The notes beneath the pieces were generated by a model. It was given only the letters and a program-made list of their open reading frames with translations. It was not told the origin of the DNA and ran no database searches. From a virus: a DNA stretch of 64,000 bases. Location: IMG/VR virus record IMGVR_UViG_3300007760_000005, positions 1 to 64,000 of that record; one strand, written 5' to 3'. Numbering within the stretch: position 1 is the first letter of the stretch; the number at the start of each line of letters is the position of its first letter. The position numbers and the translations under genes are program-made. Of the stretch, positions 1 through 64,000 are shown in pieces.

Positions 1-1
1 C

Positions 2-433
2 GACCGTGCGGAATTGATTTCAGCCATCAACTTCTTGGCCTCTGGTGCGAGTTGGGATGACAACACCCTCAACATCACCCGTAAGGATGCTGTTGTTACT
101 TTGAGTATGAAGTCTACTTCAGGTGAAAGCCTGTACCAGACCGTGAAGGCTGGTATTGAGGTGGAGTGTGGGGAGGAGTCTTTCGGCTTCAACATTAGTC
201 GTCTGCACATCACCCGTTTGCTTTCCTTGTGTACGGAAGATTCCGTTCAGATGCGATGCCGCCGCCACGAAAAGGGTGGTTGGGTGATCATTACGGAAGA
301 GCCTGAAGAGGGTTTCCGATTCAGTACGGCGATCACTTGGATGTTCAGTCGGCAGAAGACTACATCGGTCAATACGAATGTGACCGCAGGGGTGCCTGAT
401 ACAGACACTTCCACAGTAGAGACATCTGCATGA
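2..433 (+). CDS. Beta sliding clamp, C-terminal domain (5' end cut by window edge)
   Basis: The reading frame is open from the first base, so the start lies upstream; an internal TTG at 14 is not convincing as a start. What is visible resembles domain 3 of bacterial DNA polymerase III beta clamps: a helix beginning AELISAINFLA, strands with TLNIT and VVTLSMKS, then SFGFNISRLHITRLLSLC, which matches the clamp pattern GFNVSYVLDVLNAL, followed by VQMRC. The clamp would encircle DNA and tether the polymerase. A Thr/Ser-rich tail follows residue 115. The stop overlaps the next ATG (ATGA). A clamp-loader gene at 5070 supports the call. Family assignment is by motif recall only. Confidence 0.6.
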   Translation, partial: DRAELISAINFLASGASWDDNTLNITRKDAVVTLSMKSTSGESLYQTVKAGIEVECGEESFGFNISRLHITRLLSLCTEDSVQMRCRRHEKGGWVIITEEPEEGFRFSTAITWMFSRQKTTSVNTNVTAGVPDTDTSTVETSA

Positions 434-1077
434 ATGAACAGATCACCAGCGATGTTGCGTCATTACGGAGCAGGGTGGATCGTGTCGTTGGTCGTCGGGA
501 TGAAGTATCTCGGCGTATAGGCGACACGAAAACCAATATTCGTAAATTAGATAGCGAGGGCCACCTATGTCAGTTGGTTTCCGAGTTATTTCGTCAATTG
601 ATTGACGCAGAAGTGAACGCTGGTGTTCAAGCAGTTGAGGGGCTACTGACGGAAGGTTTGAGTGCGGTCTTTTCAGATCAGCAGATCTCGGTTCGGTCGG
701 AAGTAGGGGTGAAGTACAACAAGGTTTCGGTAGACCTGATCACAACGCAGAAGCAGCCGGATGGCACCATTTCAGAAGGGGATTGTATCGATGCCTTTGG
801 TGGTGCTGTTACAACGGTTCAATCTGTTCTGCTTCGATTGATCGTAGTGATGCGGCGAGGTCTTCGACCCGTCTTGTTTTTAGATGAATCCTTACCCGCT
901 TTTGATGCGAATTATGTGGACGCAATGGGCAAGTTTCTCCGTCTTCTATGTGAGAGGATGGGGGTAGACATTTTGCTCGTGACACACAATCCAGCTTTAG
1001 TTGAAGCCTCCCACCGAGCCTACCGAATCCGTCGAACCCCGAAAGGGGCGAAGTTTGATTTGGTGGGTGGGGGATGA
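430..1077 (+). CDS. SMC/Rad50-like ATPase half (Walker B lobe only)
   Basis: The 215-residue protein has an N-terminal coiled-coil-like helix (residues 1-70) and then the C-terminal lobe of an SMC/SbcC/RecN-type ABC ATPase. Seen are a signature-like DAFGGAVTTVQS, Walker B PVLFLDESLPAFD (about 152-164) and an H-loop LLVTHNPAL. There is no Walker A anywhere in the protein, so it cannot form a normal ATP site alone. Known phage relatives of similar length exist; their partner is unclear. It overlaps the clamp stop and the methyltransferase start, so it is translationally coupled in the replication operon. A role in DNA repair or recombination is inference. Confidence 0.6.
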   Translation: MNEQITSDVASLRSRVDRVVGRRDEVSRRIGDTKTNIRKLDSEGHLCQLVSELFRQLIDAEVNAGVQAVEGLLTEGLSAVFSDQQISVRSEVGVKYNKVSVDLITTQKQPDGTISEGDCIDAFGGAVTTVQSVLLRLIVVMRRGLRPVLFLDESLPAFDANYVDAMGKFLRLLCERMGVDILLVTHNPALVEASHRAYRIRRTPKGAKFDLVGGG

Positions 1078-2276
1078 TGGTTGACCGAACTCTCTTCCAC
1101 TCGGTCGGGGATAACCCACCCAAGGCAAGACTTCTGTATGGCGTTGGTGCTGTTGAAGGCTTGAAGCTGCTCGAAGACGCTTCGGTCCACACAGTTTGTA
1201 CAAGCCCCCCTTATTACGGCTTACGAGATTATGGGGCCGGGGATAACCAGCTTGGGTTGGAAGACTCCCCCGAAAAATATGCCGAAGCCTTGGTTGAGGT
1301 GTTTCGAGAAATCAAACGAGTGTTGCGGAAAGATGGCACCCTTTGGCTAAATCTTGGGGATAGTTATGCTGGGAGCTATGAGGGAGGATTAAAGTCGAAA
1401 GACCTTATAGGCATCCCGTGGCGGGTGGCTTTCGCCCTTCAAAAAGACGGCTGGTATTTGCGTTCAGATATCATCTGGTCGAAACCTAATCCAATGCCAG
1501 AGTCGGTCAAAGACCGCCCCACCAAAGCACATGAGTACGTTTTCCTGTTTGCTCATCCAGACAGTGGTGGTCATTACTACTACGATGCAGATGCAATTCG
1601 AGAGCCGTTGAAAGGAGCAACCTTTCAACGGAACCAGTATCGTTGGAACAGCCATCAAAGGACTCACGATCCCAATGAAAAGAGAGAGGGTTCCAATAGG
1701 GGTGCTCCGATTAGCGAAGATGCCCTCATAAGAGGGGGCAATAAAAGAACCTTGTGGGATGTGCCACCAGCTTCCTTTAAGGGGGCGCATTTCGCCGTGT
1801 GGCCCCCGAAGCTCGTTATGCCTATGATCAAGGCGGGGACCAGTGCCTATGGCCGCTGTGCGGCGTGTGGAGAGCCTTTTAAGCGAGTCTCCGAACGATT
1901 TGTGGGTCACAGCACATCCTGCCCTAAAACACAGGCGGCCCACGATGCAAGAGGTGGGGCTGGCAATCCTGTAGGTACGGTGGGGAAATCTGGGTCAGGG
2001 CGGGTCGATGGGTACTCCCGAACTTTAGGTTGGGAGACAGGTTGTTCTTGTGTTGAAGATAATCCGTGGCCCGAACCTTGTGTGGTTCTTGATCCTTTTT
2101 CTGGATCAGCAACCACTGGGGCTGTCGCTCTTCAGTTGGGTAGAAACTATGTTGGTATCGATTTGAACGAGGACTACCTTGATATTGCTTGTTGTAGGAT
2201 TGAGGGCCGTGAAACCACAACCTCAAAACAAGAGGTTCCCGAAGTAACCATTCTTGATTTGTTTGGAGTTAAGTAA
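1074..2276 (+). CDS. Site-specific DNA methyltransferase (beta class, N4-cytosine or N6-adenine)
   Basis: This 400-residue protein has motif IV TSPPYYGLRDYG (about 43-54), which is the catalytic SPPY type more usual in N4-cytosine enzymes but also seen in some N6-adenine enzymes. The SAM-binding motif DPFSGSATTG lies near the C-terminus (about 340-349), followed by NYVGIDLNEDYL. The order IV then I marks the beta class. Between them are WPPKLV and a zinc-ribbon-like insert (CAAC ... CSC) common in phage enzymes of this type. No cognate nuclease is nearby, so it is an orphan enzyme that may protect phage DNA from host restriction. Start may be the ATG at 1074 or 1077. Target sequence is unknown. 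Confidence 0.88.
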   Translation: MMVDRTLFHSVGDNPPKARLLYGVGAVEGLKLLEDASVHTVCTSPPYYGLRDYGAGDNQLGLEDSPEKYAEALVEVFREIKRVLRKDGTLWLNLGDSYAGSYEGGLKSKDLIGIPWRVAFALQKDGWYLRSDIIWSKPNPMPESVKDRPTKAHEYVFLFAHPDSGGHYYYDADAIREPLKGATFQRNQYRWNSHQRTHDPNEKREGSNRGAPISEDALIRGGNKRTLWDVPPASFKGAHFAVWPPKLVMPMIKAGTSAYGRCAACGEPFKRVSERFVGHSTSCPKTQAAHDARGGAGNPVGTVGKSGSGRVDGYSRTLGWETGCSCVEDNPWPEPCVVLDPFSGSATTGAVALQLGRNYVGIDLNEDYLDIACCRIEGRETTTSKQEVPEVTILDLFGVK

Positions 2277-2752
2277 TGGTTGCTCCACACACACCGGGAT
2301 CAGACACTTCTAAAGAAGCCGCTGAAGCTATCGCAGATGTTACGGGAGCACTCCGTCGTCGAGTATATGAGCACATAATTTCTCGTGGCTCCGAAGGCAC
2401 CACAGACGATGCCGCTGAAGAAACCTTAGAGATGAAGCACACGACCTATACGGCTCGCCGGGGTGAGCTTGTGAAGCAAGGTTTGGTTGCTAATTCTGGT
2501 AAGAAGGGGCTAACTCGAAGCGGTCGTCGGGCCGTTCTATGGGTGGCTATCAATTCAGACAATGCGGTTGAGCTTGCCGAAAAAGCTAAGGCAAATCGAA
2601 AGAAGCCCGTTAAAGCACCGAAGATCCCTTTAGTGCCAGAGGGCGTTGATATTACGTTACGAGCAGTTCAAGAGCGCATGGTTGAGCGTCTTCAAAGCGG
2701 AGATGAGATCAAGTGCCCCTGTTGTGGGACTCGCTTACAACAAGCTCCTTGA
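2276..2752 (+). CDS. Winged-helix DNA-binding protein with C-terminal CxxC
   Basis: The first 100 residues look like a winged helix-turn-helix: helix RRRVYEHIISRG, TTDDAAEETLEMKHTTYTARR as the recognition region, then ELVKQGLVANSGKKGLTRSGRRAVLWVA as the wing. This layout is common in phage proteins next to methyltransferases and replication genes. A basic linker leads to a terminal CPCCG, half of a zinc-ribbon. The ATG overlaps the methyltransferase stop by one base. It probably binds DNA as an accessory replication or regulatory factor; the target is unknown. Confidence 0.6.
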   Translation: MVAPHTPGSDTSKEAAEAIADVTGALRRRVYEHIISRGSEGTTDDAAEETLEMKHTTYTARRGELVKQGLVANSGKKGLTRSGRRAVLWVAINSDNAVELAEKAKANRKKPVKAPKIPLVPEGVDITLRAVQERMVERLQSGDEIKCPCCGTRLQQAP

Positions 2753-2766
2753 AGGTATAGTGAACC

Positions 2767-3306
2767 ATGCGGAATCGAAAAGAGATCCAAAAGAAACTGT
2801 CTCAGGTGCGTTTTCGGCACTTGAAGAAAATGGTTCGGACAGGTCTCTCTCGTAGGCCGTGTAATTGCGCCCACAATGTTTCGCTTGGACCAGGGAACAC
2901 CCCTTCGGAACCTAATGTGGGGGTTTGCGCCTATAAGGTGGCTAAGGGCCAAGAGTACGATGGTGTTTGCGATGAGAAGTTTGGGGGCCGAGCAAGGGCC
3001 GCAAGCTGTCCCGTCTTTCAAGCCAATCAAGATGCGGATAGTATCCGAGAGGAATTCGACACCTTTTTGAGCCAAGCGGATTTTGGGGAAATCGCCTACC
3101 ACTTTCCAGACATGGCCGCCCTACTGTGGGTATTGAGCGAACACCCTAACGATGAAACCCACGATCCCGATAATGAAGGGCTTTCGGAGGACGTTGAGGA
3201 AATCATGCCCCTGAAGACTCAGGTGTTCCCACCTGTGGAGGATCTTCAGGCTGACGATAGCCGTTCTCCTTGGTATCTCGAATTATTGAGGAGGTTCCGT
3301 GTCTGA
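2767..3306 (+). CDS. Hypothetical cysteine-rich protein
   Basis: No function recognised. The 179-residue protein has a basic N-terminus and clustered cysteines between residues 31 and 81 (PCNC, VCAY, GVCDEKFGG, SCPVF) that could bind a metal. The rest is acidic and rich in Asp and Pro. It sits in the replication operon between the winged-helix gene and another unknown, and its end overlaps the next start. Confidence 0.55.
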   Translation: MRNRKEIQKKLSQVRFRHLKKMVRTGLSRRPCNCAHNVSLGPGNTPSEPNVGVCAYKVAKGQEYDGVCDEKFGGRARAASCPVFQANQDADSIREEFDTFLSQADFGEIAYHFPDMAALLWVLSEHPNDETHDPDNEGLSEDVEEIMPLKTQVFPPVEDLQADDSRSPWYLELLRRFRV

Positions 3307-3823
3307 TCTCTTGAAGAAAGTTGTGTTGAAAACGGGTGGTAGAACTCCATTGATGATGGAGTTCCCAGTAAACCCTGAATTAGCCCCATTTCTGGTTACC
3401 GCAGCAGGGAAGTCCAAGTTTATCTGGATTCCCTCATCCAAAGGTCGGGTTCGGGTAGGTGTTCGTAAACAAGATTCGGGCGAGAGGGTCGCCATGAATT
3501 TAGACATCATCCGAGAGATCGCTTTGGTGGGGGAGACGAGTAAGTGGGGAAATGTTCACCCGCTCACCTCCGATGGCTTTGAGAAGGCGGTAGAGCACTT
3601 GAAGTATTACGGGGTGGAAGACATTGAAGTGCTGGCAAGCGATTCCGGTCTGCCCTTCATTGTGGATTCCCCGGTAAAGGTTTGTGCGTGGTTGCATAAA
3701 GGCTGTGCGGTCGTTGTTCCAAAAGACAGGGATTGCGTTGGTGTTTTTGCAGAGGTGGGTAAAGGCTTTTTGGCTATGGTCCACAATCCGAGTCGAGGAG
3801 TTGCGGTTTTAGGGGAGCCTTGA
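3299..3823 (+). CDS. Hypothetical protein
   Basis: No family recognised. The GTG start at 3299 is chosen because a strong ribosome site, GAGGAGGT, sits just upstream and the gene overlaps the previous stop. The 174-residue product is a mixed alpha/beta soluble protein without obvious motifs. Its stop overlaps the primase start, so it is coupled to primase translation. Confidence 0.55.
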   Translation: MSDLLKKVVLKTGGRTPLMMEFPVNPELAPFLVTAAGKSKFIWIPSSKGRVRVGVRKQDSGERVAMNLDIIREIALVGETSKWGNVHPLTSDGFEKAVEHLKYYGVEDIEVLASDSGLPFIVDSPVKVCAWLHKGCAVVVPKDRDCVGVFAEVGKGFLAMVHNPSRGVAVLGEP

Positions 3824-4530
3824 TGGAAAGGTGGTTACAATCAGGGATTCGTCCATTGGACTCTCAGCTTCAGCAATACTTGGAGAAGCGTGGGGTGTCG
3901 GATTCTTTGATCGAAGATTTGGGGCTTGGCCTTTGGGTGCCTCCATCAGAACCCGCACCAGAGGAATCCTTTCGTTTTCGCTACGGTAAGTCAGGGCAAG
4001 CCTTAAAGGGCCATTTGGCTATCCCATTACGGTGTCCCAGAGGTCGCCTGGTAGGTTTGGATACCCGTGAAGTCGCAACCAAGAAGATCACAGGCTATCG
4101 GCTCCCTAAATCCAAGTGGGTGCCAGTATGGGTGCAAAGCAAGAACGCCGCCGAGCGTTTATGGAAAGGCGGCAGGGCGTGGGTTGTGGAAGGACTGTTC
4201 GACCTTGCTGCCATTGAGCGAGTGATCCCATACGGGGACGCTGTTTTTGCCACCCAACGAGCCGCCCTAACAAGGAGTCAGGTAAGGTTCCTTTCTCGAC
4301 TTTGTTCGGGGGGCTGCATGATCGCTTATGACAATGATGAAACGGGAAGAAAAGGTGCTTTAGGATGGACCGACCCCGATACGGGTCGGCGGTATTATGG
4401 TGCCGTTGACGCTTTGACTCGTGCGGGTGTTCCGCATGTTGTCCAGTGCCGCTACATGGGGAAAGATCCTGGCGATATCTGGCTCACACAAGGCGAACAA
4501 GGATTACAGACTAATTTCAGTCACTATTAA
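3823..4530 (+). CDS. DnaG-type primase (TOPRIM catalytic core)
   Basis: The 235-residue protein matches the catalytic core of DnaG primases: GHLAIPLRCPRGRLVGLDTR (N-terminal subdomain pattern GRIMFPI..RG.VIGFGGR), the TOPRIM glutamate in VVEGLFDLAAIE, the TOPRIM Asp cluster in IAYDNDETGRKGA, and KDPGDIWL near the end (DnaG KDPDE). It lacks the N-terminal zinc domain and the C-terminal helicase-binding domain of full-length DnaG (about 580 residues), so it is a minimal phage primase. It would make RNA primers for lagging-strand synthesis. ATG 3823 follows AGGGGAG with good spacing; the in-frame TTG at 3820 is less likely. Confidence 0.75.
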   Translation: MERWLQSGIRPLDSQLQQYLEKRGVSDSLIEDLGLGLWVPPSEPAPEESFRFRYGKSGQALKGHLAIPLRCPRGRLVGLDTREVATKKITGYRLPKSKWVPVWVQSKNAAERLWKGGRAWVVEGLFDLAAIERVIPYGDAVFATQRAALTRSQVRFLSRLCSGGCMIAYDNDETGRKGALGWTDPDTGRRYYGAVDALTRAGVPHVVQCRYMGKDPGDIWLTQGEQGLQTNFSHY

Positions 4531-4546
4531 TCGAAGGAGAAGAACG

Positions 4547-5023
4547 ATGGCTACAGAGTATTGGCTTGCGGGAAAAGACACGGGAGTTCCTGAGATCATG
4601 GGGAACTTGAAAGCTCACCACCCTGATTTGATCTTGGTGGAAGATGAGATCGCCGTGATTTTCCGTGAGAAATCGAGCAAACGAGGCGGAACGGTAGTTT
4701 TGGGCAAGGCTAAAAAGGCTCCAGCATTGGTTGGGGTGCTTGGCGACACGGACTATAAGTTCATTTTGGAATTGGCGTTCGATGAGTGGGATGGGTTGGA
4801 CAACAAGCAGCGGTCAGCGTTGTTGGACCACCTTCTTTGTGCTTGTCGGGTTGAAGAGAATCCCAACACCGGGGACTTCCGTTGCTTCATCGCTCCCCCT
4901 GATGTGAGCTTCTTTTGGGACGAGTTGGATCGACACGGCGATTGGCGGCCTCGGCCTTCAGATGCGGCGGACACTGAAATCAAACAGTTTACGGAAATCT
5001 TTTCGCCTTCCGGGGATGCTTGA
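4547..5023 (+). CDS. Phage metallopeptidase-like protein, probably inactive
   Basis: The start is ATG 4547 after CGAAGGAGAAGAAC, a strong ribosome site. The 158-residue protein resembles the small phage metallopeptidase family (PF18894 type): FDEWDGLDNKQRSALLDHLLCACRVEE matches the family helix that normally reads ALLDHELCH. Here the catalytic Glu of HE is Leu and the second ligand position is altered, so the zinc-peptidase site appears lost. It lies between primase and DnaX. Function is unknown; a structural or regulatory use of the fold is possible. Confidence 0.5.
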   Translation: MATEYWLAGKDTGVPEIMGNLKAHHPDLILVEDEIAVIFREKSSKRGGTVVLGKAKKAPALVGVLGDTDYKFILELAFDEWDGLDNKQRSALLDHLLCACRVEENPNTGDFRCFIAPPDVSFFWDELDRHGDWRPRPSDAADTEIKQFTEIFSPSGDA

Positions 5024-5069
5024 GTGACCTTTTTCGAGTCTCTTTAGTAAAAAGAGCAGGGGAGAAGGG

Positions 5070-6437
5070 ATGGCTCTTGATACCAAATATCGCCCAACGA
5101 GGTTCGATGAAGTCATAGGTCAGGACACTACTGTAAGTATCCTCCGTGAATTTATTCGTTCTGCGTCAGGGCTTAGGCAATCGTATTTGTTTGCTGGTCC
5201 TTTCGGGTCGGGCAAGACAACGCTTGGGCGTATTCTTGCTCGGTCTTTACTGTGTGATGCCCCGGTAAATGGGGAGTCTTGTGGGACGTGTCCCTCTTGT
5301 GTCGAGATTTTGGAGAACGGGAGTTCTGCGGATTTTGTGGAGGTAGATGCCGCCACCAATTCTGGTAAGGACAATATTCGGAAGATCGTTGAGCAGCTTC
5401 AGTACTCTTCCTTTTCGGGGAAGCGTCGGATCTATTTGTTTGACGAAGCCCATCAGCTATCGAGGGATGCTTTAGATGCCCTACTCAAGCCGATGGAGGA
5501 TGCTTTACCTGGCACCGAAGATAAGCGGCTGGTGTGTATCTTTGCGACCACCGAACCCGAAAAGATGCGAACTACGGTCGTATCTCGATGCGCCCCTCCC
5601 TTCATTATTCGTCATGCGTCCGTGGCTGCAATTGCGGATCGGTTGGACTATGTTTGTGAACAAGAGGGCTTTACTTACGACTATTCTGCGTTGGAATTGA
5701 TTGCCGAACATTGCGAATGTCATATTCGGGACGCTCTAAAAACGATTGAGGGCGTGACTATGTTGGGGGCGGTCACGGACGAAAAGGTTTATGCCTATTT
5801 AGGGCTGGCCACTTCTTTGTCCATTTTGACTCTGATTGGGGCCATGGGAACTCAAGACCCTAAAACGGCTGTGTCCTTGGCCCAAGAGTTGTTGGCGCAG
5901 GCTTCCCCCTCTGTGCTGTATGAAAAGGTTTCTGACCACGCTCTACGGCTGTATGCCGCAAGTTTAGGGGTCGGCAAACCTCCTTCGTGGTGGCCTTTGG
6001 AATTAGTGACCAACCTAAAAGACCTTGGGCCAGCCTTGGTTCACATAGGTTCTTCCTTCGCATCTAAGCCGGGGCGGGTGCCCGCTTCGGCATTTCTCTG
6101 CGAGGTTGCCAGTTTGTGTGTACCTTTTGTTCCTGCCCAAGTTGCGGTATCTCCTTTGAATTGTGGGAAGATGAAGAATACGGAGACCCAAGTTTTAGAC
6201 GTGGGTAAAGTAGTGAACCCGATGAAGTTTCAATCAGCACCCTCTGTAGAGGGGGGGACATTTTTGGACCCACGGGGAGTGAATCCGAACCATGTTGGGG
6301 ACAGCCGTGTTGAAAACAAAACTCGAACACCCAAAAAACAAACTAACGGTGAGTTGGCGGCGAACGAGTTTGCCGACATTTTTTCTCGCTACCTCAGTGA
6401 GTTAGGGAGAAAAAATGGCAGACAAGAGGGACCGTAA
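5070..6437 (+). CDS. dnaX: DNA polymerase III gamma/tau-like clamp loader ATPase
   Basis: This 455-residue AAA+ ATPase loads the sliding clamp onto primed DNA. Seen are the DnaX opening KYRPTRFDEVIGQD, Walker A GPFGSGKT (43-50), a zinc module CGTCPSC near 72-78, Walker B LFDEAHQLS, sensor 1 FATTEPEKM and the arginine-finger SRC. The C-terminal tail after about 365 is low-complexity and shorter than bacterial tau. Ribosome site AGGGGAGAAGGG precedes ATG 5070. The end overlaps the NusG-like gene by 23 bases, and an A6 run lies at the overlap. It pairs with the clamp encoded at the window start. Confidence 0.92.
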   Translation: MALDTKYRPTRFDEVIGQDTTVSILREFIRSASGLRQSYLFAGPFGSGKTTLGRILARSLLCDAPVNGESCGTCPSCVEILENGSSADFVEVDAATNSGKDNIRKIVEQLQYSSFSGKRRIYLFDEAHQLSRDALDALLKPMEDALPGTEDKRLVCIFATTEPEKMRTTVVSRCAPPFIIRHASVAAIADRLDYVCEQEGFTYDYSALELIAEHCECHIRDALKTIEGVTMLGAVTDEKVYAYLGLATSLSILTLIGAMGTQDPKTAVSLAQELLAQASPSVLYEKVSDHALRLYAASLGVGKPPSWWPLELVTNLKDLGPALVHIGSSFASKPGRVPASAFLCEVASLCVPFVPAQVAVSPLNCGKMKNTETQVLDVGKVVNPMKFQSAPSVEGGTFLDPRGVNPNHVGDSRVENKTRTPKKQTNGELAANEFADIFSRYLSELGRKNGRQEGP

Positions 6438-6948
6438 AACTTGGGTTATCTTAGAACTCACTCGACAGGGTGAGCAGAAGATAGCTGATGGTAATTTTGA
6501 ACGTGTCCTTCGTAAAGCCCTGAAGCTCGACCCCGATCACGGTATTTTCATTCCTGCGGCCACCTATAAAAAGGCGGGGCGCACGGTCACACTTCATTTA
6601 ATGGAAGGCTACGCCTTCGTTGAAAGTGGTTTATTAGAAACCACTTACTTCAAATTGGAAGGACATCAGGACATAAAGCGTATTATGTCCAGTGCTTCTC
6701 CCTCAGGCATGAGGATTCCTCACACCCTGTCCGATCTCGAAGTCCAAGCGATGAGAGATAAACTTCGGACAATGGTGATGGGGGATGTAACTCCTGGCTC
6801 GATGGTCAACATATCAGATGGTACATACAAAGGAATGGATGGGGAAGTTCTCGATATTGAAGAAGATTATGCAATTCTAAAGATAGAAATGCGGTCTCTC
6901 GCTATCGTGACCAAGATTCCTCAAGTTTTTTTGGAAGTTATGGACTAA
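6415..6948 (+). CDS. NusG-like transcription elongation factor
   Basis: The 177-residue protein has a NusG N-terminal (NGN)-like half: WVILELTRQGEQKIADG, GIFIPAATYKKAGRTVTLHLMEGYAFVES. A KOW/SH3 half follows: VTPGSMVNISDGTYKGMDGEVLDIEEDYAILKI (about 130-160). This is the length and order of bacterial NusG. It would bind RNA polymerase and change pausing or termination, plausibly an antiterminator for the long virion operons. It overlaps dnaX by 23 bases and is followed closely by a sigma-like gene, grouping transcription factors together. Confidence 0.72.
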   Translation: MADKRDRKTWVILELTRQGEQKIADGNFERVLRKALKLDPDHGIFIPAATYKKAGRTVTLHLMEGYAFVESGLLETTYFKLEGHQDIKRIMSSASPSGMRIPHTLSDLEVQAMRDKLRTMVMGDVTPGSMVNISDGTYKGMDGEVLDIEEDYAILKIEMRSLAIVTKIPQVFLEVMD

Positions 6949-6996
6949 TCGAACCGATAGATAGGGCATAGCCCCATCATCAAAGGAGAACACATA

Positions 6997-7596
6997 TTGT
7001 CATGGCATTGGAGAATGATTGACCCTACTGACATAGAGAGTCGTTTCTCGACCGAGGATTCCTTGGCGTATATGGATTCGATTTTCACTGAACCTACTGA
7101 AGAGGATTTGGAGCAGATCGAAGATATTCGGTCGGTCCTTGGGAAGCTGCCCCCACGGGAGGCGGATTTTGTCGAGCTTTACTTCTTTCGACACAAGAAG
7201 CAGACAGACATTGCCCATATCTTCGGTGTTTCACAACCCACCGTTTGCTACCGCTTGCAACGGGCCACCACTCGGATTCGCTTCTTAATGGAGCTACCCG
7301 ATGTTGAGCCGAAGAAATTGCGCCGGGACTTACGGGGATTTTTGACCGATCCTATCGATGTCGAAGTCATGGTTGGGATGTACGACACGAAATGTCAGAG
7401 CACGGTTGCTAAGAAGCTCAACGTGTCCCAAGGATTCGTTCGACACAGGTTCATTAGAACTATCGAACGGATGGCGGTGGTCCCCACAATGGAGACTTAC
7501 GCCTCACTGTTTCGAGTGATCTCACAGAATTTGTCGATTTTGCGAGAGATTCGACGCATTGAGAAAGAGGAGACCCCCATCTTCACGGTGGATTGA
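6997..7596 (+). CDS. Sigma-70-like factor with two helix-turn-helix regions
   Basis: TTG 6997 is chosen because AAAGGAGAA lies six bases upstream; the first in-frame ATG is too far from it. Residues 35-95 read like sigma region 4: VLGKLPPREADFVELYFFRHKKQTDIAHIFGVSQPTVCYRLQRATTRIRFL, with the tri-helical HTH pattern. A second HTH-like segment (STVAKKLNVSQGFVRHRFIRTIERM, about 132-156) follows. No clear region 2 is visible, so it may act as a short phage sigma or as a co-activator. It probably drives late transcription; target promoters are not proven. Confidence 0.65.
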   Translation: MSWHWRMIDPTDIESRFSTEDSLAYMDSIFTEPTEEDLEQIEDIRSVLGKLPPREADFVELYFFRHKKQTDIAHIFGVSQPTVCYRLQRATTRIRFLMELPDVEPKKLRRDLRGFLTDPIDVEVMVGMYDTKCQSTVAKKLNVSQGFVRHRFIRTIERMAVVPTMETYASLFRVISQNLSILREIRRIEKEETPIFTVD

Positions 7597-7656
7597 GGTT
7601 GTCGGTTCGTAGCCTATTGGCATTTCTTTACAGGAGAGCCGAAGGAGGCGAACTAA

Positions 7657-7977
7657 ATGAGTAAGCCCTGCAAAAAACGGGTAGTAATGGCCAAGGAGGT
7701 AGCCGAGCGATGGCTACAGAGCCATGCTACGCCTGAATACCGTGTGACGGTATATGAAGCAGGGTCATCTAAGCCCATCAAGAACATCAACAATCTGCTG
7801 CGATCTTTCAGGGATGGGAAGGCCCGTATCCGAGGGATCGAGCCGATAACTGACCTTGGTATGGGTAAAGAAGAAAACGCTGGTTCCCTTACGATCTGGT
7901 CCTCCAATCATTCCGAATTGGTGAAGCTCGATAAGTGGCTCACCGACCGAGGGTATCTGACTACGGGGATCTGGTAG
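7657..7977 (+). CDS. Hypothetical protein with N-terminal VAERWL tag
   Basis: Strong ribosome site GAAGGAGGCGAACTAA precedes ATG 7657. The 106-residue product begins with a basic stretch and the helix EVAERWLQSH, the first of several copies in this window of a (V/I)(A/V)xR(Y/W/H)L motif. The remainder (RVTVYEAGSSKP ... WLTDRGYLTTGIW) is a small alpha/beta fold I do not recognise. It opens the virion gene block and abuts the next gene with no gap. Confidence 0.55.
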   Translation: MSKPCKKRVVMAKEVAERWLQSHATPEYRVTVYEAGSSKPIKNINNLLRSFRDGKARIRGIEPITDLGMGKEENAGSLTIWSSNHSELVKLDKWLTDRGYLTTGIW

Positions 7978-8406
7978 ATGGCTCTGACAAGGTACAAAAC
8001 AGAATCCACGTATCGCTCCATCACGGCTTTAAGTGAGGAGTACACATTCACTGTTGTTCAAGACATTTCAGGGGTCGTTTCCGTCCGTAATATTATTACG
8101 CCCCAAGGGTCGATTGCTGACGCTTACATCGAGCTTCCACAAGAAGTGACGGACGACATTCAGACCGCCATGGCTGAGTTGGAGGATCTTATGGCATCTT
8201 CATCTGTAAGCGGGACGCTTGAATTCGACACTGAGGCATCTAAAGATGTTGTCTTTTCATCGGCCCTAAACGCCGCAACCTATCGAGTCCATGTTTCGGT
8301 TGGCGAGTTTGTCCCTATCCGGGTCACAAACAAGACCATTACGGGCTTCACTGTCGAGCTTGGCGCAACCTTCACAGGTTCCGTTGGCTATGACGTGTTC
8401 GTGTAG
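7978..8406 (+). CDS. Virion structural protein with H-lectin-like C-terminal domain
   Basis: The 142-residue, beta-rich protein ends in a domain of form VVFSSALNAATYRVHVSV ... NKTITGFTVELGATFTGSVGYDVFV. This pattern (F..A...Y.V ... KT..GFT ... G.V.W) resembles H-type-lectin-like tips on phage fibres and recurs at the end of the next protein. It is likely a fibre or decoration component. Specific location in the virion is inference. Confidence 0.5.
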   Translation: MALTRYKTESTYRSITALSEEYTFTVVQDISGVVSVRNIITPQGSIADAYIELPQEVTDDIQTAMAELEDLMASSSVSGTLEFDTEASKDVVFSSALNAATYRVHVSVGEFVPIRVTNKTITGFTVELGATFTGSVGYDVFV

Positions 8407-8417
8407 GAGTTGAGATC

Positions 8418-9596
8418 ATGGCGCAAGACCCAATCCAGTTAGACGCAATCCAAATAGAGGCTTCCAGTGGCGACACCCTGACGATTTCTCGTTCAACCGA
8501 TGGCGACCTTGAGTTTGTCGATGCGAAGGTTACGGACGGGATCGGGCTGGCCCGCCTTGCGGGAGTTACCGCCAATGCGACTGTCTTGGTGGTTGGGGAC
8601 AATGCTCAATACAGCACAATTCAAGACGCTGTGGATGCGGTTTCGGCCACTTCCAGCGCAACAAATCCCCACACAATCCTTGTAACCTCTGGAACTTACA
8701 GCGAAAACATCACTATTGATAAGGATGGGATCAGCGTTGTTGGGATCGGTAGACCTGTAGTTTCCGCAGCAGCGGGCGACACGTTCACCATCCAGGCTGG
8801 TGTTTCCACCACCCCCAAAACTTTAGATTTGGTGGATCTACGAGTTCAGTCATCTGAGGACTCTTCCTCGTGCGTTCGAGTAATCGGCGGGGCGGGATCG
8901 ACAATCGGAGAGGACCGTATTCGTATTCAAAACTGTGAACTGCAAGCGTCGGGAGTAGGTTCTCGGCCTTTGCGAGCTTCCACTGTGGGCAACATTGTAG
9001 CGGTGGGGGGCGATTGGAACCCTGTGGCAACGACTTTGATTGAGATTGACCAGTGTGCCAGTGTCCTTCTCAAAGGCATCCAGCGACTTTCTGACATTCA
9101 GATTGCTTATACGACCGCTTCGGCGGTGTCCGATATTGCGGCCACCAGCCACCGTATTGAGGAATGTGGTGAAGTGGGAGATGTTCTGATCAACCTAACT
9201 GGTGGGAATTCTGTCGTTATTGCCGGATGCCCGAATGTTGGGGATGTAACTATTGGTGGAGATAGGTCGGCACGGGTAATCGGCTGCATGATTGGGGATT
9301 TGACCCTGAACAACACCGTAACTGCTGTTTCCGTGGGATCGTCTCACGGGGATCTGGCGGGTGACGGGACGCTTTCAGAGAGTGGTTCCACAGGAGAAAT
9401 CGCCTTTGCTGCGAGTGCTGCTGAAACCGTGACCTTTGCTGTCTCCCAACCTGATAATCAATACTTCGTTTGTACTGAGTGTTCTATGAACGCCGCACCC
9501 GCCATTGGAGCGAAGACAAGCGAAGGCTTTACAATCACTTTCGATGGGGTTCAAACGGGTACGGTGGGCTGGTCAGTTGTACGGAGCACACTATGA
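8418..9596 (+). CDS. Beta-helix virion protein with the same C-terminal domain
   Basis: The 392-residue protein has the pectin-lyase-like right-handed beta-helix opening YSTIQDAVDAVSA ... HTILVTSGTYSENITID (about 65-105), then repeated short strands (IRIQNCELQ, IEIDQCASV, VVIAGCPNV, ARVIGCMIG) typical of helix coils with a Cys/Asn ladder. The last 70 residues (VTFAVSQPDNQYFV ... SEGFTITFDGVQTGTVGWSVV) match the tip domain of the preceding gene. It could be a tailspike-like or head-decoration fibre. No catalytic residues are assigned. Confidence 0.6.
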   Translation: MAQDPIQLDAIQIEASSGDTLTISRSTDGDLEFVDAKVTDGIGLARLAGVTANATVLVVGDNAQYSTIQDAVDAVSATSSATNPHTILVTSGTYSENITIDKDGISVVGIGRPVVSAAAGDTFTIQAGVSTTPKTLDLVDLRVQSSEDSSSCVRVIGGAGSTIGEDRIRIQNCELQASGVGSRPLRASTVGNIVAVGGDWNPVATTLIEIDQCASVLLKGIQRLSDIQIAYTTASAVSDIAATSHRIEECGEVGDVLINLTGGNSVVIAGCPNVGDVTIGGDRSARVIGCMIGDLTLNNTVTAVSVGSSHGDLAGDGTLSESGSTGEIAFAASAAETVTFAVSQPDNQYFVCTECSMNAAPAIGAKTSEGFTITFDGVQTGTVGWSVVRSTL

Positions 9597-9946
9597 GCTT
9601 AAGAAATCAGATCATTAAGCTGGCTTATGAGCATCCAGAATTGCGGAAAGACCTTCTTCCATTAGTGAAGAAGGGGTCAGAGGCGTATGACACAGACGAG
9701 TGGGCCAAGGGGCTTGAACAACTTGTAGACAACCCTTTGGACGATTTGATGAAAAAGTCTCGTTACTATGATGGGACAGGACTGCATGAGGCCATTTTGT
9801 ACTCGATTACGGGTAACACGGGCTATCCCAAATCAATGAGGAAGGCGGTCCATGGGGTGCTTGCGGCTTTCCAGCGGGATCTTTTGAAGATGATGGATCG
9901 TTGGGATGCTCATCAGAGAAAGATTGGTGTGGATTTCCATGAGTGA
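9593..9946 (+). CDS. Small virion-block protein with LAYEHPELR motif
   Basis: ATG 9593 overlaps the stop of the beta-helix gene (ATGA). The 117-residue helical product begins MSLRNQIIKLAYEHPELRKDLLPLVKKG, an N-terminal helix I recall from small proteins of other large phages. The rest is mixed helix with no catalytic motif. Function unknown; position suggests a virion or assembly role. Confidence 0.55.
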   Translation: MSLRNQIIKLAYEHPELRKDLLPLVKKGSEAYDTDEWAKGLEQLVDNPLDDLMKKSRYYDGTGLHEAILYSITGNTGYPKSMRKAVHGVLAAFQRDLLKMMDRWDAHQRKIGVDFHE

Positions 9947-9961
9947 TTTTGGAGGCAGAAA

Positions 9962-10504
9962 ATGAGCGAATTTTGGGACGAACTGACAGGTAACTATGTT
10001 GCCAGAGTAAACGAGGCTATCGACTCTCATTTGAAGGGTAAACAGCTTGGTGACGCTCGAACGTCCTCCATGCAAGCCTTGACCGACAAGGGCCGTGCGG
10101 CCCATGCGATCCCTCTTCCCGTAGCGGAAGGTACACGGGTCGCCTTCATCGTGAATGTCGGCTCTGTTCTTTCATACCCCGACCCTCCCGAAGCAGGCAC
10201 GATTGGCACGGTTGTCCGAGTTCATACGTCGCTTGGTAATAAGACCAGCCATGATGAGATGGTTTTTGTACGGTGGGACGGTAACCATGATGTAATGCCC
10301 GTGGATCGGCGGCATCTTCGAGTAGATAAGATGCGAGTCGCCAGCCTTGGGGATCTTAGTGAGTTCTTATTGGTTGCTGGCAACCAAGTTGAGGGCGAGC
10401 TTGTTCATAAATCTACGGACGATATGTGGTCCCTCCAGCAAGACGGTGATGCTTGGGTCATTGAACGTCTGTTCGAGGAATCTGATGGTCCGCTTCAAAC
10501 ATAA
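9962..10504 (+). CDS. Hypothetical protein with SH3-like barrel
   Basis: Ribosome site GGAGG precedes ATG 9962. The 180-residue protein has a central SH3/KOW-like barrel (VAEGTRVAFIVNVG ... AGTIGTVVRVHTSLGNKTSHDEMVFVRWDGNHDVMPVDRRHLRV) and a C-terminal module LVHKSTDDMWSLQQDGDAWVIERLFEESDGP. I recall this C-terminal module from other phage virion-block proteins. Function unknown. Confidence 0.55.
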   Translation: MSEFWDELTGNYVARVNEAIDSHLKGKQLGDARTSSMQALTDKGRAAHAIPLPVAEGTRVAFIVNVGSVLSYPDPPEAGTIGTVVRVHTSLGNKTSHDEMVFVRWDGNHDVMPVDRRHLRVDKMRVASLGDLSEFLLVAGNQVEGELVHKSTDDMWSLQQDGDAWVIERLFEESDGPLQT

Positions 10505-10572
10505 ATCTGGCCCTGCCCGTCCAACGGTAAAGTCCCTATCTATAGTCGATTGTAGAAACGGAGGTTTGCCGT

Positions 10573-11199
10573 ATGGCCGATAAACGCAATAGGATGGCGA
10601 GTCGTGTAGTGACACGGTATCTGCGCTCAAAAACAGCCGCTATGTCCAAGACAGCGGGTGAAGTTCGTTTCATCAAGGACCGTGGTTCAGATGAGAAAAA
10701 CTGGGCCTACGCCGATACAGGGCCGTCCGAGCGAGATTTGAATGTTGAGTTTGAGTTTTCACCCGCTCGACTAAAGCCTTTGGCGAAATGCCTTCGTTCA
10801 TGTCTTATGGCCTTGGGCCACACACAAAGCTCTTATCATGAGTTTGCGAAACTCAAATCAGCCTTGATCTCACCAGACGGCAATCTTGGCGGTAAGGGCT
10901 ATATTCAAGAAATCCGTGCGATGCGACGGCAGTTTATGAACTGCTCCGAAGCCCTTTCTTCCCTTACGGACACCTTGTACGACGAAATCAATGCTCCCCA
11001 TTGGTCTATGGATAACCCTACCGTGGATCGACAGAGGGATGAGGTCAAAGACATCATGGAAGATGTGGAGGAGATCAAAGAGAATCCAGAGGCCGCCGCC
11101 GATGAGGTTGTTGAAGATCAATTTTCAGGTAGGCAAGCCCACAGGAAAACCGCCGCCATCAATCGAGTCCTTGGCCGAACTAATGGGAGAACCAAATGA
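10573..11199 (+). CDS. Virion-block helical protein with RVVTRYL tag
   Basis: The 208-residue protein follows an AACGGAGG ribosome site. Its N-terminus is basic and carries MASRVVTRYLRSKTA, matching the recurring tag helix. The body (LKPLAKCLRSCLMALGH ... SALISPDGNLGGKGYIQEIRAMRRQF ... DTLYDEINAPHW) is all-helical and belongs to a type I recall only from phages. The C-terminus is acidic then basic. Its last bases overlap the next ATG. It may be an internal head or cargo protein. Confidence 0.6.
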   Translation: MADKRNRMASRVVTRYLRSKTAAMSKTAGEVRFIKDRGSDEKNWAYADTGPSERDLNVEFEFSPARLKPLAKCLRSCLMALGHTQSSYHEFAKLKSALISPDGNLGGKGYIQEIRAMRRQFMNCSEALSSLTDTLYDEINAPHWSMDNPTVDRQRDEVKDIMEDVEEIKENPEAAADEVVEDQFSGRQAHRKTAAINRVLGRTNGRTK

Positions 11200-13433
11200 G
11201 TAAGAAAAAAGCGAAGCAGAGCGAGTCTCATCTCCCCGATGGCGGCCATGTCCCAACTTCCGGTTTCAATTACGGCTTAGACGGCTTTGATTTTGATATG
11301 GATTACGGAGACGGCGTTGAAGACGGGGCCGTGTTACCTGAAGCCTACGGCATGGCCGAGCTTCCTGAAGGCATCCTTCCCGAAAGCCCCGATGAAAAAG
11401 ATGCTGAAGCTGGACCCCCTTCCGCCCCCAGCAACTACACAGGGCCAGCCGTCCAAGTGAAGCAGCGCAGCGGCCCCCTCCATAAACATATGGGCGATCC
11501 TTGGGGACTGCTGGCTTCTGGTGCTGTTCTTTCAGAGGAAGAGAACTCGCAGCTTGGGAAGAAATCCTCCCTCGCCAATCTCGATTGGCTTGATCCCTCG
11601 CTCGAACAAGATGAAGACAGGCTTCCTGTCAATCCTGTGGATAAGGCTCAGGCTGCTCTCCAACAAGCGTGGGTAGAGACTCGAACAAACGGGTTGGAAC
11701 TGATTCCTAATCGGAACAAAGAGGTTGAGCGGTATCAAGCTGAAGTTCGTGATCCCGGCCAAACATCAGGGCTTCCAGGCTACGACAATGTAAAAGCCGC
11801 CATGCAAAAAGCTATGCGGCGATCCGCTTGTGGTTATTCGATGGAGGCGTTGCTGAAAGAAGCCGCCGAAGAGCTTGAAACTCCCGACACCACGGCACGG
11901 CTTTTGGCTGGCCTGATTTCAGAGGAGCACGGTTTAGCTGGAAACGTGTTTATTCGAGCGTCAGCCTTTCCTGGGATGCACAACGGAAAATGGGACTCTC
12001 TCATTAAGACGAAGTGTGCCTCCGCCGCCTATATTTTGGCAGAGCCAAACACGAAGATGGCCGCTTTTGAGAACTACCTCGGTAAGCGAGTTGTTCTTGA
12101 TATTCCTTGGAAGGAAGCGTTGAGGGTTTATGCCCCACGACTCAAAGCCTTGGGCATCAAGGTCGCTGGTTCGGACCCTCGCACAGCCCTTAAAACCGCC
12201 TTTACTACGAAGCCTACGAGGAAGCCGAGGCGCAGAGAAGCCTTTACGACACACAAAACGCCCGTAGAGTCGGTCAGTATGGCCGAGGCAAAAGAGAAGT
12301 TCTCGGCTTCTAAGAAGCAAGCGCAAGCTAAGATTACGGGCGATACGCTGGACACGGTGTTGAAGACCCGTGCTCAGAAGCATGTCCTTGAGTTGGTGCG
12401 GAATGGTTCACTGACGAAAAAGGCCGCTAAAGAGATCATCAATAGTGGGGCGAGTCCTAAAGAGATGCTTCGCTTTGCTACCGCAGCGGCCTTTCCGACA
12501 GCGGGTAAAGACTACAAGCCGAGTGGCATCCATACGAAGGATGTAGGTCAGGCTCGTAAGCTCAAGCATGAGTGGGCCAAGAAGGTCACGGCTGACTTGA
12601 AGAAAAGCAAGTTGGATCAGGCCAAAGAGCATGTTCAGGCTTTGGCGGATAAGGCTCAAATCACACAACGACAAGCGGATAGGCTACTCAAGTCCAAGCG
12701 TAATGCGGGCGAGTTAGTACACGCTGCATCTGCGGTGGTGGCTTTGAACAACTCGAAGCGTGGCGAGATTACCGCTACACCTGTTCGAGAGTATTCGGAA
12801 GCCATTTACACAGAGGCGATCCCAGAGAGTCGAACCACCAAAACCAGTAGCGTAGATGTTCGGAAGCTCGTTAAGTGGTCTCGGATTCAGATGTCTGAGG
12901 GCGTGTTGGGCAAGGATTTCGACGACCTTCTTTCCGCTCGCTTTTCAAAGCGTTTGGTAGAGGCGGCTGGTCATGAGCTTATTCAGATTCGTGAGGCCCA
13001 CGAGGGCCTTTCAGGGCAAGTTTATGTAGACACCGAAGCCTACGCCACTCCCGAAGGAACCAAAGGCTGTGACAGGGGCGCAGACAGGCACAGAACGAAC
13101 GGCTTGAAGTTCGCTTTGTGTATGCCTCGATGTGGGACTTGTAAGTTCGCAAACAAACTCCCTGACGGGCTTTCTGTTTGTCAGAAGTACAATAAGATTC
13201 TGGTAGAGGAAGCTCCGGTTGAGAACCCGAAGAAGTATCAAGCAGAGGCTCTTCGGCTTGCCAGAGCCAGTGATGCAGAAATCACGGCTTCTTTGTTTTC
13301 GGGCTACGACCCATCCGAGTTTCAACTGTCGAACGATTCCATGACAGGGTTCGATTTCAACGACACTCCCGAACACGAAGAGTTGGCGGGGGTGTTCTTT
13401 GGTGGGATGAGCCTTGGGGAAGATGATGAGTAG
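11196..13433 (+). CDS. Large virion protein with duplicated domain and cysteine cluster
   Basis: The 745-residue protein has an acidic, disordered N-terminus (1-150), a helical lysine-rich middle (330-520), and two related segments. These are EEHGLAGNVFIRASAFPGMH (about 243-262) and REAHEGLSGQVYVDTEAYAT (about 598-617). The second is followed by a Cys cluster, KGCDRGAD ... LCMPRCGTCKF ... VCQKYN, that may bind zinc. No enzymatic motif is recognised. It lies before the Dps-like and terminase genes and overlaps both neighbours, suggesting a head-associated structural or cargo protein. Confidence 0.6.
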   Translation: MSKKKAKQSESHLPDGGHVPTSGFNYGLDGFDFDMDYGDGVEDGAVLPEAYGMAELPEGILPESPDEKDAEAGPPSAPSNYTGPAVQVKQRSGPLHKHMGDPWGLLASGAVLSEEENSQLGKKSSLANLDWLDPSLEQDEDRLPVNPVDKAQAALQQAWVETRTNGLELIPNRNKEVERYQAEVRDPGQTSGLPGYDNVKAAMQKAMRRSACGYSMEALLKEAAEELETPDTTARLLAGLISEEHGLAGNVFIRASAFPGMHNGKWDSLIKTKCASAAYILAEPNTKMAAFENYLGKRVVLDIPWKEALRVYAPRLKALGIKVAGSDPRTALKTAFTTKPTRKPRRREAFTTHKTPVESVSMAEAKEKFSASKKQAQAKITGDTLDTVLKTRAQKHVLELVRNGSLTKKAAKEIINSGASPKEMLRFATAAAFPTAGKDYKPSGIHTKDVGQARKLKHEWAKKVTADLKKSKLDQAKEHVQALADKAQITQRQADRLLKSKRNAGELVHAASAVVALNNSKRGEITATPVREYSEAIYTEAIPESRTTKTSSVDVRKLVKWSRIQMSEGVLGKDFDDLLSARFSKRLVEAAGHELIQIREAHEGLSGQVYVDTEAYATPEGTKGCDRGADRHRTNGLKFALCMPRCGTCKFANKLPDGLSVCQKYNKILVEEAPVENPKKYQAEALRLARASDAEITASLFSGYDPSEFQLSNDSMTGFDFNDTPEHEELAGVFFGGMSLGEDDE

Positions 13434-14013
13434 ACTTGCTGCCAGAGTTGCGTCACGACACCTAAAGAAAGCCTATTTGGTAGGTGTCCCTACGCACGTT
13501 CATGCAGCACAGACTATTCTTACGGTAACTCTCGCAACGCTTCGAGGGTTGCGGTGGATGCACTGGTCAGCGCATTGGTCAGCAAAAGGCCAATCCAGCT
13601 ATGGGGATCACCAGTTGTTTGAGCGCATGTATAACCAGATGACGGGAGAGATTGACCAGCTTGCCGAAAAGTGTGTTGGGCTATTTGGCCCCGATTCGGT
13701 CAGCCCTTTCTCCCAAATGGATAAAGCGCAAGCACATATCTCAAGGTTCAAAGAAGTGGATTGCCCGCTTTTGAGAGCTTTGGCGGGGGAAGAAGACCTA
13801 CAAGTCACGATTCGCACTGCCTATGACCTACTAAAAGGCATGGATAGCCTGTCTCTTGGTATGGATGATTATCTAATGACATTAGCAAATCAACATGAGG
13901 TCTTTATTTACCTGTTACAACAACGAATGACAGACTCCGAAGGCCGCCCAGGAATTGAAAAACCGCCCTACGATTTTAGTCTGGTGGGTGAACCCATAGG
14001 AGACATCGAATGA
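13423..14013 (+). CDS. Dps/ferritin-like protein with tag helix
   Basis: The 196-residue protein begins LAARVASRHLKKA, a copy of the recurring tag, then enters a ferritin-like helical bundle: LRGLRWMHWSAHWSAKGQSS and DHQLFERMYNQMTGEIDQLAEK. Counting from ATG 13423 gives H51, H63, E67, D78 and E82. These are the same spacing and numbering as the E. coli Dps ferroxidase ligands (H51, H63, D67, D78, E82), with Glu for Asp at 67. Dps proteins oxidise and store iron and protect DNA. Later helices (DLQVTIRTAYDLLKGMDSLSLGMDDYL) complete the bundle. GGGGAAG precedes the start. A role inside the virion is inferred from context only. Confidence 0.65.
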   Translation: MMSRLAARVASRHLKKAYLVGVPTHVHAAQTILTVTLATLRGLRWMHWSAHWSAKGQSSYGDHQLFERMYNQMTGEIDQLAEKCVGLFGPDSVSPFSQMDKAQAHISRFKEVDCPLLRALAGEEDLQVTIRTAYDLLKGMDSLSLGMDDYLMTLANQHEVFIYLLQQRMTDSEGRPGIEKPPYDFSLVGEPIGDIE

Positions 14014-14477
14014 CACGCAAAACAAAAGGTCGCTTTGAAATTATCTCCCCCGCATTGGGGACAGTGACCTATCAACACATTGATCTCGGTGGGGGGAAGG
14101 TTATCAATGCAAATTTGACCGGAAACCCCACCGCCTGTGAAGCTACCCTTACGGTAATCGCAACGAACGCCATTTCATCAAAAGGTTCCCGAATTACATT
14201 AGGGGACATTGAACTGGTTGAAGGCACTCATTGGGAGATTGCCGGTAATGTGAACGATACCGCTTCAAATATCGCTGATGCGATTGGAGCTACCCTTAAT
14301 GACGGTATCGCAGGGTTCAGCGCAGTGGCGGTAGATGCTGATGTGACCATTAGTGGTCCAAACGGCCCCCAAGATATTACCTTGGAGTTGGTCGATTACA
14401 CAGAAAACCTCACGCTTGATCCCACCACAGGGGTAATGTCTGAAGGCTCCCCGGCTATTACGGGGCCAGACTTCTAA
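14010..14477 (+). CDS. Virion structural protein, beta-rich
   Basis: The 155-residue protein contains the segment ACEATLTVIATNAISSKGSRITLGDIELVEGTHWEIAGNVNDTASNIADAIGATLN. This is a module I recall in phage tail and decoration proteins (strand pair, short EGTHW-type turn, helix of Ala/Asn). It overlaps the Dps-like gene by four bases. Exact place in the particle is unknown. Confidence 0.5.
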   Translation: MTRKTKGRFEIISPALGTVTYQHIDLGGGKVINANLTGNPTACEATLTVIATNAISSKGSRITLGDIELVEGTHWEIAGNVNDTASNIADAIGATLNDGIAGFSAVAVDADVTISGPNGPQDITLELVDYTENLTLDPTTGVMSEGSPAITGPDF

Positions 14478-14491
14478 CCTGTGGAGAGGGA

Positions 14492-15172
14492 ATGGCAGCC
14501 AACAAAAAGCAGACGAAAGAAGAGCGTTACCGCCTGCTTCGGATGTGTCCAGACGATGCTATGCGGGTCAAAGTTACCGATGAATTCGGTAAAGAGAAGT
14601 ACCGCAACCTTCAAGATGTCATCGAAACGGATGTAATCCAGACAGATAAGAAGGGCGCACCCATCACAATGAAGGGTAAGCCGGGACGGAAGTATGCTCC
14701 CCGATCCGCCCCCATAGCGAACGAGGCGGTTGCTAACTCCATTCGTCGGAAGGATGCGGCCCGTGATTGCGATTCCATTTTAATCGCTACACAGGAAGCC
14801 CCTGAATCCCCTGAGGTGCTTCGTAATGTGATGTCCGAACTGGCGGAAGAAGCCGCCAGTTTGAAGTTTGAGCGAGAAGAAGCCGAACGAAAAGGGGATG
14901 CCACATCACAACTATCCATCCGTCGAGCACGGATTCTTCAAGCGGTTGGAGACACTTGGCTTAAGCGAAAGTCTCAGTTGGCCCAACAAGCCTTGGATGT
15001 AGACGGCCCTGAGTTTGGGGCGGTGTTTGAGCTTTTGGTGGAAACCTTCAAAGAATCAATGTTGGAGTGTGGTTCTCGCCCTGAAATGGTGGAGACTGTC
15101 ATTTCTAAGTTTGCAAGTAAACTCGATGACGAGTGGAAAGCCGAGGCGAGTAAGCGTGTGAAGGAGGCTTAG
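14492..15172 (+). CDS. Possible terminase small subunit
   Basis: The 226-residue, highly charged helical protein sits directly before the large terminase, one base separating them, which is the usual place of the small subunit. Its N-terminus is basic (KKQTKEERYRLLRM), the middle is coiled-coil-like (LAEEAASLKFEREEAERKG), and the C-terminus is helical. I see no clear HTH, so the call rests mainly on position. The small subunit would recognise phage DNA for packaging. Confidence 0.4.
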   Translation: MAANKKQTKEERYRLLRMCPDDAMRVKVTDEFGKEKYRNLQDVIETDVIQTDKKGAPITMKGKPGRKYAPRSAPIANEAVANSIRRKDAARDCDSILIATQEAPESPEVLRNVMSELAEEAASLKFEREEAERKGDATSQLSIRRARILQAVGDTWLKRKSQLAQQALDVDGPEFGAVFELLVETFKESMLECGSRPEMVETVISKFASKLDDEWKAEASKRVKEA

Positions 15173-15173
15173 G

Positions 15174-16994
15174 GTGGCCCTTTCAGATATCGCTAAATCT
15201 GCTGGAAAAGTAGACGCTTCTTTACAGAAAGACGCAAACATCATTGAGTTTGTAGAGTCCTCTTGGGGCTTGAAAATGAAGCTGTTTCCCATTCAGCGGA
15301 TCATTCTCAAGATCCACTATGGGCTTGAATTGGACGATACAACCACATTCAAGATTTCCGATTGGCGCAGAGAAGACTTCAAGGACTACACCGAGAAAAC
15401 ATATCTTGAGTGGTTGTATGATGAGGGCCGATGCAACATTCGGGAGGTGGTGCCGGGGCATGAGCGACGAGAGATGATCCTGAGTATTGGTCGCCGTTCT
15501 GGAAAGACCCTTCTCTCATCCTGTATTGCTGCTTATGAGACATACAGGCTGATTAAGAAAGAGAACCCTCAACAGTATTACGGATTGCCCGCATCTAATA
15601 ACATTCAGATCATTTCGGTTGCTACAGATAAGGATCAGGCGGGCCTTTTATATCAAGAGGTGTCAGGCCATTTTCGCAACACGGCGTTTTTCCATCCCTA
15701 TACGGCAAACAATACGATGTCTTATGCGAGGTTTCAGACTCCAGACGATATCAAGAGGTATGGGACTTATGCGGATGACCCCAATGCAAAAGCTACCCTT
15801 AAGGTAACTTTTCGCTCCTGCGTAGCCAAAGGTTTGCGTGGTGCAGGTAACTTGGTGGTGATTCTTGATGAGGTTGCCCACTTCACAGACAAGGGGCAGT
15901 CCGGGGCCGAAGCGGTCTATAACGCCGTAACACCCTCTACTTCAGCGTTCTCGCCCAAAGACCCGACCGATTCTCGGATTCCAATCGGCCCTGTAGAGGG
16001 CCGTATCATTTTGATTTCCTCCCCTTTAGGTCGCCAAGGCCAGTTCTACAAACTGTTCCAAATTGGAATGAGGGGTGGGAAGGCTGCGGAAAACATGCTG
16101 TGTGTTCAGGCCCCTACATGGGAAGTGAACCCAACGGTTCCCGCCACAGAGTTTGAAAAGCACTACATCAAAGACCCGAACGTATTCTTTACGGAGTACG
16201 GCGGTGTTTTCACTGACCGAACAAAAGGTTGGATTGAGCGGGAGTCTGATCTTATGGATTGCGTGATCCCAGACCGTAAAGCTCGCACAGGGGCCAAATC
16301 AAAGGCCCCCCATTTTGTCGGGATCGACCTTGGCCTTGTAGGTGACGGCACCGCTATTGCTATTGGACACATAGACACAAACAATAAGATTGTGGTGGAT
16401 TTGGTGGACAGCATTAAAGCGGGTGAGGGGCAGTACGCCGATAAAGATCGTCTTGAGTTCGATGACGTGGCCGATTGGATTCTTGCGTTGAGTAAGAAGT
16501 TTTACTTCTCGGAGGGTCTTTTTGATCAATGGGCGGGGATTCCTTTGGAGCAGGCCCTTATCAAGCGAGGTTTGAGGAAGCTCCGTTCCGAGGCGATGAC
16601 GAAACCTAAAACCAGTGAAATGTTCAAGAACTTCAAAGATATGCTTTTCGATAAAAGGTTGGAGCTATACGACCACCCGATCCCCGAAGGCGAACAGCAC
16701 TGTGCATACATAAAGGAGCTTTTAGAGCTTCAAGCCCACTACCACTCAAAGTTTGTGACTACGGTGGAGGCCCCCAATACAGAAGGGAAACACGATGATA
16801 TGGCGGATGCTCTTTGCCGAATGATCTGGCTTGCCTCACAGCATTTGGGGAACCAGAAGTACATGGTGGGCCATCGAGGGGGCGTTAACAACAATGAGGC
16901 TTCTATAACAAGGCACAGAAGGAAGGCCCGACTCAAGGCTATGCGAGGTGGCTCACACGAGTCTCGGCAAGTGCCTGGGAAGAAGAGGAGATAA
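15174..16994 (+). CDS. terL: Terminase large subunit (packaging ATPase-nuclease)
   Basis: The 606-residue protein has an ATPase half with Walker A GRRSGKT (106-112), Walker B VVILDEVAH (228-236) and coupling motif ISSP (281-284). A nuclease half of RNase H fold follows, with the first catalytic Asp in FVGIDLGLVGDGTA (381-394) and the last in KHDDMADALCR near residue 545. It pumps DNA into the prohead and cuts concatemers. GTG 15174 is preceded by AAGGAGG. It is followed at two bases by a small gene, then the portal. Confidence 0.92.
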   Translation: MALSDIAKSAGKVDASLQKDANIIEFVESSWGLKMKLFPIQRIILKIHYGLELDDTTTFKISDWRREDFKDYTEKTYLEWLYDEGRCNIREVVPGHERREMILSIGRRSGKTLLSSCIAAYETYRLIKKENPQQYYGLPASNNIQIISVATDKDQAGLLYQEVSGHFRNTAFFHPYTANNTMSYARFQTPDDIKRYGTYADDPNAKATLKVTFRSCVAKGLRGAGNLVVILDEVAHFTDKGQSGAEAVYNAVTPSTSAFSPKDPTDSRIPIGPVEGRIILISSPLGRQGQFYKLFQIGMRGGKAAENMLCVQAPTWEVNPTVPATEFEKHYIKDPNVFFTEYGGVFTDRTKGWIERESDLMDCVIPDRKARTGAKSKAPHFVGIDLGLVGDGTAIAIGHIDTNNKIVVDLVDSIKAGEGQYADKDRLEFDDVADWILALSKKFYFSEGLFDQWAGIPLEQALIKRGLRKLRSEAMTKPKTSEMFKNFKDMLFDKRLELYDHPIPEGEQHCAYIKELLELQAHYHSKFVTTVEAPNTEGKHDDMADALCRMIWLASQHLGNQKYMVGHRGGVNNNEASITRHRRKARLKAMRGGSHESRQVPGKKRR

Positions 16995-16995
16995 G

Positions 16996-17271
16996 ATGCC
17001 CAACAAAGACCCCACTGATCCTGTACGGGCTGATTACCGTCTTATCAAAGATTTCATCGATAAGTATGGTCCTGATGCCGTGCATATTGGGGCCGAGTAT
17101 GATGAGATCATACGGGTGTTTAAGCGGGCTGGTGGTTCTTGGAGAAGGCTCTTTTCAGGTAGTGTTCCCCATATTACTCTCTTGAAGAAAGTTGTGAAAA
17201 CGGCTTACAAGACAGGGCATATTACACGGTCAGGGTTTAAGTCGGATGAACCTCGAAAAGGTCGTGGGTAG
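16996..17271 (+). CDS. Hypothetical small basic protein
   Basis: ATG 16996 follows GAGGAG one base after the terminase stop. The 91-residue product is helical and basic (VRADYRLIKDFIDKYG, IIRVFKRAGGSWRRLF). It lies between terminase and portal. No family recognised. Confidence 0.5.
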   Translation: MPNKDPTDPVRADYRLIKDFIDKYGPDAVHIGAEYDEIIRVFKRAGGSWRRLFSGSVPHITLLKKVVKTAYKTGHITRSGFKSDEPRKGRG

Positions 17272-17289
17272 CCGAGGGTATTGTGGAAC

Positions 17290-17577
17290 ATGGGAAAACT
17301 TCGAGCCAGACTTGCAAAGAATGATGTGGATCGAGAGGCACTTGGTCATATGGCCAGTGCCGAGAATTCCCTTCGTCAAGCCTTGGGAGTATATTCCCAA
17401 GCGTCAAAGACGGCTTCGGGCCAACAAAAGCGTAGGTTGAAAGACATTCATCGCCACCTTAAAAATGCGTTAAATGCCCTGTCCTCTGCTCGGCCAATGG
17501 CCCCTAATTATGATTTGGACGATCCCGACTTGCAAGACAGGGTTGTTGATCGGGCCACTAAGGGACGTGAAGCATGA
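17290..17577 (+). CDS. Hypothetical small helical protein
   Basis: ATG 17290 is preferred over TTG 17281 because the GAGGG site is better spaced. The 95-residue product is helical and basic (LRARLAKNDVDREALGHMASAENSLRQAL, RRLKDIHRHLKNALNALSSA). It overlaps the portal start by four bases. Function unknown. Confidence 0.5.
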   Translation: MGKLRARLAKNDVDREALGHMASAENSLRQALGVYSQASKTASGQQKRRLKDIHRHLKNALNALSSARPMAPNYDLDDPDLQDRVVDRATKGREA

Positions 17578-19265
17578 GTAGAAAGATCGAGGAACAAGAA
17601 GGCAAAGAGGTAGCCAAGGTTCCAAATCGTGCGAAAGTCACGACAGGGAAGCCGAGAAAAATCGCAACGGGCGGGATCAAGATGGCTTCTTTCCCACAAG
17701 TGGGTGGAAGCATGACTGGGGCGGGGGGCAACTTTTATAGCCCTGAGCTTTCGACAGACTTCTTGGAGCTTCCTCAAAGTCTTGATGAACAGCGTAACTA
17801 CTATCGCTTCTTTTATCGGGCCGACCCTTTTGTAGGTCAAGCGATTGACCTACACACAGAGCTTCCCCTGAGCAAACTTCGGTTGAATATCCCGAAAGCG
17901 GAAGATCACCAATTAGCGGAGAAAGCGTTGGCCTTTTGCCAGAAATGGTCAAAGAGCACGGGGCTGCTGCATCGGCTGATTGAGATTGTCCATGACTATC
18001 ATTTGATTGGAGAGGTGTTTATCTTTGTTGAAGACACCTCCCCGGACATGCCCCAAGATATTCGACAAGAAGAAGTCCGTGTTTTGAATGACGAGACTCA
18101 AGAGGTGGATGTCCAATGGCACGAGCGACCAGACGCAGATGATCGAGCCGTTACTTGGCTAAAGGAGAACTACAATGGTTGGACTGCCATTCGTATATTG
18201 CCTCCCGAACAAGTCCACATGGAAGCGTTTCCTTTTACGGATGAAAGGATTGTTGAGCTTATCCCTGACTCGAAGACCAAGGATCTGATCAACCAAGCGG
18301 ATATGGGCGACTCCAACGCCAAGCGTGTTGTGGATTCGATGCCCTCCGATGTGGTCAATTCAATTCGAGGCGGCCAGAACATTTCCTTGAACACAGACCC
18401 CGAAGCGGGGTCGTTCGTTTACTACATGTCCCGCAAAAAGAGCCAATACGAGGCCCGTGGACACTCGATCCTCGAACGCTGTATCCGAACATTGGTGTTT
18501 AGGGACAAGCTCCGACAGGCTCAGACTTCTATCGCCAGCCGCCACATGACCCCCATTCGAGTGATTTATGCCGAAGGTATGGATATTCAGGATGTTGAGG
18601 AGTTACGGGATCAGGTGGACCTATCTCTACAAGACCCCGACTACTCAATCATCGCCAACTTCGAGATTCGTTGGGAAGAAATGGGGGCGGATCAACGCCT
18701 GTTGGATTTGACCACTGAGTATGACCTGACTGACCGCCAGCTATATGCGGGCCTTGGGGTAACGGAGTCTTTGCTTTCAGGTGAGTCTTCGTATTCGGGG
18801 GATAGGATCAACCTTGAGGTGATCAACACTCGCTATATGTTGCTTCGGGAACTCCTCCAAGATTTCATTGAAGAGTACGTTTTCAAGCCGATGTGTGCTC
18901 GCATGGGGTTCGTTGAGACGGATGAGGACGGGTTGGAGAATGTGATTTACCCTAAACTCTCGTTCACTCGATTGGCCTTGCGGGACAACTCAGATACTTT
19001 CGATGCCTTGTTCAACCTTTATCAAAAGGGAAGTCTCGATATCGACATTATCTTGGAGTTGCTAAATATCGACCCAGAGACAACCAAGCTCAAACTACAA
19101 CGGGATCTATTCACTTTGAACGACTCCTCTTTCAATGAGGTTATGCGGTCAGTGTACAGTGAGGTTGGTCGGGCTTTGGCCGAAAGCTCTGATGTGGCTC
19201 AGAAGGTCGCTGAGAGCATGGGCTTGGAGTACGAGAAGAAGGACGATGGCGGTAGCCGCTTCTAA
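17574..19265 (+). CDS. Portal protein
   Basis: The 563-residue protein has the portal-type core: LDEQRNYYRFFYRADPFVGQAIDLHTELPL near 65-95, long helices in QLYAGLGVTESLLSGESSYSGDRINLEVINTRYM, and the clip-to-crown helical region at the C-terminus. The length is usual for portals of large myovirus- and siphovirus-type phages. The portal forms the dodecameric vertex for DNA entry and tail attachment. Its place after terminase agrees. No fusion or truncation is visible. Confidence 0.85.
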   Translation: MSRKIEEQEGKEVAKVPNRAKVTTGKPRKIATGGIKMASFPQVGGSMTGAGGNFYSPELSTDFLELPQSLDEQRNYYRFFYRADPFVGQAIDLHTELPLSKLRLNIPKAEDHQLAEKALAFCQKWSKSTGLLHRLIEIVHDYHLIGEVFIFVEDTSPDMPQDIRQEEVRVLNDETQEVDVQWHERPDADDRAVTWLKENYNGWTAIRILPPEQVHMEAFPFTDERIVELIPDSKTKDLINQADMGDSNAKRVVDSMPSDVVNSIRGGQNISLNTDPEAGSFVYYMSRKKSQYEARGHSILERCIRTLVFRDKLRQAQTSIASRHMTPIRVIYAEGMDIQDVEELRDQVDLSLQDPDYSIIANFEIRWEEMGADQRLLDLTTEYDLTDRQLYAGLGVTESLLSGESSYSGDRINLEVINTRYMLLRELLQDFIEEYVFKPMCARMGFVETDEDGLENVIYPKLSFTRLALRDNSDTFDALFNLYQKGSLDIDIILELLNIDPETTKLKLQRDLFTLNDSSFNEVMRSVYSEVGRALAESSDVAQKVAESMGLEYEKKDDGGSRF

Positions 19266-19323
19266 TACAGGTGTCCTCCATAGTCTGCCTATCATCTTTC
19301 AACGGTAGGTGTATTACCGACCG

Positions 19324-22300
19324 ATGAAGGATGCTTTTGTGACCCTTACCACACAACATAAAGACACAGTTCAAAGGGTTGTCTCAGCCTTCCACAAGAA
19401 ATCTGTGTCCAGCCAACACTCGACCGCTCTAATGCGGTGGATGGCAGAGGCTGTGGGCCGTCTTGGTCCTGATGTGGGAAAGCATGTGTATGTGGTGGGC
19501 GGGGCTGTCCGAAACTTCGTAATCGACCAACCCATTAAAGATGTGGATATGGTCATAGACTCAAAACACTTGGGTAAAGACTCGGCTTGGCTCGCCAAGC
19601 GGTTAGAGCGCATGATTCCAGCCTCTACGGAGTTGATCACGGACAACTACGGAGTTGCCAAGATTGTAGTGAAAAGTTCGTGGGTTGTGGACGGTGTGGA
19701 CCTCAGTGAGTTTAGTGCCGAGGGCGATGCTGCCATTGAGATCGTTAACGCTCGGTCAGAGACTTATTCGGACGATTCCGGCGGGGGGTACAAACCCTCT
19801 GTTGAATGGTCTGGGATCAAAGAAGATATCATGCGGAGGGACTTCACCTTCAACACGTTGATGTGGCGGCTATCGGATTTAGCGAAGGGTCCAGATAAAG
19901 CCGAGATCATTGATATGACGGGTTGCGGCTTGGAGGATTTGAAGGCAGGTGAAGCACGTTGCCCCCTTGACCCTGACACGACTTTTCAAGATGACCCGAC
20001 TCGAATGCTTCGAGCAATCAAGTTCTTGGTCAAATATGGCCTGAAGATACCACCAGATACCGTAGCTTCAATCCGCCGTAAGCGGATGGCCCTCCTGAAA
20101 GTAAGCCCCTCTCGTGTGGCCCAGGAGTTATTCAAGCTATTGGAAGAGAATACGTGGAAACAAACATTGGCCCAACTTGACCGTTTGGGGTTGATTGAGC
20201 CGCTGAAGGTGATGCTTCAAAAGGACAAGATGTTTGCCGCCACCATGAAAGGGAGGGCTGCGAAATTGCCAGTTCAGTTTTTCTTTACGTTGACCGACCT
20301 CGGCCTGCCCGTTCGCCACGATCTCGGATTTCTTGATGCGGCGGGCCGTAAGCGGGTTGCTGATATTGCGTTTGAGATGACCCGTGAGGAGCAAGACCAT
20401 CTTGTTTCGGCTTTGAAGAATCCCGGTAATGCCATCAAAGATAAGAGCTTCATGCCAATGTTGGCGAAAGAGAAGGGCATTGAGAAAAAGGATTTGAAGT
20501 CTTTTTTCCCAAGAGTACAGGAGCTTTCTCGCTTGGTTCTTTTAGAGAACCCGGAGCTTTTGAAATCCCCAAATCAGTTGAAAAGTGAGATTCGCCGTTC
20601 AGTAGACAAGTTGCGGTTAGCCAGTTTGCTTCCGATTATGTCGCCGTGGTTCAACCTTCGAGAAGTGGTCAAACAATGCGTTTTATTGGAGGATCACCTC
20701 TTTCATCCCCGCAAACGCTGTCCAGATTGTATAGCGAAGCATTTTTTGACTATCGAAGGCTTTTTAGAAGAGGCCGTTACGCTCGATAAAATCAACGAGG
20801 TTTGGGAAACAAACCAAACAGATTTATCGCAGATGGCGGATCGTATTCGATTGCTTCAGCGGGCATGGTTGGAGGAGTCCGACCCCCAATGGATAGCGCA
20901 AGCCCTTCGCTCAATTCGGAAGGAACTCGACCCCACTGCTCTTTTAGGTGTTTATCGACAGGCTAATATAGAGCGTGTTGTAGATCGCTCGTATCCGTGT
21001 CCTCATGAAGAAACACTGAAAATGGGTGGTTTGAAACGATGGTTGATGAACCTCTTGTCGAGAGCGACAACGGTGAAGGCTGTCCACGATTGGGGCGTTG
21101 CTGACGTTACGAAAGGCTCTCATGACATTGGAGGAATGATCCCCCAAGGATTTGTTTGGCAAATCGGTAAGGAGTGGTGGGCTTCCCCCGGAGATTCAAA
21201 CACCCCTAAACGCTTCACCAACGAATCCGCTGCGGTCAACGCCGTTCGCTTTCATAGGGTAGCGACAAAAACTCTCGCTGAGAAAGAAGACGAAGAAGCG
21301 GGCCGCCTTGTGCGACCCTCTCCGAAGAAGAAGCCCCCACGCAAAGACTTACGAAAAGAGCGTGTGGATGCGGAAGATTCGGACGTTGAGGATCTTGGGG
21401 CTGAAGGCGATGACGATTTGAGCATGAACTATAAGCGAATTGCTCAACGGTGGCTGACTGCTGACGGGATTGAAGAGTTGGGGGATGACGAAGGCTTCAA
21501 AGCCACTAAAGGGGATAAGACCGAACACTTTTCAACACGAGAAGAAGCCGAAGCATGGTTGGCCGAAGACCCCGGAGAAGATGACGATGAAGGCGGGGGT
21601 GGAGAAGAAGAAATCGGGGACGGGCCAGAGGTAGCTAAGGTCGATTCGGAAGAGTCGATCCCAGAAGGGCTTAAAGGGCTTTTGGATTTAGAGGCGTTTG
21701 ATGACCCCGAAACAGACTTTCCAAGGCCAGATGTGTCTGTGTCCGGTCCCGTTGATGGGAAATACACAATCACGGTTGATCATGTGGACGGAACAAAAGA
21801 TGAGGTGTCTTTAGACCCGTCTACCGAAGAGGGTTTAGACCTCTTACAAACATTTCCTGAACAGGTCATTGAAACCCAAAGGGTCAAAAACAAACAACAC
21901 GTTGAGGAAGAATTAGCGTCTCGTGAAGAGTTGGCTTCTCGATTAGAGGCTTTGCTACCAGACTTGGTGGAGGCGTTGGAGGAAAACGCAATCTTGTCGG
22001 AAGCGTTTGACTTTGGAGCTTTCGAGGCCGCTTTTGAAGCTGAAACCGAAGGGTTGAAGCAAAACCCTATGAAGCTCATCGATGCACGGGCAGCTTTGAG
22101 TGGGGAGTATGCGGCAGAGAGGTTTTTTGAGGATGAGGGTTCCCCCGCAGCTTTTATAGGGGAGGCCCTTGCCCGTGCGGAATATGCCAAGAAAACCTAC
22201 TTTAACCCAGCTAAAGACCTTTCAGACCCTAAAGATAAGTCAGAACTCACAAAAGATGCTCGCTTCGCTCAGGTTTCCTCAACCATAGAAGATTCTCGGA

Positions 22301-23085
22301 AGTATTCTGGGGACGACCGCCAAGTGCTTGTAATGGCGTTAGAAGCAGAGGCCGATACTTTACCTGAGAGGTCAAAGCGAGTCGCTGAGATTGAAGCCAG
22401 AATTGAGGGTCACCATTTAGCGGCGATCCTTAAAGGACATGAATCCCCCGGTGGGGTGTCTCCGAGTAAAGAAACCAAACGGTTTGTTCGGAAGATGGCA
22501 GAAACAGAGGACGGCCACGCCGCCTTATGTACCCCATTACAAGAGTGGCATACCCAAGAGAGTCGTGAGGTCTTTTTTGCAGTCATGGAAGAAGTTCCAG
22601 ACGAGCAGTTTCAAGATTTCTTCGATTCGGCCACCCCGTCCGGGATCATGGCGGGCCGAGTTCCTTTGGGACATGACCCAGAAGAAAGAGGGACGTTACG
22701 AGATTGGGCGATGGCAATGGCGTTGGATAGCATCACAGTGTACTCCCCCCTGCTCGCTGAAATAGGCTTACAAGAGGAAGATGGGGGCGATTTCGCATAC
22801 TTAGAGGCGTGTAAAGGTCTGATTAAAGAGGCTCACGACAATTTGCTCAACGAAGAAGAGCCACCGGAGGACATTGGGGGGACACTTCGGAAAAGTATTT
22901 CCGCCACCGTCCTCTCGATTTTCGCTGAAAAAAAGCAAGACCAAGAGAAATTGTCAGATGACCTATTTCTTTTGGCGGATAAAGTTCGGGAACACGCCGA
23001 CACAGGCAACGCCGAAGCATTGTCACAAAAGACGCTTCCGCCCCCGCCCCCTCCATTCGGGGGAAGGCGGAAAGAAAATAAATGA
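19324..23085 (+). CDS. Giant protein with CCA/poly(A)-type nucleotidyltransferase domain
   Basis: The 1253-residue protein begins with a class II tRNA nucleotidyltransferase/poly(A) polymerase head. Seen are GGAVRNF (59-65), metal-binding DVDMVID (73-79), RRDFTFNTLMW (171-181) and DDPTRMLRAIKFLVKYGL (223-240), all in family order. A CPDC..KH segment (about 457) follows, then a Trp-rich patch. A Met-Asn-Tyr with tag helix KRIAQRWLTADG lies near 700, then an acidic linker and a long helical C-terminal half. Bacterial CCA enzymes are about 400 residues, so two thirds is phage-specific. It sits between portal and protease, where enzymes of RNA metabolism are unexpected. ATG 19324 is chosen; GTG 19309 is possible. 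Confidence 0.75.
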   Translation: MKDAFVTLTTQHKDTVQRVVSAFHKKSVSSQHSTALMRWMAEAVGRLGPDVGKHVYVVGGAVRNFVIDQPIKDVDMVIDSKHLGKDSAWLAKRLERMIPASTELITDNYGVAKIVVKSSWVVDGVDLSEFSAEGDAAIEIVNARSETYSDDSGGGYKPSVEWSGIKEDIMRRDFTFNTLMWRLSDLAKGPDKAEIIDMTGCGLEDLKAGEARCPLDPDTTFQDDPTRMLRAIKFLVKYGLKIPPDTVASIRRKRMALLKVSPSRVAQELFKLLEENTWKQTLAQLDRLGLIEPLKVMLQKDKMFAATMKGRAAKLPVQFFFTLTDLGLPVRHDLGFLDAAGRKRVADIAFEMTREEQDHLVSALKNPGNAIKDKSFMPMLAKEKGIEKKDLKSFFPRVQELSRLVLLENPELLKSPNQLKSEIRRSVDKLRLASLLPIMSPWFNLREVVKQCVLLEDHLFHPRKRCPDCIAKHFLTIEGFLEEAVTLDKINEVWETNQTDLSQMADRIRLLQRAWLEESDPQWIAQALRSIRKELDPTALLGVYRQANIERVVDRSYPCPHEETLKMGGLKRWLMNLLSRATTVKAVHDWGVADVTKGSHDIGGMIPQGFVWQIGKEWWASPGDSNTPKRFTNESAAVNAVRFHRVATKTLAEKEDEEAGRLVRPSPKKKPPRKDLRKERVDAEDSDVEDLGAEGDDDLSMNYKRIAQRWLTADGIEELGDDEGFKATKGDKTEHFSTREEAEAWLAEDPGEDDDEGGGGEEEIGDGPEVAKVDSEESIPEGLKGLLDLEAFDDPETDFPRPDVSVSGPVDGKYTITVDHVDGTKDEVSLDPSTEEGLDLLQTFPEQVIETQRVKNKQHVEEELASREELASRLEALLPDLVEALEENAILSEAFDFGAFEAAFEAETEGLKQNPMKLIDARAALSGEYAAERFFEDEGSPAAFIGEALARAEYAKKTYFNPAKDLSDPKDKSELTKDARFAQVSSTIEDSRKYSGDDRQVLVMALEAEADTLPERSKRVAEIEARIEGHHLAAILKGHESPGGVSPSKETKRFVRKMAETEDGHAALCTPLQEWHTQESREVFFAVMEEVPDEQFQDFFDSATPSGIMAGRVPLGHDPEERGTLRDWAMAMALDSITVYSPLLAEIGLQEEDGGDFAYLEACKGLIKEAHDNLLNEEEPPEDIGGTLRKSISATVLSIFAEKKQDQEKLSDDLFLLADKVREHADTGNAEALSQKTLPPPPPPFGGRRKENK

Positions 23086-23220
23086 AGTCTCGGTTCAATG
23101 GCTTTCCTATATCACCGCCCTTTTATTGAGGGCTACCCATGTGAAAGGTGAGCCATCTTTCGCAGGGGTATTCTCCTGCGTAGACCTTTAGGGAACAACT
23201 AATTTTTAGGAGGATACATC

Positions 23221-23802
23221 ATGGCCCTAACAAAAGAAGCCGCACAAGCTATTACCGCCGATCTGGACCGTCTGGCCCAACTCTTTGAGGCAGACCACAA
23301 AGCACTTGGTATTCCAACCAATGTTGCGAAGGACTTCGCATACCGATGCGATCTGCTTTCCGACTTCGTTGAGAAGCGTTCCAATGAGGAGTCTGACTCC
23401 ATTCAGAAGGAATTCAATCAGGAAGTGGATACTCAGCACGAGTCGGATGAGCCTTATATGGCCACTAAGACCCATCAGGATGAGCTTTATGAGCTTGGAA
23501 ATATGGTCGAGAGTGGTGGTCTTGGCAAAGCAGCCCTAAAGGAGATCGCCGCAAAAGTCGCTGAACTCTTGAAGGCATCCGATGAGGATGAGGACGAGAA
23601 GGACGCTGATGACGAGGAAGAAGAAGATGCCGACAAGAAGGCAACTTTGGTCAACCTTGCTAATAGCCTCCTCCGATTGGCTGGTGACGACGAAGACGCT
23701 GACGAAGGCGACGAAGACGCTGACGAAGGCGACGATGGGGATGATGAGGACGCTGATGAAGGTGGCAAGGAAGCCTCTTTCGCTCACGGTTATGCCCTTT
23801 AG
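23221..23802 (+). CDS. Acidic head-assembly-type protein with Asp/Glu repeats
   Basis: The 193-residue protein has a helical N-terminal half (ITADLDRLAQLFEADHKALGIPTNVAKDFAYRCDLLSDFVEK) and a C-terminal half dominated by Asp, Glu, Ala and Gly in DEDADEGD units, ending GGKEASFAHGYAL. Acidic repeats of this kind are typical of scaffold or core proteins. TTAGGAGGATACATC precedes ATG 23221. The 135 bases upstream hold a short GCAGG/CCTGC hairpin but no gene. Its repeats resemble those in the protein at 25733. Confidence 0.55.
   Translation: MALTKEAAQAITADLDRLAQLFEADHKALGIPTNVAKDFAYRCDLLSDFVEKRSNEESDSIQKEFNQEVDTQHESDEPYMATKTHQDELYELGNMVESGGLGKAALKEIAAKVAELLKASDEDEDEKDADDEEEEDADKKATLVNLANSLLRLAGDDEDADEGDEDADEGDDGDDEDADEGGKEASFAHGYAL
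23689..23730 (+). repeat. Two perfect 21-bp tandem copies
   Basis: Two adjacent identical 21-base units encode the DEDADEG heptads of the acidic protein. The related run at 26681-26766 encodes similar units. Confidence 0.85.
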
Positions 23803-23810
23803 GAGTTCCC

Positions 23811-24314
23811 GTGAAGCAGGCCAGCGGACAAACCCATTATCAAGAGCGGGCTACTGAGTTTGCCGTAGGGGATTATGTAGTCCCTTTCGGACATGGCTTG
23901 GATGTCGTAGGGACCATTGTGGCTCTCTACCCCGCTATTGGTATGGCTGATGTGCAGACTGCGTGGGGTGCCACACGGTATCCTGTTGAGGATCTGCAAC
24001 GGACTAACCCTGATATCTGGCTCGCACCTCCGAAGACCAACTCTGTTCCTGGCGGAGCAGGTACTGTTCCCGCCAAAAAAGCCGCAGCCTCTCCAGAGAG
24101 GGTTGCTTTGTATTGGAAAACCAAAGATCGCCAGTATCACGCTACGAAAAGTGAGTGTGATTCGGGCGTTTACGGGTGTCCTCGATGCAAAGAGGGTGGC
24201 TTGAAGAAAGCAATCTATAAGCGTAGGGAAGGTGCCAGTGAGCACCTATACGCATGTCCTAATTGCATGTTCTTGATCAAGAACTTGGACATTCACATGC
24301 ACGGGGGCGAATAG
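23811..24314 (+). CDS. Zinc-ribbon virion-block protein
   Basis: GTG 23811 follows TTTAGGAG. The 167-residue protein has an SH3-like N-terminal part (FAVGDYVVPFGHGLDVVGTIVALYP ... TRYPVEDLQRTNPDIW). A C-terminal zinc ribbon follows, with CPRC and CPNC flanking GGLKKAIYKRREGASEHLYA. It sits just before the protease in the head block. It may bind nucleic acid or act in assembly; function is unknown. Confidence 0.55.
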   Translation: MKQASGQTHYQERATEFAVGDYVVPFGHGLDVVGTIVALYPAIGMADVQTAWGATRYPVEDLQRTNPDIWLAPPKTNSVPGGAGTVPAKKAAASPERVALYWKTKDRQYHATKSECDSGVYGCPRCKEGGLKKAIYKRREGASEHLYACPNCMFLIKNLDIHMHGGE

Positions 24315-24315
24315 T

Positions 24316-25704
24316 ATGGCTTTTCTAAAGTATGCGAAGGCGAAAGTAGTATCTCCACAACTCTCTCCGAAGAGTTGGCAGAAGATTCGCACAGCGGCAC
24401 AGGACACAGAACTTGCTACGAAGGTTTCCGCACGAGCGGCGGAGCTTCTTGGGTCGAGCTTTGATCCCAAAGATCACCTTTTGACCCATGCGACGATTGT
24501 TTGCTCGGTGGATGTTGAAGATGTCCCCGGAGTAAAGGTCGGGTCTTCTCAAGAAGATGGTCAACAAGTGGTCCGTAACTATACGGATTATAGGATCGTT
24601 CCTGATTGCGATAAGTTCATCAATAATAATCTGGATGCTTGGAGCCGTGAGGTTCTAATGAAGTCCTACAAGACTTTCATTGGGGCGCATAACTTCGTTG
24701 AGCATGTTCAGATTGAAAACCTGTCGAAAGGCAGGATCATTGATGCGGTTGCTCGTGATATTGGGGACAGCGTTTACATCGACATTCTGATTGCCACCAA
24801 TCGCAAACACACTGATTTAGTAAAGGCGATTGAGAATGGCAGAATGGCAGCTATGTCGATGGGCTGTTCGGTGGACTTTACCGTATGTACAAAATGCGGA
24901 AATGTTGCCGCCGATGAAACCGAAATGTGTGGTCATATCAAATACGAAAAGGGGAATACCTTTTTTGATGATCAAGGCCGCCAACATCGGATTGCTGAAC
25001 TCTGTGGACATCAAACCCTTGATCCCACAGGGGGAGTGACCTTCATCGAAGCCAGTTGGGTAGCAACTCCCGCATTTGCGGGTGCGGTTATGCGAAATAT
25101 TGTCTCCCCGTTGGAGATGAGCGATTCTGCGAAGAAGCAAGCTCAAGAAGTATTATCTTCCCTCCCGAAAGAATGGGCCGATGGGGGCTTGGCGAAAGCC
25201 GCAGCCTCCTCACTCGTTTTCGCTGGTTGGGATGATCCTGATGTTCCAGATGAGGTGGGTGGGGAGGAAGATGCTTCTCCACTCCAAGAACTGGAAGATA
25301 AGATTGTTGGAAAGATTCTTTCCAAAGCTCGTCAGCGTATTGAAAAGGACTTGGAGGGTGCCCCCGAAGGGGACGGCGACTCTTCAATGGCCCCGAACGA
25401 TACGCTTCAGCGGGAAGCCCGTGGCGCAGATAAACAGACGTATCTTATTGGACTACAAGCGATTTTAGACACTTCCACGAAACCTGCTGATCTTATCAAC
25501 CGGGTAGCCACCTATAACAACCATCACAAAATCATGTTTCCTGTGGAAATCTATCGAGCCGCCTTAAAACTCGGTTCAACAAAGAAGTACGACAATTTAA
25601 CTGGGTATCTAAGTGCATGTACGAGAGCACTTGGACGTAAGCCCTCTTTGACAGAAGCCAAGGCGTTAGTCCGTCTGGGCAAGCTCATCTCGCACACGGA
25701 TTAA
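24316..25704 (+). CDS. Head-maturation (prohead) protease
   Basis: The 462-residue protein has the T4 gp21-like serine protease fold signature: FIGAHNFVEHVQIENLSKGRIIDAVARDIGDSVYIDILI with the candidate catalytic His in VEH (about 131), then AMSMGCSVDF with the candidate nucleophile Ser (about 181 or 184). A Cys cluster (CTKCGNVA ... MCGHIK ... ELCGH) follows, as in related large-phage proteases. The C-terminal third is acidic then helical, possibly a scaffold-like tail. It would cleave head proteins during maturation. Position before the acidic protein and capsid supports this. The catalytic triad is inferred, not proven. Confidence 0.65.
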   Translation: MAFLKYAKAKVVSPQLSPKSWQKIRTAAQDTELATKVSARAAELLGSSFDPKDHLLTHATIVCSVDVEDVPGVKVGSSQEDGQQVVRNYTDYRIVPDCDKFINNNLDAWSREVLMKSYKTFIGAHNFVEHVQIENLSKGRIIDAVARDIGDSVYIDILIATNRKHTDLVKAIENGRMAAMSMGCSVDFTVCTKCGNVAADETEMCGHIKYEKGNTFFDDQGRQHRIAELCGHQTLDPTGGVTFIEASWVATPAFAGAVMRNIVSPLEMSDSAKKQAQEVLSSLPKEWADGGLAKAAASSLVFAGWDDPDVPDEVGGEEDASPLQELEDKIVGKILSKARQRIEKDLEGAPEGDGDSSMAPNDTLQREARGADKQTYLIGLQAILDTSTKPADLINRVATYNNHHKIMFPVEIYRAALKLGSTKKYDNLTGYLSACTRALGRKPSLTEAKALVRLGKLISHTD

Positions 25705-25732
25705 CAAAAACGCCTACAAGGAGGACTTTACC

Positions 25733-26944
25733 ATGGCAAAATCCCGAATCCGAATGACTCAACGTAATGCAGCACAACCTCCAGCCTCCTATGGCTGGGA
25801 GCCTGAGCACCCTGCTCATAAGGCCGATCCCGAAGTCGATGATTATCTGATTGATAATGACGGCAACGGTACTGGCTCTGAGCCGAGTGACTTCGCTGAA
25901 GATGTTGCACCTGGCCCCTACGCACAGGGACCGGCCCCCGCCTCGTATGGCTGGGATCCCGATCACCCCGCAGCGAAGGCTGATGCCAAGGGTGCCGCAC
26001 CTTCCGAGAAGAAGGCCGCTATGCAGCGTAAAGCTGCCGAGCGTAAGGCTGCCAAGTGTATCCGTATTGCACAGGCCCTTTTGGGTAAGGCCGCTACTGC
26101 GGAGACTGTGGAAGATCAGGCCGTAGACTTTATGGACCTGACCCGTGATGCCATCAACGCCACCATGGATCGTCTTTCTGCCGGTTTTTTGGCAGATGAT
26201 GAAGGTGATGAGGATGACAAGGAAGCCTACAGCCGTGCTCAGAACGACCCTGAACTTGGTTATGGGGGCAAGGAAGCCGACGCTGCTGATATGGTAGCCG
26301 AGGAACTGCTTGCCGCTATGTTGGCCGAAGAAGGCGAGCCAGAGCCAGAACCCGAAGCGACCCTTTTCGCTGAAGAGGACGAGCCTGTGGCTTGTGGTAT
26401 GGAAGCTGAAGCCCCCGAAGGCTTGGAAGCTGGTGATGACGAAGTTGAGGCGATGTTGGCTGAAATGCTGGCTCCCGAAGCCGACGCTCTTGACGAGGCT
26501 CTTGAAGAAGAGGCTCCTCTCTTGGAAGACGACGGTGCTCCGATGGGTGCTCCGATGGACGACATGGGTGGAGAGATTGGCCTTGAGATGGTTGCTGATG
26601 AAGATCCTATGGGTCTTGGCGATCAGATCGAAGCCAACGATGATCTTCTTGCACAGCTTTTCGGTGGCAAGACCGCAGACGATGAGGATGCGGATGAAGG
26701 TGACGACGATGCCGACGAAGGTGACGACGATGCCGATGCCGACGAAGGTGACGACGAGGGTGGCAAGGAAGCGGCTGTGAAGCAGGCTTCGGCTAAAAAG
26801 GCCAACTTGAAGCCCAAGGCTCGCAAGGCCAGTAAGGGTGCCAAGTCTCTTGGTACGGTTACCAAACAGGCAACTTCAGAGGTCAACGATCTCTCGAAGC
26901 TCTGGGCGGTGGCTCCTGATGTCTCGGATGTTTTCGGCAACTAA
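25733..26944 (+). CDS. Acidic assembly/scaffold-type protein with duplicated PASYGW motif
   Basis: The 403-residue protein has two copies of a short motif near the N-terminus, PASYGWEPEHPAHKAD and PASYGWDPDHPAAKAD, then a basic helix (AAMQRKAAERKAAKCIRIAQALLGK). A long Glu/Asp-rich central region follows, then DEDADEGDD repeats and a basic tail. Such strongly acidic, repetitive proteins before the capsid gene are typical of scaffolds or cores degraded by the protease. CAAGGAGGACTTTACC precedes the ATG. The gene ends at a strong terminator. Confidence 0.6.
   Translation: MAKSRIRMTQRNAAQPPASYGWEPEHPAHKADPEVDDYLIDNDGNGTGSEPSDFAEDVAPGPYAQGPAPASYGWDPDHPAAKADAKGAAPSEKKAAMQRKAAERKAAKCIRIAQALLGKAATAETVEDQAVDFMDLTRDAINATMDRLSAGFLADDEGDEDDKEAYSRAQNDPELGYGGKEADAADMVAEELLAAMLAEEGEPEPEPEATLFAEEDEPVACGMEAEAPEGLEAGDDEVEAMLAEMLAPEADALDEALEEEAPLLEDDGAPMGAPMDDMGGEIGLEMVADEDPMGLGDQIEANDDLLAQLFGGKTADDEDADEGDDDADEGDDDADADEGDDEGGKEAAVKQASAKKANLKPKARKASKGAKSLGTVTKQATSEVNDLSKLWAVAPDVSDVFGN
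26681..26766 (+). repeat. Degenerate Asp/Glu-coding tandem repeats
   Basis: Imperfect tandem units encode DEDADEGDD-type repeats. They resemble those at 23689-23730 in a different gene, ending likewise in GGKEA. Confidence 0.7.
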
Positions 26945-26970
26945 AAGTCGCTGATTATCCCTTGATTCGT

Positions 26971-27010
26971 AAAACCCCCCCGTTGTTTTTTCGCAACGGG
27001 GGGGTTTTTG
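26971..27010 (+). terminator. Strong intrinsic terminator before decoration/capsid genes
   Basis: A long stem of AAAACCCCCCCGTTG and its complement CAACGGGGGGGTTTTT closes over a T-rich loop and ends in Ts. It separates the scaffold gene from the capsid pair, implying the capsid pair has its own promoter in 27011-27140. Confidence 0.9.
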
Positions 27011-27147
27011 TTCAATAGGCCGTCAATAGGCGAGTCTTATACATAGGGGCTGCTCGTCCCTTTTGAAAGAGCACCGCCTTAGAGATTTTTTTGGGGCGTT
27101 TTTCAACCACCCTCCCGAACAGGGAGTAAAGCCAGAAGGAGAATATC

Positions 27148-27765
27148 ATGGCTCTACTTGGACAGGCGAGTGGCGGTTTCACTGAGAGTAGTTCAGCTCT
27201 TCGCATTTTGCATATCGGTGTTCGTAATACCGTTGGTGTACTTTGTGACGATGCTTTCACTCAGGCGAACCCCCCAATCGTTACCACAGCGGCTACGATC
27301 TCCGATCAGACCGACACCTCTACTTTAGGTGTTCTGAGCGGTAGCGTAGCTTTCACCCGTGACGCAGGCAGCGGCGGCGGATCGAACCAAATCGGAGGCC
27401 CCTCGGCCACCGCTACGGCTCTTCCCCTCGGTTGCTTCATTAACACCGCAAACGGAAACAGTTTCGAGAACACCCCTGGCACCGCCAGTGGTAAGGGACC
27501 GTATGTTTCTGCACAGGGCTGTTACGCAAACGCACTTTTTGAGACGCAGAACTTGGATACGACTGACGACTTGACCTACGCATGTGGCGAAGAGTTGGTT
27601 GCTTCCCAGAACGGCTATCTCACGAATGTTGCAGATGCTAACAACTCGCACCTTCAGGCCAATGGCTATGCTGGTGCAGGTGGCGCAACGGATATCGTTA
27701 TCGGCGTTCTCAAGATGCCTGCTGACGCAACCCAAGACGAAATCGTCTACGACCAGCGGGTATAA
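27148..27765 (+). CDS. Capsid decoration/stabilisation-type protein
   Basis: AGAAGGAGAATATC precedes ATG 27148. The 205-residue protein is Gly/Ala/Thr-rich and beta-like, with ALRILHIGVRN at the N-terminus and DIVIGVLKMPADATQDEIVYDQRV at the C-terminus. Immediately before the major capsid gene this is the usual place of a head decoration or cement protein. That role is inferred from position and composition; no family is certain. Confidence 0.5.
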   Translation: MALLGQASGGFTESSSALRILHIGVRNTVGVLCDDAFTQANPPIVTTAATISDQTDTSTLGVLSGSVAFTRDAGSGGGSNQIGGPSATATALPLGCFINTANGNSFENTPGTASGKGPYVSAQGCYANALFETQNLDTTDDLTYACGEELVASQNGYLTNVADANNSHLQANGYAGAGGATDIVIGVLKMPADATQDEIVYDQRV

Positions 27766-27775
27766 GGAGGTTATC

Positions 27776-28645
27776 ATGTCGAACGTATCAAATGCCGTAA
27801 AGCAGCGTATCATCAGTGAGTACATCAAGACCCCTCAGGGTCGTGCCAAGCTCGCAGCTTCGATGACACAGCCGCTCCGTACCCGTCGAGATTACACCGC
27901 CGTTGGCCGTAAGACCTTTTTGGTCGAGCAGTTGCCGGATGGTGCTTTGCCGATCTACGATAAAGACCCCGATGTGACTGCGTATGTGGTTGGTGAGGAA
28001 GGCGAGAATATCGTCGCTGTCACCAAGCCTCGTCGTGTGATCTTCCCTCTTTTCGAGATCGCCAGTAATCCCGAAATTCCACTAACCCAGATCAAGGAAC
28101 GTCGATTCGACCTCATTGAACGTGCTCAGGACTTGGCCCGTGCCCAGATCCAGGCCGCTGAAGATGAGCGAGTATTCGCAGTTCTTGACACCATTGCTTC
28201 CAATGGTTTTGACTCCATTCAGGTTGAGCAGAATCAGTCCGTCGTTGCCCCGATTAGTGGCTCCGTGCTGGCTGACGCTTTCGCCCTGATTGAGCGTCAC
28301 GACCTTCGTGTTGCTCGTGTGTTCATGAACGCTCGTGACTATGCTGACCTTCGTAAGTTTGGTCGGGACATTCTGGACATCGAGAGCCAAGCGGCTCTCC
28401 TCAAGACTGGTCTCATGGGAACCCTTTGGGGTGCTCAGGTGATCGTGTCTCGTTTGGTTCCTAACGGCGTGACTTATGTCTGCTGTGAGCCAGAGATGTT
28501 CGGTCGTATCCCGGTTCGTACCGAGCTTACCGTGCTCAGTGCCGATGATCCCAAGGCTCGTACTATCGGATTCTCCGTGTTCGAGAACCTTGGACTTGGT
28601 GCCTTCAACCCCCGTGGGTTGACACGACTCAGCATTACTCGCTAA
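27776..28645 (+). CDS. Major capsid protein (HK97-type fold)
   Basis: AAGGAGGTTATC precedes ATG 27776, giving 289 residues. The pattern is that of an HK97-fold capsid: N-arm basic segment (AVKQRIISEYIKTPQGRAKL), an E-loop-like FLVEQLPDGALPIYDKDPDVTAYVV, spine helix ERAQDLARAQIQAAEDERVFAVLD, A-domain strands, and C-terminal YVCCEPEMFGRIPVRTELTVL. A strong terminator follows, and codon use looks uniform with highly expressed genes. It is placed after protease and decoration genes as expected. Confidence 0.85.
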   Translation: MSNVSNAVKQRIISEYIKTPQGRAKLAASMTQPLRTRRDYTAVGRKTFLVEQLPDGALPIYDKDPDVTAYVVGEEGENIVAVTKPRRVIFPLFEIASNPEIPLTQIKERRFDLIERAQDLARAQIQAAEDERVFAVLDTIASNGFDSIQVEQNQSVVAPISGSVLADAFALIERHDLRVARVFMNARDYADLRKFGRDILDIESQAALLKTGLMGTLWGAQVIVSRLVPNGVTYVCCEPEMFGRIPVRTELTVLSADDPKARTIGFSVFENLGLGAFNPRGLTRLSITR

Positions 28646-28673
28646 GTCGAGCTTCGGTTCTAAACCGAGATTC

Positions 28674-28716
28674 AAGCCCCCTCATGCCCTTGTGGTGTGA
28701 GGGGGCTTCTTTTTTT
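28674..28716 (+). terminator. Intrinsic terminator after the capsid gene
   Basis: AAGCCCCCTCA pairs with TGAGGGGGCTT around a short loop and is followed by a T run. It closes the capsid transcript and marks the left edge of the accessory island. Confidence 0.92.
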
Positions 28717-28734
28717 GTGTGGGTACAATCCAGT

Positions 28735-29019
28735 ATGAGGATTGCCTTCCTGTCCATCTTGCTTGCTTGTGTGGGGTGTGCTCACACCTCTGCTCTTGAA
28801 AAGCGTTGCCGCCCCCTTGTGGGGGAGATTTTAGCTGTACAAGCTGAAAGGGACAGGCTTTCTGGTCAGATGGGTATGGCAACCCAAGCGTTCGAGGCAG
28901 GTACAATTACCCGCCAAGAACATGAGTCAGAGTTTCAGACTTGGTTAGCTTCGGAAAGAAGGCTTCACCAGCACGTGACCAGCTTATACGACCACGCTTA
29001 CGCTACTGGTTGTCTTTAG
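28735..29019 (+). CDS. Small putative lipoprotein
   Basis: From ATG 28735 the 94-residue product begins MRIAFLSILLACVGCAHTS, a short signal peptide with candidate lipid-attachment cysteines (LLAC or CVGC). A helical, coiled-coil-like body follows (EILAVQAERDRLSGQMGMATQAFEAGTITRQEHESEF). No clear ribosome site is present; TACAAT just upstream may be a -10 element, so initiation may be nearly leaderless. It might be an outer-membrane cargo or spanin-like protein. It overlaps the minus-strand regulator end by 17 bases. Confidence 0.5.
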   Translation: MRIAFLSILLACVGCAHTSALEKRCRPLVGEILAVQAERDRLSGQMGMATQAFEAGTITRQEHESEFQTWLASERRLHQHVTSLYDHAYATGCL

Positions 29020-29599
29020 GTGGGATGTCCAACACCCCTTCTGAAAGAGTCTTGGCGTTCTCATTGAATCGCCGCACCCACGGAAGCCATCGCTCGATAG
29101 TGGCCTTACGAGGAACGGTCTTGCCATTGATCCACTGGTTTACCGTGGGAGTGCTCGACTCAAGCTGCTTCGCCAGCCAGCTTTGAGAGATGCCGAGGAT
29201 CTTGGAATGGCGGCGAAAGCCTTCCATTTCATACATCCATTCTTCCTCGATAGGGGATTGGTTGATCATAGCGGCAATCTTCAAAAGACTGTTGCGCTTT
29301 GGGGCGGCCTCTTCTCGAACCCAACGGCGAACGGAATCCCGTTCCATACCCAACTTGTTAGCGACATCTACCAAGTTCAGACCGTTGTCCTCTTGGTATT
29401 GGCGCAAAGCGGCAGCAACATCCCCGTCCCCCGTAATGGACTCCGCTGTTTGGATGACACGGGTAAATCGTTCGTAGGTGTGGTGGGGAAGAGTCCCCTG
29501 TCCTGAAAGGATCTTTTCCACATCGGGTTCGGGGACATTGAAGATCCGTCCGAACTCCTCCGCACTGATTTGCCAGTGCTTGCAGACAATGGAGAGCAT
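29003..29599 (-). CDS. Triple helix-turn-helix regulator
   Basis: The start is the ATG at 29597-29599, preceded on this strand by AAGAGGAATAGACTT. The 198-residue protein has three XRE-like HTH segments. The first is ISAEEFGRIFNVPEPDVEKIL. The second is NLVDVANKLGMERDSVRRWV. The third is ILGISQSWLAKQLESSTPTVNQWINGKTVPRKATIERWL. It is read away from the tandem palindromes at 29718-29769 and divergent from the gene at 29784. It is a good candidate repressor of that gene and itself. Such a regulator inside a virion block is unusual. Confidence 0.7.
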   Translation of the reverse strand: MLSIVCKHWQISAEEFGRIFNVPEPDVEKILSGQGTLPHHTYERFTRVIQTAESITGDGDVAAALRQYQEDNGLNLVDVANKLGMERDSVRRWVREEAAPKRNSLLKIAAMINQSPIEEEWMYEMEGFRRHSKILGISQSWLAKQLESSTPTVNQWINGKTVPRKATIERWLPWVRRFNENAKTLSEGVLDIPPKDNQ

Positions 29600-29717
29600 A
29601 AGTCTATTCCTCTTAGAGTAGTTATTCACCAGCAACCGCTGGCTACTATCTTACTGATAAACATGCGGAAAGGTCAGGGGGGGCCGATTTTACGGTTCAG
29701 CGGTAGTTTGAATATGC

Positions 29718-29730
29718 GGGGATAATCCCC
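29718..29730. promoter_or_regulatory. 13-bp palindrome with -10-like core
   Basis: GGGGATAATCCCC is a perfect odd-centred palindrome whose GATAAT could be a -10 element for the plus-strand gene at 29784. It lies directly before the tandem operators. Confidence 0.5.
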
Positions 29731-29769
29731 AACTTTAAGGCGCAAAGTTGAACTTTAAGGCGCAAAGTT
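29731..29769. promoter_or_regulatory. Tandem palindromic operators
   Basis: Two identical 19-base copies of AACTTTAAGGCGCAAAGTT are separated by one base, so they repeat every 20 bases, about two DNA turns. Each has AACTTT/AAAGTT inverted arms, as dimer-binding sites do. They lie between the divergent regulator and the gene at 29784 and end 14 bases before its ATG, so a bound repressor would block transcription or initiation. Confidence 0.75.
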
Positions 29770-29783
29770 AGAAAGAGGTGAGT

Positions 29784-30095
29784 ATGGCGAAACGAGTAAT
29801 AACCCAAGTACGGGAGTCAATTTTTGAGGTGTTCGAGGGGTATATCCCAGGCAACACCAAAGCCGAGAAGATGGCCGTTATCCGTAAGGCTACCTTTACA
29901 GGGAAAGGCGACCCTGGAGGTTGGTCCCCGACCGCAGCGGTCGTGATTCACACCGAGTCAGGCATCCCTAACCCTGCCTATGAGTGTGGTGGTGGTTGGC
30001 CGATCACTGAAGGCTGGACCAAAGTTACGGAGTCCTTGAACGGGTATCACTGCGAAACCTACAATGGGGCTGTGATGGCCGTGTACGAGTCCTAA
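29784..30095 (+). CDS. Hypothetical protein under the tandem operators
   Basis: AAAGAGGTG precedes ATG 29784. The 103-residue protein contains basic and Gly/Trp-rich segments (SIFEVFEGYIPGNTKAEKMAVIRKATFTGKGDPGGWSPTAAVVIHTESG ... GGGWPITEGWTKVTESLNGYHC). I do not recognise it. Its control region suggests it is expressed only when the adjacent HTH protein is absent. It converges on and overlaps the patatin gene by four bases. Confidence 0.5.
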   Translation: MAKRVITQVRESIFEVFEGYIPGNTKAEKMAVIRKATFTGKGDPGGWSPTAAVVIHTESGIPNPAYECGGGWPITEGWTKVTESLNGYHCETYNGAVMAVYES

Positions 30096-31150
30096 TCGCA
30101 ATCCGACATGCCGTGGTGCATCTTTTCAAGGATGCCCACCATTTCGGTACGAGCACTTTCTCGCCCCGCCTCAAACATATCGTGAAGGGCCTCTAATGGG
30201 GCATCGAATCGCAGCAACCATTTCCAATGTCGCTCTGGAGTGCGGGACCACATAGTAAAGCATGGGTTCCCGGCCATATCTTCACGATCTTCATTTGCGT
30301 TCGCTCTTAAGGCCCCCCAACAAGAGTTGAAGAATTTGGTAAGGGCTGGCCGTTCCATAAAGTTTGGGTCGTATGGAGGCTGTGGGTCATCTAAGACAAC
30401 CGCCAAAGTTAAAGGCATTTCGTGGCGGATCTCAACATCATCGATTTCGGATTGGACCCACATAGGAGGGTCGTCTCGGTGGCCGTCTTCGGGGGGATAT
30501 AACTCCCCAACATCTAAACACATATCGTAAGGGCAATAAGATGATGTCCCCCCATCTCCGAAACAAGAAACCCCATGTGTTCGGTATTCGGGGGGGATAT
30601 GGAGCGTGTCGAATTCGTTGTCCAAGATAAGTTGGTTTGGGATTACCATGGGGCATAGTGCTCCCGGCAAAGCCATGGAAGCAAAGATAGGCATGGCCCA
30701 ATGATCTCTGGTGTCCCGATGCAGTGCCATTTTGTGTACTGGAAACACCACTTCTCTTTCCGAAGATAAGGACCAAGCATAGGCGTAGCATGGGATTTTC
30801 GGTTGGTGCGGCTCGATGGCGACCTTGCCGATTTCTTCGTACAGCTTGTTCGCTTGAAGGAATCCCCCGTATTTGAAGAAGTTGTAGAAGGCGTTGATCC
30901 AACCAATAAAGCTTCCGCCAATCTTCGCCCCTTTGAGGCGATGGCCGTGGTCGTTGATCCAAGTGATAGGATCAACGTCTGCTGCGAGCATGGCGGCGAC
31001 TAAAGCACCCCCGGAGTCTCCCCCGACCGCTATGAGGTTGTAGCCATTTTCTTGAAGGATTTTGCGAGTCTCATATGCTGTCCCCAATAGCAAAGGCCAC
31101 CGTCCAGCGGACGGGCCTAATACCATGACGACATTTTTGAGATCGCCCAT
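30092..31150 (-). CDS. Patatin-like phospholipase
   Basis: The 352-residue protein has the patatin Ser-Asp dyad pattern: an oxyanion-like GPSAG (12-16), nucleophile GDSGG (44-48, Ser46), ASMALPGALCP (157-167, patatin ASxAxPxxF) and DGG (199-201, Asp199). Patatins hydrolyse acyl esters of membrane lipids. There is no signal peptide. GGAGACTTGA precedes the ATG. It is on the minus strand, unlike its virion neighbours, so it may be a cargo gene expressed at another time. Roles in lysis or membrane remodelling are inference; active-site assignment is strong. Confidence 0.75.
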   Translation of the reverse strand: MGDLKNVVMVLGPSAGRWPLLLGTAYETRKILQENGYNLIAVGGDSGGALVAAMLAADVDPITWINDHGHRLKGAKIGGSFIGWINAFYNFFKYGGFLQANKLYEEIGKVAIEPHQPKIPCYAYAWSLSSEREVVFPVHKMALHRDTRDHWAMPIFASMALPGALCPMVIPNQLILDNEFDTLHIPPEYRTHGVSCFGDGGTSSYCPYDMCLDVGELYPPEDGHRDDPPMWVQSEIDDVEIRHEMPLTLAVVLDDPQPPYDPNFMERPALTKFFNSCWGALRANANEDREDMAGNPCFTMWSRTPERHWKWLLRFDAPLEALHDMFEAGRESARTEMVGILEKMHHGMSDCD

Positions 31151-31296
31151 TCAAGTCTCCTATACAGTAGTTGCTCCACACTAACCAAAAGATTGCCACT
31201 TTACCGAGGACTTTTGAGGTCGCTCTCCGTTGGAAGGTCTATAGCCCACTATCCATAGAACAGGGGCTTCATCTGGCCTTGTGAATGGAGGCGACC

Positions 31297-34200
31297 GTGG
31301 CTGACGATAAATTTTACTATGGGAAGAGCACAGGCAACCGCCTTTCTGGGGGTGCGAGTATCGGGAAAGCGGTATTCAACCCAAACACGATGAGTGCCAC
31401 CCACGAAAATTTGTTGAAGGTTCCTTTCAAGCCGGGCGTTGATACAGATTCCGCTACGGCGAATGGTTTTCCCCAAGCTACTATTTATGGCCATATTGTC
31501 CCCCCTCGAAAAGATGTGGATCTTCAGGCCCCAAGGATTTTGGCCACCGTTCCGTCAGATCAAGGCTTTTTCAACGGAGCCTATCTTCTCAACAATGGGA
31601 TTCGAGTCATCTTTACGGAAGCCGTGCAAAATGCGGAACTGGTCAGCAACTACCTTTTTCAAGGTAGTGTAGGGATTGGAAGTCTCTATATTGAACGTGT
31701 TGTGGTGTCCCCTGACAGGAGGTCCGCACACCTTATTTTTGCGGGGAGTGTGTTTGAGCCTGACGGGACTTTTAGCTTCCCCGATCAATATCTGACTTTG
31801 ACGCTCAACCACCCTTCGTATTCTCGAAGCCCCATTCAAGACGATGCTGGGAACATGCTTCAAACAGAATCCGTGGATTGGTATGCGGAGCATATTACAC
31901 CATGGATTGAATACCTCTACCCCGACCCACAGTTAGCCACCCTTATGACAAACACCTTTAATTGGGTGTTTGAGATGCGGTTTTCGGAACATTTGCCGAA
32001 TAATTCTTGGAGTGCCAATTCTCAGTGGGGGTTTACGCTGAAAGCGAGTGGGGGCCAACAGGCCCCTCTTGATGTTAAGTTGAAAGCGGTAGAGGCTCTT
32101 GATTGGGATTCCGGGAACTTCGGCCCTGAAGACGGGTTCCTTAAAATCGGTCTTTATACCGTAGACCCCTTCGAGTATTACGGCATACCTGCGGATGCGG
32201 CGGCCTTTTATGACAGGTTAGAGCTTGTCTTGAGGCACCCTTATACGATGACAGATCGGGCGGGGAACAGCTTTCAACCAGAGAGTTCAGTTTATGTTTG
32301 GAATGTGAAGTGGGTGTCTTCGGACACGACCTCCCCCGTGGCGACTTTCATCAACCCTTCACCAGTCGTTACATATATTGGTAATGTTGCTCGAACTTCG
32401 GACAACGCTTTGATCTCAAACGTGCGGTCAGTGTTGGTAGGGTTTGATGAAGCGGTTGAAAACCCCACCGATCCAAGTATGTGGAGCGTAAATGGGGAGT
32501 CTGGCCTAACCATTTCGGAAGTACATTTGGTGGATAGCCACGAGCATGTCCAAGCCATTACTGTGAAGTTTGAGGCTAACGCCACAACAGCACCAAACGC
32601 AAAGTTCAAACTGTCGCACTTTTTAACAGATGCTAACGGCAACACAGCTACGGAATTGCCTTTAGTGTTGATGGAAGCTCAGTACCCACAGTTGGCTCAA
32701 ACTGGGGCGCAAGGGGTTTACCACATCAACCATGAAACTAACGGCGATTGGGACGGTGAGGCACCCGTCCAATTTACGACTGCCGTTAAACATATGGAGC
32801 CAAACGCTCTCTTGGCCTTTTACGAGGGGGCTGGAGTTACAGTTTATACGGTTGGCACCAATGGCGTAGAGACTGTCGCAACAGATGTGGTTGCTTCTCT
32901 TAAGTTTGTTCAACCAATGAAGGACTCCCACCCACGATTTGCGGAACTGACAGACGAGCAGAAGAAGGACGTTTCCGAACAGATTTGGGCGCACAAACTA
33001 TCGTTCGACCTTACAACCGTGAGCGGAACCCCGATTCCTTACGGGGATGGGCTGTATCGAATTCGACTCACATTGAAGCCTTTGTACACTTATGATGGCA
33101 AAGGCTACCCTCAGGTTCCTCGTGGCAACCCAAGTGAAACAAACCCCGACGCTCTCGCCCCGCACATGCAGTGTGCAGGTTGGGGTAACCCACTGTCTTC
33201 GGGCCTCTACTCGGACATTTTTTCCGATAGCTGGGACGGTGTGGTTTATATCGATGTTCAAAACCACCCCGAACCTGTACCCCCCTTGGAAGTATTGAGT
33301 GTTACTCCTTCAGAGGGGAGCACAATCTCGAACGACGGTGGTGTGACCACCTTCACATTCAACCAAGCAATCACCAGCATCAATTCTGCGTATGTGAAGG
33401 TCAAGGACGCAAACGGTGATTGGGTGCTGTACGACCCTCAAGAGTATGTAAATGTCATTATTAGCGGGTCATCCGCATCTCTTACTTATTACGGGCCTAA
33501 TGGTGGTCTGTACCCTGCGGGAGAGGCAGTTAAATTCTGTGTTGATGAGATTACTTTAGCCGCTGACGGTTCGCTTGCTTACGGCCCGTGGGAAGCCGAG
33601 TACGTTTTCGTGGACGGTGAGATTGCAATCACAGATTTGGTCAAAAACGACAACAAGGTCACCCTTTCTGTTTCCCTTGGCGCAGATGTAAGTAATTGGC
33701 GGGTGAAGATCATTTCTTGGGAGGATGAAGATCAATATTTCTACATGGATTGGGATTGGTCTACTGCTAATACGGAAGTGGAGATCCCTTGGGACTTTGA
33801 TTTGACAGGAGCCTATACAATCGCAGTTGAGACACAAGTGGTTGGTGGCTGGTCTGGTTTTGAAGCCACCGCTACGGTTGACTTCGATTACTCAATTGAA
33901 GTCTTTTACAATGTTATTTATGAGCAAGTAGAAGCTAACCAGACCCCCGAACCCACTAAGATCGATCTTGCGTTTGGGGCGGGCGAAGATGTTTCTTTCT
34001 TGGTCCGAACAGGGTCCAACCCAACGGCGACATACAACTTCCCCATCGTAGAGATTCCGTTTGGAAGTGTTGGGAACGAAACTGACTTTGCGGGGCTGGA
34101 GAACTATGCCCGTCAGTATTCCTTTACCGTAGACCAGCCTTTTGATGATGCTTTGGGTCAGATGGTTCCAGGCACATATATTTTCACCACTCAAGGGAGC

Positions 34201-37200
34201 TTTGACTCTTCAGGCACGGTTACCTGTGGGGTGCCGACAGGGGTTTCCTTTGATATTGAGGAAATCGGAGACACTTGGTTTCAACATGGCCGCCATGGGA
34301 TCAAGCTCGCCCCGGCGGGTGTGTCTTACATGAGCACCTGCCTACTGACACTTGAAACGCCTGACGGAGATAAAAGTTTCAGTGGGGCATACAGCCATTC
34401 GGTTACGGATAGTGGGAAACCCGCTTTCATTTTTGGTCCTTTCCATTGGGATGTGGACACAAATGGTGGTGAGGATTTGGACACTTCCTATGCTTATGGG
34501 AACAACCCCCCGAACGCCCAAACTGGAACACCTACTCATGTTTTGGCGGGGGTTCATAAGGCGACCTTTGCTTGGTCAAGCGGAACTACAGAGATCATGG
34601 ATGTTGAGATCAAGGATCACGGCCTCCATGTAGTGTTCAACGAAATCGGAGACGATGGCCGAGTTGAAGTCACTGTTACGGAAGATGACCCGAACGGTAA
34701 GATGGACACGATTTGGTTGTACAACGATATCCTACTCCCTGTGGGCGGTAGCGCAGCAATGGATGTGGGGTCTACCTACACCACCAGTGAGCTTGAGAAC
34801 GGCACCTACAACTATGTGGTTGAGGGTTACAGCGACACTGAGGAGAGTGGGGCAACTTCACCTTTTGCAGATTACGCCATGTATCGTTGGGAAGGCACTT
34901 TTGAAGTTCAGAACAAGAAGCCTACGGTTTACAGTTGGGATGCTGAGTACCGCACAGACAGTGGGGATACTTATTATGTGCCTTCCTACAACCCAAATGA
35001 AGAACTGCCCGTAAAGCAAGGTTCAACAAGCAGTGCTGGAACCATTTACATCAAGTTCAGCCCTAAAGCGGATCAGGAGACTTATACAAACCCTCCTTGG
35101 GTTCATTACAAGCTCGAACCTCTCAATGGCTCTCTCGTAATCGATGAGGGGTATGTGGACCTTACTGCGGAAGGGGAGGTTGAAAAGTCGTGGTCTCACG
35201 AGAATTTCCCTCTCCTAACTAAAGGGACATACAGGCTTTGGCTGACAATGCGGGAAGCGGATAAAACCACGCTAATCGGCGGTCTTAATTACAAAGACTA
35301 CACGATTGATGTGATGGCTCCACGGTATTCAAATACAGGGGCCGTCTCCGGGGCCATTACCCAAAACTACGGGAGTGAGGAAAATGGCGACCAATACACC
35401 ACCACAAGTATGTGGAGGTTCCTCGCTTCAGGAGACCATTACGCCCCTCAACATTCTTTTTATGATCCCGCCTTCAACGCTTTGACTCTTCATTATGACG
35501 AGGCGATGGATACAGACACCTTGAAGGTTAAGTCACTTCCCGACCCTCGAACCTCAACTGGTTGGGACGATTGGAAGAAACACGTGGATTGGGGGATTTT
35601 CAGTAGTGATGATAACTACCAATACCGCAAAATTAGGGAGACTGCCGCCGCAGATATTTATGGGAACCGTCAAAACAGTTGGACTTCTCAAAAGGTATTC
35701 ATGGAGAAGATCGACAAGCCTATTTTGGTCGATGTTAGGAACCTCACCCCGGAGGATGTAAATATCGATGCGGCCCCTCAAGATTATGTGTACAAGGGTC
35801 GATTTGGTGGGATCATCCATATGGAGGGGGATGTTTCAACATGGACTGTTGATGGAGATCAACAATGGTCGGATGTTGTTAACAGATCGACACAACATTT
35901 CTCATATGAAGCCACAGGCAACTCTTATGCCCTTCCTGGAGTAGATCACTGGAAGCAGTATGCGACAGACACTTTTTACGAAGCGAGTTGTTCTACGAAG
36001 ACAGTGGTTCTTGAGCTTCATTATTCAGAGGCGTTGGAGCATTCGCCAGAGGTTATCCTTCATGGTGAGCACTTTGCTCCGATCCTCCCATGGCCCATGC
36101 TTGGTGGAGACTTCAGCGGCCCCAAAACCCCCACCTATTTCTTTGGGGTGCCAAAACCACTGGTCCCTAAAGTACAGATGAACGCAGGGAAAGGTGGCAG
36201 CTATTTTGATCCCTACCCCGTGAGCACCCCTTGGAGTACGGAGCTAAAAGACATTTCGCAGACCTATGTTATCCATCGAGCAAGTCTTGATGGGGTTACG
36301 GTTGCTTCGGATGAAATGTGCTTTATCAAGCTCTGTGAGAAGGGGTTGGAAACGGCGACTGCTGACTTCAACTACTATGCGGGATCGATGGGAACGTATG
36401 ATCCCCCATCCGAAGTTGGTGGCATCTCACGAACAGACCGAGGGGATACCCGTCTTTGGACATCCGAAGGAACGGTGGGCAAGGTCGTTCGAGTAGCATT
36501 GAACTTTGAGAGTATGTTGTTCGGGAAGGTTTCGGTGATGCCAGTTCCGGGACACCCCGATCAATACGGGATTCCTATCTGCTTGGAGATTCGGCAAAAG
36601 GAAGGCCCTTACGACACAACCCTTGGCCCTGATCGCATAACCTTCTGGTTGCTATGGAACGGGATTAGTGATGAAGGGGTTGATCTCACAGATAGTTGGG
36701 ATGTCGATTGGTGGGCGCACAACGATGTTGAGTCCACTGACCGAAGTGTTTATTGGCCCAACAACGATACTGCGTTGGGTCGGACATTCGAGTTCGCCAA
36801 TGCGGATCTTAACCTCACACAACACTCGAATCGCAAATCGTTTGTGTGGGATCGTCAAGCCATTGTGGGCTACACCCCGCATGTTTATGTGGCCTCGATT
36901 GATGTGACTACGGCTGATGGGAGCGACACCGCTTCATTAGAAGAGGGTTCAACGCTTCAGCTAAAGGTCACGGCTACTTATTCAGATGGGAGCACTGGCG
37001 ATATTACAAGTTCCACTGGCCTCCAGTGGAACAGTTCATCTGAGACAAATGCTTTGGTTGACGATAATGGTTTGGTGACAGGCGTTCTTGCTTCGACCTT
37101 TGCGACCGAGATTTCTGCTAAAGTGATGGACGCATCAGACAGTATTGCCATTACCGTGACTGACCCTGTTGTGACGCTTAGTTCTATCCATATTGTGGAT

Positions 37201-38235
37201 GCCGATGGCCATTTTGACTTCGCAGCGACCGTGGGGGATGCGCTTCAACTAAAGGCTCTTGGGACTTACAGCGATAGCTCCCAAGCCGCTCTCAACGGCA
37301 CTGACCTTTCTTGGTCCGTGTCGGACAGCGGGGCTTTTACTATTGATAACTACGACGATATCTCTGGGATCGTTACTTTGAAGGCGAGCGTAGAGGGTAG
37401 TGAAACTGTGTACGCCACATACGGCACCAAGACGACAGATGTGGCTCTTACCGCAAAAGCAGCACAACCGATCATGACGAGCATTAGGATTGAGGATAGT
37501 GCTACGAACACGGTTCCCACGCAGATTGACCAAGCGGGCCAGTTGGATCTGACCGTCGTTGGGATTTGGAACAATGGCATGGAGCAAAATCTCGAAACTG
37601 CGGCTTACACCACCAGTTGGTCTATCAGCCCTGCGGGGGCTGGAACCATTACGGCAGATGGTGTTTATACCGCCAACACAGACGAGACGGTGGTTGATAT
37701 AACAGCTACGGTTGACGGTAGCTTCAACGACACGGTTTCTTTAGCGGTTATCACCGCTCCGGCAGCTACCATAACAACACTCACGATTAAGGATCTTCAA
37801 GGTAAGGATTCCGGTTTCGCTGTCCCTGCGGGTCAAGACCTTATTCTCAAAGCGGAAGCTGTGTGGTCTGACGGCTTCGTACAGACTTTGACGACAACGC
37901 ACGGCATTCTTTGGAATAGTAGTGATCCAACTACGGCGACCATATCATCAGATGGGGTGGTGACAGGGAAGAGGGCAGGTACGGCGACCATTAAGGTGTC
38001 CGTAACAGTGGGTCTGAACCAGTCTGAAGCCTCCGCTCCTGTCTTGGTGCTCCAAGAAGGGGGTGCTCCTGATGGCGGCGACACTGGCGGTGACGATAGC
38101 GGCGACACTGGCGGTGACGATAGCGGCGACACTGGCGGTGACGATAGCGGCGACACTGGCGGTGACGATAGCGGCCTGAACGACGATTTTACTAACCCCG
38201 ATGATCCCGACACAGATCACGATGCCCTTGGGTAG
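31297..38235 (+). CDS. Giant multi-domain Ig-fold fibre protein
   Basis: GTG 31297 is chosen because GGAGG lies five bases upstream; the ATG at 31285 has no ribosome site. The 2312-residue protein starts with Ig-like (Big_5/SbsA type) modules such as GIRVIFTEAVQNAEL and VRSVLVGFDEAVENP, followed by a long beta-rich middle. Four Big_2-type modules follow near the end (36888-38055: LEEGSTLQLKVTATYSDGS, VGDALQLKALGTYSDSS, IDQAGQLDLTVVGIWNNG, VPAGQDLILKAEAVWSDGF). It ends in GDTGGDDS repeats and an acidic tail. It is probably a tail or head fibre exposed to the cell surface. The next gene, an S74 chaperone protein, is nine bases away. Confidence 0.7.
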   Translation: MADDKFYYGKSTGNRLSGGASIGKAVFNPNTMSATHENLLKVPFKPGVDTDSATANGFPQATIYGHIVPPRKDVDLQAPRILATVPSDQGFFNGAYLLNNGIRVIFTEAVQNAELVSNYLFQGSVGIGSLYIERVVVSPDRRSAHLIFAGSVFEPDGTFSFPDQYLTLTLNHPSYSRSPIQDDAGNMLQTESVDWYAEHITPWIEYLYPDPQLATLMTNTFNWVFEMRFSEHLPNNSWSANSQWGFTLKASGGQQAPLDVKLKAVEALDWDSGNFGPEDGFLKIGLYTVDPFEYYGIPADAAAFYDRLELVLRHPYTMTDRAGNSFQPESSVYVWNVKWVSSDTTSPVATFINPSPVVTYIGNVARTSDNALISNVRSVLVGFDEAVENPTDPSMWSVNGESGLTISEVHLVDSHEHVQAITVKFEANATTAPNAKFKLSHFLTDANGNTATELPLVLMEAQYPQLAQTGAQGVYHINHETNGDWDGEAPVQFTTAVKHMEPNALLAFYEGAGVTVYTVGTNGVETVATDVVASLKFVQPMKDSHPRFAELTDEQKKDVSEQIWAHKLSFDLTTVSGTPIPYGDGLYRIRLTLKPLYTYDGKGYPQVPRGNPSETNPDALAPHMQCAGWGNPLSSGLYSDIFSDSWDGVVYIDVQNHPEPVPPLEVLSVTPSEGSTISNDGGVTTFTFNQAITSINSAYVKVKDANGDWVLYDPQEYVNVIISGSSASLTYYGPNGGLYPAGEAVKFCVDEITLAADGSLAYGPWEAEYVFVDGEIAITDLVKNDNKVTLSVSLGADVSNWRVKIISWEDEDQYFYMDWDWSTANTEVEIPWDFDLTGAYTIAVETQVVGGWSGFEATATVDFDYSIEVFYNVIYEQVEANQTPEPTKIDLAFGAGEDVSFLVRTGSNPTATYNFPIVEIPFGSVGNETDFAGLENYARQYSFTVDQPFDDALGQMVPGTYIFTTQGSFDSSGTVTCGVPTGVSFDIEEIGDTWFQHGRHGIKLAPAGVSYMSTCLLTLETPDGDKSFSGAYSHSVTDSGKPAFIFGPFHWDVDTNGGEDLDTSYAYGNNPPNAQTGTPTHVLAGVHKATFAWSSGTTEIMDVEIKDHGLHVVFNEIGDDGRVEVTVTEDDPNGKMDTIWLYNDILLPVGGSAAMDVGSTYTTSELENGTYNYVVEGYSDTEESGATSPFADYAMYRWEGTFEVQNKKPTVYSWDAEYRTDSGDTYYVPSYNPNEELPVKQGSTSSAGTIYIKFSPKADQETYTNPPWVHYKLEPLNGSLVIDEGYVDLTAEGEVEKSWSHENFPLLTKGTYRLWLTMREADKTTLIGGLNYKDYTIDVMAPRYSNTGAVSGAITQNYGSEENGDQYTTTSMWRFLASGDHYAPQHSFYDPAFNALTLHYDEAMDTDTLKVKSLPDPRTSTGWDDWKKHVDWGIFSSDDNYQYRKIRETAAADIYGNRQNSWTSQKVFMEKIDKPILVDVRNLTPEDVNIDAAPQDYVYKGRFGGIIHMEGDVSTWTVDGDQQWSDVVNRSTQHFSYEATGNSYALPGVDHWKQYATDTFYEASCSTKTVVLELHYSEALEHSPEVILHGEHFAPILPWPMLGGDFSGPKTPTYFFGVPKPLVPKVQMNAGKGGSYFDPYPVSTPWSTELKDISQTYVIHRASLDGVTVASDEMCFIKLCEKGLETATADFNYYAGSMGTYDPPSEVGGISRTDRGDTRLWTSEGTVGKVVRVALNFESMLFGKVSVMPVPGHPDQYGIPICLEIRQKEGPYDTTLGPDRITFWLLWNGISDEGVDLTDSWDVDWWAHNDVESTDRSVYWPNNDTALGRTFEFANADLNLTQHSNRKSFVWDRQAIVGYTPHVYVASIDVTTADGSDTASLEEGSTLQLKVTATYSDGSTGDITSSTGLQWNSSSETNALVDDNGLVTGVLASTFATEISAKVMDASDSIAITVTDPVVTLSSIHIVDADGHFDFAATVGDALQLKALGTYSDSSQAALNGTDLSWSVSDSGAFTIDNYDDISGIVTLKASVEGSETVYATYGTKTTDVALTAKAAQPIMTSIRIEDSATNTVPTQIDQAGQLDLTVVGIWNNGMEQNLETAAYTTSWSISPAGAGTITADGVYTANTDETVVDITATVDGSFNDTVSLAVITAPAATITTLTIKDLQGKDSGFAVPAGQDLILKAEAVWSDGFVQTLTTTHGILWNSSDPTTATISSDGVVTGKRAGTATIKVSVTVGLNQSEASAPVLVLQEGGAPDGGDTGGDDSGDTGGDDSGDTGGDDSGDTGGDDSGLNDDFTNPDDPDTDHDALG
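38077..38172 (+). repeat. Four perfect 24-bp tandem repeats
   Basis: Four identical adjacent 24-base units encode GDTGGDDS four times in the C-terminal tail of the giant fibre. Perfect DNA identity suggests recent slippage or recombination. Confidence 0.9.
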
Positions 38236-38244
38236 GAGTAAGAA

Positions 38245-39591
38245 ATGGCTACCAATTATGTGAACAAGTACAAGGATGCCGACATAGACTTCGATCAGGC
38301 TATGACCGAAGCGAAGTTAGTTGCCACCACTTTCTTACAGTTGGGAGGTCGAGGGGATGAGCATGAGATCCTTCTCAAACTCAACACAGAGATTGCGGAT
38401 ATCGAACGCACCTTGGAAAAGGTAAAAGAAGAAGGGGCGAAAGCATCGGCGGAAACTCAGGCGGCCATTAAAGCCGCCCAAGCGGAATTAGCGTCCGTCC
38501 AAGAGGAATTAAGCAAGTCGCTTCAGGAAAAAGATCAACAAATCTATGCTCTTCATATGAGCATAAAGGCCCTTCAAGAGAGCCATAAACTCCAGATGAT
38601 GGCCTTTGACAATACGAAGGCTTCTTTAGAGCAACAATTGAAAGCCGCTCATGTGGCGGGCGACACAACCCTAATTGAGTCCCTTCAAAACAGCATAAAA
38701 GACCTTGATCAACAGATCGCAGAGGCGATGAGTTTTTATCAGGCTTCTATGGACAAGAAGCATAAGCAGATACAACTGCTCCAAAAGGAGTCCGAGGATA
38801 TAAAAGCCACTCTGAGTAAGAAGATGGCGGTGCTACAGCACCAGATCGTTGAGCACAAAACGAAGCTCAAAGAGCTTCAACATGAAATCGCATCGCAGGT
38901 CGAAAAGCACCAAAAGCACATACTGTATCTATATGAGAAGGTGTATGAGACGATTGAGGATCTATCCGCAAGCATACAAAAAGGCGGCCTCTCGCACCCT
39001 CAACAGTTCCTATTGCAGTTTCAAGGTAAAGATTCCCGATTGGTTTCTACGGTAACGGCATCCAAGGACCGAAGATGGGATGCTTCAAATTGGGATAGGT
39101 GGACGAGGATCTTTTCTGGAAAGCCCCCTTCCCAAAAAGACTTCCTTGATGTGGTTCTGGACATTATGAAGAACAACGGGTGGGAGATACCCGATGTTGG
39201 CGGCCAAGGAAAGTACAAGCACTATCTCGGCACACCCATTCGCCCGTGGGACGGTATTTATTCGATCAATGGTGTAGCAACTGTTTCTGACTCTCAGAAG
39301 AAGCGGCTTATCAATGATTGTGACCTTGGGTTAGACTTCATCATGTCAGTAAGGCCCGTATCCTATAAATTCCGAGCGGGAGCAGATGATGATCGCCACT
39401 ACGGATTTCTTGGAGATCAAGTAAAGACCGCACTGAAAGGGAAGGCTTTTGCCGGGGTATCTGAATCGGAAGAAGGAATCGGCATGATTTACACCGAATT
39501 GCTTGCCCCTTTGGTCAAAGCTGTCCAAGAACAACAAGATCAGATCGAAACCCTCAAAGCGGAGATTAGACTCCTTCGGCAAACCCGCTGA
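38245..39591 (+). CDS. Coiled-coil fibre with S74 intramolecular chaperone
   Basis: The 448-residue protein has a very long coiled coil (45-245), a short globular part, and a C-terminal S74 (endosialidase-type) chaperone (about 340-448). Seen are VSDSQKKR with the candidate catalytic Ser348, LGLDFIMSVRPVSYKF, DRHYGFLGDQV, IYTELLAPLVKAVQEQQDQIETLKAEIRLL. In this family the domain drives trimer assembly and then cleaves itself off at the Ser. It lies nine bases after the Ig-domain protein, so the two probably form one fibre complex. No enzymatic tip domain is present. Confidence 0.8.
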   Translation: MATNYVNKYKDADIDFDQAMTEAKLVATTFLQLGGRGDEHEILLKLNTEIADIERTLEKVKEEGAKASAETQAAIKAAQAELASVQEELSKSLQEKDQQIYALHMSIKALQESHKLQMMAFDNTKASLEQQLKAAHVAGDTTLIESLQNSIKDLDQQIAEAMSFYQASMDKKHKQIQLLQKESEDIKATLSKKMAVLQHQIVEHKTKLKELQHEIASQVEKHQKHILYLYEKVYETIEDLSASIQKGGLSHPQQFLLQFQGKDSRLVSTVTASKDRRWDASNWDRWTRIFSGKPPSQKDFLDVVLDIMKNNGWEIPDVGGQGKYKHYLGTPIRPWDGIYSINGVATVSDSQKKRLINDCDLGLDFIMSVRPVSYKFRAGADDDRHYGFLGDQVKTALKGKAFAGVSESEEGIGMIYTELLAPLVKAVQEQQDQIETLKAEIRLLRQTR

Positions 39592-39657
39592 TATCCTTAT
39601 CTACCGTTTTGGGGTGGGTATGATATGGCAAGATTTTTTCCTTAGGAGGCATTCCCT

Positions 39658-40455
39658 ATGTCCAAGCACAATTTCGTAAAAGGTGAGTTCGAGACTTTCC
39701 GAGTCGTAACCCAAATCCATTTGGGGCGATTGGAGAGGTATCTTGAAAAGGACGAAGAGATTGAGTTTGACGGACACACCTTGAAGTATGAGGGGGATAA
39801 TCATGCCTTGCCTCAACTACGGGGGGCCGTCATGTCAGGTTGGCTCGTTCCATCCACGGACACAACTTCAACCTACAAGCCGAAATCGGCCAATATCCAT
39901 ATCCGTCCCGCTCAAGCGGCCAACATTGAGGATCGGGGCAAGCCTATGCCCGTGACGCAAGCCTATGATGATAATAAGGTAGTCGGCACGGTTCATTCGA
40001 CATCGACGACTGAGGGCGGCGGTGAGGTTTCGGGAGAGGGGGAAACAGTAGGGAAAATCGCTACTCCCGCTCGCCAACGCACTACCCTGACGGACACTTC
40101 GGCAGCGCAACAAGAGATCAATCGGCTGTCGAATAACCCTCCTCCAGCGGTGACAAAGACTGCCACCGCTACGGGGGATGTCGATGAGGCGATTGTTGGA
40201 GACACTTTGGAAGATGTTTTGCCAAATGCGGCGACTGCTTCAAGCACCACTCCAAAAAAGACGGCTAAGACGGCGAAATCAAAGGTCGTTACTCTTTCTA
40301 ATGGTGTTGAATGGGATATGGGTCGCCATTGGCGCACTCGTGGTCGTGATGCCACGAAGAGTTATGGTTCAGACACCGAAACCCTCTCTCTAATCCAAGC
40401 TGTTGAAGTTCCCTCTGTTGTCAAGATGATTACGGAACGCCTCTCGAAGTCCTGA
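39658..40455 (+). CDS. Virion structural protein
   Basis: TTAGGAGGCATTCCCT precedes ATG 39658. The 265-residue protein starts FVKGEFETFRVVTQIHLGRLERYLEKDEEIEFDGHTLKYEGDNHALPQLRGAVMSGWLV, an N-terminal module I recall from structural proteins of other large phages. A Thr/Pro/Ala-rich middle and a small C-terminal domain with VEWDMGRHWRTRGRDA follow. Structural role is inferred from context. Confidence 0.5.
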   Translation: MSKHNFVKGEFETFRVVTQIHLGRLERYLEKDEEIEFDGHTLKYEGDNHALPQLRGAVMSGWLVPSTDTTSTYKPKSANIHIRPAQAANIEDRGKPMPVTQAYDDNKVVGTVHSTSTTEGGGEVSGEGETVGKIATPARQRTTLTDTSAAQQEINRLSNNPPPAVTKTATATGDVDEAIVGDTLEDVLPNAATASSTTPKKTAKTAKSKVVTLSNGVEWDMGRHWRTRGRDATKSYGSDTETLSLIQAVEVPSVVKMITERLSKS

Positions 40456-40517
40456 AACGGTATCCTCCCTATTGGAGTTCACTGGTAGAACCATGTGTTG
40501 TGCCAAGGGAGAATGGC

Positions 40518-40934
40518 GTGTCAGAAAAAACAGCAAGTAGCCAAGCAGCGTGGGCACTATTGACGTGTGGTGTGGGTGAGTCCCGTGTGGAGGCCCACCG
40601 AATCCGTCATCTTGTGGACCGTTTGGTGAAGCTGGCGAATTCATCCGAGCACGACGAACTATTGTATCAGTATCTTGGAGATGTTCTGGAGGGGCTGCCC
40701 AACCGGATAGCTTCGTTGGAGCGTATTCTCGACAAGACCAGCTATGCCCTGTCGAAGATGGGGCAAGATTTCTTGCGTGGGCGGATTCCGATCCCAGATC
40801 GCACCCATGTCGATGAGGCGGTTCATGCCACTCAAGGCTTCTCAAAAGGAGTCTCCGTTTCTGCTCAAAAAGTGGCGTATCGACATCAAAAGAGGGTGGC
40901 GGCGAAGAAGGTCCACATAAATCGGGGGGAATAA
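40518..40934 (+). CDS. Small helical protein with basic C-terminal tag-like helix
   Basis: GTG 40518 follows GGGAGAA at good spacing; GTG 40500 is a weaker alternative. The 138-residue protein is helical (AHRIRHLVDRLVKLANS ... LYQYLGDVLEGLPNRIASLERILDKTSYALSKM) and ends VSAQKVAYRHQKRVAAKKVHINRGE, a partial match to the recurring VAxR(Y/W/H) helix. It overlaps the next start by one base. Function unknown. Confidence 0.5.
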   Translation: MSEKTASSQAAWALLTCGVGESRVEAHRIRHLVDRLVKLANSSEHDELLYQYLGDVLEGLPNRIASLERILDKTSYALSKMGQDFLRGRIPIPDRTHVDEAVHATQGFSKGVSVSAQKVAYRHQKRVAAKKVHINRGE

Positions 40935-43489
40935 TGGGGTATCGAAATCCTCAAAGTCTTCCCGGCCAAAAGACTTGGGTTGATGAGGACAGCGAGAAAA
41001 ACATCCCTCCTGATGCTCATAAAGAGCGATCTTTAGGGGATTCGGGAGGCGACCCAAGAAACCCTTCCTCAAAGCCCGACCAGCGGGAACAGGCTTTACC
41101 TGCACCACGAGGTCCAGGTAGGCAAGTTAACCGCCCCGCACAGCCCGTTTACAACGCTCCTGGGGAGTCTGGCTCCCACCCTGACGGTAACCTCCATGAG
41201 GACCGTGTGAGGACGAAGGGGAAGCCGGGGGATCAATACAAACCAGAGACTATCGATCAGTCCAAAGGTCTTTTCCGCCGTAGGACTCTTACGGGGGATG
41301 AGGACCACGAGGCGGGGTCGGCTATGGGGAAGAAACCCCCCGGTAAGGCCCGCCAAAGAAGTCAAAAGGGTCCAGCCAAGAAGAAGTCTCACCTTTGGTA
41401 TTTGAAGAACCGAAAGCAGGTGATCCGAAAGCAAATGCTTCGGTATCGACGCATCCGTAAAAAGGGCCTGTTCAAGAGAGACAAAATGCTTCGTAGGAAG
41501 CACCCTCAATGGTTTGCTCGCAAACCCGGCGGGGGCTACAACTCCGCCAAACAACGAGCTTCGGATGCTCGTAAAGGCCGTGCTCGAACCACAACTAAGC
41601 ACAACACCAAAAAGCAAGATGATAAGAAGAAGGCAAGTTTGGTCGAAAACCCTTCGTTCGTGATTTTTTACGATATCCCTGTTTACATGACAGGGGAGGG
41701 TCTTTGTCAGCTTCGAGGGGTGAACGGGGATACCGAAAAGGTCGTTTACGAATACAAGGGCAAGTTTCGTAAGATCAGCCTTCAAGATTTCTTTTTGCGA
41801 AGCACCTTTCTTTACTCTTCCGATTTCCTTGAAGTCGTAGAAACGCTGGATTGCCTATATCTTGATTCTGAAGAGGTGTTGGCTATGGACAAAACCGCTT
41901 ACAAAGCGCAGAGAAAAGGTTGGGGCCGTCGTAAGCGGAAGCGTGGGCTTGCGAGGGTTAAGTCTCGCAATTACCGTAGGAAGAATAAGGGCAAGATCAA
42001 GGCCCGTCAGAGGATCTACCGAGCACGTTTGAAGCGAAACCCGAAGTTCAAGCGTATTCAAGCTGTCCGTAGGAAGCTCCAAAAGGCGAACCCCCGTCGA
42101 TTCAAGGTCCGTACCGCCGAGGTTTTGACCACCCCAGAGATCGCTTTCGTCACTGGCGCAAAGCTGACTTTGGGCTTCGTCAGAAACATCTCGACCATGA
42201 CGGGCTATGTTACTTATCGTTTGGAGTCTGGTCGGATCGCTTCTATGCCCCTACCTGCTTTTTGGCACTCGGTTGTTCTTTTGACCGAGGCCGATGTTGA
42301 GGCGATGTTTGATTTGATTGATGTAGAAGTCGGCCAAGAAGCCTTTGGGCTGGAGCTAAACGCCGATATGATGCGTATGTGCATGGAATTGCTGGAAGAA
42401 GGTGGCAATTCCGAAGAGTTCCAAGCCATGTGTATGACCGAAACAGGGGTAGCCAGCATCGACACGATGACCGCAGACCAGCTTGGGTCTGTAGCCTCAA
42501 TCTTGATGCACAAGGTTTTAGTGGGCGGGAGCCGACAGATTACGAGGACTCCTGAGGGGGATCTTTTCCCACGAGACACCGAGGACGCTGATGCGGCTCT
42601 TGGAAAAGCCCCACTATATTTTGGACAGGTCTCCTTTCCTGAGGAAGACTCGGAGCCGATGCCAAACGGACCCGCCAGAGTAGCCAGCCGAGCCGCTGAC
42701 TTAGAAAGGTTGGCTGATTTCTACTTTGAGAAGGCTGATCTGGCTCGAAGGGAAACTAACCCCAAAGAGAAGTCCCCCACGAGCTTGCCCGATGGCGAAG
42801 AAGAAGCGGCCCACGAAGGTCTGCCCACTTGGGTTGGACCAAACAAGCTCAAGGAAGAACGGGAGAACCGTAGCCCCGCACATGGGATGCCCGTGGACAG
42901 AGATCGTCCAGGTGCGCCGGGATCAGCGAAAGTGATTCCGAGAGGCCAAGGGTTCGTAGGCAAAACGGCCCGACTCAAACAAGCACATCGAGAAATCGTA
43001 GCGGCGAAGATGGCCGAGATTATGTCGGGGTGTTCAGAGAACATCCACGAGCGATCTCGAAGCCTGAGTGTTGCAAGGCGGCGAGTCGATCCCAGAAATG
43101 CGGTTTGGCTTTTCGATGTAAGTGGTGGCGAAGACACCCATCGAGTGCGCCTCAAGGCCATTCGTAAGAACAATTTGAGAACGCTGGCTAAAGCCGATGT
43201 CCTCGTGTCCTGTGATTGCAACTTTTGGCAATGGCAAGGACCGGAGCATTGGGCCAAGGTTGGTGGTTACTTATACGGTAAACCAAGAGGTACGGCGACC
43301 CGCCCCGATATGAAAGACCCCGAAGGGCAGCACAAAGCCTGCAAGCACGTTTTGGCAACTCTCTCCTATATGAGTTCCAAAAATGTATCTTTCAGAGCAA
43401 AACGGCCCGCCAAACCCCGTAGAAAGCTCCAGGGTGGGGAACTGAAGGCGGGTAACGTAGCTCATAGATATCTAACGGGAAAAGACTGA
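40934..43489 (+). CDS. Basic virion protein with duplicated Arg/Lys domain and SWIM zinc finger
   Basis: The 851-residue protein has a disordered N-terminus, then two related units. Each is an Arg/Lys-rich helix followed by a small beta domain; the helices are KNRKQVIRKQMLRYRRIRKK (about 160) and RRKNKGKIKARQRIYRARLK (about 340). Near the end is a SWIM-type zinc finger, SCDCNFWQW ... GQHKACKHVLATL, with CxC and CxH ligands. The last residues are a tag, GNVAHRYLTGKD. Basic helices and SWIM suggest binding to packaged DNA. It overlaps both neighbours by one base. Enzymatic activity is not evident. Confidence 0.6.
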   Translation: MGYRNPQSLPGQKTWVDEDSEKNIPPDAHKERSLGDSGGDPRNPSSKPDQREQALPAPRGPGRQVNRPAQPVYNAPGESGSHPDGNLHEDRVRTKGKPGDQYKPETIDQSKGLFRRRTLTGDEDHEAGSAMGKKPPGKARQRSQKGPAKKKSHLWYLKNRKQVIRKQMLRYRRIRKKGLFKRDKMLRRKHPQWFARKPGGGYNSAKQRASDARKGRARTTTKHNTKKQDDKKKASLVENPSFVIFYDIPVYMTGEGLCQLRGVNGDTEKVVYEYKGKFRKISLQDFFLRSTFLYSSDFLEVVETLDCLYLDSEEVLAMDKTAYKAQRKGWGRRKRKRGLARVKSRNYRRKNKGKIKARQRIYRARLKRNPKFKRIQAVRRKLQKANPRRFKVRTAEVLTTPEIAFVTGAKLTLGFVRNISTMTGYVTYRLESGRIASMPLPAFWHSVVLLTEADVEAMFDLIDVEVGQEAFGLELNADMMRMCMELLEEGGNSEEFQAMCMTETGVASIDTMTADQLGSVASILMHKVLVGGSRQITRTPEGDLFPRDTEDADAALGKAPLYFGQVSFPEEDSEPMPNGPARVASRAADLERLADFYFEKADLARRETNPKEKSPTSLPDGEEEAAHEGLPTWVGPNKLKEERENRSPAHGMPVDRDRPGAPGSAKVIPRGQGFVGKTARLKQAHREIVAAKMAEIMSGCSENIHERSRSLSVARRRVDPRNAVWLFDVSGGEDTHRVRLKAIRKNNLRTLAKADVLVSCDCNFWQWQGPEHWAKVGGYLYGKPRGTATRPDMKDPEGQHKACKHVLATLSYMSSKNVSFRAKRPAKPRRKLQGGELKAGNVAHRYLTGKD

Positions 43490-43881
43490 TGCCGATATAC
43501 GCTTACCAATGCACAAACGACGAGTGCGAAAAGGAGTTTGAATTACATCTCCCTTTTGCTGAGTATGACAAAACACAGGTTTGTCCTGTGTGTGAAACAT
43601 CCGCCGACAAACAGATCACTCCCGTAGGGTTTGTCCTGAAAGGCGACTCGTGGCCGGGTAAGAATCTTCGGATCAAAAGTCAAATGGCAGCGAAGAATCA
43701 ACGATTGGCGGGGAAAGAAAACGAGAAGAAAAGGGATGCTCCTCCCGTTCAACTTGCTCCGAATGTAGAGGGTGAGCGAGTGGCTTCTTGGTCGGATGCG
43801 AAAAAGTTGGCTGGCTCGAAAGGGAAAGACACATCATCCTACGATTCCTTGATCCGTAAAGAAAAAAGAGGTGACGCATGA
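43489..43881 (+). CDS. FmdB-like zinc-ribbon protein
   Basis: The 130-residue protein begins MPIYAYQCTNDECEKEFELHLPFAEYDKTQVCPVC, the FmdB-type pattern of paired Cys before a short strand and CPVC. The rest is basic and disordered. Such ribbons often bind nucleic acid or RNA polymerase. It overlaps the SWIM protein stop by one base. Function in the phage is unknown. Confidence 0.6.
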   Translation: MPIYAYQCTNDECEKEFELHLPFAEYDKTQVCPVCETSADKQITPVGFVLKGDSWPGKNLRIKSQMAAKNQRLAGKENEKKRDAPPVQLAPNVEGERVASWSDAKKLAGSKGKDTSSYDSLIRKEKRGDA

Positions 43882-44627
43882 GAGGGGTAATTGGCAACGT
43901 CCGAGAGCGCCAGAACAACTATATCGACATGATGCTCTCGCAAGAGGGTGGGGTGTCACAGTATCGAGTTAGTGCTGCGAACACCTTGGATCATGCGTAT
44001 GGCAACACTAACGGCGTAGGTGGTTCAGGAACAGAAAGCCTATTCACGGCTCCCGCTGGTGTGGGGTTCCGTTCACATTCGATTAAGAAGAACAAGCGTC
44101 ATGTGGTTCACGGGGCTGGTCGAGATCGAGGGGTCACACGGATGATCTTCGATCCCGACGATTTCTTCGACCCTGTTGGTGCTCCGCTGATTCCGAGTGA
44201 TGACCAGATCATGTTCATGCGGATCGAGAAGTTCTCGGATGCTTTGGATGATTTTGAGGCCCAAGGTCCGATCAACATCGTTTTGCCGAAGGACTATATT
44301 CAAGGGGTGCGGCCAGTTCTAACTTTGCACGGGACCGCACCAGGGCTTGCTTCATCGCCGGGGGATTTCCCCCCCGAAGCGGCGATGCACTTCCATTTGC
44401 CGATGTTTTCCTCTTCGATCTGGATCAAGAATCTGGGTGCGGCGGGTGAGGATCTTCATGTGGCCTTCCATCCGGGGATGCCGATGATCCAACTTACTTC
44501 GGGCGAAGAACTCGGCTTATACGATGTCAATGCTATGGAGGTGTTGGTATCCAGCAATAGAAATGCGGGGGGTGCGGAAAGCGTACCTACCTTCAACATG
44601 GTTTTTGGGCTTCAAAACGGCCCTTGA
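43878..44627 (+). CDS. Virion structural protein
   Basis: The ATG overlaps the previous stop by four bases and follows AGAGGTG. The 249-residue protein contains conserved-looking structural segments (RGVTRMIFDPDDFFDP, DQIMFMRIEKFSDALDDFE, GPINIVLPKDYIQGVRPVLTLHG, MPMIQLTSGEELGLYDVNAMEVLVSS) typical of phage head or tail proteins of this gene block. No catalytic residues recognised. Confidence 0.5.
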   Translation: MRGVIGNVRERQNNYIDMMLSQEGGVSQYRVSAANTLDHAYGNTNGVGGSGTESLFTAPAGVGFRSHSIKKNKRHVVHGAGRDRGVTRMIFDPDDFFDPVGAPLIPSDDQIMFMRIEKFSDALDDFEAQGPINIVLPKDYIQGVRPVLTLHGTAPGLASSPGDFPPEAAMHFHLPMFSSSIWIKNLGAAGEDLHVAFHPGMPMIQLTSGEELGLYDVNAMEVLVSSNRNAGGAESVPTFNMVFGLQNGP

Positions 44628-44703
44628 TCGATAAGCTACCGATAGGCTCCCCCATTTGTATAGGGGAGGCTGGAGATAACATGACCCCTTTTTGGAGAAC
44701 CTT

Positions 44704-44946
44704 ATGAGCGAGCCAGTAGAAGAAAGGCGTTACCGAACGTCCGACTTGTATTATGCCGCTTATCTGCGGGTTGCAGGGGTTTCGCTAATTGAAACGATTC
44801 GAGATCAAAATCGGGTGTTCTTTATCTTTGAGCACACTCCAAATATTCGTGATCTCAAGAACGACTACTTCAACCGAAAAGCGAAAGTGCCTGCGCTGAC
44901 CTATGCTGATGAGATTAGGAATATGAAGGCACTGACTCATATGTAA
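44704..44946 (+). CDS. DUF5659-like small protein
   Basis: ATG 44704 is preferred; the TTG at 44692 overlaps its GGAGA site. The 80-residue protein (YRTSDLYYAAYLRVAGVSLIETIRD, RVFFIFEHTPNIRDLKNDYFNRKAKVPALTYADEIRNMKAL) matches my recollection of the DUF5659 domain: two strands, FxFE, helix, then a C-terminal helix. Function of the domain is unknown. It overlaps the next start by one base. Confidence 0.6.
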   Translation: MSEPVEERRYRTSDLYYAAYLRVAGVSLIETIRDQNRVFFIFEHTPNIRDLKNDYFNRKAKVPALTYADEIRNMKALTHM

Positions 44947-45287
44947 TGGCGAATACGGCGGTTGAAGTTCTGCTTCGAGAAATCGAAATCCTTGATGGGG
45001 GTGTCCGAGGGATTTCCGATCAACGAGAGCACTATCAACAAGAAGCTGTTGATAAGATCAAAGAAATCGATGTTGAGATCACCAAGCTCCTTCAGCGAGC
45101 GGGGATCTATCAAGAACACCAAGACTTACGGCATCGAAAAGTTCTTCTCCGACAAGAGATGGATAAGCAACTCCAACGGTTGAACGGCCAGAAGGATCAA
45201 ATCCTTCTTATTAGAAACTATTTGGCCGACCGTTTGAAAGCCTACCGAGCGGAAGAAGCGGGCGAGAAAACGTCCCTAAAAGACTGA
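44946..45287 (+). CDS. Coiled-coil protein
   Basis: The 113-residue product is nearly all coiled coil (VEVLLREIEILDGG ... LLLRQEMDKQLQRLNGQKDQILLIRNYLADRLKAYRAEEA). It overlaps the previous stop by one base. Structural or assembly role is likely but not shown. It ends before the 336-base gap at 45288. Confidence 0.5.
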   Translation: MANTAVEVLLREIEILDGGVRGISDQREHYQQEAVDKIKEIDVEITKLLQRAGIYQEHQDLRHRKVLLRQEMDKQLQRLNGQKDQILLIRNYLADRLKAYRAEEAGEKTSLKD

Positions 45288-45414
45288 CCGGGAAGCCTTT
45301 TCCCCGTCAGTGCGGCACAAACCCACTTTATTTCAATCCGTGCCCGATACGGGATTCCTATAGGTGACTCGTATAGGTGCGGGTGCGGTCCACGACCCAC
45401 CAACCCTATTAATG

Positions 45415-45443
45415 AGGCCCCAACCACCCACAGGGGCTTTTTT
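45415..45443 (+). terminator. Intrinsic terminator
   Basis: AGGCCCC and GGGGCTT form a seven-pair stem (one G-U) around an 11-base loop and run into TTTTTT. It ends the upstream structural operon. Confidence 0.75.
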
Positions 45444-45559
45444 CTAAGTCGTGTTCTGGGTCTGAAATAGACAGATGGTGAGTTGCAGAGACACGAAGCT
45501 ACGGCTTCCGATCTCTAAACCTCGATCTTAAGGAACAGACAACACACGAAAACAAACAT

Positions 45560-45589
45560 GCGTAGGTTCGCACGGTGCGAAACCTATGC
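45560..45589 (+). promoter_or_regulatory. Leader hairpin before the giant gene
   Basis: GCGTAGGTTCGCAC pairs with GTGCGAAACCTATGC, leaving one bulged base and one G-U pair. It sits 34 bases before ATG 45624 and may stabilise the mRNA or modulate translation. Confidence 0.5.
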
Positions 45590-45623
45590 CTCACAATTCT
45601 TACTCAAAAAGGAGTCATTAATT

Positions 45624-48600
45624 ATGGCTATTTTAATCATTAACGGGATTTCCGTTGATCTTGAGAATCAAGAACTTCAGGTTGATTTTACAATCGATAA
45701 TGAAGGGGTTGATTTTCTGGACAACGGGGACATTCCCGAAAATATCACACAGTTCTATCTGGCAACCGCTGACGGTAACGAAACCGCCCAAGCGATTATG
45801 GATAACAACTTCCTCAATTTGGACGGCCTTGTGCGGAGTGTAGATTACACCGTTTCCCTTCAGGATGCCTCTGGCATCGTCATGATGGGCGGCGACGTGG
45901 GAGCTACCTTTGCTGTTTACAGCTACACTCTTCCGTTGGCAGGTACTGTACCTTACATGGACGGGGATGCCGAGGTAGCACTTCGGGCTGCTCTTGTTCC
46001 TACTGCTGGTCTTGATCAAGGGCCTGACGACGGTTCTGCTCTCGCAGCGGTGGATAACGGTATCGTTACCCCATCTTTCGATAGCAATGGCGAAACTGTC
46101 GAGGTTGTTGCTCCCGCCCTTACCAACTTCGTAAGCGTTCTCGCTCGCAAGATGGTTGGACAGGATGCCCCAAACCCACGGATGCCTACTGATTGCAAAC
46201 CCCATCTTGGCGACATTCTCGCTTTGGGTAGTTTGAACATCATTGGTGCAGACCAAACCACGATGGGTAAAAGGATTCCATTCTTTTCCTTTACGGATGA
46301 AACTGTATCTGAGGCGGATGACGCTATCTTAAGCGCAAACCCCAAAAGCCTCACATTAGGCGATGGGCGTTTCACTTATGACCGAAATGCGGCATCGACT
46401 TCCATCACCGATACCAATGTAACTATTACAGCGGATCAGTTGAATTTGGAGTCAAGCAACGCTTCTGCGGCGCAGTTGTCTCTAAGTGCTGACGCAATCA
46501 TTCAGAGTGCGGCTAATTCTATTGCTCTTGATACAAGTGCAGCGTCTTCCGCTATTACTTTGAATGTGTCTGGCGCAGGCAGTCAGATTTTATTGGCTAA
46601 CTCACAGGCGATTTTCACACAGGATGTTGCTCTTACCAACCTTATGGGATTGATTACTCTTGATGGTGCTGGCTTGGCTGGCGAAATCGGAGACGGAGAA
46701 ACCCCTGGTGATGTGCAACTCTTGGTCAATGTTCAAGAAGCGTTCCCCGCCACCTCTCCTGATGGCTATTCTCAGCAATCTGCCCCGGCGGTTGCTTATT
46801 CGGGATCTGCTGCGTTTATTGACAATGGCGATGGCACCATCATTTTCTCTACTATGGTAGAGGATGGGGCAGCCTTCCAAGCGGATCTTCGAGGTCTACG
46901 AGAAGCCGCCTCTTGGCAGCGTGAGCTTATCATTACGATGGTTTACACCGATGGTCATTCAGAGACCCAGATGGCAGATGTGGTCACTCTTTTTGATGAC
47001 CAATTTAGTAGAGGCGTAGCTGGTGTCGCTATTATTGCGGAAAATGAAGCTATTCGTAAGTCTGTTGCGATTGCCGCCCCAACCACTTCGGTTGATGGCG
47101 ACTTTTACGTCAAACATGCGGATGCGCTGGCCCAAGAGGAAATGCTCGCAATCATTTCTTTGAGAGATGGTGACGACACTATTCTCAGTTCAATGTCGAT
47201 GGCCGCTGGCTTTGTCCACATTTCCAACAACGCCCGACTCAATGAGTTCATGGTTGCTGACGGAAAACTTAGAGTGGATACGGCGGAGAACACTGCTGAT
47301 AATGGATACGTCAAGATTTCAGGCGAACTGGCGGATTCTTTCCCCGCTTCGATCCAATACGACCTTGGCGCTCCAATCGGTGTGCAGACGATGGTTCTTG
47401 AGAGCTTTACGGTTGATAACGATCCCAGTGTGGGATGGGTAACAACGCAGGGCGATGATTGGATTTACGAAGCAGATAAGGATCTTCGTCGGTTGATGGA
47501 AGAAGATTCTTCCTATCGGGAGATCCCTCTGACTGCGACCTACGTTTACTCTGGGGATGGGTCTACTACGACTCAATCAGCTACGTTTGATCCCGGTCTT
47601 TTGGCACAGGTCGATCCTTCCATGATTTTGGAAGAGACTTACGCTACGATTGATCGTGTTGACTTAGAGGCCAGCGAAATCAAGCTCAATGCTTCTTATC
47701 TTGACCTTAAAGGCGACACTCGACTTTCGGGCGACCTAAAGGTTGAGGCAGAGAAAATCGACCTCCAATCTTCGATTGGTGTGAACGTAGAATCCTCCGT
47801 AGGAGCACAAGTTAAAGGTGACCTTGTAAGGGTCGCAGCCGACAGTGCTATGGAACTGAAAGCTCCTGGCTTCCATGTTCGGACTGGTGAGACTCAGAAA
47901 ATCCGTTTAGGAGAGTTTGACTCTCTTGATGAAACCGCTTGGCCCATGACTGCCGCCGCAGATATGTTGGTTGTTGGTTGGATTGAAGCACGGGAAACCA
48001 TAAGCAGCAGCGGCGGTTTCCGAGCCGATAACTTTCAAGTCTCCAAGAGTGTAGATGCTATTTGGGACGGTTCTGAGTTCTTGTTCAAGTTGGACAAGCG
48101 ACTGGACAATGAGGGCCACAATCACCACCTGTACCTCAAGGGCGACCTTGATATGTATTCCCATGGGAATTCAGATGGTCATTTGAACATCCACGATGGC
48201 GGTTTGTTCGTAGGCGCATCCGGTGCTCAGGTTCATGCTGAATTCGGTAGTGTTTATGCAGACGGGCTTCTCCAAGCTGGTCACAGCTTGAAGATCCGTC
48301 CGAATGAAGGCGGCACAGGTATCCATGGCTTCTATGTTCCAGTGTTGGAAGCAAACAACGGTGTTCAGGCTACAATGCCCTTAGAATACGATGAGGGCGG
48401 GAACGTCATTGGTGGTGGTGAGCTTCTTTATTCGGATGCTGAAGGCATCGCAACTACGGAAGCTGATAACGGATTAAGCGGCGAAGAGTTCGTTGCATTC
48501 GATCCAATCATGGAAGGTGCTCGTCCTGCTGATGATGCTGTTCACAACATGCTTTCTACCCGTGGTTTAGACCTCGCTGGTAGTTTGGGTGTCGGTGGTT

Positions 48601-51600
48601 TGGCTACCTTTGGTACACCAGCAAACGCTGGTGATGCCCAGTGGCACTCCATTGTGACGCAGAAGTCCATCAAGGCTGACGGCGACATTGTTACTCTTGA
48701 GTCTTTGAAGGCCGACAAGCGCATCATGCTTCCATCACAGGGGAGTGCGAGCTTTCAGGTGTTGGCAGCGGGTGCGACGGGCAACGATAACGCCTACACT
48801 CTCCTTCAGTTGACTGGTCGGACTGAGTTGACTGGTGATCTCACCGTTGAAGGTGTCACTGACCTGACAGGTAATCTCACGATTAATGAGGGTCGGGTTC
48901 GGATCGAGGACAACCTCGCTGAAGGGTCTGAGACTTATGCACTTGAAGTGCCGATGTTGGCTCTTGTAAGTGTAGATGCCATACCTGCCAGTACAGTTGT
49001 TGAGGGCAGCCTCGCAGAAGCTAATGGTGGATACCTCAACCCTGTAAGCAGCCCCGCTGTTGGAACGCTTACGACAAATGAGGGGCCTTCGACTTGGAAG
49101 TATGAGGCACCTTTTGAGGATCTTACAGCGATTCCGGTAGAAGATCGTACCTTTACTATTGAGTACATGGTGGCCGCACAGCCAGCACAAGGCGACTATG
49201 AGCTTGGCTATTCTATTGGACAAGCCTTTCAGCTTTCAGGTGAGGCCGATTTCTCGACTTGGTTGTTCGGCAGCGAGTTTTCTGAGTATGATATGTGGCA
49301 AGGAAATCCGCAATTTGACCAAGGCGTAAGCCATGGTCAAGCCGCTGATCCAGGCGAACCTGTCAACTCGATGTTCTATTCGGAAAACGAAGACACGTCG
49401 ATTGATCCAGCTAACCCCCCTGCGGGAAGTAGCTCGGTGTCAATCGCCGGACAAGACGCTGGCAGCGAGCAATCCGATGCGGCTGATGACCAGAACAGGA
49501 TTTCATCCTCTCGTGGTTTGAATCTGAGTGGTGGCCTTGCGGTCGCTGGAAACATGACCCTAACGGGTGATCTCGTCGTAAATGGCACTCAGACCGCTGT
49601 AAATACAGAGGTGACTACGCTTGAAGACAATGTGATTCACCTGGCACGAAAAGCTGACGGCTCACAGGCTGATATTGACCCCTTCTTCGCTGGACTTCGT
49701 GTTGAGCGAGGGTTGCACGATGCAGCAATGCTTTGGGTAATGGACCCTCTGGATTCCTCTGAGGGGGATGCCCTTGAAAACGGCGATCCAGCGATTCGTG
49801 GTGGTCACTGGAGATTTGGACAGATTACTACTCCAGAAACCACAGCAGGTGCTTTGCTTGATCTTGAAGCTCGTACCTTCCGTGGTGGTATTTCGAGTAT
49901 TTCGGAATACTTGCCAGTAGGTAGCAATACGCCTGTTCGTCATAGCACTGCGGGTTTGGATGAAGATCCAAATGCGTCGGTTACTTCGGGAACCATGTAC
50001 TTCACGGCTGCTCGTGTTCACACTGCCACTGTCGCTGACGGAAACGCCATCGATGAATTGATTGCGAATAATGTCAAAACTCTCAGTCTTACGATTGATT
50101 CGTATGCGGCTGCTGTAAGTGCTGGCTCAGGATCGGGCGACCCACAAGAACAAGCTGATTACGACAGCGGTCACGCTGCTGGGGTTCAGTGGTTGAGTTT
50201 GGGAAGTCCCGGATCTGGAGTCTTATGGCTCAGTGAGAATGGGTACGATATTATGACCAGCAATACGGCCTTCATGGACGGTTTTGCTGACGGTGCTGGT
50301 GGGGTTGCAGCTAACGAGAGCTACAATGGGTATGTTCCCCCAACATCCGCATCGGAGGAGTCTGGTACTCAGATTCCACTGACTGCTGGTGTGGACGGTC
50401 TATACGCTTCGTACTCGCTTAGTGTTTCAAGTGCAGATGCACCTGAAGGCTATACAGTGGATGCGGCTGATTTTGGTAGCTTGGCCTATGCCCCCTCTAC
50501 GGGTGCTCTTACGGCTGTGTTGCCAACAAACCATGATGTTTGGGGTACTTTCAGTGCGGCTGATGCTGTAGCTACCGAGGGCGACACTGCTCATGGTGGT
50601 CTTGCGTTCAGTGAGGGTGTGATCACTCTGACTCGTGTTACGAATCGAATGATTCGTGGCGATGTGTCTGGCGGTAACGCCATTCAGTATGCGGGTGCGG
50701 ATGATCAGGATGCGGTAGTTCAGTCTGAAGGGGTTCCGGGCAAACTTGCTCTAAGCGCAGGTCAGTTCGGTCTTTACATCGATGCTGATAGCACTTTCCC
50801 ACTTACAGATGGCACTTACGGACTGAAAGCCTTGGCTTCTGGTTCTAACTCCATTCAGTATGGTAGTGTGGACGGTCAATCCGCAGTTACTTATCAGGCA
50901 GCGGTTTACGACGAGGAGACCGGCGAAGAGGTGAGTGCGGAGGTTCTCCAGAAACTCGCTTTGGGTGTCGGTCAGTTTGCGCTTCAGGTTGATCCTACCA
51001 ACACTTTCCAGATGACGGATGGTGTGGGTGGACTGAAAGCACTGATGGACGCTGGTGATGCTGCTGAGTCTGAAAAGACTTATGGCTCACTTGCTTTCGC
51101 TGTCTCTGAGAATGTCAACACGCATACCCTTACACGGGTCAAGGCTACTGAAATCCATGTGGATATTCTCGTAGAGGATCTTCACAAGGATGGCGGTGAG
51201 GTTGACGAGAATGGTGACCTCACAGGTGTCGCTCAGGTGTTCGCTGGAACGGCTGAAGACAACACTATTCGGGTTGCTGTGCTTGAGAAGGTGCTGGACG
51301 CTACCGTTGGCAGCGAAACCATGACCAATCGACTGAAGTCGTTCAATGTTGGTGATGTCCGTGCGATGCAAAGTCTGACTGCGGCTGATGTGCCACCACT
51401 CGTGGCTGAATCCGGTGTAGAAGGTCAAGAGGGCTATGTTGAGGAAGTTGCCGATGTGTCTTTTGGTGGATTGTCTTACGATGCCACCACTGGTGCTTGG
51501 GTATTCACTGGCGTTACTGGTGCAAACATCAAAGGTTTGTTTGGTGCGGAAGTCAATGATGCTCAAAGCGACGGGGCAGGTTCAACAAGTGGTCTGTCTT

Positions 51601-52151
51601 ATGATCCAATCACAGGTCGGTTCACCTATGAAGGTTCCTTTGAGGATGACATCAAGGTCGGTTCTCTGACTCAGAGCAAACTCATTGATAACTGTTTGAA
51701 CCTCGTAGCGGATGGAAATATCGATGCACTCGCATTGGTAGACCACTCCGGTAAGATGGCGAAAGCACGAGTCAACGACTGGCAACTTGCTGGTCAGGCC
51801 ATGGAAGGTGCGCTTGATGAAGCATCCTTGTTGGGTAAAATCCACATGATGCCTAAGCGTTCTTGCATCTCGGTTCTCGCTGAAAGTGGGATGACCTTGG
51901 TAGACGGGGACCATGTGTTCTTGTCGGCTATGGAAGCTGGCCGTGTGACTAATGTCCTGCCTGACAATGACACCTTGGGAATCACCGATGGTGTTGCTGT
52001 TTTGGTTGGTCGGATGATTTCACAGCAAAAGAGAGACGCTTCTGGCGCACCTCTTTTCTTGGACGGTCAAACTGAGACTACGACTGATACCGGAACTAAG
52101 GCTATGGAACTTAAGTGTATCGTTGCCGATCAGTTCTTGTTTGATGCCTAA
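45624..52151 (+). CDS. Giant modular fibre/baseplate protein
   Basis: The 2175-residue protein starts at ATG 45624 after AAAAAGGAG. It has an all-beta, Ala/Thr/Asp-rich composition with internal repeats. One set is DLTVEGVTDLTGNL and TLTGDLVVNGTQTAVNTEVTTLEDNVIHLAR, typical of long phage fibre shafts. Another is LALSAGQFGLYIDADSTF and LALGVGQFALQVDPTNTF (50730-51050). A third is DYELGYSIGQAF (about 49192) and DYDSGHAAGVQW (about 50156). It ends near FLDGQTETTTDTGTKAMELKCIVADQFLFDA. It is probably a long fibre or whisker; no enzyme motif seen. It stands alone between two terminators, which fits high, separate expression. Confidence 0.7.
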   Translation: MAILIINGISVDLENQELQVDFTIDNEGVDFLDNGDIPENITQFYLATADGNETAQAIMDNNFLNLDGLVRSVDYTVSLQDASGIVMMGGDVGATFAVYSYTLPLAGTVPYMDGDAEVALRAALVPTAGLDQGPDDGSALAAVDNGIVTPSFDSNGETVEVVAPALTNFVSVLARKMVGQDAPNPRMPTDCKPHLGDILALGSLNIIGADQTTMGKRIPFFSFTDETVSEADDAILSANPKSLTLGDGRFTYDRNAASTSITDTNVTITADQLNLESSNASAAQLSLSADAIIQSAANSIALDTSAASSAITLNVSGAGSQILLANSQAIFTQDVALTNLMGLITLDGAGLAGEIGDGETPGDVQLLVNVQEAFPATSPDGYSQQSAPAVAYSGSAAFIDNGDGTIIFSTMVEDGAAFQADLRGLREAASWQRELIITMVYTDGHSETQMADVVTLFDDQFSRGVAGVAIIAENEAIRKSVAIAAPTTSVDGDFYVKHADALAQEEMLAIISLRDGDDTILSSMSMAAGFVHISNNARLNEFMVADGKLRVDTAENTADNGYVKISGELADSFPASIQYDLGAPIGVQTMVLESFTVDNDPSVGWVTTQGDDWIYEADKDLRRLMEEDSSYREIPLTATYVYSGDGSTTTQSATFDPGLLAQVDPSMILEETYATIDRVDLEASEIKLNASYLDLKGDTRLSGDLKVEAEKIDLQSSIGVNVESSVGAQVKGDLVRVAADSAMELKAPGFHVRTGETQKIRLGEFDSLDETAWPMTAAADMLVVGWIEARETISSSGGFRADNFQVSKSVDAIWDGSEFLFKLDKRLDNEGHNHHLYLKGDLDMYSHGNSDGHLNIHDGGLFVGASGAQVHAEFGSVYADGLLQAGHSLKIRPNEGGTGIHGFYVPVLEANNGVQATMPLEYDEGGNVIGGGELLYSDAEGIATTEADNGLSGEEFVAFDPIMEGARPADDAVHNMLSTRGLDLAGSLGVGGLATFGTPANAGDAQWHSIVTQKSIKADGDIVTLESLKADKRIMLPSQGSASFQVLAAGATGNDNAYTLLQLTGRTELTGDLTVEGVTDLTGNLTINEGRVRIEDNLAEGSETYALEVPMLALVSVDAIPASTVVEGSLAEANGGYLNPVSSPAVGTLTTNEGPSTWKYEAPFEDLTAIPVEDRTFTIEYMVAAQPAQGDYELGYSIGQAFQLSGEADFSTWLFGSEFSEYDMWQGNPQFDQGVSHGQAADPGEPVNSMFYSENEDTSIDPANPPAGSSSVSIAGQDAGSEQSDAADDQNRISSSRGLNLSGGLAVAGNMTLTGDLVVNGTQTAVNTEVTTLEDNVIHLARKADGSQADIDPFFAGLRVERGLHDAAMLWVMDPLDSSEGDALENGDPAIRGGHWRFGQITTPETTAGALLDLEARTFRGGISSISEYLPVGSNTPVRHSTAGLDEDPNASVTSGTMYFTAARVHTATVADGNAIDELIANNVKTLSLTIDSYAAAVSAGSGSGDPQEQADYDSGHAAGVQWLSLGSPGSGVLWLSENGYDIMTSNTAFMDGFADGAGGVAANESYNGYVPPTSASEESGTQIPLTAGVDGLYASYSLSVSSADAPEGYTVDAADFGSLAYAPSTGALTAVLPTNHDVWGTFSAADAVATEGDTAHGGLAFSEGVITLTRVTNRMIRGDVSGGNAIQYAGADDQDAVVQSEGVPGKLALSAGQFGLYIDADSTFPLTDGTYGLKALASGSNSIQYGSVDGQSAVTYQAAVYDEETGEEVSAEVLQKLALGVGQFALQVDPTNTFQMTDGVGGLKALMDAGDAAESEKTYGSLAFAVSENVNTHTLTRVKATEIHVDILVEDLHKDGGEVDENGDLTGVAQVFAGTAEDNTIRVAVLEKVLDATVGSETMTNRLKSFNVGDVRAMQSLTAADVPPLVAESGVEGQEGYVEEVADVSFGGLSYDATTGAWVFTGVTGANIKGLFGAEVNDAQSDGAGSTSGLSYDPITGRFTYEGSFEDDIKVGSLTQSKLIDNCLNLVADGNIDALALVDHSGKMAKARVNDWQLAGQAMEGALDEASLLGKIHMMPKRSCISVLAESGMTLVDGDHVFLSAMEAGRVTNVLPDNDTLGITDGVAVLVGRMISQQKRDASGAPLFLDGQTETTTDTGTKAMELKCIVADQFLFDA

Positions 52152-52194
52152 TCCAATCAAGTGCTTGCACTTGTAAGATAAGCAAAACTCTTTC

Positions 52195-52230
52195 AGCCCC
52201 CCTTTCCTTCGGGAGAGGGGGGCTTTTTTA
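52195..52230 (+). terminator. Intrinsic terminator after the giant gene
   Basis: AGCCCCCCTTTCC pairs with GGAGAGGGGGGCT across a TTCG tetraloop and is followed by TTTTT. It is one of the strongest stems in the window. Confidence 0.93.
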
Positions 52231-52284
52231 TTGTCTTTCGGTGCGGGCCTTATACTTCACCATGGTTACGTTGGGAGGTTAGTA

Positions 52285-52587
52285 GTGGCTTCAAATAAAT
52301 TCGAGAAACAGATGCGTATGGGGTTGGGCGAAGCGGTACGCCGCCTTCTTGCGGTAGAGATCCGATATCGTAATGGTGGAAGAACTGAAGAACTGACCAC
52401 GGAACGGGATCTGCTTCTTGATGCCCTAAACCGAGTTGAGATTGATCTCGGCTTCGATTGTAACGAAGACGGGATGCCCGATACCGTAGAGATTTTCCAA
52501 AAGGCGGCGGCCACTTCATGCTGCCGAATTATGCCAACGAAACCCGCAGGTAAGGGAACCCGTCGTGTCCGTAAGGGCAAAAAATAG
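52285..52587 (+). CDS. Small protein with DxNxDG calcium-loop-like motif
   Basis: GTG 52285 follows GGGAGG by six bases. The 100-residue protein has a helical N-terminal half and GFDCNEDGMPDTVEIFQKAAATSCCRI. The DCNEDGMPD run resembles calcium loops of the thrombospondin/EF-hand-like class, and Cys pairs follow. The C-terminus is basic. Function unknown; metal binding is inferred. Confidence 0.5.
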   Translation: MASNKFEKQMRMGLGEAVRRLLAVEIRYRNGGRTEELTTERDLLLDALNRVEIDLGFDCNEDGMPDTVEIFQKAAATSCCRIMPTKPAGKGTRRVRKGKK

Positions 52588-52595
52588 AGGTGAAC

Positions 52596-52907
52596 ATGGA
52601 TATCGTACTTTTCATTATGCTGTCTTACGGCTTGTGCTTCGGACTCGCAAACAAACTGCCCTTTCTTTATAGCCAGACCTTCCGTGAGGAAGCGATTGCT
52701 GAAACCTTCATCGACCGCCTGTTGAACTGCGCCTATTGCTTGGGCTTCCATACGGGTTGGATGTCTTTAGGGCTTCTATGGCTGTGTAAGGGCGTTCCTA
52801 CGCTGGATTGGACAGCAGCCCCAACTGTGGTGGTGGCTTGCTTCGTATCCGCCGCTGCTTGCTATGTGGCCGACACCGCTGTCCGATGGTTGGAGGGGAA
52901 TATCTGA
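52596..52907 (+). CDS. Small multi-pass membrane protein
   Basis: The 103-residue protein has three hydrophobic segments: about 2-20, 45-66 with CAYCLGFHTGW, and 72-95. The Cys-rich loop resembles phage DUF1360-like membrane proteins, from memory. It overlaps the next start by one base. It may be linked to lysis or to host-membrane exclusion; neither is shown. Confidence 0.55.
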   Translation: MDIVLFIMLSYGLCFGLANKLPFLYSQTFREEAIAETFIDRLLNCAYCLGFHTGWMSLGLLWLCKGVPTLDWTAAPTVVVACFVSAAACYVADTAVRWLEGNI

Positions 52908-53419
52908 TGGCCGTAGGTCGCCCACCGTTTGCCCAAGCAGCAGGGACATCTGTTGTGTTGATCGCTACGGGCGTGGTGATCCCAGATAACCAGACCGTGA
53001 CAGTGATCGACCCTGAAACAGGGGAATTCATTACTATCGAGCAACCCGTTATCTTCGGCCCCGGTAAGGCGGTTGCTGTAGTTGAGAACGAAGATGGAGA
53101 TGAGGAGTACCGTTTATGTGGGGCGTTCCAAGATACGGGGATGCCACAAGCGTTTCTCGGCTTCCAAACCAATATCATCGATGGAGAGGGTATCCGACCC
53201 ATTGTGACGGCTTCCAGAGGGTCAAGAGTGATGAACCCTGCGGTAACTGAAGGGGTAGAGTTGAGGGCGGGCGAAGATGTTTTTCTGTCCATTATTCCGG
53301 GTGAGGTCACACAAGATCGTGCCTTTTACGATATGCGGGGGTCCGTAATGCTGAGAGTCGGCTACGCTGTTGGTGCGACAAAATTGATACTGGCTACCGA
53401 TGGTCGGATGGAGTTGTAA
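52907..53419 (+). CDS. Virion structural protein
   Basis: ATG 52907 overlaps the previous stop. The 170-residue beta-rich protein (VVIPDNQTVTVIDPETGEFITIEQPVIFGPGKAVAVVENEDGDEEYRLCGAF ... LRAGEDVFLSIIPGEVTQDRAFYDMRGSVMLRVGYA) has no enzyme motif. It is followed by an overlapping structural gene. Likely tail or neck component. Confidence 0.5.
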   Translation: MAVGRPPFAQAAGTSVVLIATGVVIPDNQTVTVIDPETGEFITIEQPVIFGPGKAVAVVENEDGDEEYRLCGAFQDTGMPQAFLGFQTNIIDGEGIRPIVTASRGSRVMNPAVTEGVELRAGEDVFLSIIPGEVTQDRAFYDMRGSVMLRVGYAVGATKLILATDGRMEL

Positions 53420-54312
53420 TGGCTATTGCATTTTCACCAGGACAAGAACTGAGCCGTGGCGACTTAGATATCTTTCTGACAAACAATAGCGGGGCCGTTT
53501 CAAACGCCGCCTCGATTTCCTTCGCCATTTATTTCTACGACCCCGATACCGATGAAGAGGTCTTGATCGGAGACGCTGCGAGAACTCCCGTGAACCCCGC
53601 AGTCGGGGAATACTATGCGGCTCTCTTGATCCCACCGAGCGCAGAGCCAGGAGAATATCGAATCCGCTGGTCTTTTCGGGAGTTTGCGGGAAGTCCCATC
53701 CAACAGGTCGTTATGCGCTTCGCTGTGGTGGAGTCGTCGGCTCTAATAGCGAACACTTATACAGATCAGGAGCAATCCATGATCGATAAGCTCCGATTGC
53801 TTTTGAGGGATCAAAACCCCGATAAGTTCTATCATTTCAGGCCGCCCGAACATGAAGGGGCTATCGGCACCTACAACCGAGTGTTTGGTCAGATTTGGGA
53901 AGATGCCGAGCTATTTGAGTATTTGGAACGGGCGTTGGATTGGTGGAATATGTTCCCGCCTGAAACAGAAGAACTCAACAACCTGACAAAGCTGGTAGGC
54001 AGTAAACCCGTTTGGCGAACTTGCGTCCTATGGGGAGCTATTTCCCACGCCTGCTTCGCATTGATGGCGAACTGGACCGCCGATGAGTTTGATTACTCCA
54101 TCGGGGGTGTAAGTTTAACCTTGGAAAAATCCAGCAAGTACGAAAGTATGAAGTCCTCTTCGGACATGCAGTTCGATAAAGCAACGGAAGCCAAGATGAT
54201 GACCGTCAAGATTATGCGGGGTTTACGCCAACCAAAGTACGGTGTTGGTATCAGGTCGGCTTTTGGACCGCATGTGGGTCGAGGTGTTCTTGGCCCTCGG
54301 AACTTTCTATAG
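53419..54312 (+). CDS. Virion structural protein with Ig-like N-terminus
   Basis: The 297-residue protein has an Ig-like beta domain (RGDLDIFLTNNSGAVSNAASISFAIYFYDPDTDEEVLIGDAARTPVNPAVGEYYAALLI) followed by a helical half (MIDKLRLLLRDQNPDKFYHFRPPEHEG ... FDYSIGGVSLTLEKSSKYESMKSSSDMQFDKATEAKM). The second half resembles large-phage neck or tail-tube-adjacent proteins I recall. Its end overlaps a minus-strand gene by 62 bases. Confidence 0.55.
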   Translation: MAIAFSPGQELSRGDLDIFLTNNSGAVSNAASISFAIYFYDPDTDEEVLIGDAARTPVNPAVGEYYAALLIPPSAEPGEYRIRWSFREFAGSPIQQVVMRFAVVESSALIANTYTDQEQSMIDKLRLLLRDQNPDKFYHFRPPEHEGAIGTYNRVFGQIWEDAELFEYLERALDWWNMFPPETEELNNLTKLVGSKPVWRTCVLWGAISHACFALMANWTADEFDYSIGGVSLTLEKSSKYESMKSSSDMQFDKATEAKMMTVKIMRGLRQPKYGVGIRSAFGPHVGRGVLGPRNFL

Positions 54313-55399
54313 ATCCCAGATATTCGTGCGCCCAACAGACACGGTTCGTGTCGTGCTTCCAGTTGTGGAAGAACTCCTCTTCAGGTCGGTCTTTCTGGTC
54401 TGTCCGTAGCTGATAGCTGTGGGCGGTAGCTTTCCATTTGGGGGAGGCTTCTCGGTACTGACCAAGGCGAGGGTGGGCTGTGCGACTAAAGAAGCGGCCT
54501 CCCCTTTCAAGGTAAATCTCCCCAAGCATCTCTGAAAAGCGGGGGCCGATACCCATGCCCTGATATTGGGGCAGCACGACCGTCCTGTGCTCTCTCCAGC
54601 CGCCTTTCACGACTGCGTGGGGGAAACATAGCACCGAGCCGAAAACCACAGGAGCGTTCTCCCACAGCCCCACGTAGCAATGTGAGGATTTGCTGATTTC
54701 TGCCGTCAGATAGTGAGCCGACGCAAAAAGGGGCCATACATCATGGCGACATCGGTGGACGTCCAGTTTGATGGTCGGTCGATGAAGCCACCTCCCCACG
54801 GTGAGGGAACCATCCACCGTGTTAAACACCCAATCTGGTTGAAGCCAAGGAAGTATATCTTCGTGGCATGTTGCCACTATGATATTCGTCCACCCTTTAT
54901 TCGTTGCGATCCGTTTGAGGGATCTGGAACAGCTTTTCGCCGTTTCTCGGTCAACGACCGAAGTAAACTCATCGAAGACCGCACCGTCCCCCATACTCCG
55001 AGCCAAATCTGCCCGAAAAGACTCCCCTACGGAGAGCACATGGTACGGCTTCATCCAAGAGGGGATTGAGTTTAGACCCACAGCGGAAAGACGTTGTAGA
55101 GCCTCTTCTGGGGTCTTGAAATGAGACACAATCGCTCGATCCCGATCCCATGTGTGCTGCACAGGCTTTCCAAAGTTGTTCAGAAATAAGGACTTACCTG
55201 TTCCGCTTGGGCCTACAACAGCACCAATCGTAAAGGTTTCTGGCAAATCCTGAGGCACCGCCCAAGGCTCAAAAGAAATGGTGCCATCGAACTCATAGTC
55301 AAAAGCGGCAGAGGCGTGTTTCGTAAACTCGTCTACCTGAACATGAGAGACAACAGGCTCCTTTTTAGTTTGCTCCCCGAAGAGATCGAGTATTGACAT
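54251..55399 (-). CDS. ABC-type ATPase fused to GNAT acetyltransferase
   Basis: The ATG at 55397-55399 is chosen because AAAAGGA lies six bases upstream; an earlier ATG at 55423 lacks one. The 382-residue protein has Walker A GPSGTGKS (63-70), signature LSVGE (122-126), Walker B VFDEFTSVVD (141-150) and H-loop CHED (178-181). A GNAT half follows, with the acetyl-CoA loop PQYQGMGIG (277-285). This fits the COG2401 class of ABC ATPase joined to a predicted acetyltransferase. Substrate is unknown; acylation of a nucleic acid or protein is inference. It converges on the plus-strand structural gene. Confidence 0.78.
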   Translation of the reverse strand: MSILDLFGEQTKKEPVVSHVQVDEFTKHASAAFDYEFDGTISFEPWAVPQDLPETFTIGAVVGPSGTGKSLFLNNFGKPVQHTWDRDRAIVSHFKTPEEALQRLSAVGLNSIPSWMKPYHVLSVGESFRADLARSMGDGAVFDEFTSVVDRETAKSCSRSLKRIATNKGWTNIIVATCHEDILPWLQPDWVFNTVDGSLTVGRWLHRPTIKLDVHRCRHDVWPLFASAHYLTAEISKSSHCYVGLWENAPVVFGSVLCFPHAVVKGGWREHRTVVLPQYQGMGIGPRFSEMLGEIYLERGGRFFSRTAHPRLGQYREASPKWKATAHSYQLRTDQKDRPEEEFFHNWKHDTNRVCWAHEYLGSIESSEGQEHLDPHAVQKPT

Positions 55400-55467
55400 A
55401 GCGTATCCTTTTGTTCCCCTCATACTACCCGTCCCTTACTGAAAGACAGGTAGGTTTAGCCCCCCTT

Positions 55468-55695
55468 CTATGGGACGTTTTCTCGACACTTACAATGAAA
55501 AGCTGTGACTTGTTCCACCTGCCCCGCCCCACAAGTTTCGACACACAGCCGCACATAGTCGTCGTTCAAAGTGATGTGTAAAATGAGCCATATCAACCCC
55601 ACAAGGGCGATTAGACTTACAATTACCCAACCGATGGTACGCCACCTCGCCGCCCCCTCGTACTCTTTTTTGTGGTTGGGTATGTTGTATGACAA
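55468..55695 (-). CDS. Small single-pass membrane protein
   Basis: TTG 55693-55695 is used as the start, preceded by GAAGGA on this strand. The 75-residue product has a hydrophobic segment WVIVSLIALVGLIWLILHITL (about 23-43) and a C-terminal Cys-rich tail (CVETCGAG ... FHCKC). It lies behind the ABC-GNAT gene on the same strand. Function unknown. Confidence 0.5.
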   Translation of the reverse strand: MSYNIPNHKKEYEGAARWRTIGWVIVSLIALVGLIWLILHITLNDDYVRLCVETCGAGQVEQVTAFHCKCRENVP

Positions 55696-55812
55696 GAGAA
55701 ACCCGTCCTTCGGTAATAAGAGACTTTACCTGTGGGCGGGGTAGCAAACGATTCGTGCGATCAAGTGCGATAAAAGCCTTATCCTCTTGCTGTAATAAAG
55801 GTAGGGGTTCAC

Positions 55813-56169
55813 ATGGCTCAAGTTGGCGACACATATACCTTCACGGTTGCGTTCTTTGATGGCTTCAATGCTCCACTGATTGTGCCCGATCCAGAAATCG
55901 AAATCTTTTCTTTCGATGCGAATGGGACAAAGGTGGTGTTGGTTGCGGCGGGTACAGAAATGGTCGCCGTAGAAGATGATATCGGTCGATATGCGTATAC
56001 GTATCAGATTGATCTTGAATACTCCTTAGCCCCTACCATATTTGCAATGATGTCAGGAACCGACCCTGAGAGTGCGAGTCCGATTATCGTGGAAGAACAA
56101 CTCCACCTTGTCTCTGGCTCTGGCTCTGGGGGGAATCAGATGGTCGCTCGGTTTGTAAAGGGCGGCTGA
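55813..56169 (+). CDS. Virion structural protein, Ig-like
   Basis: GGTAGGGG precedes ATG 55813. The 118-residue beta protein (YTFTVAFFDGFNAPLIVPDPEIEIFSFDANGTKVVLVAAGTEM ... IGRYAYTYQID) resembles small Ig-like tail components and shares style with the protein at 53419. It stands just upstream of the tRNA-like element. Confidence 0.45.
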   Translation: MAQVGDTYTFTVAFFDGFNAPLIVPDPEIEIFSFDANGTKVVLVAAGTEMVAVEDDIGRYAYTYQIDLEYSLAPTIFAMMSGTDPESASPIIVEEQLHLVSGSGSGGNQMVARFVKGG

Positions 56170-56175
56170 TCTCTC

Positions 56176-56277
56176 GGTGGGGCGACCTTGGTCAAAAGGT
56201 GGTGACCAGAGGTAAAGCATGGTTATGCCGGGTCGAGCGACCCTCGACCGTGGGTGCAATTCCCACCCTCACCGCCA
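56176..56277 (+). tRNA. tRNA-Ser-like RNA with unusual anticodon arm
   Basis: The acceptor arm GGTGGGG (56176-56182) pairs with CCTCACC (56267-56273, one G-U), followed by G73 and encoded CCA. The T-arm is GTGGG-TGCAATT-CCCAC, the D-arm ACC-TTGGTCAAAA-GGT, and the long variable arm is a perfect seven-pair GGTCGAG/CTCGACC. The acceptor end and long arm fit tRNA-Ser. The anticodon region (56201-56230) does not give a normal 5-bp stem with a seven-base loop; GACCA/TGGTT closes an 11-base loop, so no anticodon is assigned. T55 is G. It could be a degenerate, modified or decoy tRNA. Confidence 0.5.
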
Positions 56278-56344
56278 TTGGACGGTTTCTTAGACCCCAT
56301 ATTAGGCTTTACCATTTATAGTTTCAGTAGGTTGGGAGGATAAC

Positions 56345-56926
56345 ATGCTTCCTTTAGCCTACTGGCCTGATGAGCGGCTTACTAAAAGATGCGAACCCGT
56401 AGAGCGGATGGACGATTCGCTTTTGCTTTTCATCGAATCTTTGAAGAAGACTATGCGAGAAGAACAGGGGATCGGGATCGCCGCCCCCCAAGTCGGAGTC
56501 CATCTTCGAGTATGTTTGGTTCAAGAACGCTTTGACGAAGAGCCATTGGTCCTAATCAACCCTGTCGTAGAAGCGTCTTCTAAAAAGAAAACTTGGTTCG
56601 GTGAGGGCTGTCTTTCTTTTCCGGGGCTGTTCATAGAAATCGCCCGACCCCGTTGGGTTGATGTGGCGTATCTTGATCTCAATATGAAACGGCATGTTCG
56701 TCGGTTTGATGGCTTACCTTTGGCCGTCTGCGTCCAACACGAAATAGACCACCTCAATGGGATTACTTTTTTGGATCGTGTTTCCCGTCAGGAGCGTCGG
56801 AAAGCACTTCGGACTTGGAAGCAACCTTGGACGGAGTTTCCCCCACCCCGTAATACTCAAGCAAAGTCGGATGGTCCGAAAGCCTCTCGCAAGAAAAGGC
56901 GGGCGGGCGGTCGAAAGAAGAAATGA
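56345..56926 (+). CDS. def: Peptide deformylase
   Basis: The 193-residue protein has all three family motifs: GIGIAAPQVG (42-51), EGCLSFPG (87-94, metal-binding Cys) and QHEIDHLNG (131-139, metal-binding His pair and catalytic Glu). The enzyme removes the N-formyl group from new proteins. The C-terminal tail beyond about 165 is basic and disordered, an addition to the usual 165-170-residue core. GTTGGGAGGATAAC precedes the ATG. A minus-strand gene overlaps the tail. Phage deformylases are known; the metal site here looks intact. Confidence 0.93.
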   Translation: MLPLAYWPDERLTKRCEPVERMDDSLLLFIESLKKTMREEQGIGIAAPQVGVHLRVCLVQERFDEEPLVLINPVVEASSKKKTWFGEGCLSFPGLFIEIARPRWVDVAYLDLNMKRHVRRFDGLPLAVCVQHEIDHLNGITFLDRVSRQERRKALRTWKQPWTEFPPPRNTQAKSDGPKASRKKRRAGGRKKK

Positions 56927-57038
56927 TCTTCTCCACTCTTTGATCCCCAACAGGGCAGTCACAGTACACACGAAGAACTCGCCCATAACGGTAGATGAGC
57001 AGTTCCCCGAAACCGTGGCAGTGAGCGCAATTCGACAT
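56763..57038 (-). CDS. Small zinc-finger protein, antisense to the deformylase tail
   Basis: ATG 57036-57038 is preceded on this strand by GAGAGG at good spacing. The 91-residue protein starts MSNCAHCHGFGELLIYRYGRVLRVYCDCPVG, a CxxCxGxG / CxC metal-binding pattern. The rest is charged. It overlaps the deformylase 3' end by 164 bases on the other strand. The motif and ribosome site argue that it is real. Function unknown. Confidence 0.55.
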   Translation of the reverse strand: MSNCAHCHGFGELLIYRYGRVLRVYCDCPVGDQRVEKIISSFDRPPAFSCERLSDHPTLLEYYGVGETPSKVASKSEVLSDAPDGKHDPKK

Positions 57039-57090
57039 TCGCCTACCTCTCAATGGGGAGGCTATGCAGACACCATTGATGAGGGTTTAT

Positions 57091-57441
57091 ATGTATGATC
57101 AAAACAAGTATGTGGCGACGATTGTTCGTTGGGTAGATGGGGATACGGTGGAGTTGAGCGTGGACCTTGGGCAGAGCGTCCATGTCGTGAACAAGTACCG
57201 TCTTGCTCGGATAGATGCGCCGGAAATCCGCCGAAAGGCGGGGGTGACAGCTTCCGAGAAAAAGGCTGGCCTCAAACTACTGGAAGACTTGAAAGAAGAG
57301 TTCCCTGTCGGCACCAAGTTTTTCGTGTCCACCAATAAAGCAGGGAAGTATGGCCGCTACTTGGTGGAGATGTACTTGCCTGAAACGGGGGAGTGTTTGA
57401 ACGACCTTCTCGTGGAAAGAGGTCGGGTCAAATACTATTAG
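57091..57441 (+). CDS. SNase-like nuclease
   Basis: The 116-residue protein shows the staphylococcal-nuclease fold: ATIVRWVDGDTVELSVDLG, RLARIDAPEIRRK (active-site Arg and Asp positions) and AGKYGRYLVEMYLP with a second Arg. ATG 57091 has GAGGG five bases upstream; the ATG at 57064 has its site too close. Such nucleases degrade DNA or RNA with calcium. It has no signal peptide, so it acts in the cytoplasm or virion. Minus-strand genes converge on it with a four-base overlap. Confidence 0.75.
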   Translation: MYDQNKYVATIVRWVDGDTVELSVDLGQSVHVVNKYRLARIDAPEIRRKAGVTASEKKAGLKLLEDLKEEFPVGTKFFVSTNKAGKYGRYLVEMYLPETGECLNDLLVERGRVKYY

Positions 57442-57794
57442 TGTTCGGAATGTATTTCCTGCCACTTCGATAGAATCTCTTCGTACCCGGCATGTGGACC
57501 CCCTGTGAGCCACATTTTGTTAGGCTCTTGGTAGGGGGAGATCACAAGTCGTGAGTAGCCTCCGTTTGAGAGGTACACAATCCAATCAAAAGAATTGTGC
57601 TCGATCAAAGCGGCGGCTGCTTCTTTGTCCATTATTTCTGTGGCAGCGTCTCGCTTGTCTTTACCTGTTAGGTAGAGGTCGATGGTGTTGACCGCTGAAA
57701 CAAGGACACTCTCCGCATTTGCGGGAGGTCTTTGAAGTTCCAGAGCGGTACAAACTTTTAGAATGTTTTGAACGGCTTCTTTTGCTTTATCCAT
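57438..57794 (-). CDS. Hypothetical protein
   Basis: The 118-residue acidic protein (MDKAKEAVQNILKVCTALELQ ... FDWIVYLSNGGYSRLVISPYQEPNKMW) is not recognised. It overlaps the preceding gene on the same strand by eight bases, forming a two-gene minus-strand unit read against the nuclease. Confidence 0.5.
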   Translation of the reverse strand: MDKAKEAVQNILKVCTALELQRPPANAESVLVSAVNTIDLYLTGKDKRDAATEIMDKEAAAALIEHNSFDWIVYLSNGGYSRLVISPYQEPNKMWLTGGPHAGYEEILSKWQEIHSEH

Positions 57795-58506
57795 TAGAGG
57801 ACTCCTTTACGCCTTCGATGAATTTACCCATCTGCGAAGCCAAGGCTTCACGAGCCGCTTGAGCGATGGGGGCGGCGGTACTGTCATCCTCCCACATGGT
57901 CATTTCCCACAAGTTTTCGGAGATGGCGGATTCAGTGGCTTCTTTGACGTTTCTGTGGACCATGAACCACTCAAACTCATCTGCTTGGCACCATGCTCGA
58001 ATCAAGGCGACACAGTCTTCGCCCCAAGGGTGTTCTTCGTGGGGGTTGGAGCGGTGATACCGAAGGTAGTCCTCTGGATCGTGATCGTACTCATCAACAG
58101 CTTCTTTCTGCGCTTCGGTGAGCACCTTTTCGATTTCCGCAATCAAACCCTTTACGGTGACAGGGTACTTGGAGTTCGCTTCGTCAGCCCATGAGGTGGC
58201 TTTACCCTCATTTTGAGAGTGTATCGAGTAATTGAAGGAGTAGAAGTCGCTTTGCGCTCCCGCAAGGATACGAGAAGGGATGTCATATCCGTACTCCCAA
58301 GCTAAAATGTAAGACAGGCCCATATTGAACCAGACACAAGGGAGGTTTTCGATCCGAGAGTCACGAGCCGTGAAGTAGGCCCGCTTTGCCCGTGAGCAGA
58401 AAAGCTCGAACATATCGGGATGCTTGCGAACAAACTCCGTTGTCCATTTGGAAAAAAGTTGTGACCGTTCATCCATCGGTGGTTTGGCTATTGCTTTTAC
58501 ATTCAT
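57787..58506 (-). CDS. Hypothetical protein
   Basis: ATG 58504-58506 follows GAGAGGGAACC on this strand. The 239-residue protein has a helical N-terminal half (LFSKWTTEFVRKHPDMFELFCSRAKRAYF), aromatic segments (WFNMGLSYILAWEYGYD), a very acidic middle and a helical end. No family recognised. It leads the minus-strand pair with the gene at 57438. Confidence 0.5.
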   Translation of the reverse strand: MNVKAIAKPPMDERSQLFSKWTTEFVRKHPDMFELFCSRAKRAYFTARDSRIENLPCVWFNMGLSYILAWEYGYDIPSRILAGAQSDFYSFNYSIHSQNEGKATSWADEANSKYPVTVKGLIAEIEKVLTEAQKEAVDEYDHDPEDYLRYHRSNPHEEHPWGEDCVALIRAWCQADEFEWFMVHRNVKEATESAISENLWEMTMWEDDSTAAPIAQAAREALASQMGKFIEGVKESSNG

Positions 58507-58605
58507 GGTTCCCTCTCTATAGGGCCGCCTATTGTTTGGACGGGCCTGCATCCTCAATGGGATTACCGTTAGAGGTTGAAATTAGCCCCCCCGAAGGAGA
58601 TTCTT

Positions 58606-58887
58606 GTGAGTAACAGCCACGCACTGATTGACACAGCCAGCAAGATTTTAGCGATCTTGGTGATCCCCCTTATTTTATGGGCGGTTAGGCTGGAAGTTCA
58701 GTTGGCGACGGCGGAGGTCGAACGGCAGAATCTCCAAGTTCAAGTGAAGCAGTTGTCGGACGACAACGCTTCGGTTTTGGCCTCTCTCCAATCAAATACG
58801 GTAGCTTTAGAACGCCTGTCCGAAGCGATGGGTTATGTGAAGCTCCGAGTAGACGAGATTAAAGCGGAGATGAACCATGAAAGGTAA
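58606..58887 (+). CDS. Membrane-anchored coiled-coil protein (possible inner spanin)
   Basis: GTG 58606 follows GAAGGAGA by good spacing. The 93-residue protein has one N-terminal membrane segment (LAILVIPLILWAVRL) and then a coiled coil (LATAEVERQNLQVQVKQLSDDNASVLASLQSNTVALERL). The layout and the overlap by the next gene resemble Rz/Rz1 spanins, which fuse membranes at lysis. No holin or endolysin is recognised in the window, so the call is tentative. Confidence 0.45.
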   Translation: MSNSHALIDTASKILAILVIPLILWAVRLEVQLATAEVERQNLQVQVKQLSDDNASVLASLQSNTVALERLSEAMGYVKLRVDEIKAEMNHER

Positions 58888-59110
58888 GCGAATATACGGG
58901 GCCATTTTCTTCGCCTTGGTTTTGTCTTGCGTTTTCTCTTTCCGTGAGACAAGCCCCGCACCAGCCCCGAAAGCTGAGATCGTGCCATCCGCAAGGGCGG
59001 AAACACGACGGGTAGTGTTAGAGCAAAGAGCTATTGTGGACGAACTTCAACGCACGGCAGATTCTCTTGAAAAGGATGTTGATGCCATACATAACGAAAT
59101 TTGTCCTTGA
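58877..59110 (+). CDS. Small exported protein (possible outer spanin)
   Basis: The 77-residue protein starts MKGKRIYGAIFFALVLSCVFSF, a signal peptide with a LSC lipobox-like site, then a Pro/Ala segment and a helix. It overlaps the end of the membrane coiled-coil gene by 11 bases, as outer spanins do. Evidence is structural only. Confidence 0.4.
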   Translation: MKGKRIYGAIFFALVLSCVFSFRETSPAPAPKAEIVPSARAETRRVVLEQRAIVDELQRTADSLEKDVDAIHNEICP

Positions 59111-59195
59111 GTTTCAGTAAGCCCTCTATGGACGGGGGTAAAGTAAGGCGCACCGAAGCTGGTGCTTGGCTTTTACCCGATAGGAGAGTTCAATA

Positions 59196-59648
59196 ATGTT
59201 TGGAAAGAAAAAGTCCAAGAATACTGATGATGGTGCAGTTGAGACAGCCACCGAAGCAGTTGAGGAAACCGTAACCGCCGAAGCTGATGGTACTGAAACC
59301 GCTTCGGTATCTGCACCTGAAGATGTCGCTAAAGCAACGGAAGAAGCCGTGTCAGCGACAACTGAAACCCTGACCGTACCCGAAGCGGATATGGCGGTTT
59401 TGAACCGTTTCCGCATGGCGGGCGAGGATTGTGTGAAGGAGCTTGGGAATATTGAAATTCGCAAGGCTCGGATCATCGCTTCTTATGGTCAGTTGGAATC
59501 CGCCTCGCAAAACAAGCTCCGAGAAATCGGGGAATCCTTGGGGATCGCTGAAGGGTCAGGCTGGTCTGTGAATCCAGATGGCACTGTAGTTGTTCAAAGC
59601 ACCCCTGGAGCCATGGGAGAGGCAGCCGAAGCACCCTCAGAAGGGTAG
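59196..59648 (+). CDS. Virion-block protein
   Basis: GATAGGAGAGTTCAATA precedes the ATG. The 150-residue protein has a disordered Thr/Glu/Ala-rich N-terminal half and a helical half (MAVLNRFRMAGEDCVKELGNIEIRKARIIASYGQLESASQNKLREIGESLGI) similar in style to structural phage proteins. Role unknown; it opens the final plus-strand virion run. Confidence 0.45.
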   Translation: MFGKKKSKNTDDGAVETATEAVEETVTAEADGTETASVSAPEDVAKATEEAVSATTETLTVPEADMAVLNRFRMAGEDCVKELGNIEIRKARIIASYGQLESASQNKLREIGESLGIAEGSGWSVNPDGTVVVQSTPGAMGEAAEAPSEG

Positions 59649-59660
59649 TAGGAGGTTGCT

Positions 59661-61025
59661 TTGACTGCTGGCTGGGAGACATCGACGGGAGATAAGCCTT
59701 CTCCGCCTCAAAACGGGATGGCTTTTAGCCCCTATAAAGTAGGGGTTTATGATCTTCGATGGGACAACCCCGCCCTACTGTCAGCTAATACTCCTTGGAC
59801 TATCCTTGGGGTAAATGTGTATCGGTCTGACGCATCAGACCGTGGCCCCTATCGTCGGGTCAACGAAGTCCCCGTTGGAGGGGCTTTCTATCGGGACAGA
59901 ACAGTTAATGTTTTGGTGCGGCAAGAGGTTGTCGATTTCGACAATTCTTGGGTCAATAAGGGCGATGCCTCGAACAGTCGTAGGTGGTCCTTTCGCAGTA
60001 AGCACCCTATGGTCAAAAAAGATGGCCGTGGGGTATTTGCGAATTCGCCCTCGGATCTTGTTGTTGAGATTGCTGGCGAGCCTGTTGAGGTTCAGCAAGT
60101 GTTTGGTCGCACGGGTGAGGTAATCCTGACCAACCATGCGACTTATGATGTTGGACGAGAGAAGTACGCAGACCCAACCACCATAGACGAAAACACATCG
60201 GTCACGGTTTCGTACTACCGAAACAAGAACCTTACGCCAGGGGTCGCCCTTGACCGTAAGGTTTTTTACCGTCTAACCACCGTTGCCGTCACCGAAAATG
60301 GGTTGGTTGAGACGGCTTTAGAGAACTGCCATCCTGTTACGCCAACGGCCATCGAGGAGTTGGATTACATTTGGAAAGAGGCTGTTCGCCGCAATCAGTG
60401 GATTCTTCAGCAAGGTGGCGAGCGAGTAAAGGCTTTTGTCCGAAAGACTACGGGAACGCATTGTTCTTGTGGGATGGACGAGCAGGATCTTGAATACAAC
60501 AAGCAAGCCTCCCAACGATGCCGTTTGTGTTTTGGCACGGGCTATATCGGGGGCTACGAAGGCCCTTACGACATTATTATCGCCCCCGAAGATGGGGATC
60601 GTCGTGTGTCCCAAACCCCGATGGGCCGACGAGTGGAGATGCAGTACGAGGTTTTCATGGGGCCAAGCCCCATGCTTACGATGCGAGACTTTATCGTTAA
60701 GCAAACAAATGAGAGATACAGCGTAGGGGCCGTTCGTCGCCCCACTAATCGAGGGAATGTTTTACAGCAGCACTTTACGATTGGGATCATTGACCAACAG
60801 GACATTCGTTTTGAGGTTCCCATCGATGGAACTGATTCCATGGTCTTCCCTGAAACTCGATACAGCCACAGTGCTGTGGCTCCCGCTGCGGGACAGCATG
60901 ACCATTCTCCCCCCTTTCCTATCGGCACTGATAGTACGACCCCCATGCAAACTGAAAAGAGCAATTTCCCCGATGAGACGGAGAAACGAGGCCGTACCCC
61001 TGTGTGGGATAACATTGAGAAGTAG
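59661..61025 (+). CDS. Virion structural protein with Cys-finger
   Basis: TTG 59661 is chosen for the GGAGG five bases upstream. The 454-residue protein has a fibronectin-like N-terminal module (LGVNVYRSDASDRGPYRRVNEVPVGGAFYRD). A zinc-finger-like CSC ... CRLCFGTGYIGGYEGPYDI (about 270-300) and a beta-rich end follow. This CxC...CxxCFGTG pattern is a type I recall in neck or baseplate proteins of large phages. Its neighbour is an HK97 gp10-like protein, which supports a head-tail joining role. Confidence 0.55.
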   Translation: MTAGWETSTGDKPSPPQNGMAFSPYKVGVYDLRWDNPALLSANTPWTILGVNVYRSDASDRGPYRRVNEVPVGGAFYRDRTVNVLVRQEVVDFDNSWVNKGDASNSRRWSFRSKHPMVKKDGRGVFANSPSDLVVEIAGEPVEVQQVFGRTGEVILTNHATYDVGREKYADPTTIDENTSVTVSYYRNKNLTPGVALDRKVFYRLTTVAVTENGLVETALENCHPVTPTAIEELDYIWKEAVRRNQWILQQGGERVKAFVRKTTGTHCSCGMDEQDLEYNKQASQRCRLCFGTGYIGGYEGPYDIIIAPEDGDRRVSQTPMGRRVEMQYEVFMGPSPMLTMRDFIVKQTNERYSVGAVRRPTNRGNVLQQHFTIGIIDQQDIRFEVPIDGTDSMVFPETRYSHSAVAPAAGQHDHSPPFPIGTDSTTPMQTEKSNFPDETEKRGRTPVWDNIEK

Positions 61026-61034
61026 GGGGGATAA

Positions 61035-61559
61035 GTGGCAGAGCAACCGTTTCGAGTCAAAGGTATTTACGGCGGCCCTTTAGCTAAGAAGGGTGGGTTC
61101 CGAACCAGCCCCTCCAATACAATTTTGGCGAAGTTGGGGGATAAGTGCATCGAGTTCATCAAGCAAGAAGCTATGAAGGTAGCCGGTCGCTCCAAGTCGA
61201 TCCCCCGCTCTGAAAAGTTCTTCAACTCTTTTTCGTGGTCTTTGAGAGGTAAAAGTACGATTGAGATTCAATCGTCTTGGCCTCATATGAAGCCTGAAGC
61301 ATACATGGAGGGAAAGAAAGGCTGGCGAGTAGGTGCGCCGGGGAAGGTTATTCCGCTCATCGATAAGAAATCGGGAGAGTTAATCTTCCGAACCATGCCC
61401 GCCAAACTAAAGAAGGGGCCTTGTTCAGACAATATCTGGTGTCATCCAGGGATCGCTAAACACACCTTCATCCAGAGGGCTATCCAGAGGGCTAAGAAAG
61501 CCATCTTGGACGAATACGGGACCACAATGGTCGGCCATGCCTTAGGGAAGAAGCAATGA
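61035..61559 (+). CDS. HK97 gp10-like neck/tail-completion protein
   Basis: GTG 61035 follows GGGGGGAT. The 174-residue basic protein has CHPGIAKHTFIQRAIQRAKKAILDEYG at the C-terminus, matching the gp10-family pattern of a HPG turn followed by a helix of basic residues. Such proteins join head and tail. It overlaps the next start by four bases. Confidence 0.5.
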   Translation: MAEQPFRVKGIYGGPLAKKGGFRTSPSNTILAKLGDKCIEFIKQEAMKVAGRSKSIPRSEKFFNSFSWSLRGKSTIEIQSSWPHMKPEAYMEGKKGWRVGAPGKVIPLIDKKSGELIFRTMPAKLKKGPCSDNIWCHPGIAKHTFIQRAIQRAKKAILDEYGTTMVGHALGKKQ

Positions 61560-62191
61560 AAACCGTGATTTTAACGTGTCGCATGGACAGGATTTCCCTG
61601 CCTGAATTTGGGGTTGTGCTAACGAGAGGAGAGCGGTTGGAGATCCCCGAACAGGACGCTATGCGCTCAGTTGAGGTTCAGCGGGCTATTCGGCTCGGAG
61701 GTTTATCCTTTAAGACGAAGCAAGCTCCTCGAATCCGAGACACTTCTCGAAGAAACGCCCCGAAGAAACGCAAGCCGAAGAACAAGATTCCGACACCAAA
61801 TTTTGAAGATCGTATGAAAGAGATGATTTCTGGTGCTCTCCGGGATCATCTTGTTCAGATTTCGAGCACCCTTGAAAACCAAAAAGCTCCAGCGCCCGTA
61901 GTCGCTCCCGCCCCCGCTCCTCCAGCGGCCCAAGTCGATACGGAGGTTCTTGCATCCATGTTGAAAGAAATGTTGGGTAATTTACCCATTGTTCAAAACG
62001 CTGGTGCCGTCCAAGGTGGGCAGCACCCATCGGCTTTAGTCGATGATACGCCTATGTTTATTCCTGAGGGTATCGTGTCAGGTGAGTTGAAGGCTGATAT
62101 CGATACCTCCAGCACATCTTCAAAGGGTTCCTCTGTGGATGCGGCTACTGAGGCATTAAGGCAACTCAGGAAAGCTAAGAAGAAAAAATAA
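61556..62191 (+). CDS. Virion structural protein
   Basis: The 211-residue protein has a small N-terminal domain (TCRMDRISLPEFGVVLTRGERLEIPEQDAMRSVEVQRAIRLGGLSF) of a kind found in neck or tail genes, followed by Pro/Ala-rich and Ser/Thr-rich linkers. The C-terminus is basic helical (AATEALRQLRKAKKKK). No enzyme motif. It precedes the actin-like gene. Confidence 0.45.
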   Translation: MKTVILTCRMDRISLPEFGVVLTRGERLEIPEQDAMRSVEVQRAIRLGGLSFKTKQAPRIRDTSRRNAPKKRKPKNKIPTPNFEDRMKEMISGALRDHLVQISSTLENQKAPAPVVAPAPAPPAAQVDTEVLASMLKEMLGNLPIVQNAGAVQGGQHPSALVDDTPMFIPEGIVSGELKADIDTSSTSSKGSSVDAATEALRQLRKAKKKK

Positions 62192-62202
62192 GGAGTCCTA
62201 AA

Positions 62203-63285
62203 ATGTCTGACGCAGAAACCCCAGAAACGCCCCAAGAAAAGCCTCAAGCAAAGCCTAAGGCGGCCTCGAAGAAGCCCGCCAAGGTGCTCCCTAAGGGCGT
62301 AGGGTTGGACATCGGGACAATGAATATCGTTTCGGCCCGTAGAAGCGGGTCGGGTGAGATTGAGTCCCGTCGAGTTCGAGATGCTTTCCTCGACCTTCCG
62401 CCAGACTCCAAGAAAATGTTGAAATTGTCGGGTGTGAGCTACGTTGAGCGACCTGACGAATTGATCATTATCGGTGATCCCGCATTGGAAACTGCCAATA
62501 TCTTTGGCCGAGAAGCACGGCGACCACTACAAGCGGGCCTGATTTCTTCGGGTGAGACGGACGCTCTCGATGTTTTGGGGTTGCTCGTAAAGAATGTTTT
62601 GGGCGAGCCACGGGTAGAAAATGAAGCCTGTTACTTTTCGGTTCCCGCCGCCCCCATCGATCAGCCAGATAAAGACATCATTTATCACCGAGGGGTTTTT
62701 GAGCGCATTGTGACGGAATGTGGCTATGAGCCTTATGCCTCGAATGAAGCGATGGCTATTATCTATGCCGAGACTGCTAAGGAAGGTTTTTCGGGGATCG
62801 GAATCAGTTTCGGTTCAGGAATGACCAATATTGCCTTGGCTGTGAACACTATTGAAGGTTTGAGCTTTTCGGTCGCCCGTGGGGGGGATTGGATTGATGG
62901 TGGGGCCGCTCGAAGCATTGGGTCCACACAAGCCCGTATCTGCTCGATTAAGGAGCAGGGGATCGATTTGAACAGTCCTGAGGGGCGAGATCAAGAGGCG
63001 ATTGTTTTCTATTACCGCAACTTGATTGAATATGCTTTAGATCAAATCGCCCTCCGCTTTAAGCAGATTGAGGGGCAGTTTTCTTTGCCCCGTCCGATTC
63101 CGATTGTGGTTTCAGGAGGCACCTCTTTAGCAGGGGGCTTCATGGAGTTCTTTCAGGCTGTTTTTAACAAGAAGCGTCGAAAGTTCCCCATTGAAGTATC
63201 GGAAATTCGACACGCAAACGAACCGCTAAACGCTGTGGCTTACGGAATGTTGGTTCAGGCCATGCAGGAGTATGATGATGAGTAG
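62203..63285 (+). CDS. Actin/Hsp70-fold ATPase
   Basis: The 360-residue protein shows the actin-fold nucleotide site: phosphate 1 GVGLDIGTMNI (32-42), phosphate 2 GIGISFGSGMTN (198-209) and adenosine IVVSGGTSLAGGF (301-313). A disordered, Lys/Pro-rich N-terminal 30 residues precede it. The length fits MreB/ParM-type proteins. It lies in an operon of neck and tail genes, overlapping the next gene, instead of with partition genes. It could polymerise or act as a chaperone in assembly; both are inference. Confidence 0.75.
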   Translation: MSDAETPETPQEKPQAKPKAASKKPAKVLPKGVGLDIGTMNIVSARRSGSGEIESRRVRDAFLDLPPDSKKMLKLSGVSYVERPDELIIIGDPALETANIFGREARRPLQAGLISSGETDALDVLGLLVKNVLGEPRVENEACYFSVPAAPIDQPDKDIIYHRGVFERIVTECGYEPYASNEAMAIIYAETAKEGFSGIGISFGSGMTNIALAVNTIEGLSFSVARGGDWIDGGAARSIGSTQARICSIKEQGIDLNSPEGRDQEAIVFYYRNLIEYALDQIALRFKQIEGQFSLPRPIPIVVSGGTSLAGGFMEFFQAVFNKKRRKFPIEVSEIRHANEPLNAVAYGMLVQAMQEYDDE

Positions 63286-63577
63286 TAGTAAAGATTTTCT
63301 GGATGTCTTGGATGGCATCATCCCACCAGATCCCGATGCCCCGACAATTGGAAGTGGGGACGCTTTCAATGACTCAAAGGCAGGTATTCCAGCGATGGGG
63401 CCGCCTTTGATTCAAGTTACGATCCCAGAAGAGGATGGGGAAACCGTTGAGCACGGGCGAGGAAAGCTCGTTTATTACGGCCAAGGGGGTCGCAAGTTTT
63501 TCGGCTACTACTCGACGATTTCTCTGACCAAAGAGGGCAGTACAATCACTCTGACGGGTACTCTGAAAGAGGAGTAA
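63278..63577 (+). CDS. Hypothetical small protein
   Basis: ATG 63278 is chosen for its spacing from GGAG; ATGs at 63272 and 63275 are alternatives. The 99-residue protein has an Asp/Pro-rich N-terminal half and a small beta C-terminal half (GRGKLVYYGQGGRKFFGYYSTISLTKEGSTITLTGTL). It overlaps the actin-like stop. Function unknown, possibly tail. Confidence 0.45.
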   Translation: MSSSKDFLDVLDGIIPPDPDAPTIGSGDAFNDSKAGIPAMGPPLIQVTIPEEDGETVEHGRGKLVYYGQGGRKFFGYYSTISLTKEGSTITLTGTLKEE

Positions 63578-63590
63578 CCTTGGAGTTGTC

Positions 63591-64000
63591 GTGTACTACG
63601 TTCTCACTCATGCTTTAACTCGAAGATTCATTCAGGAACTTCGTCGCTTCTGGTCTTATCATCCGAGGTACAGGGACGACCTTGTTGATAATATCCAAGG
63701 TAAGTATTCGTTTGCCGAACGCCCTCAACATGGGATCATTGTAAAGTCGTCGGGTGGCTCTATCGTCAAGATGGCCGCTGATAACTACATGGGAACTGTT
63801 CACAGTTATTGCTATCTGACGAAAGTAGATAGTTATCAAGGCACCTTTCTTGAGTGGATTCGGGAGGATGGGCTGGCCATCCAATCCAACGGAGGTTCTT
63901 TCCCCTCCCCCGCAGGGGTCTATTACATTGAGATTACGGCATACAATCAGAACACCAGTGAGGGCGAATTCTATGTAGATCGTCTTTTAGAGGTTCGGAA
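63591..64000 (+). CDS. Tail/baseplate-type structural protein (3' end cut by window edge)
   Basis: GTG 63591 follows GGAG by five bases; no stop occurs before the window end. The visible 136 residues include LTRRFIQELRRFWSYHPRY, IQGKYSFAERPQHGIIVKSSGG, NYMGTVHSYCYLTKVDSYQGTFLEWIRED and GVYYIEITA. I recall this run from a conserved large-phage virion protein. Its position after neck genes suggests a tail or baseplate role. Confidence 0.55.
   Translation, partial: MYYVLTHALTRRFIQELRRFWSYHPRYRDDLVDNIQGKYSFAERPQHGIIVKSSGGSIVKMAADNYMGTVHSYCYLTKVDSYQGTFLEWIREDGLAIQSNGGSFPSPAGVYYIEITAYNQNTSEGEFYVDRLLEVR

Follow-up and report, generated by a model that had tools for sequence, protein, structure and literature searches.

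Why would a phage encode a tRNA nucleotidyltransferase (NTase) among its head genes, and as part of a 1253-residue protein? The gene, P0001 (19324..23085; window coordinates written with two dots are on the plus strand), lies in a 64,000-nucleotide stretch of viral DNA, here called the window, which is part of a 91,174-base IMG/VR record. Its frame is uninterrupted, encoding 1253 aa from the ATG at 19324 or 1258 aa from a GTG at 19309, and relatives have a syntenic slot; we describe P0001 as a probable head-block polyvalent protein. Its modules run in the order NTase, CxxC module, linker, tag helix and acidic C-terminus.

The class II tRNA NTase module (residues ~16-432, 19369..20619; family HMM 2e-211) was identified by the profile searches that the preliminary description had called for. 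Pfam assigns residues 55-209 to PolyA_pol (E 2.7e-14) and 239-294 to PolyA_pol_RNAbd (E 8.7e-10), and PHROGs labels the protein a tRNA nucleotidyltransferase (1.6e-30). As a single sequence searched against the PDB, P0001 scored about equally with CCA enzymes and poly(A) polymerase; a 17-row profile of the module placed the Thermotoga maritima CCA-adding enzyme first (3.6e-25), followed by the enzymes of A. aeolicus (~1e-22) and B. stearothermophilus (8.5e-21), with E. coli poly(A) polymerase behind the CCA enzymes (~2e-17). By this comparison a poly(A) polymerase identity is disfavoured, and the module appears nearer to CCA-adding enzymes.

All four head-domain motifs of this class (GG..DxD, RRDFTxN, motif C and [E/D]DxxR) are present, as had been claimed, and the alignment shows them kept across about a dozen relatives. 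Motif A, GGAVRNF...KDVDMVID, spans 19498..19560 (GGAVRNF..KDVD being residues 59-75, with the metal-binding DxD at D73/D75), motif B, RRDFTFN, 19834..19854 (residues 171-177), motif C, GCGLEDL, 19921..19941 (residues 200-206), and motif D, DDPTRMLRAIKF, 19990..20025 (residues 223-234, including DDPTR); the last serves as an amino-acid template for CTP and ATP (PMC7014341). The module resembles the T. maritima CCA enzyme (3h37) and the A. aeolicus A-adding enzyme (1vfg) in its head and neck domains and motifs A-D, and differs from them in its divergent tail, ~820 extra residues and phage head-block context. Structure prediction gave a mixed result on the two outcomes earlier named as counter-evidence. 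A fold other than an NTase did not appear, since all 41 Foldseek matches of the AF2 model with E<0.001 were class II CCA-adding or poly(A) polymerase enzymes; as to a collapsed active site, residues 173-203, an active-site segment, had pLDDT <50, and overall superposition was poor (TM ~0.25). The identification therefore rests on sequence.

The low confidence of this segment, together with the structural context, could be taken to mean that the NTase fold is a catalytically dead remnant serving as a building block of the head. We consider this highly improbable and reject it on the strength of motif conservation in about a dozen homologues and of low dN/dS: in two relatives (L001 versus L003) that carry tandem NTase copies, the ratio is ~0.07 for copy a and ~0.01 for copy b, so purifying selection on the NTase is strong where measurable. 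The presence of inteins at catalytic motif B in two relatives (G020 and G012) also speaks against a dead enzyme.

Several features of these NTases merit separate mention. In G020 the slot ORF (L118:12838-16944, minus strand) has an intein in the NTase at motif B, with Intein_splicing and LAGLIDADG Pfam matches, and its FTFNC(V/M)AGDTLIPT junction is also found in G012 (L104/L119) and in L011, where it is suggestive. In G015, G006, G017 and G020 a single long ORF matches portal, terminase or protease in two separate halves, suggesting further putative inteins in their head genes. A separate ORF (3483-4310) breaks into the L005 NTase gene (2718-5272) between residues ~274 and 279, and an Rfam search for a group I intron in this gene gave no match above threshold. 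The tandem copies noted above lie in one ORF (L001:6181-9027, L003:7929-10775); the L001-L003 NTases are far from the head block, yet still tagged. The second copy is missing some of the flexible-loop region that lies between motifs A and B. Loss of that loop is what marks out CC-adding enzymes in bacteria (PMC7014341), and the tandem might accordingly join a CC-adding enzyme to a full one, which we regard as a lead. Among the NTase matches in phage databases that were examined, in part (a 735-kb phage, gut contigs, Lak and Tunturi_5), those of LR756501, MT835510, MT837203 and Tunturi_5 were rejected as same-slot orthologues, being untagged and in other settings.

Downstream of the NTase, P0001 continues with a CxxC helical module (KRCPDCIAKHFLTIE; 20620..20967; HMM 1e-55), which the alignment shows recurring in the slot of most relatives, and a conserved basic/acidic linker module (KKKPPRKDLRKERVDAE...LGAEGDDDLSMNYKR; 21247..21474; HMM 1e-37, also aligned). 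The tag helix NYKRIAQRWLTAD (residues ~702-714) occupies 21427..21465. The C-terminal part (21661..23082, residues ~780-1253), which is acidic and largely helical, is without known fold and is 44% identical in L014. The proposed structure prediction of the C-terminal half was run on a five-sequence alignment: the AF2 model reached pLDDT 60 and had no PDB match, and for this reason we assign this half no function. P0001 itself is one recognised enzyme plus conserved non-enzymatic modules, and contains none of the known polyvalent-associated domains. Many polyvalent proteins carry a built-in metallopeptidase; none was recognised in P0001. Our own HMMs found 2H, HAD, ligase and topoisomerase domains neither in P0001 nor elsewhere in the 91-kb record, which may be a partial contig, so that only the NTase step of the repair pathway discussed below is present there.

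The placement between portal and protease given in the preliminary description is right, with one refinement: the portal gene (17574..19265; phrog_16240, 4.7e-31) directly adjoins P0001, and two small genes precede the protease. These encode conserved head-block proteins of 193 aa (23221..23802) and 167 aa (23811..24314), and are followed by the head maturation protease (24316..25704; phrog_18299, 1.1e-12) and the major capsid protein (MCP; 27779..28645; phrog_2522, 1.9e-48). The MCP has 530 confirmed viral relatives in IMG/VR, on contigs of up to 619 kb, of which we kept 80, 85-98% identical; the phage is a member of a widespread clade of huge, water-borne phages. The core clade is without a cultured member, the nearest cultured phages seen being Bacillus phage G (MCP 38%, portal 27% identical) and Tunturiibacter phage Tunturi_5 (48% and 39%), and a near uncultured relative is LR745208 (485 kb; 85% and 65%).

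Across 23 mapped stretches, some of them cut by contig ends, the slot follows the portal gene and is itself followed, in this order, by the 193-aa and 167-aa genes, the protease, genes for 403 and 205 aa, and the MCP. The slot holds either one giant domain-shuffled ORF or several split ORFs, with lengths by genome of 750, 1550, 1688, 1798, 2047, 2094, 2326, 2834 or 3125 aa. Mapping with Pfam and HMMs identified modules that include NTase, 2H phosphoesterase, Swiss-Army-Knife HAD phosphatase (HAD_SAK), RNA ligase, topoisomerase IB (TopoIB), InPase and GNAT, in varying arrangements: 2H-NTase-tag-tag-TopoIB-linker-tag in L004 and G023, NTase-tag-2H-tag-tag-TopoIB-linker-tag in G015, CxxC-2H-tag-NTase-HAD_SAK-linker in L022, NTase-PAP2-TopoIB-linker-tag in G022, CxxC followed by HAD-TopoIB-linker in LR745208, and, in G003, NTase followed by tag-InPase-AstE-tag-TopoIB-tag-RNA ligase-tag-linker-tag. 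Of 36 family records, covered in full or partially, 14 gave an NTase match, which was weak in one case. Among about 15 non-redundant NTase-bearing slots, several of them truncated (the window, L004, L009, L011, L014, L022, L085, G003, G006, G012, G015, G016, G020, G022 and G023), 2H is fused or adjacent to the NTase in eight (L004, L022, G006, G012, G015, G016, G020 and G023). The companion enzymes have intact catalytic motifs (HxT twice in 2H, DxD(G/N)T in HAD, KLDG in the G003 ligase), and the slot also contains the polyvalent-protein markers LPD1 (G006) and InPase (G003). Multiple unrelated enzymatic domains in one polypeptide are thus a property of the slot family, and what had been described as a single odd gene belongs to a modular polyprotein family, the modules of which together make up an RNA 3'-end repair set. 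The neighbouring genes are drawn into the same fusions, the 193-aa protein being joined to the polyvalent protein in L021, L035, L061 and G018, and the 167-aa protein to the slot protein in G001, G031, L070 and L082, which supports a probable shared location of cargo and head-block proteins.

The internal tag helix reported in the preliminary description proved to be real, and one instance of a strongly enriched motif. Between modules its consensus is R[VI]AxR[YW]; a set of 679 non-redundant ORFs contains 42 copies of the pattern [RK][VI]A.[RK][YWFH], compared with 1.4 after shuffling, and none of 45 tag copies in domain-annotated slot ORFs falls inside a domain, domains being 30% of residues. 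No copy was found in ~20,000 aa of phage G. Tags are interdomain, C-terminal or N-terminal. In the 375-kb relative G001 two proteins encoded elsewhere in the genome, one of the ART-PolyVal type and the other a stand-alone HAD_SAK phosphatase, bear the tag at their N-termini, and in the window it is N-terminal (RLAARVASRHLKKA) on a DNA-binding/Dps-like protein upstream of the terminase (13414..14013; phrog_3636, 2.1e-9). As with the T4-type capsid targeting sequence, a short helix is common to otherwise unrelated cargo; the T4 sequence is N-terminal only and is cut by the head protease, and because the tag is also interdomain and C-terminal we did not file it as such a sequence. Inspection by eye revealed no evident common or known protease cleavage motif beside the tags.

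Of the readings considered, the earlier suggestion that an RNA-modifying enzyme is packaged or injected has the best support, given slot synteny, shuffled cargo, head-block fusions and a tag common to ART-PolyVal and HAD_SAK proteins; its packaging and catalysis parts are extrapolated from these observations. At a probability of roughly 60%, we propose that P0001 is an injected polyvalent protein specialised for RNA 3'-end repair, packaged via its tag and carrying an active NTase of the CCA type. Such multidomain cargo would be produced together with the head and taken up by the prohead through the R[VI]AxR[YW] helices, following the logic of the T4 capsid targeting sequence; the neighbouring head protease might cut it between domains, and it would be ejected along with the DNA into the host. 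There the N-terminal domain of P0001, predicted to be an active class II enzyme of the CCA-adding type, would rebuild lost 3' nucleotides (CCA). Where the companion modules are present, 2H would open a 2',3'-cyclic phosphate, HAD would remove the phosphate, and the RNA ligase, which shares the slot in one relative, could seal a cut tRNA, so that 3'-end healing would counter host attack on tRNA before phage genes are expressed. Against this proposal count the absence of the companion modules from P0001 and its record, the distance of the L001-L003 NTases from the head block, the failure to recognise a protease site at the tags or a metallopeptidase in P0001, and the stand-alone repair genes of phage G. 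A wider claim, which we hold tentatively and place a little short of an even chance, is that huge phages carry a whole set of RNA-repair enzymes (CCA-adding enzyme, cyclic-phosphate phosphoesterase, HAD phosphatase and RNA ligase) in the capsid, in the form of an interchangeable polyprotein punctuated by tags, and inject it so that host tRNAs are mended ahead of all phage gene expression, with the tag a general cargo-loading signal at any chain position.

Phage tRNA metabolism offers another setting for such an enzyme. The NTase could be active but confined to the infected cell, where it would mature the tRNAs of the phage or repair those of the host, in which case head-block position and fusion would reflect late co-expression, with nothing injected. 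This would suit G001, whose nine tRNA genes (L134, 160001-180000) all lack an encoded CCA end and whose two NTase copies lie at a distance from the head block; it would also suit jumbo phages generally, in which stand-alone CCA enzymes are common (PMC7824862), and phage G, whose RNA ligase and tRNA nucleotidyltransferase are stand-alone genes outside the head block (L154:2284-3288, 36200-37093). We take it as a serious rival but judge it unlikely for P0001, as neither the window nor its 91-kb record contains a tRNA gene, and the slot is given over to shuffled cargo domains, which are joined to head-block proteins and bear tags that ART-PolyVal carries too.

The substrate, too, could be other than a tRNA CCA end, with the 2H and NTase modules acting on nucleotide immune signals or modifying other RNA or protein (anti-CBASS or CRISPR signalling, host RNA tailing, blocking of host tRNAs). 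Degradation of 2'-5' oligoadenylate or of cyclic signals has been suggested as a role of polyvalent 2H domains (PMC5512222), the G017 2H domain has a weak Acb1 match, and there are NTase toxins that extend tRNA ends (PMC10435456). The NTase, however, has kept every motif of a class II CCA enzyme, the [D/E]DxxR template and the flexible-loop region among them, and its co-occurrence with HAD_SAK and RNA ligase is a better fit to RNA end healing. On these grounds we hold this reading rather improbable, though likelier than a dead enzyme.

The RNA repair known from phages is the work of early genes that respond to anticodon nucleases. Were such enzymes to arrive inside the particle, the phage could answer tRNA-based abortive defences ahead of any viral expression. 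A literature search confined to open-access papers gave no report of repair packaged in the virion. The slot family resembles the polyvalent proteins of phages defined by Iyer et al. 2017 (PMC5512222) in its large multidomain cargo, head-gene neighbourhood, domains of the InPase, 2H, LPD1, GNAT and ART-PolyVal type, and predicted injection, but differs in its class II CCA-type NTase, HAD_SAK, RNA ligase, TopoIB and interdomain tag helix. In that study Pol-beta NTases occur only in polyvalent proteins of conjugative elements (a minimal NTox45-like type), 2H domains were in no case found together with RNA ligases, and the text says nothing of topoisomerase, CCA or a targeting sequence; with neither phage NTases nor 2H-RNA ligase links described there, we consider the slot family a new form of polyvalent protein, adding RNA repair and topoisomerase IB to the repertoire. 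The T4 internal proteins, diverse defence proteins with only the capsid targeting sequence in common (PMC3012670), and Alt are similar in their variable host-countering cargo, short common helix and nearby head protease gene, although the tag here has a different sequence, is interdomain and C-terminal as well as N-terminal, and is putative in function. A survey of jumbo phages described CCA-adding NTase, Rnl, 2H and HAD Swiss-Army-Knife enzymes as separate genes (PMC7824862); the enzyme families and the proposed logic against tRNA damage are the same, whereas here the enzymes are fused and shuffled in a head-block polyprotein. The tag provides a directly testable rule for head cargo among huge-phage proteins, and is perhaps a means of loading enzymes into large capsids.

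Elsewhere in the window, we noted a weak patatin-like phospholipase match (30092-31150, minus strand; 0.0024, below the curated cut-off), a DNA methylase (1074-2276; N6_N4_Mtase, 1.4e-43) and a Volactin family protein, an actin homologue by family name (62203-63285; E 1.6e-72).
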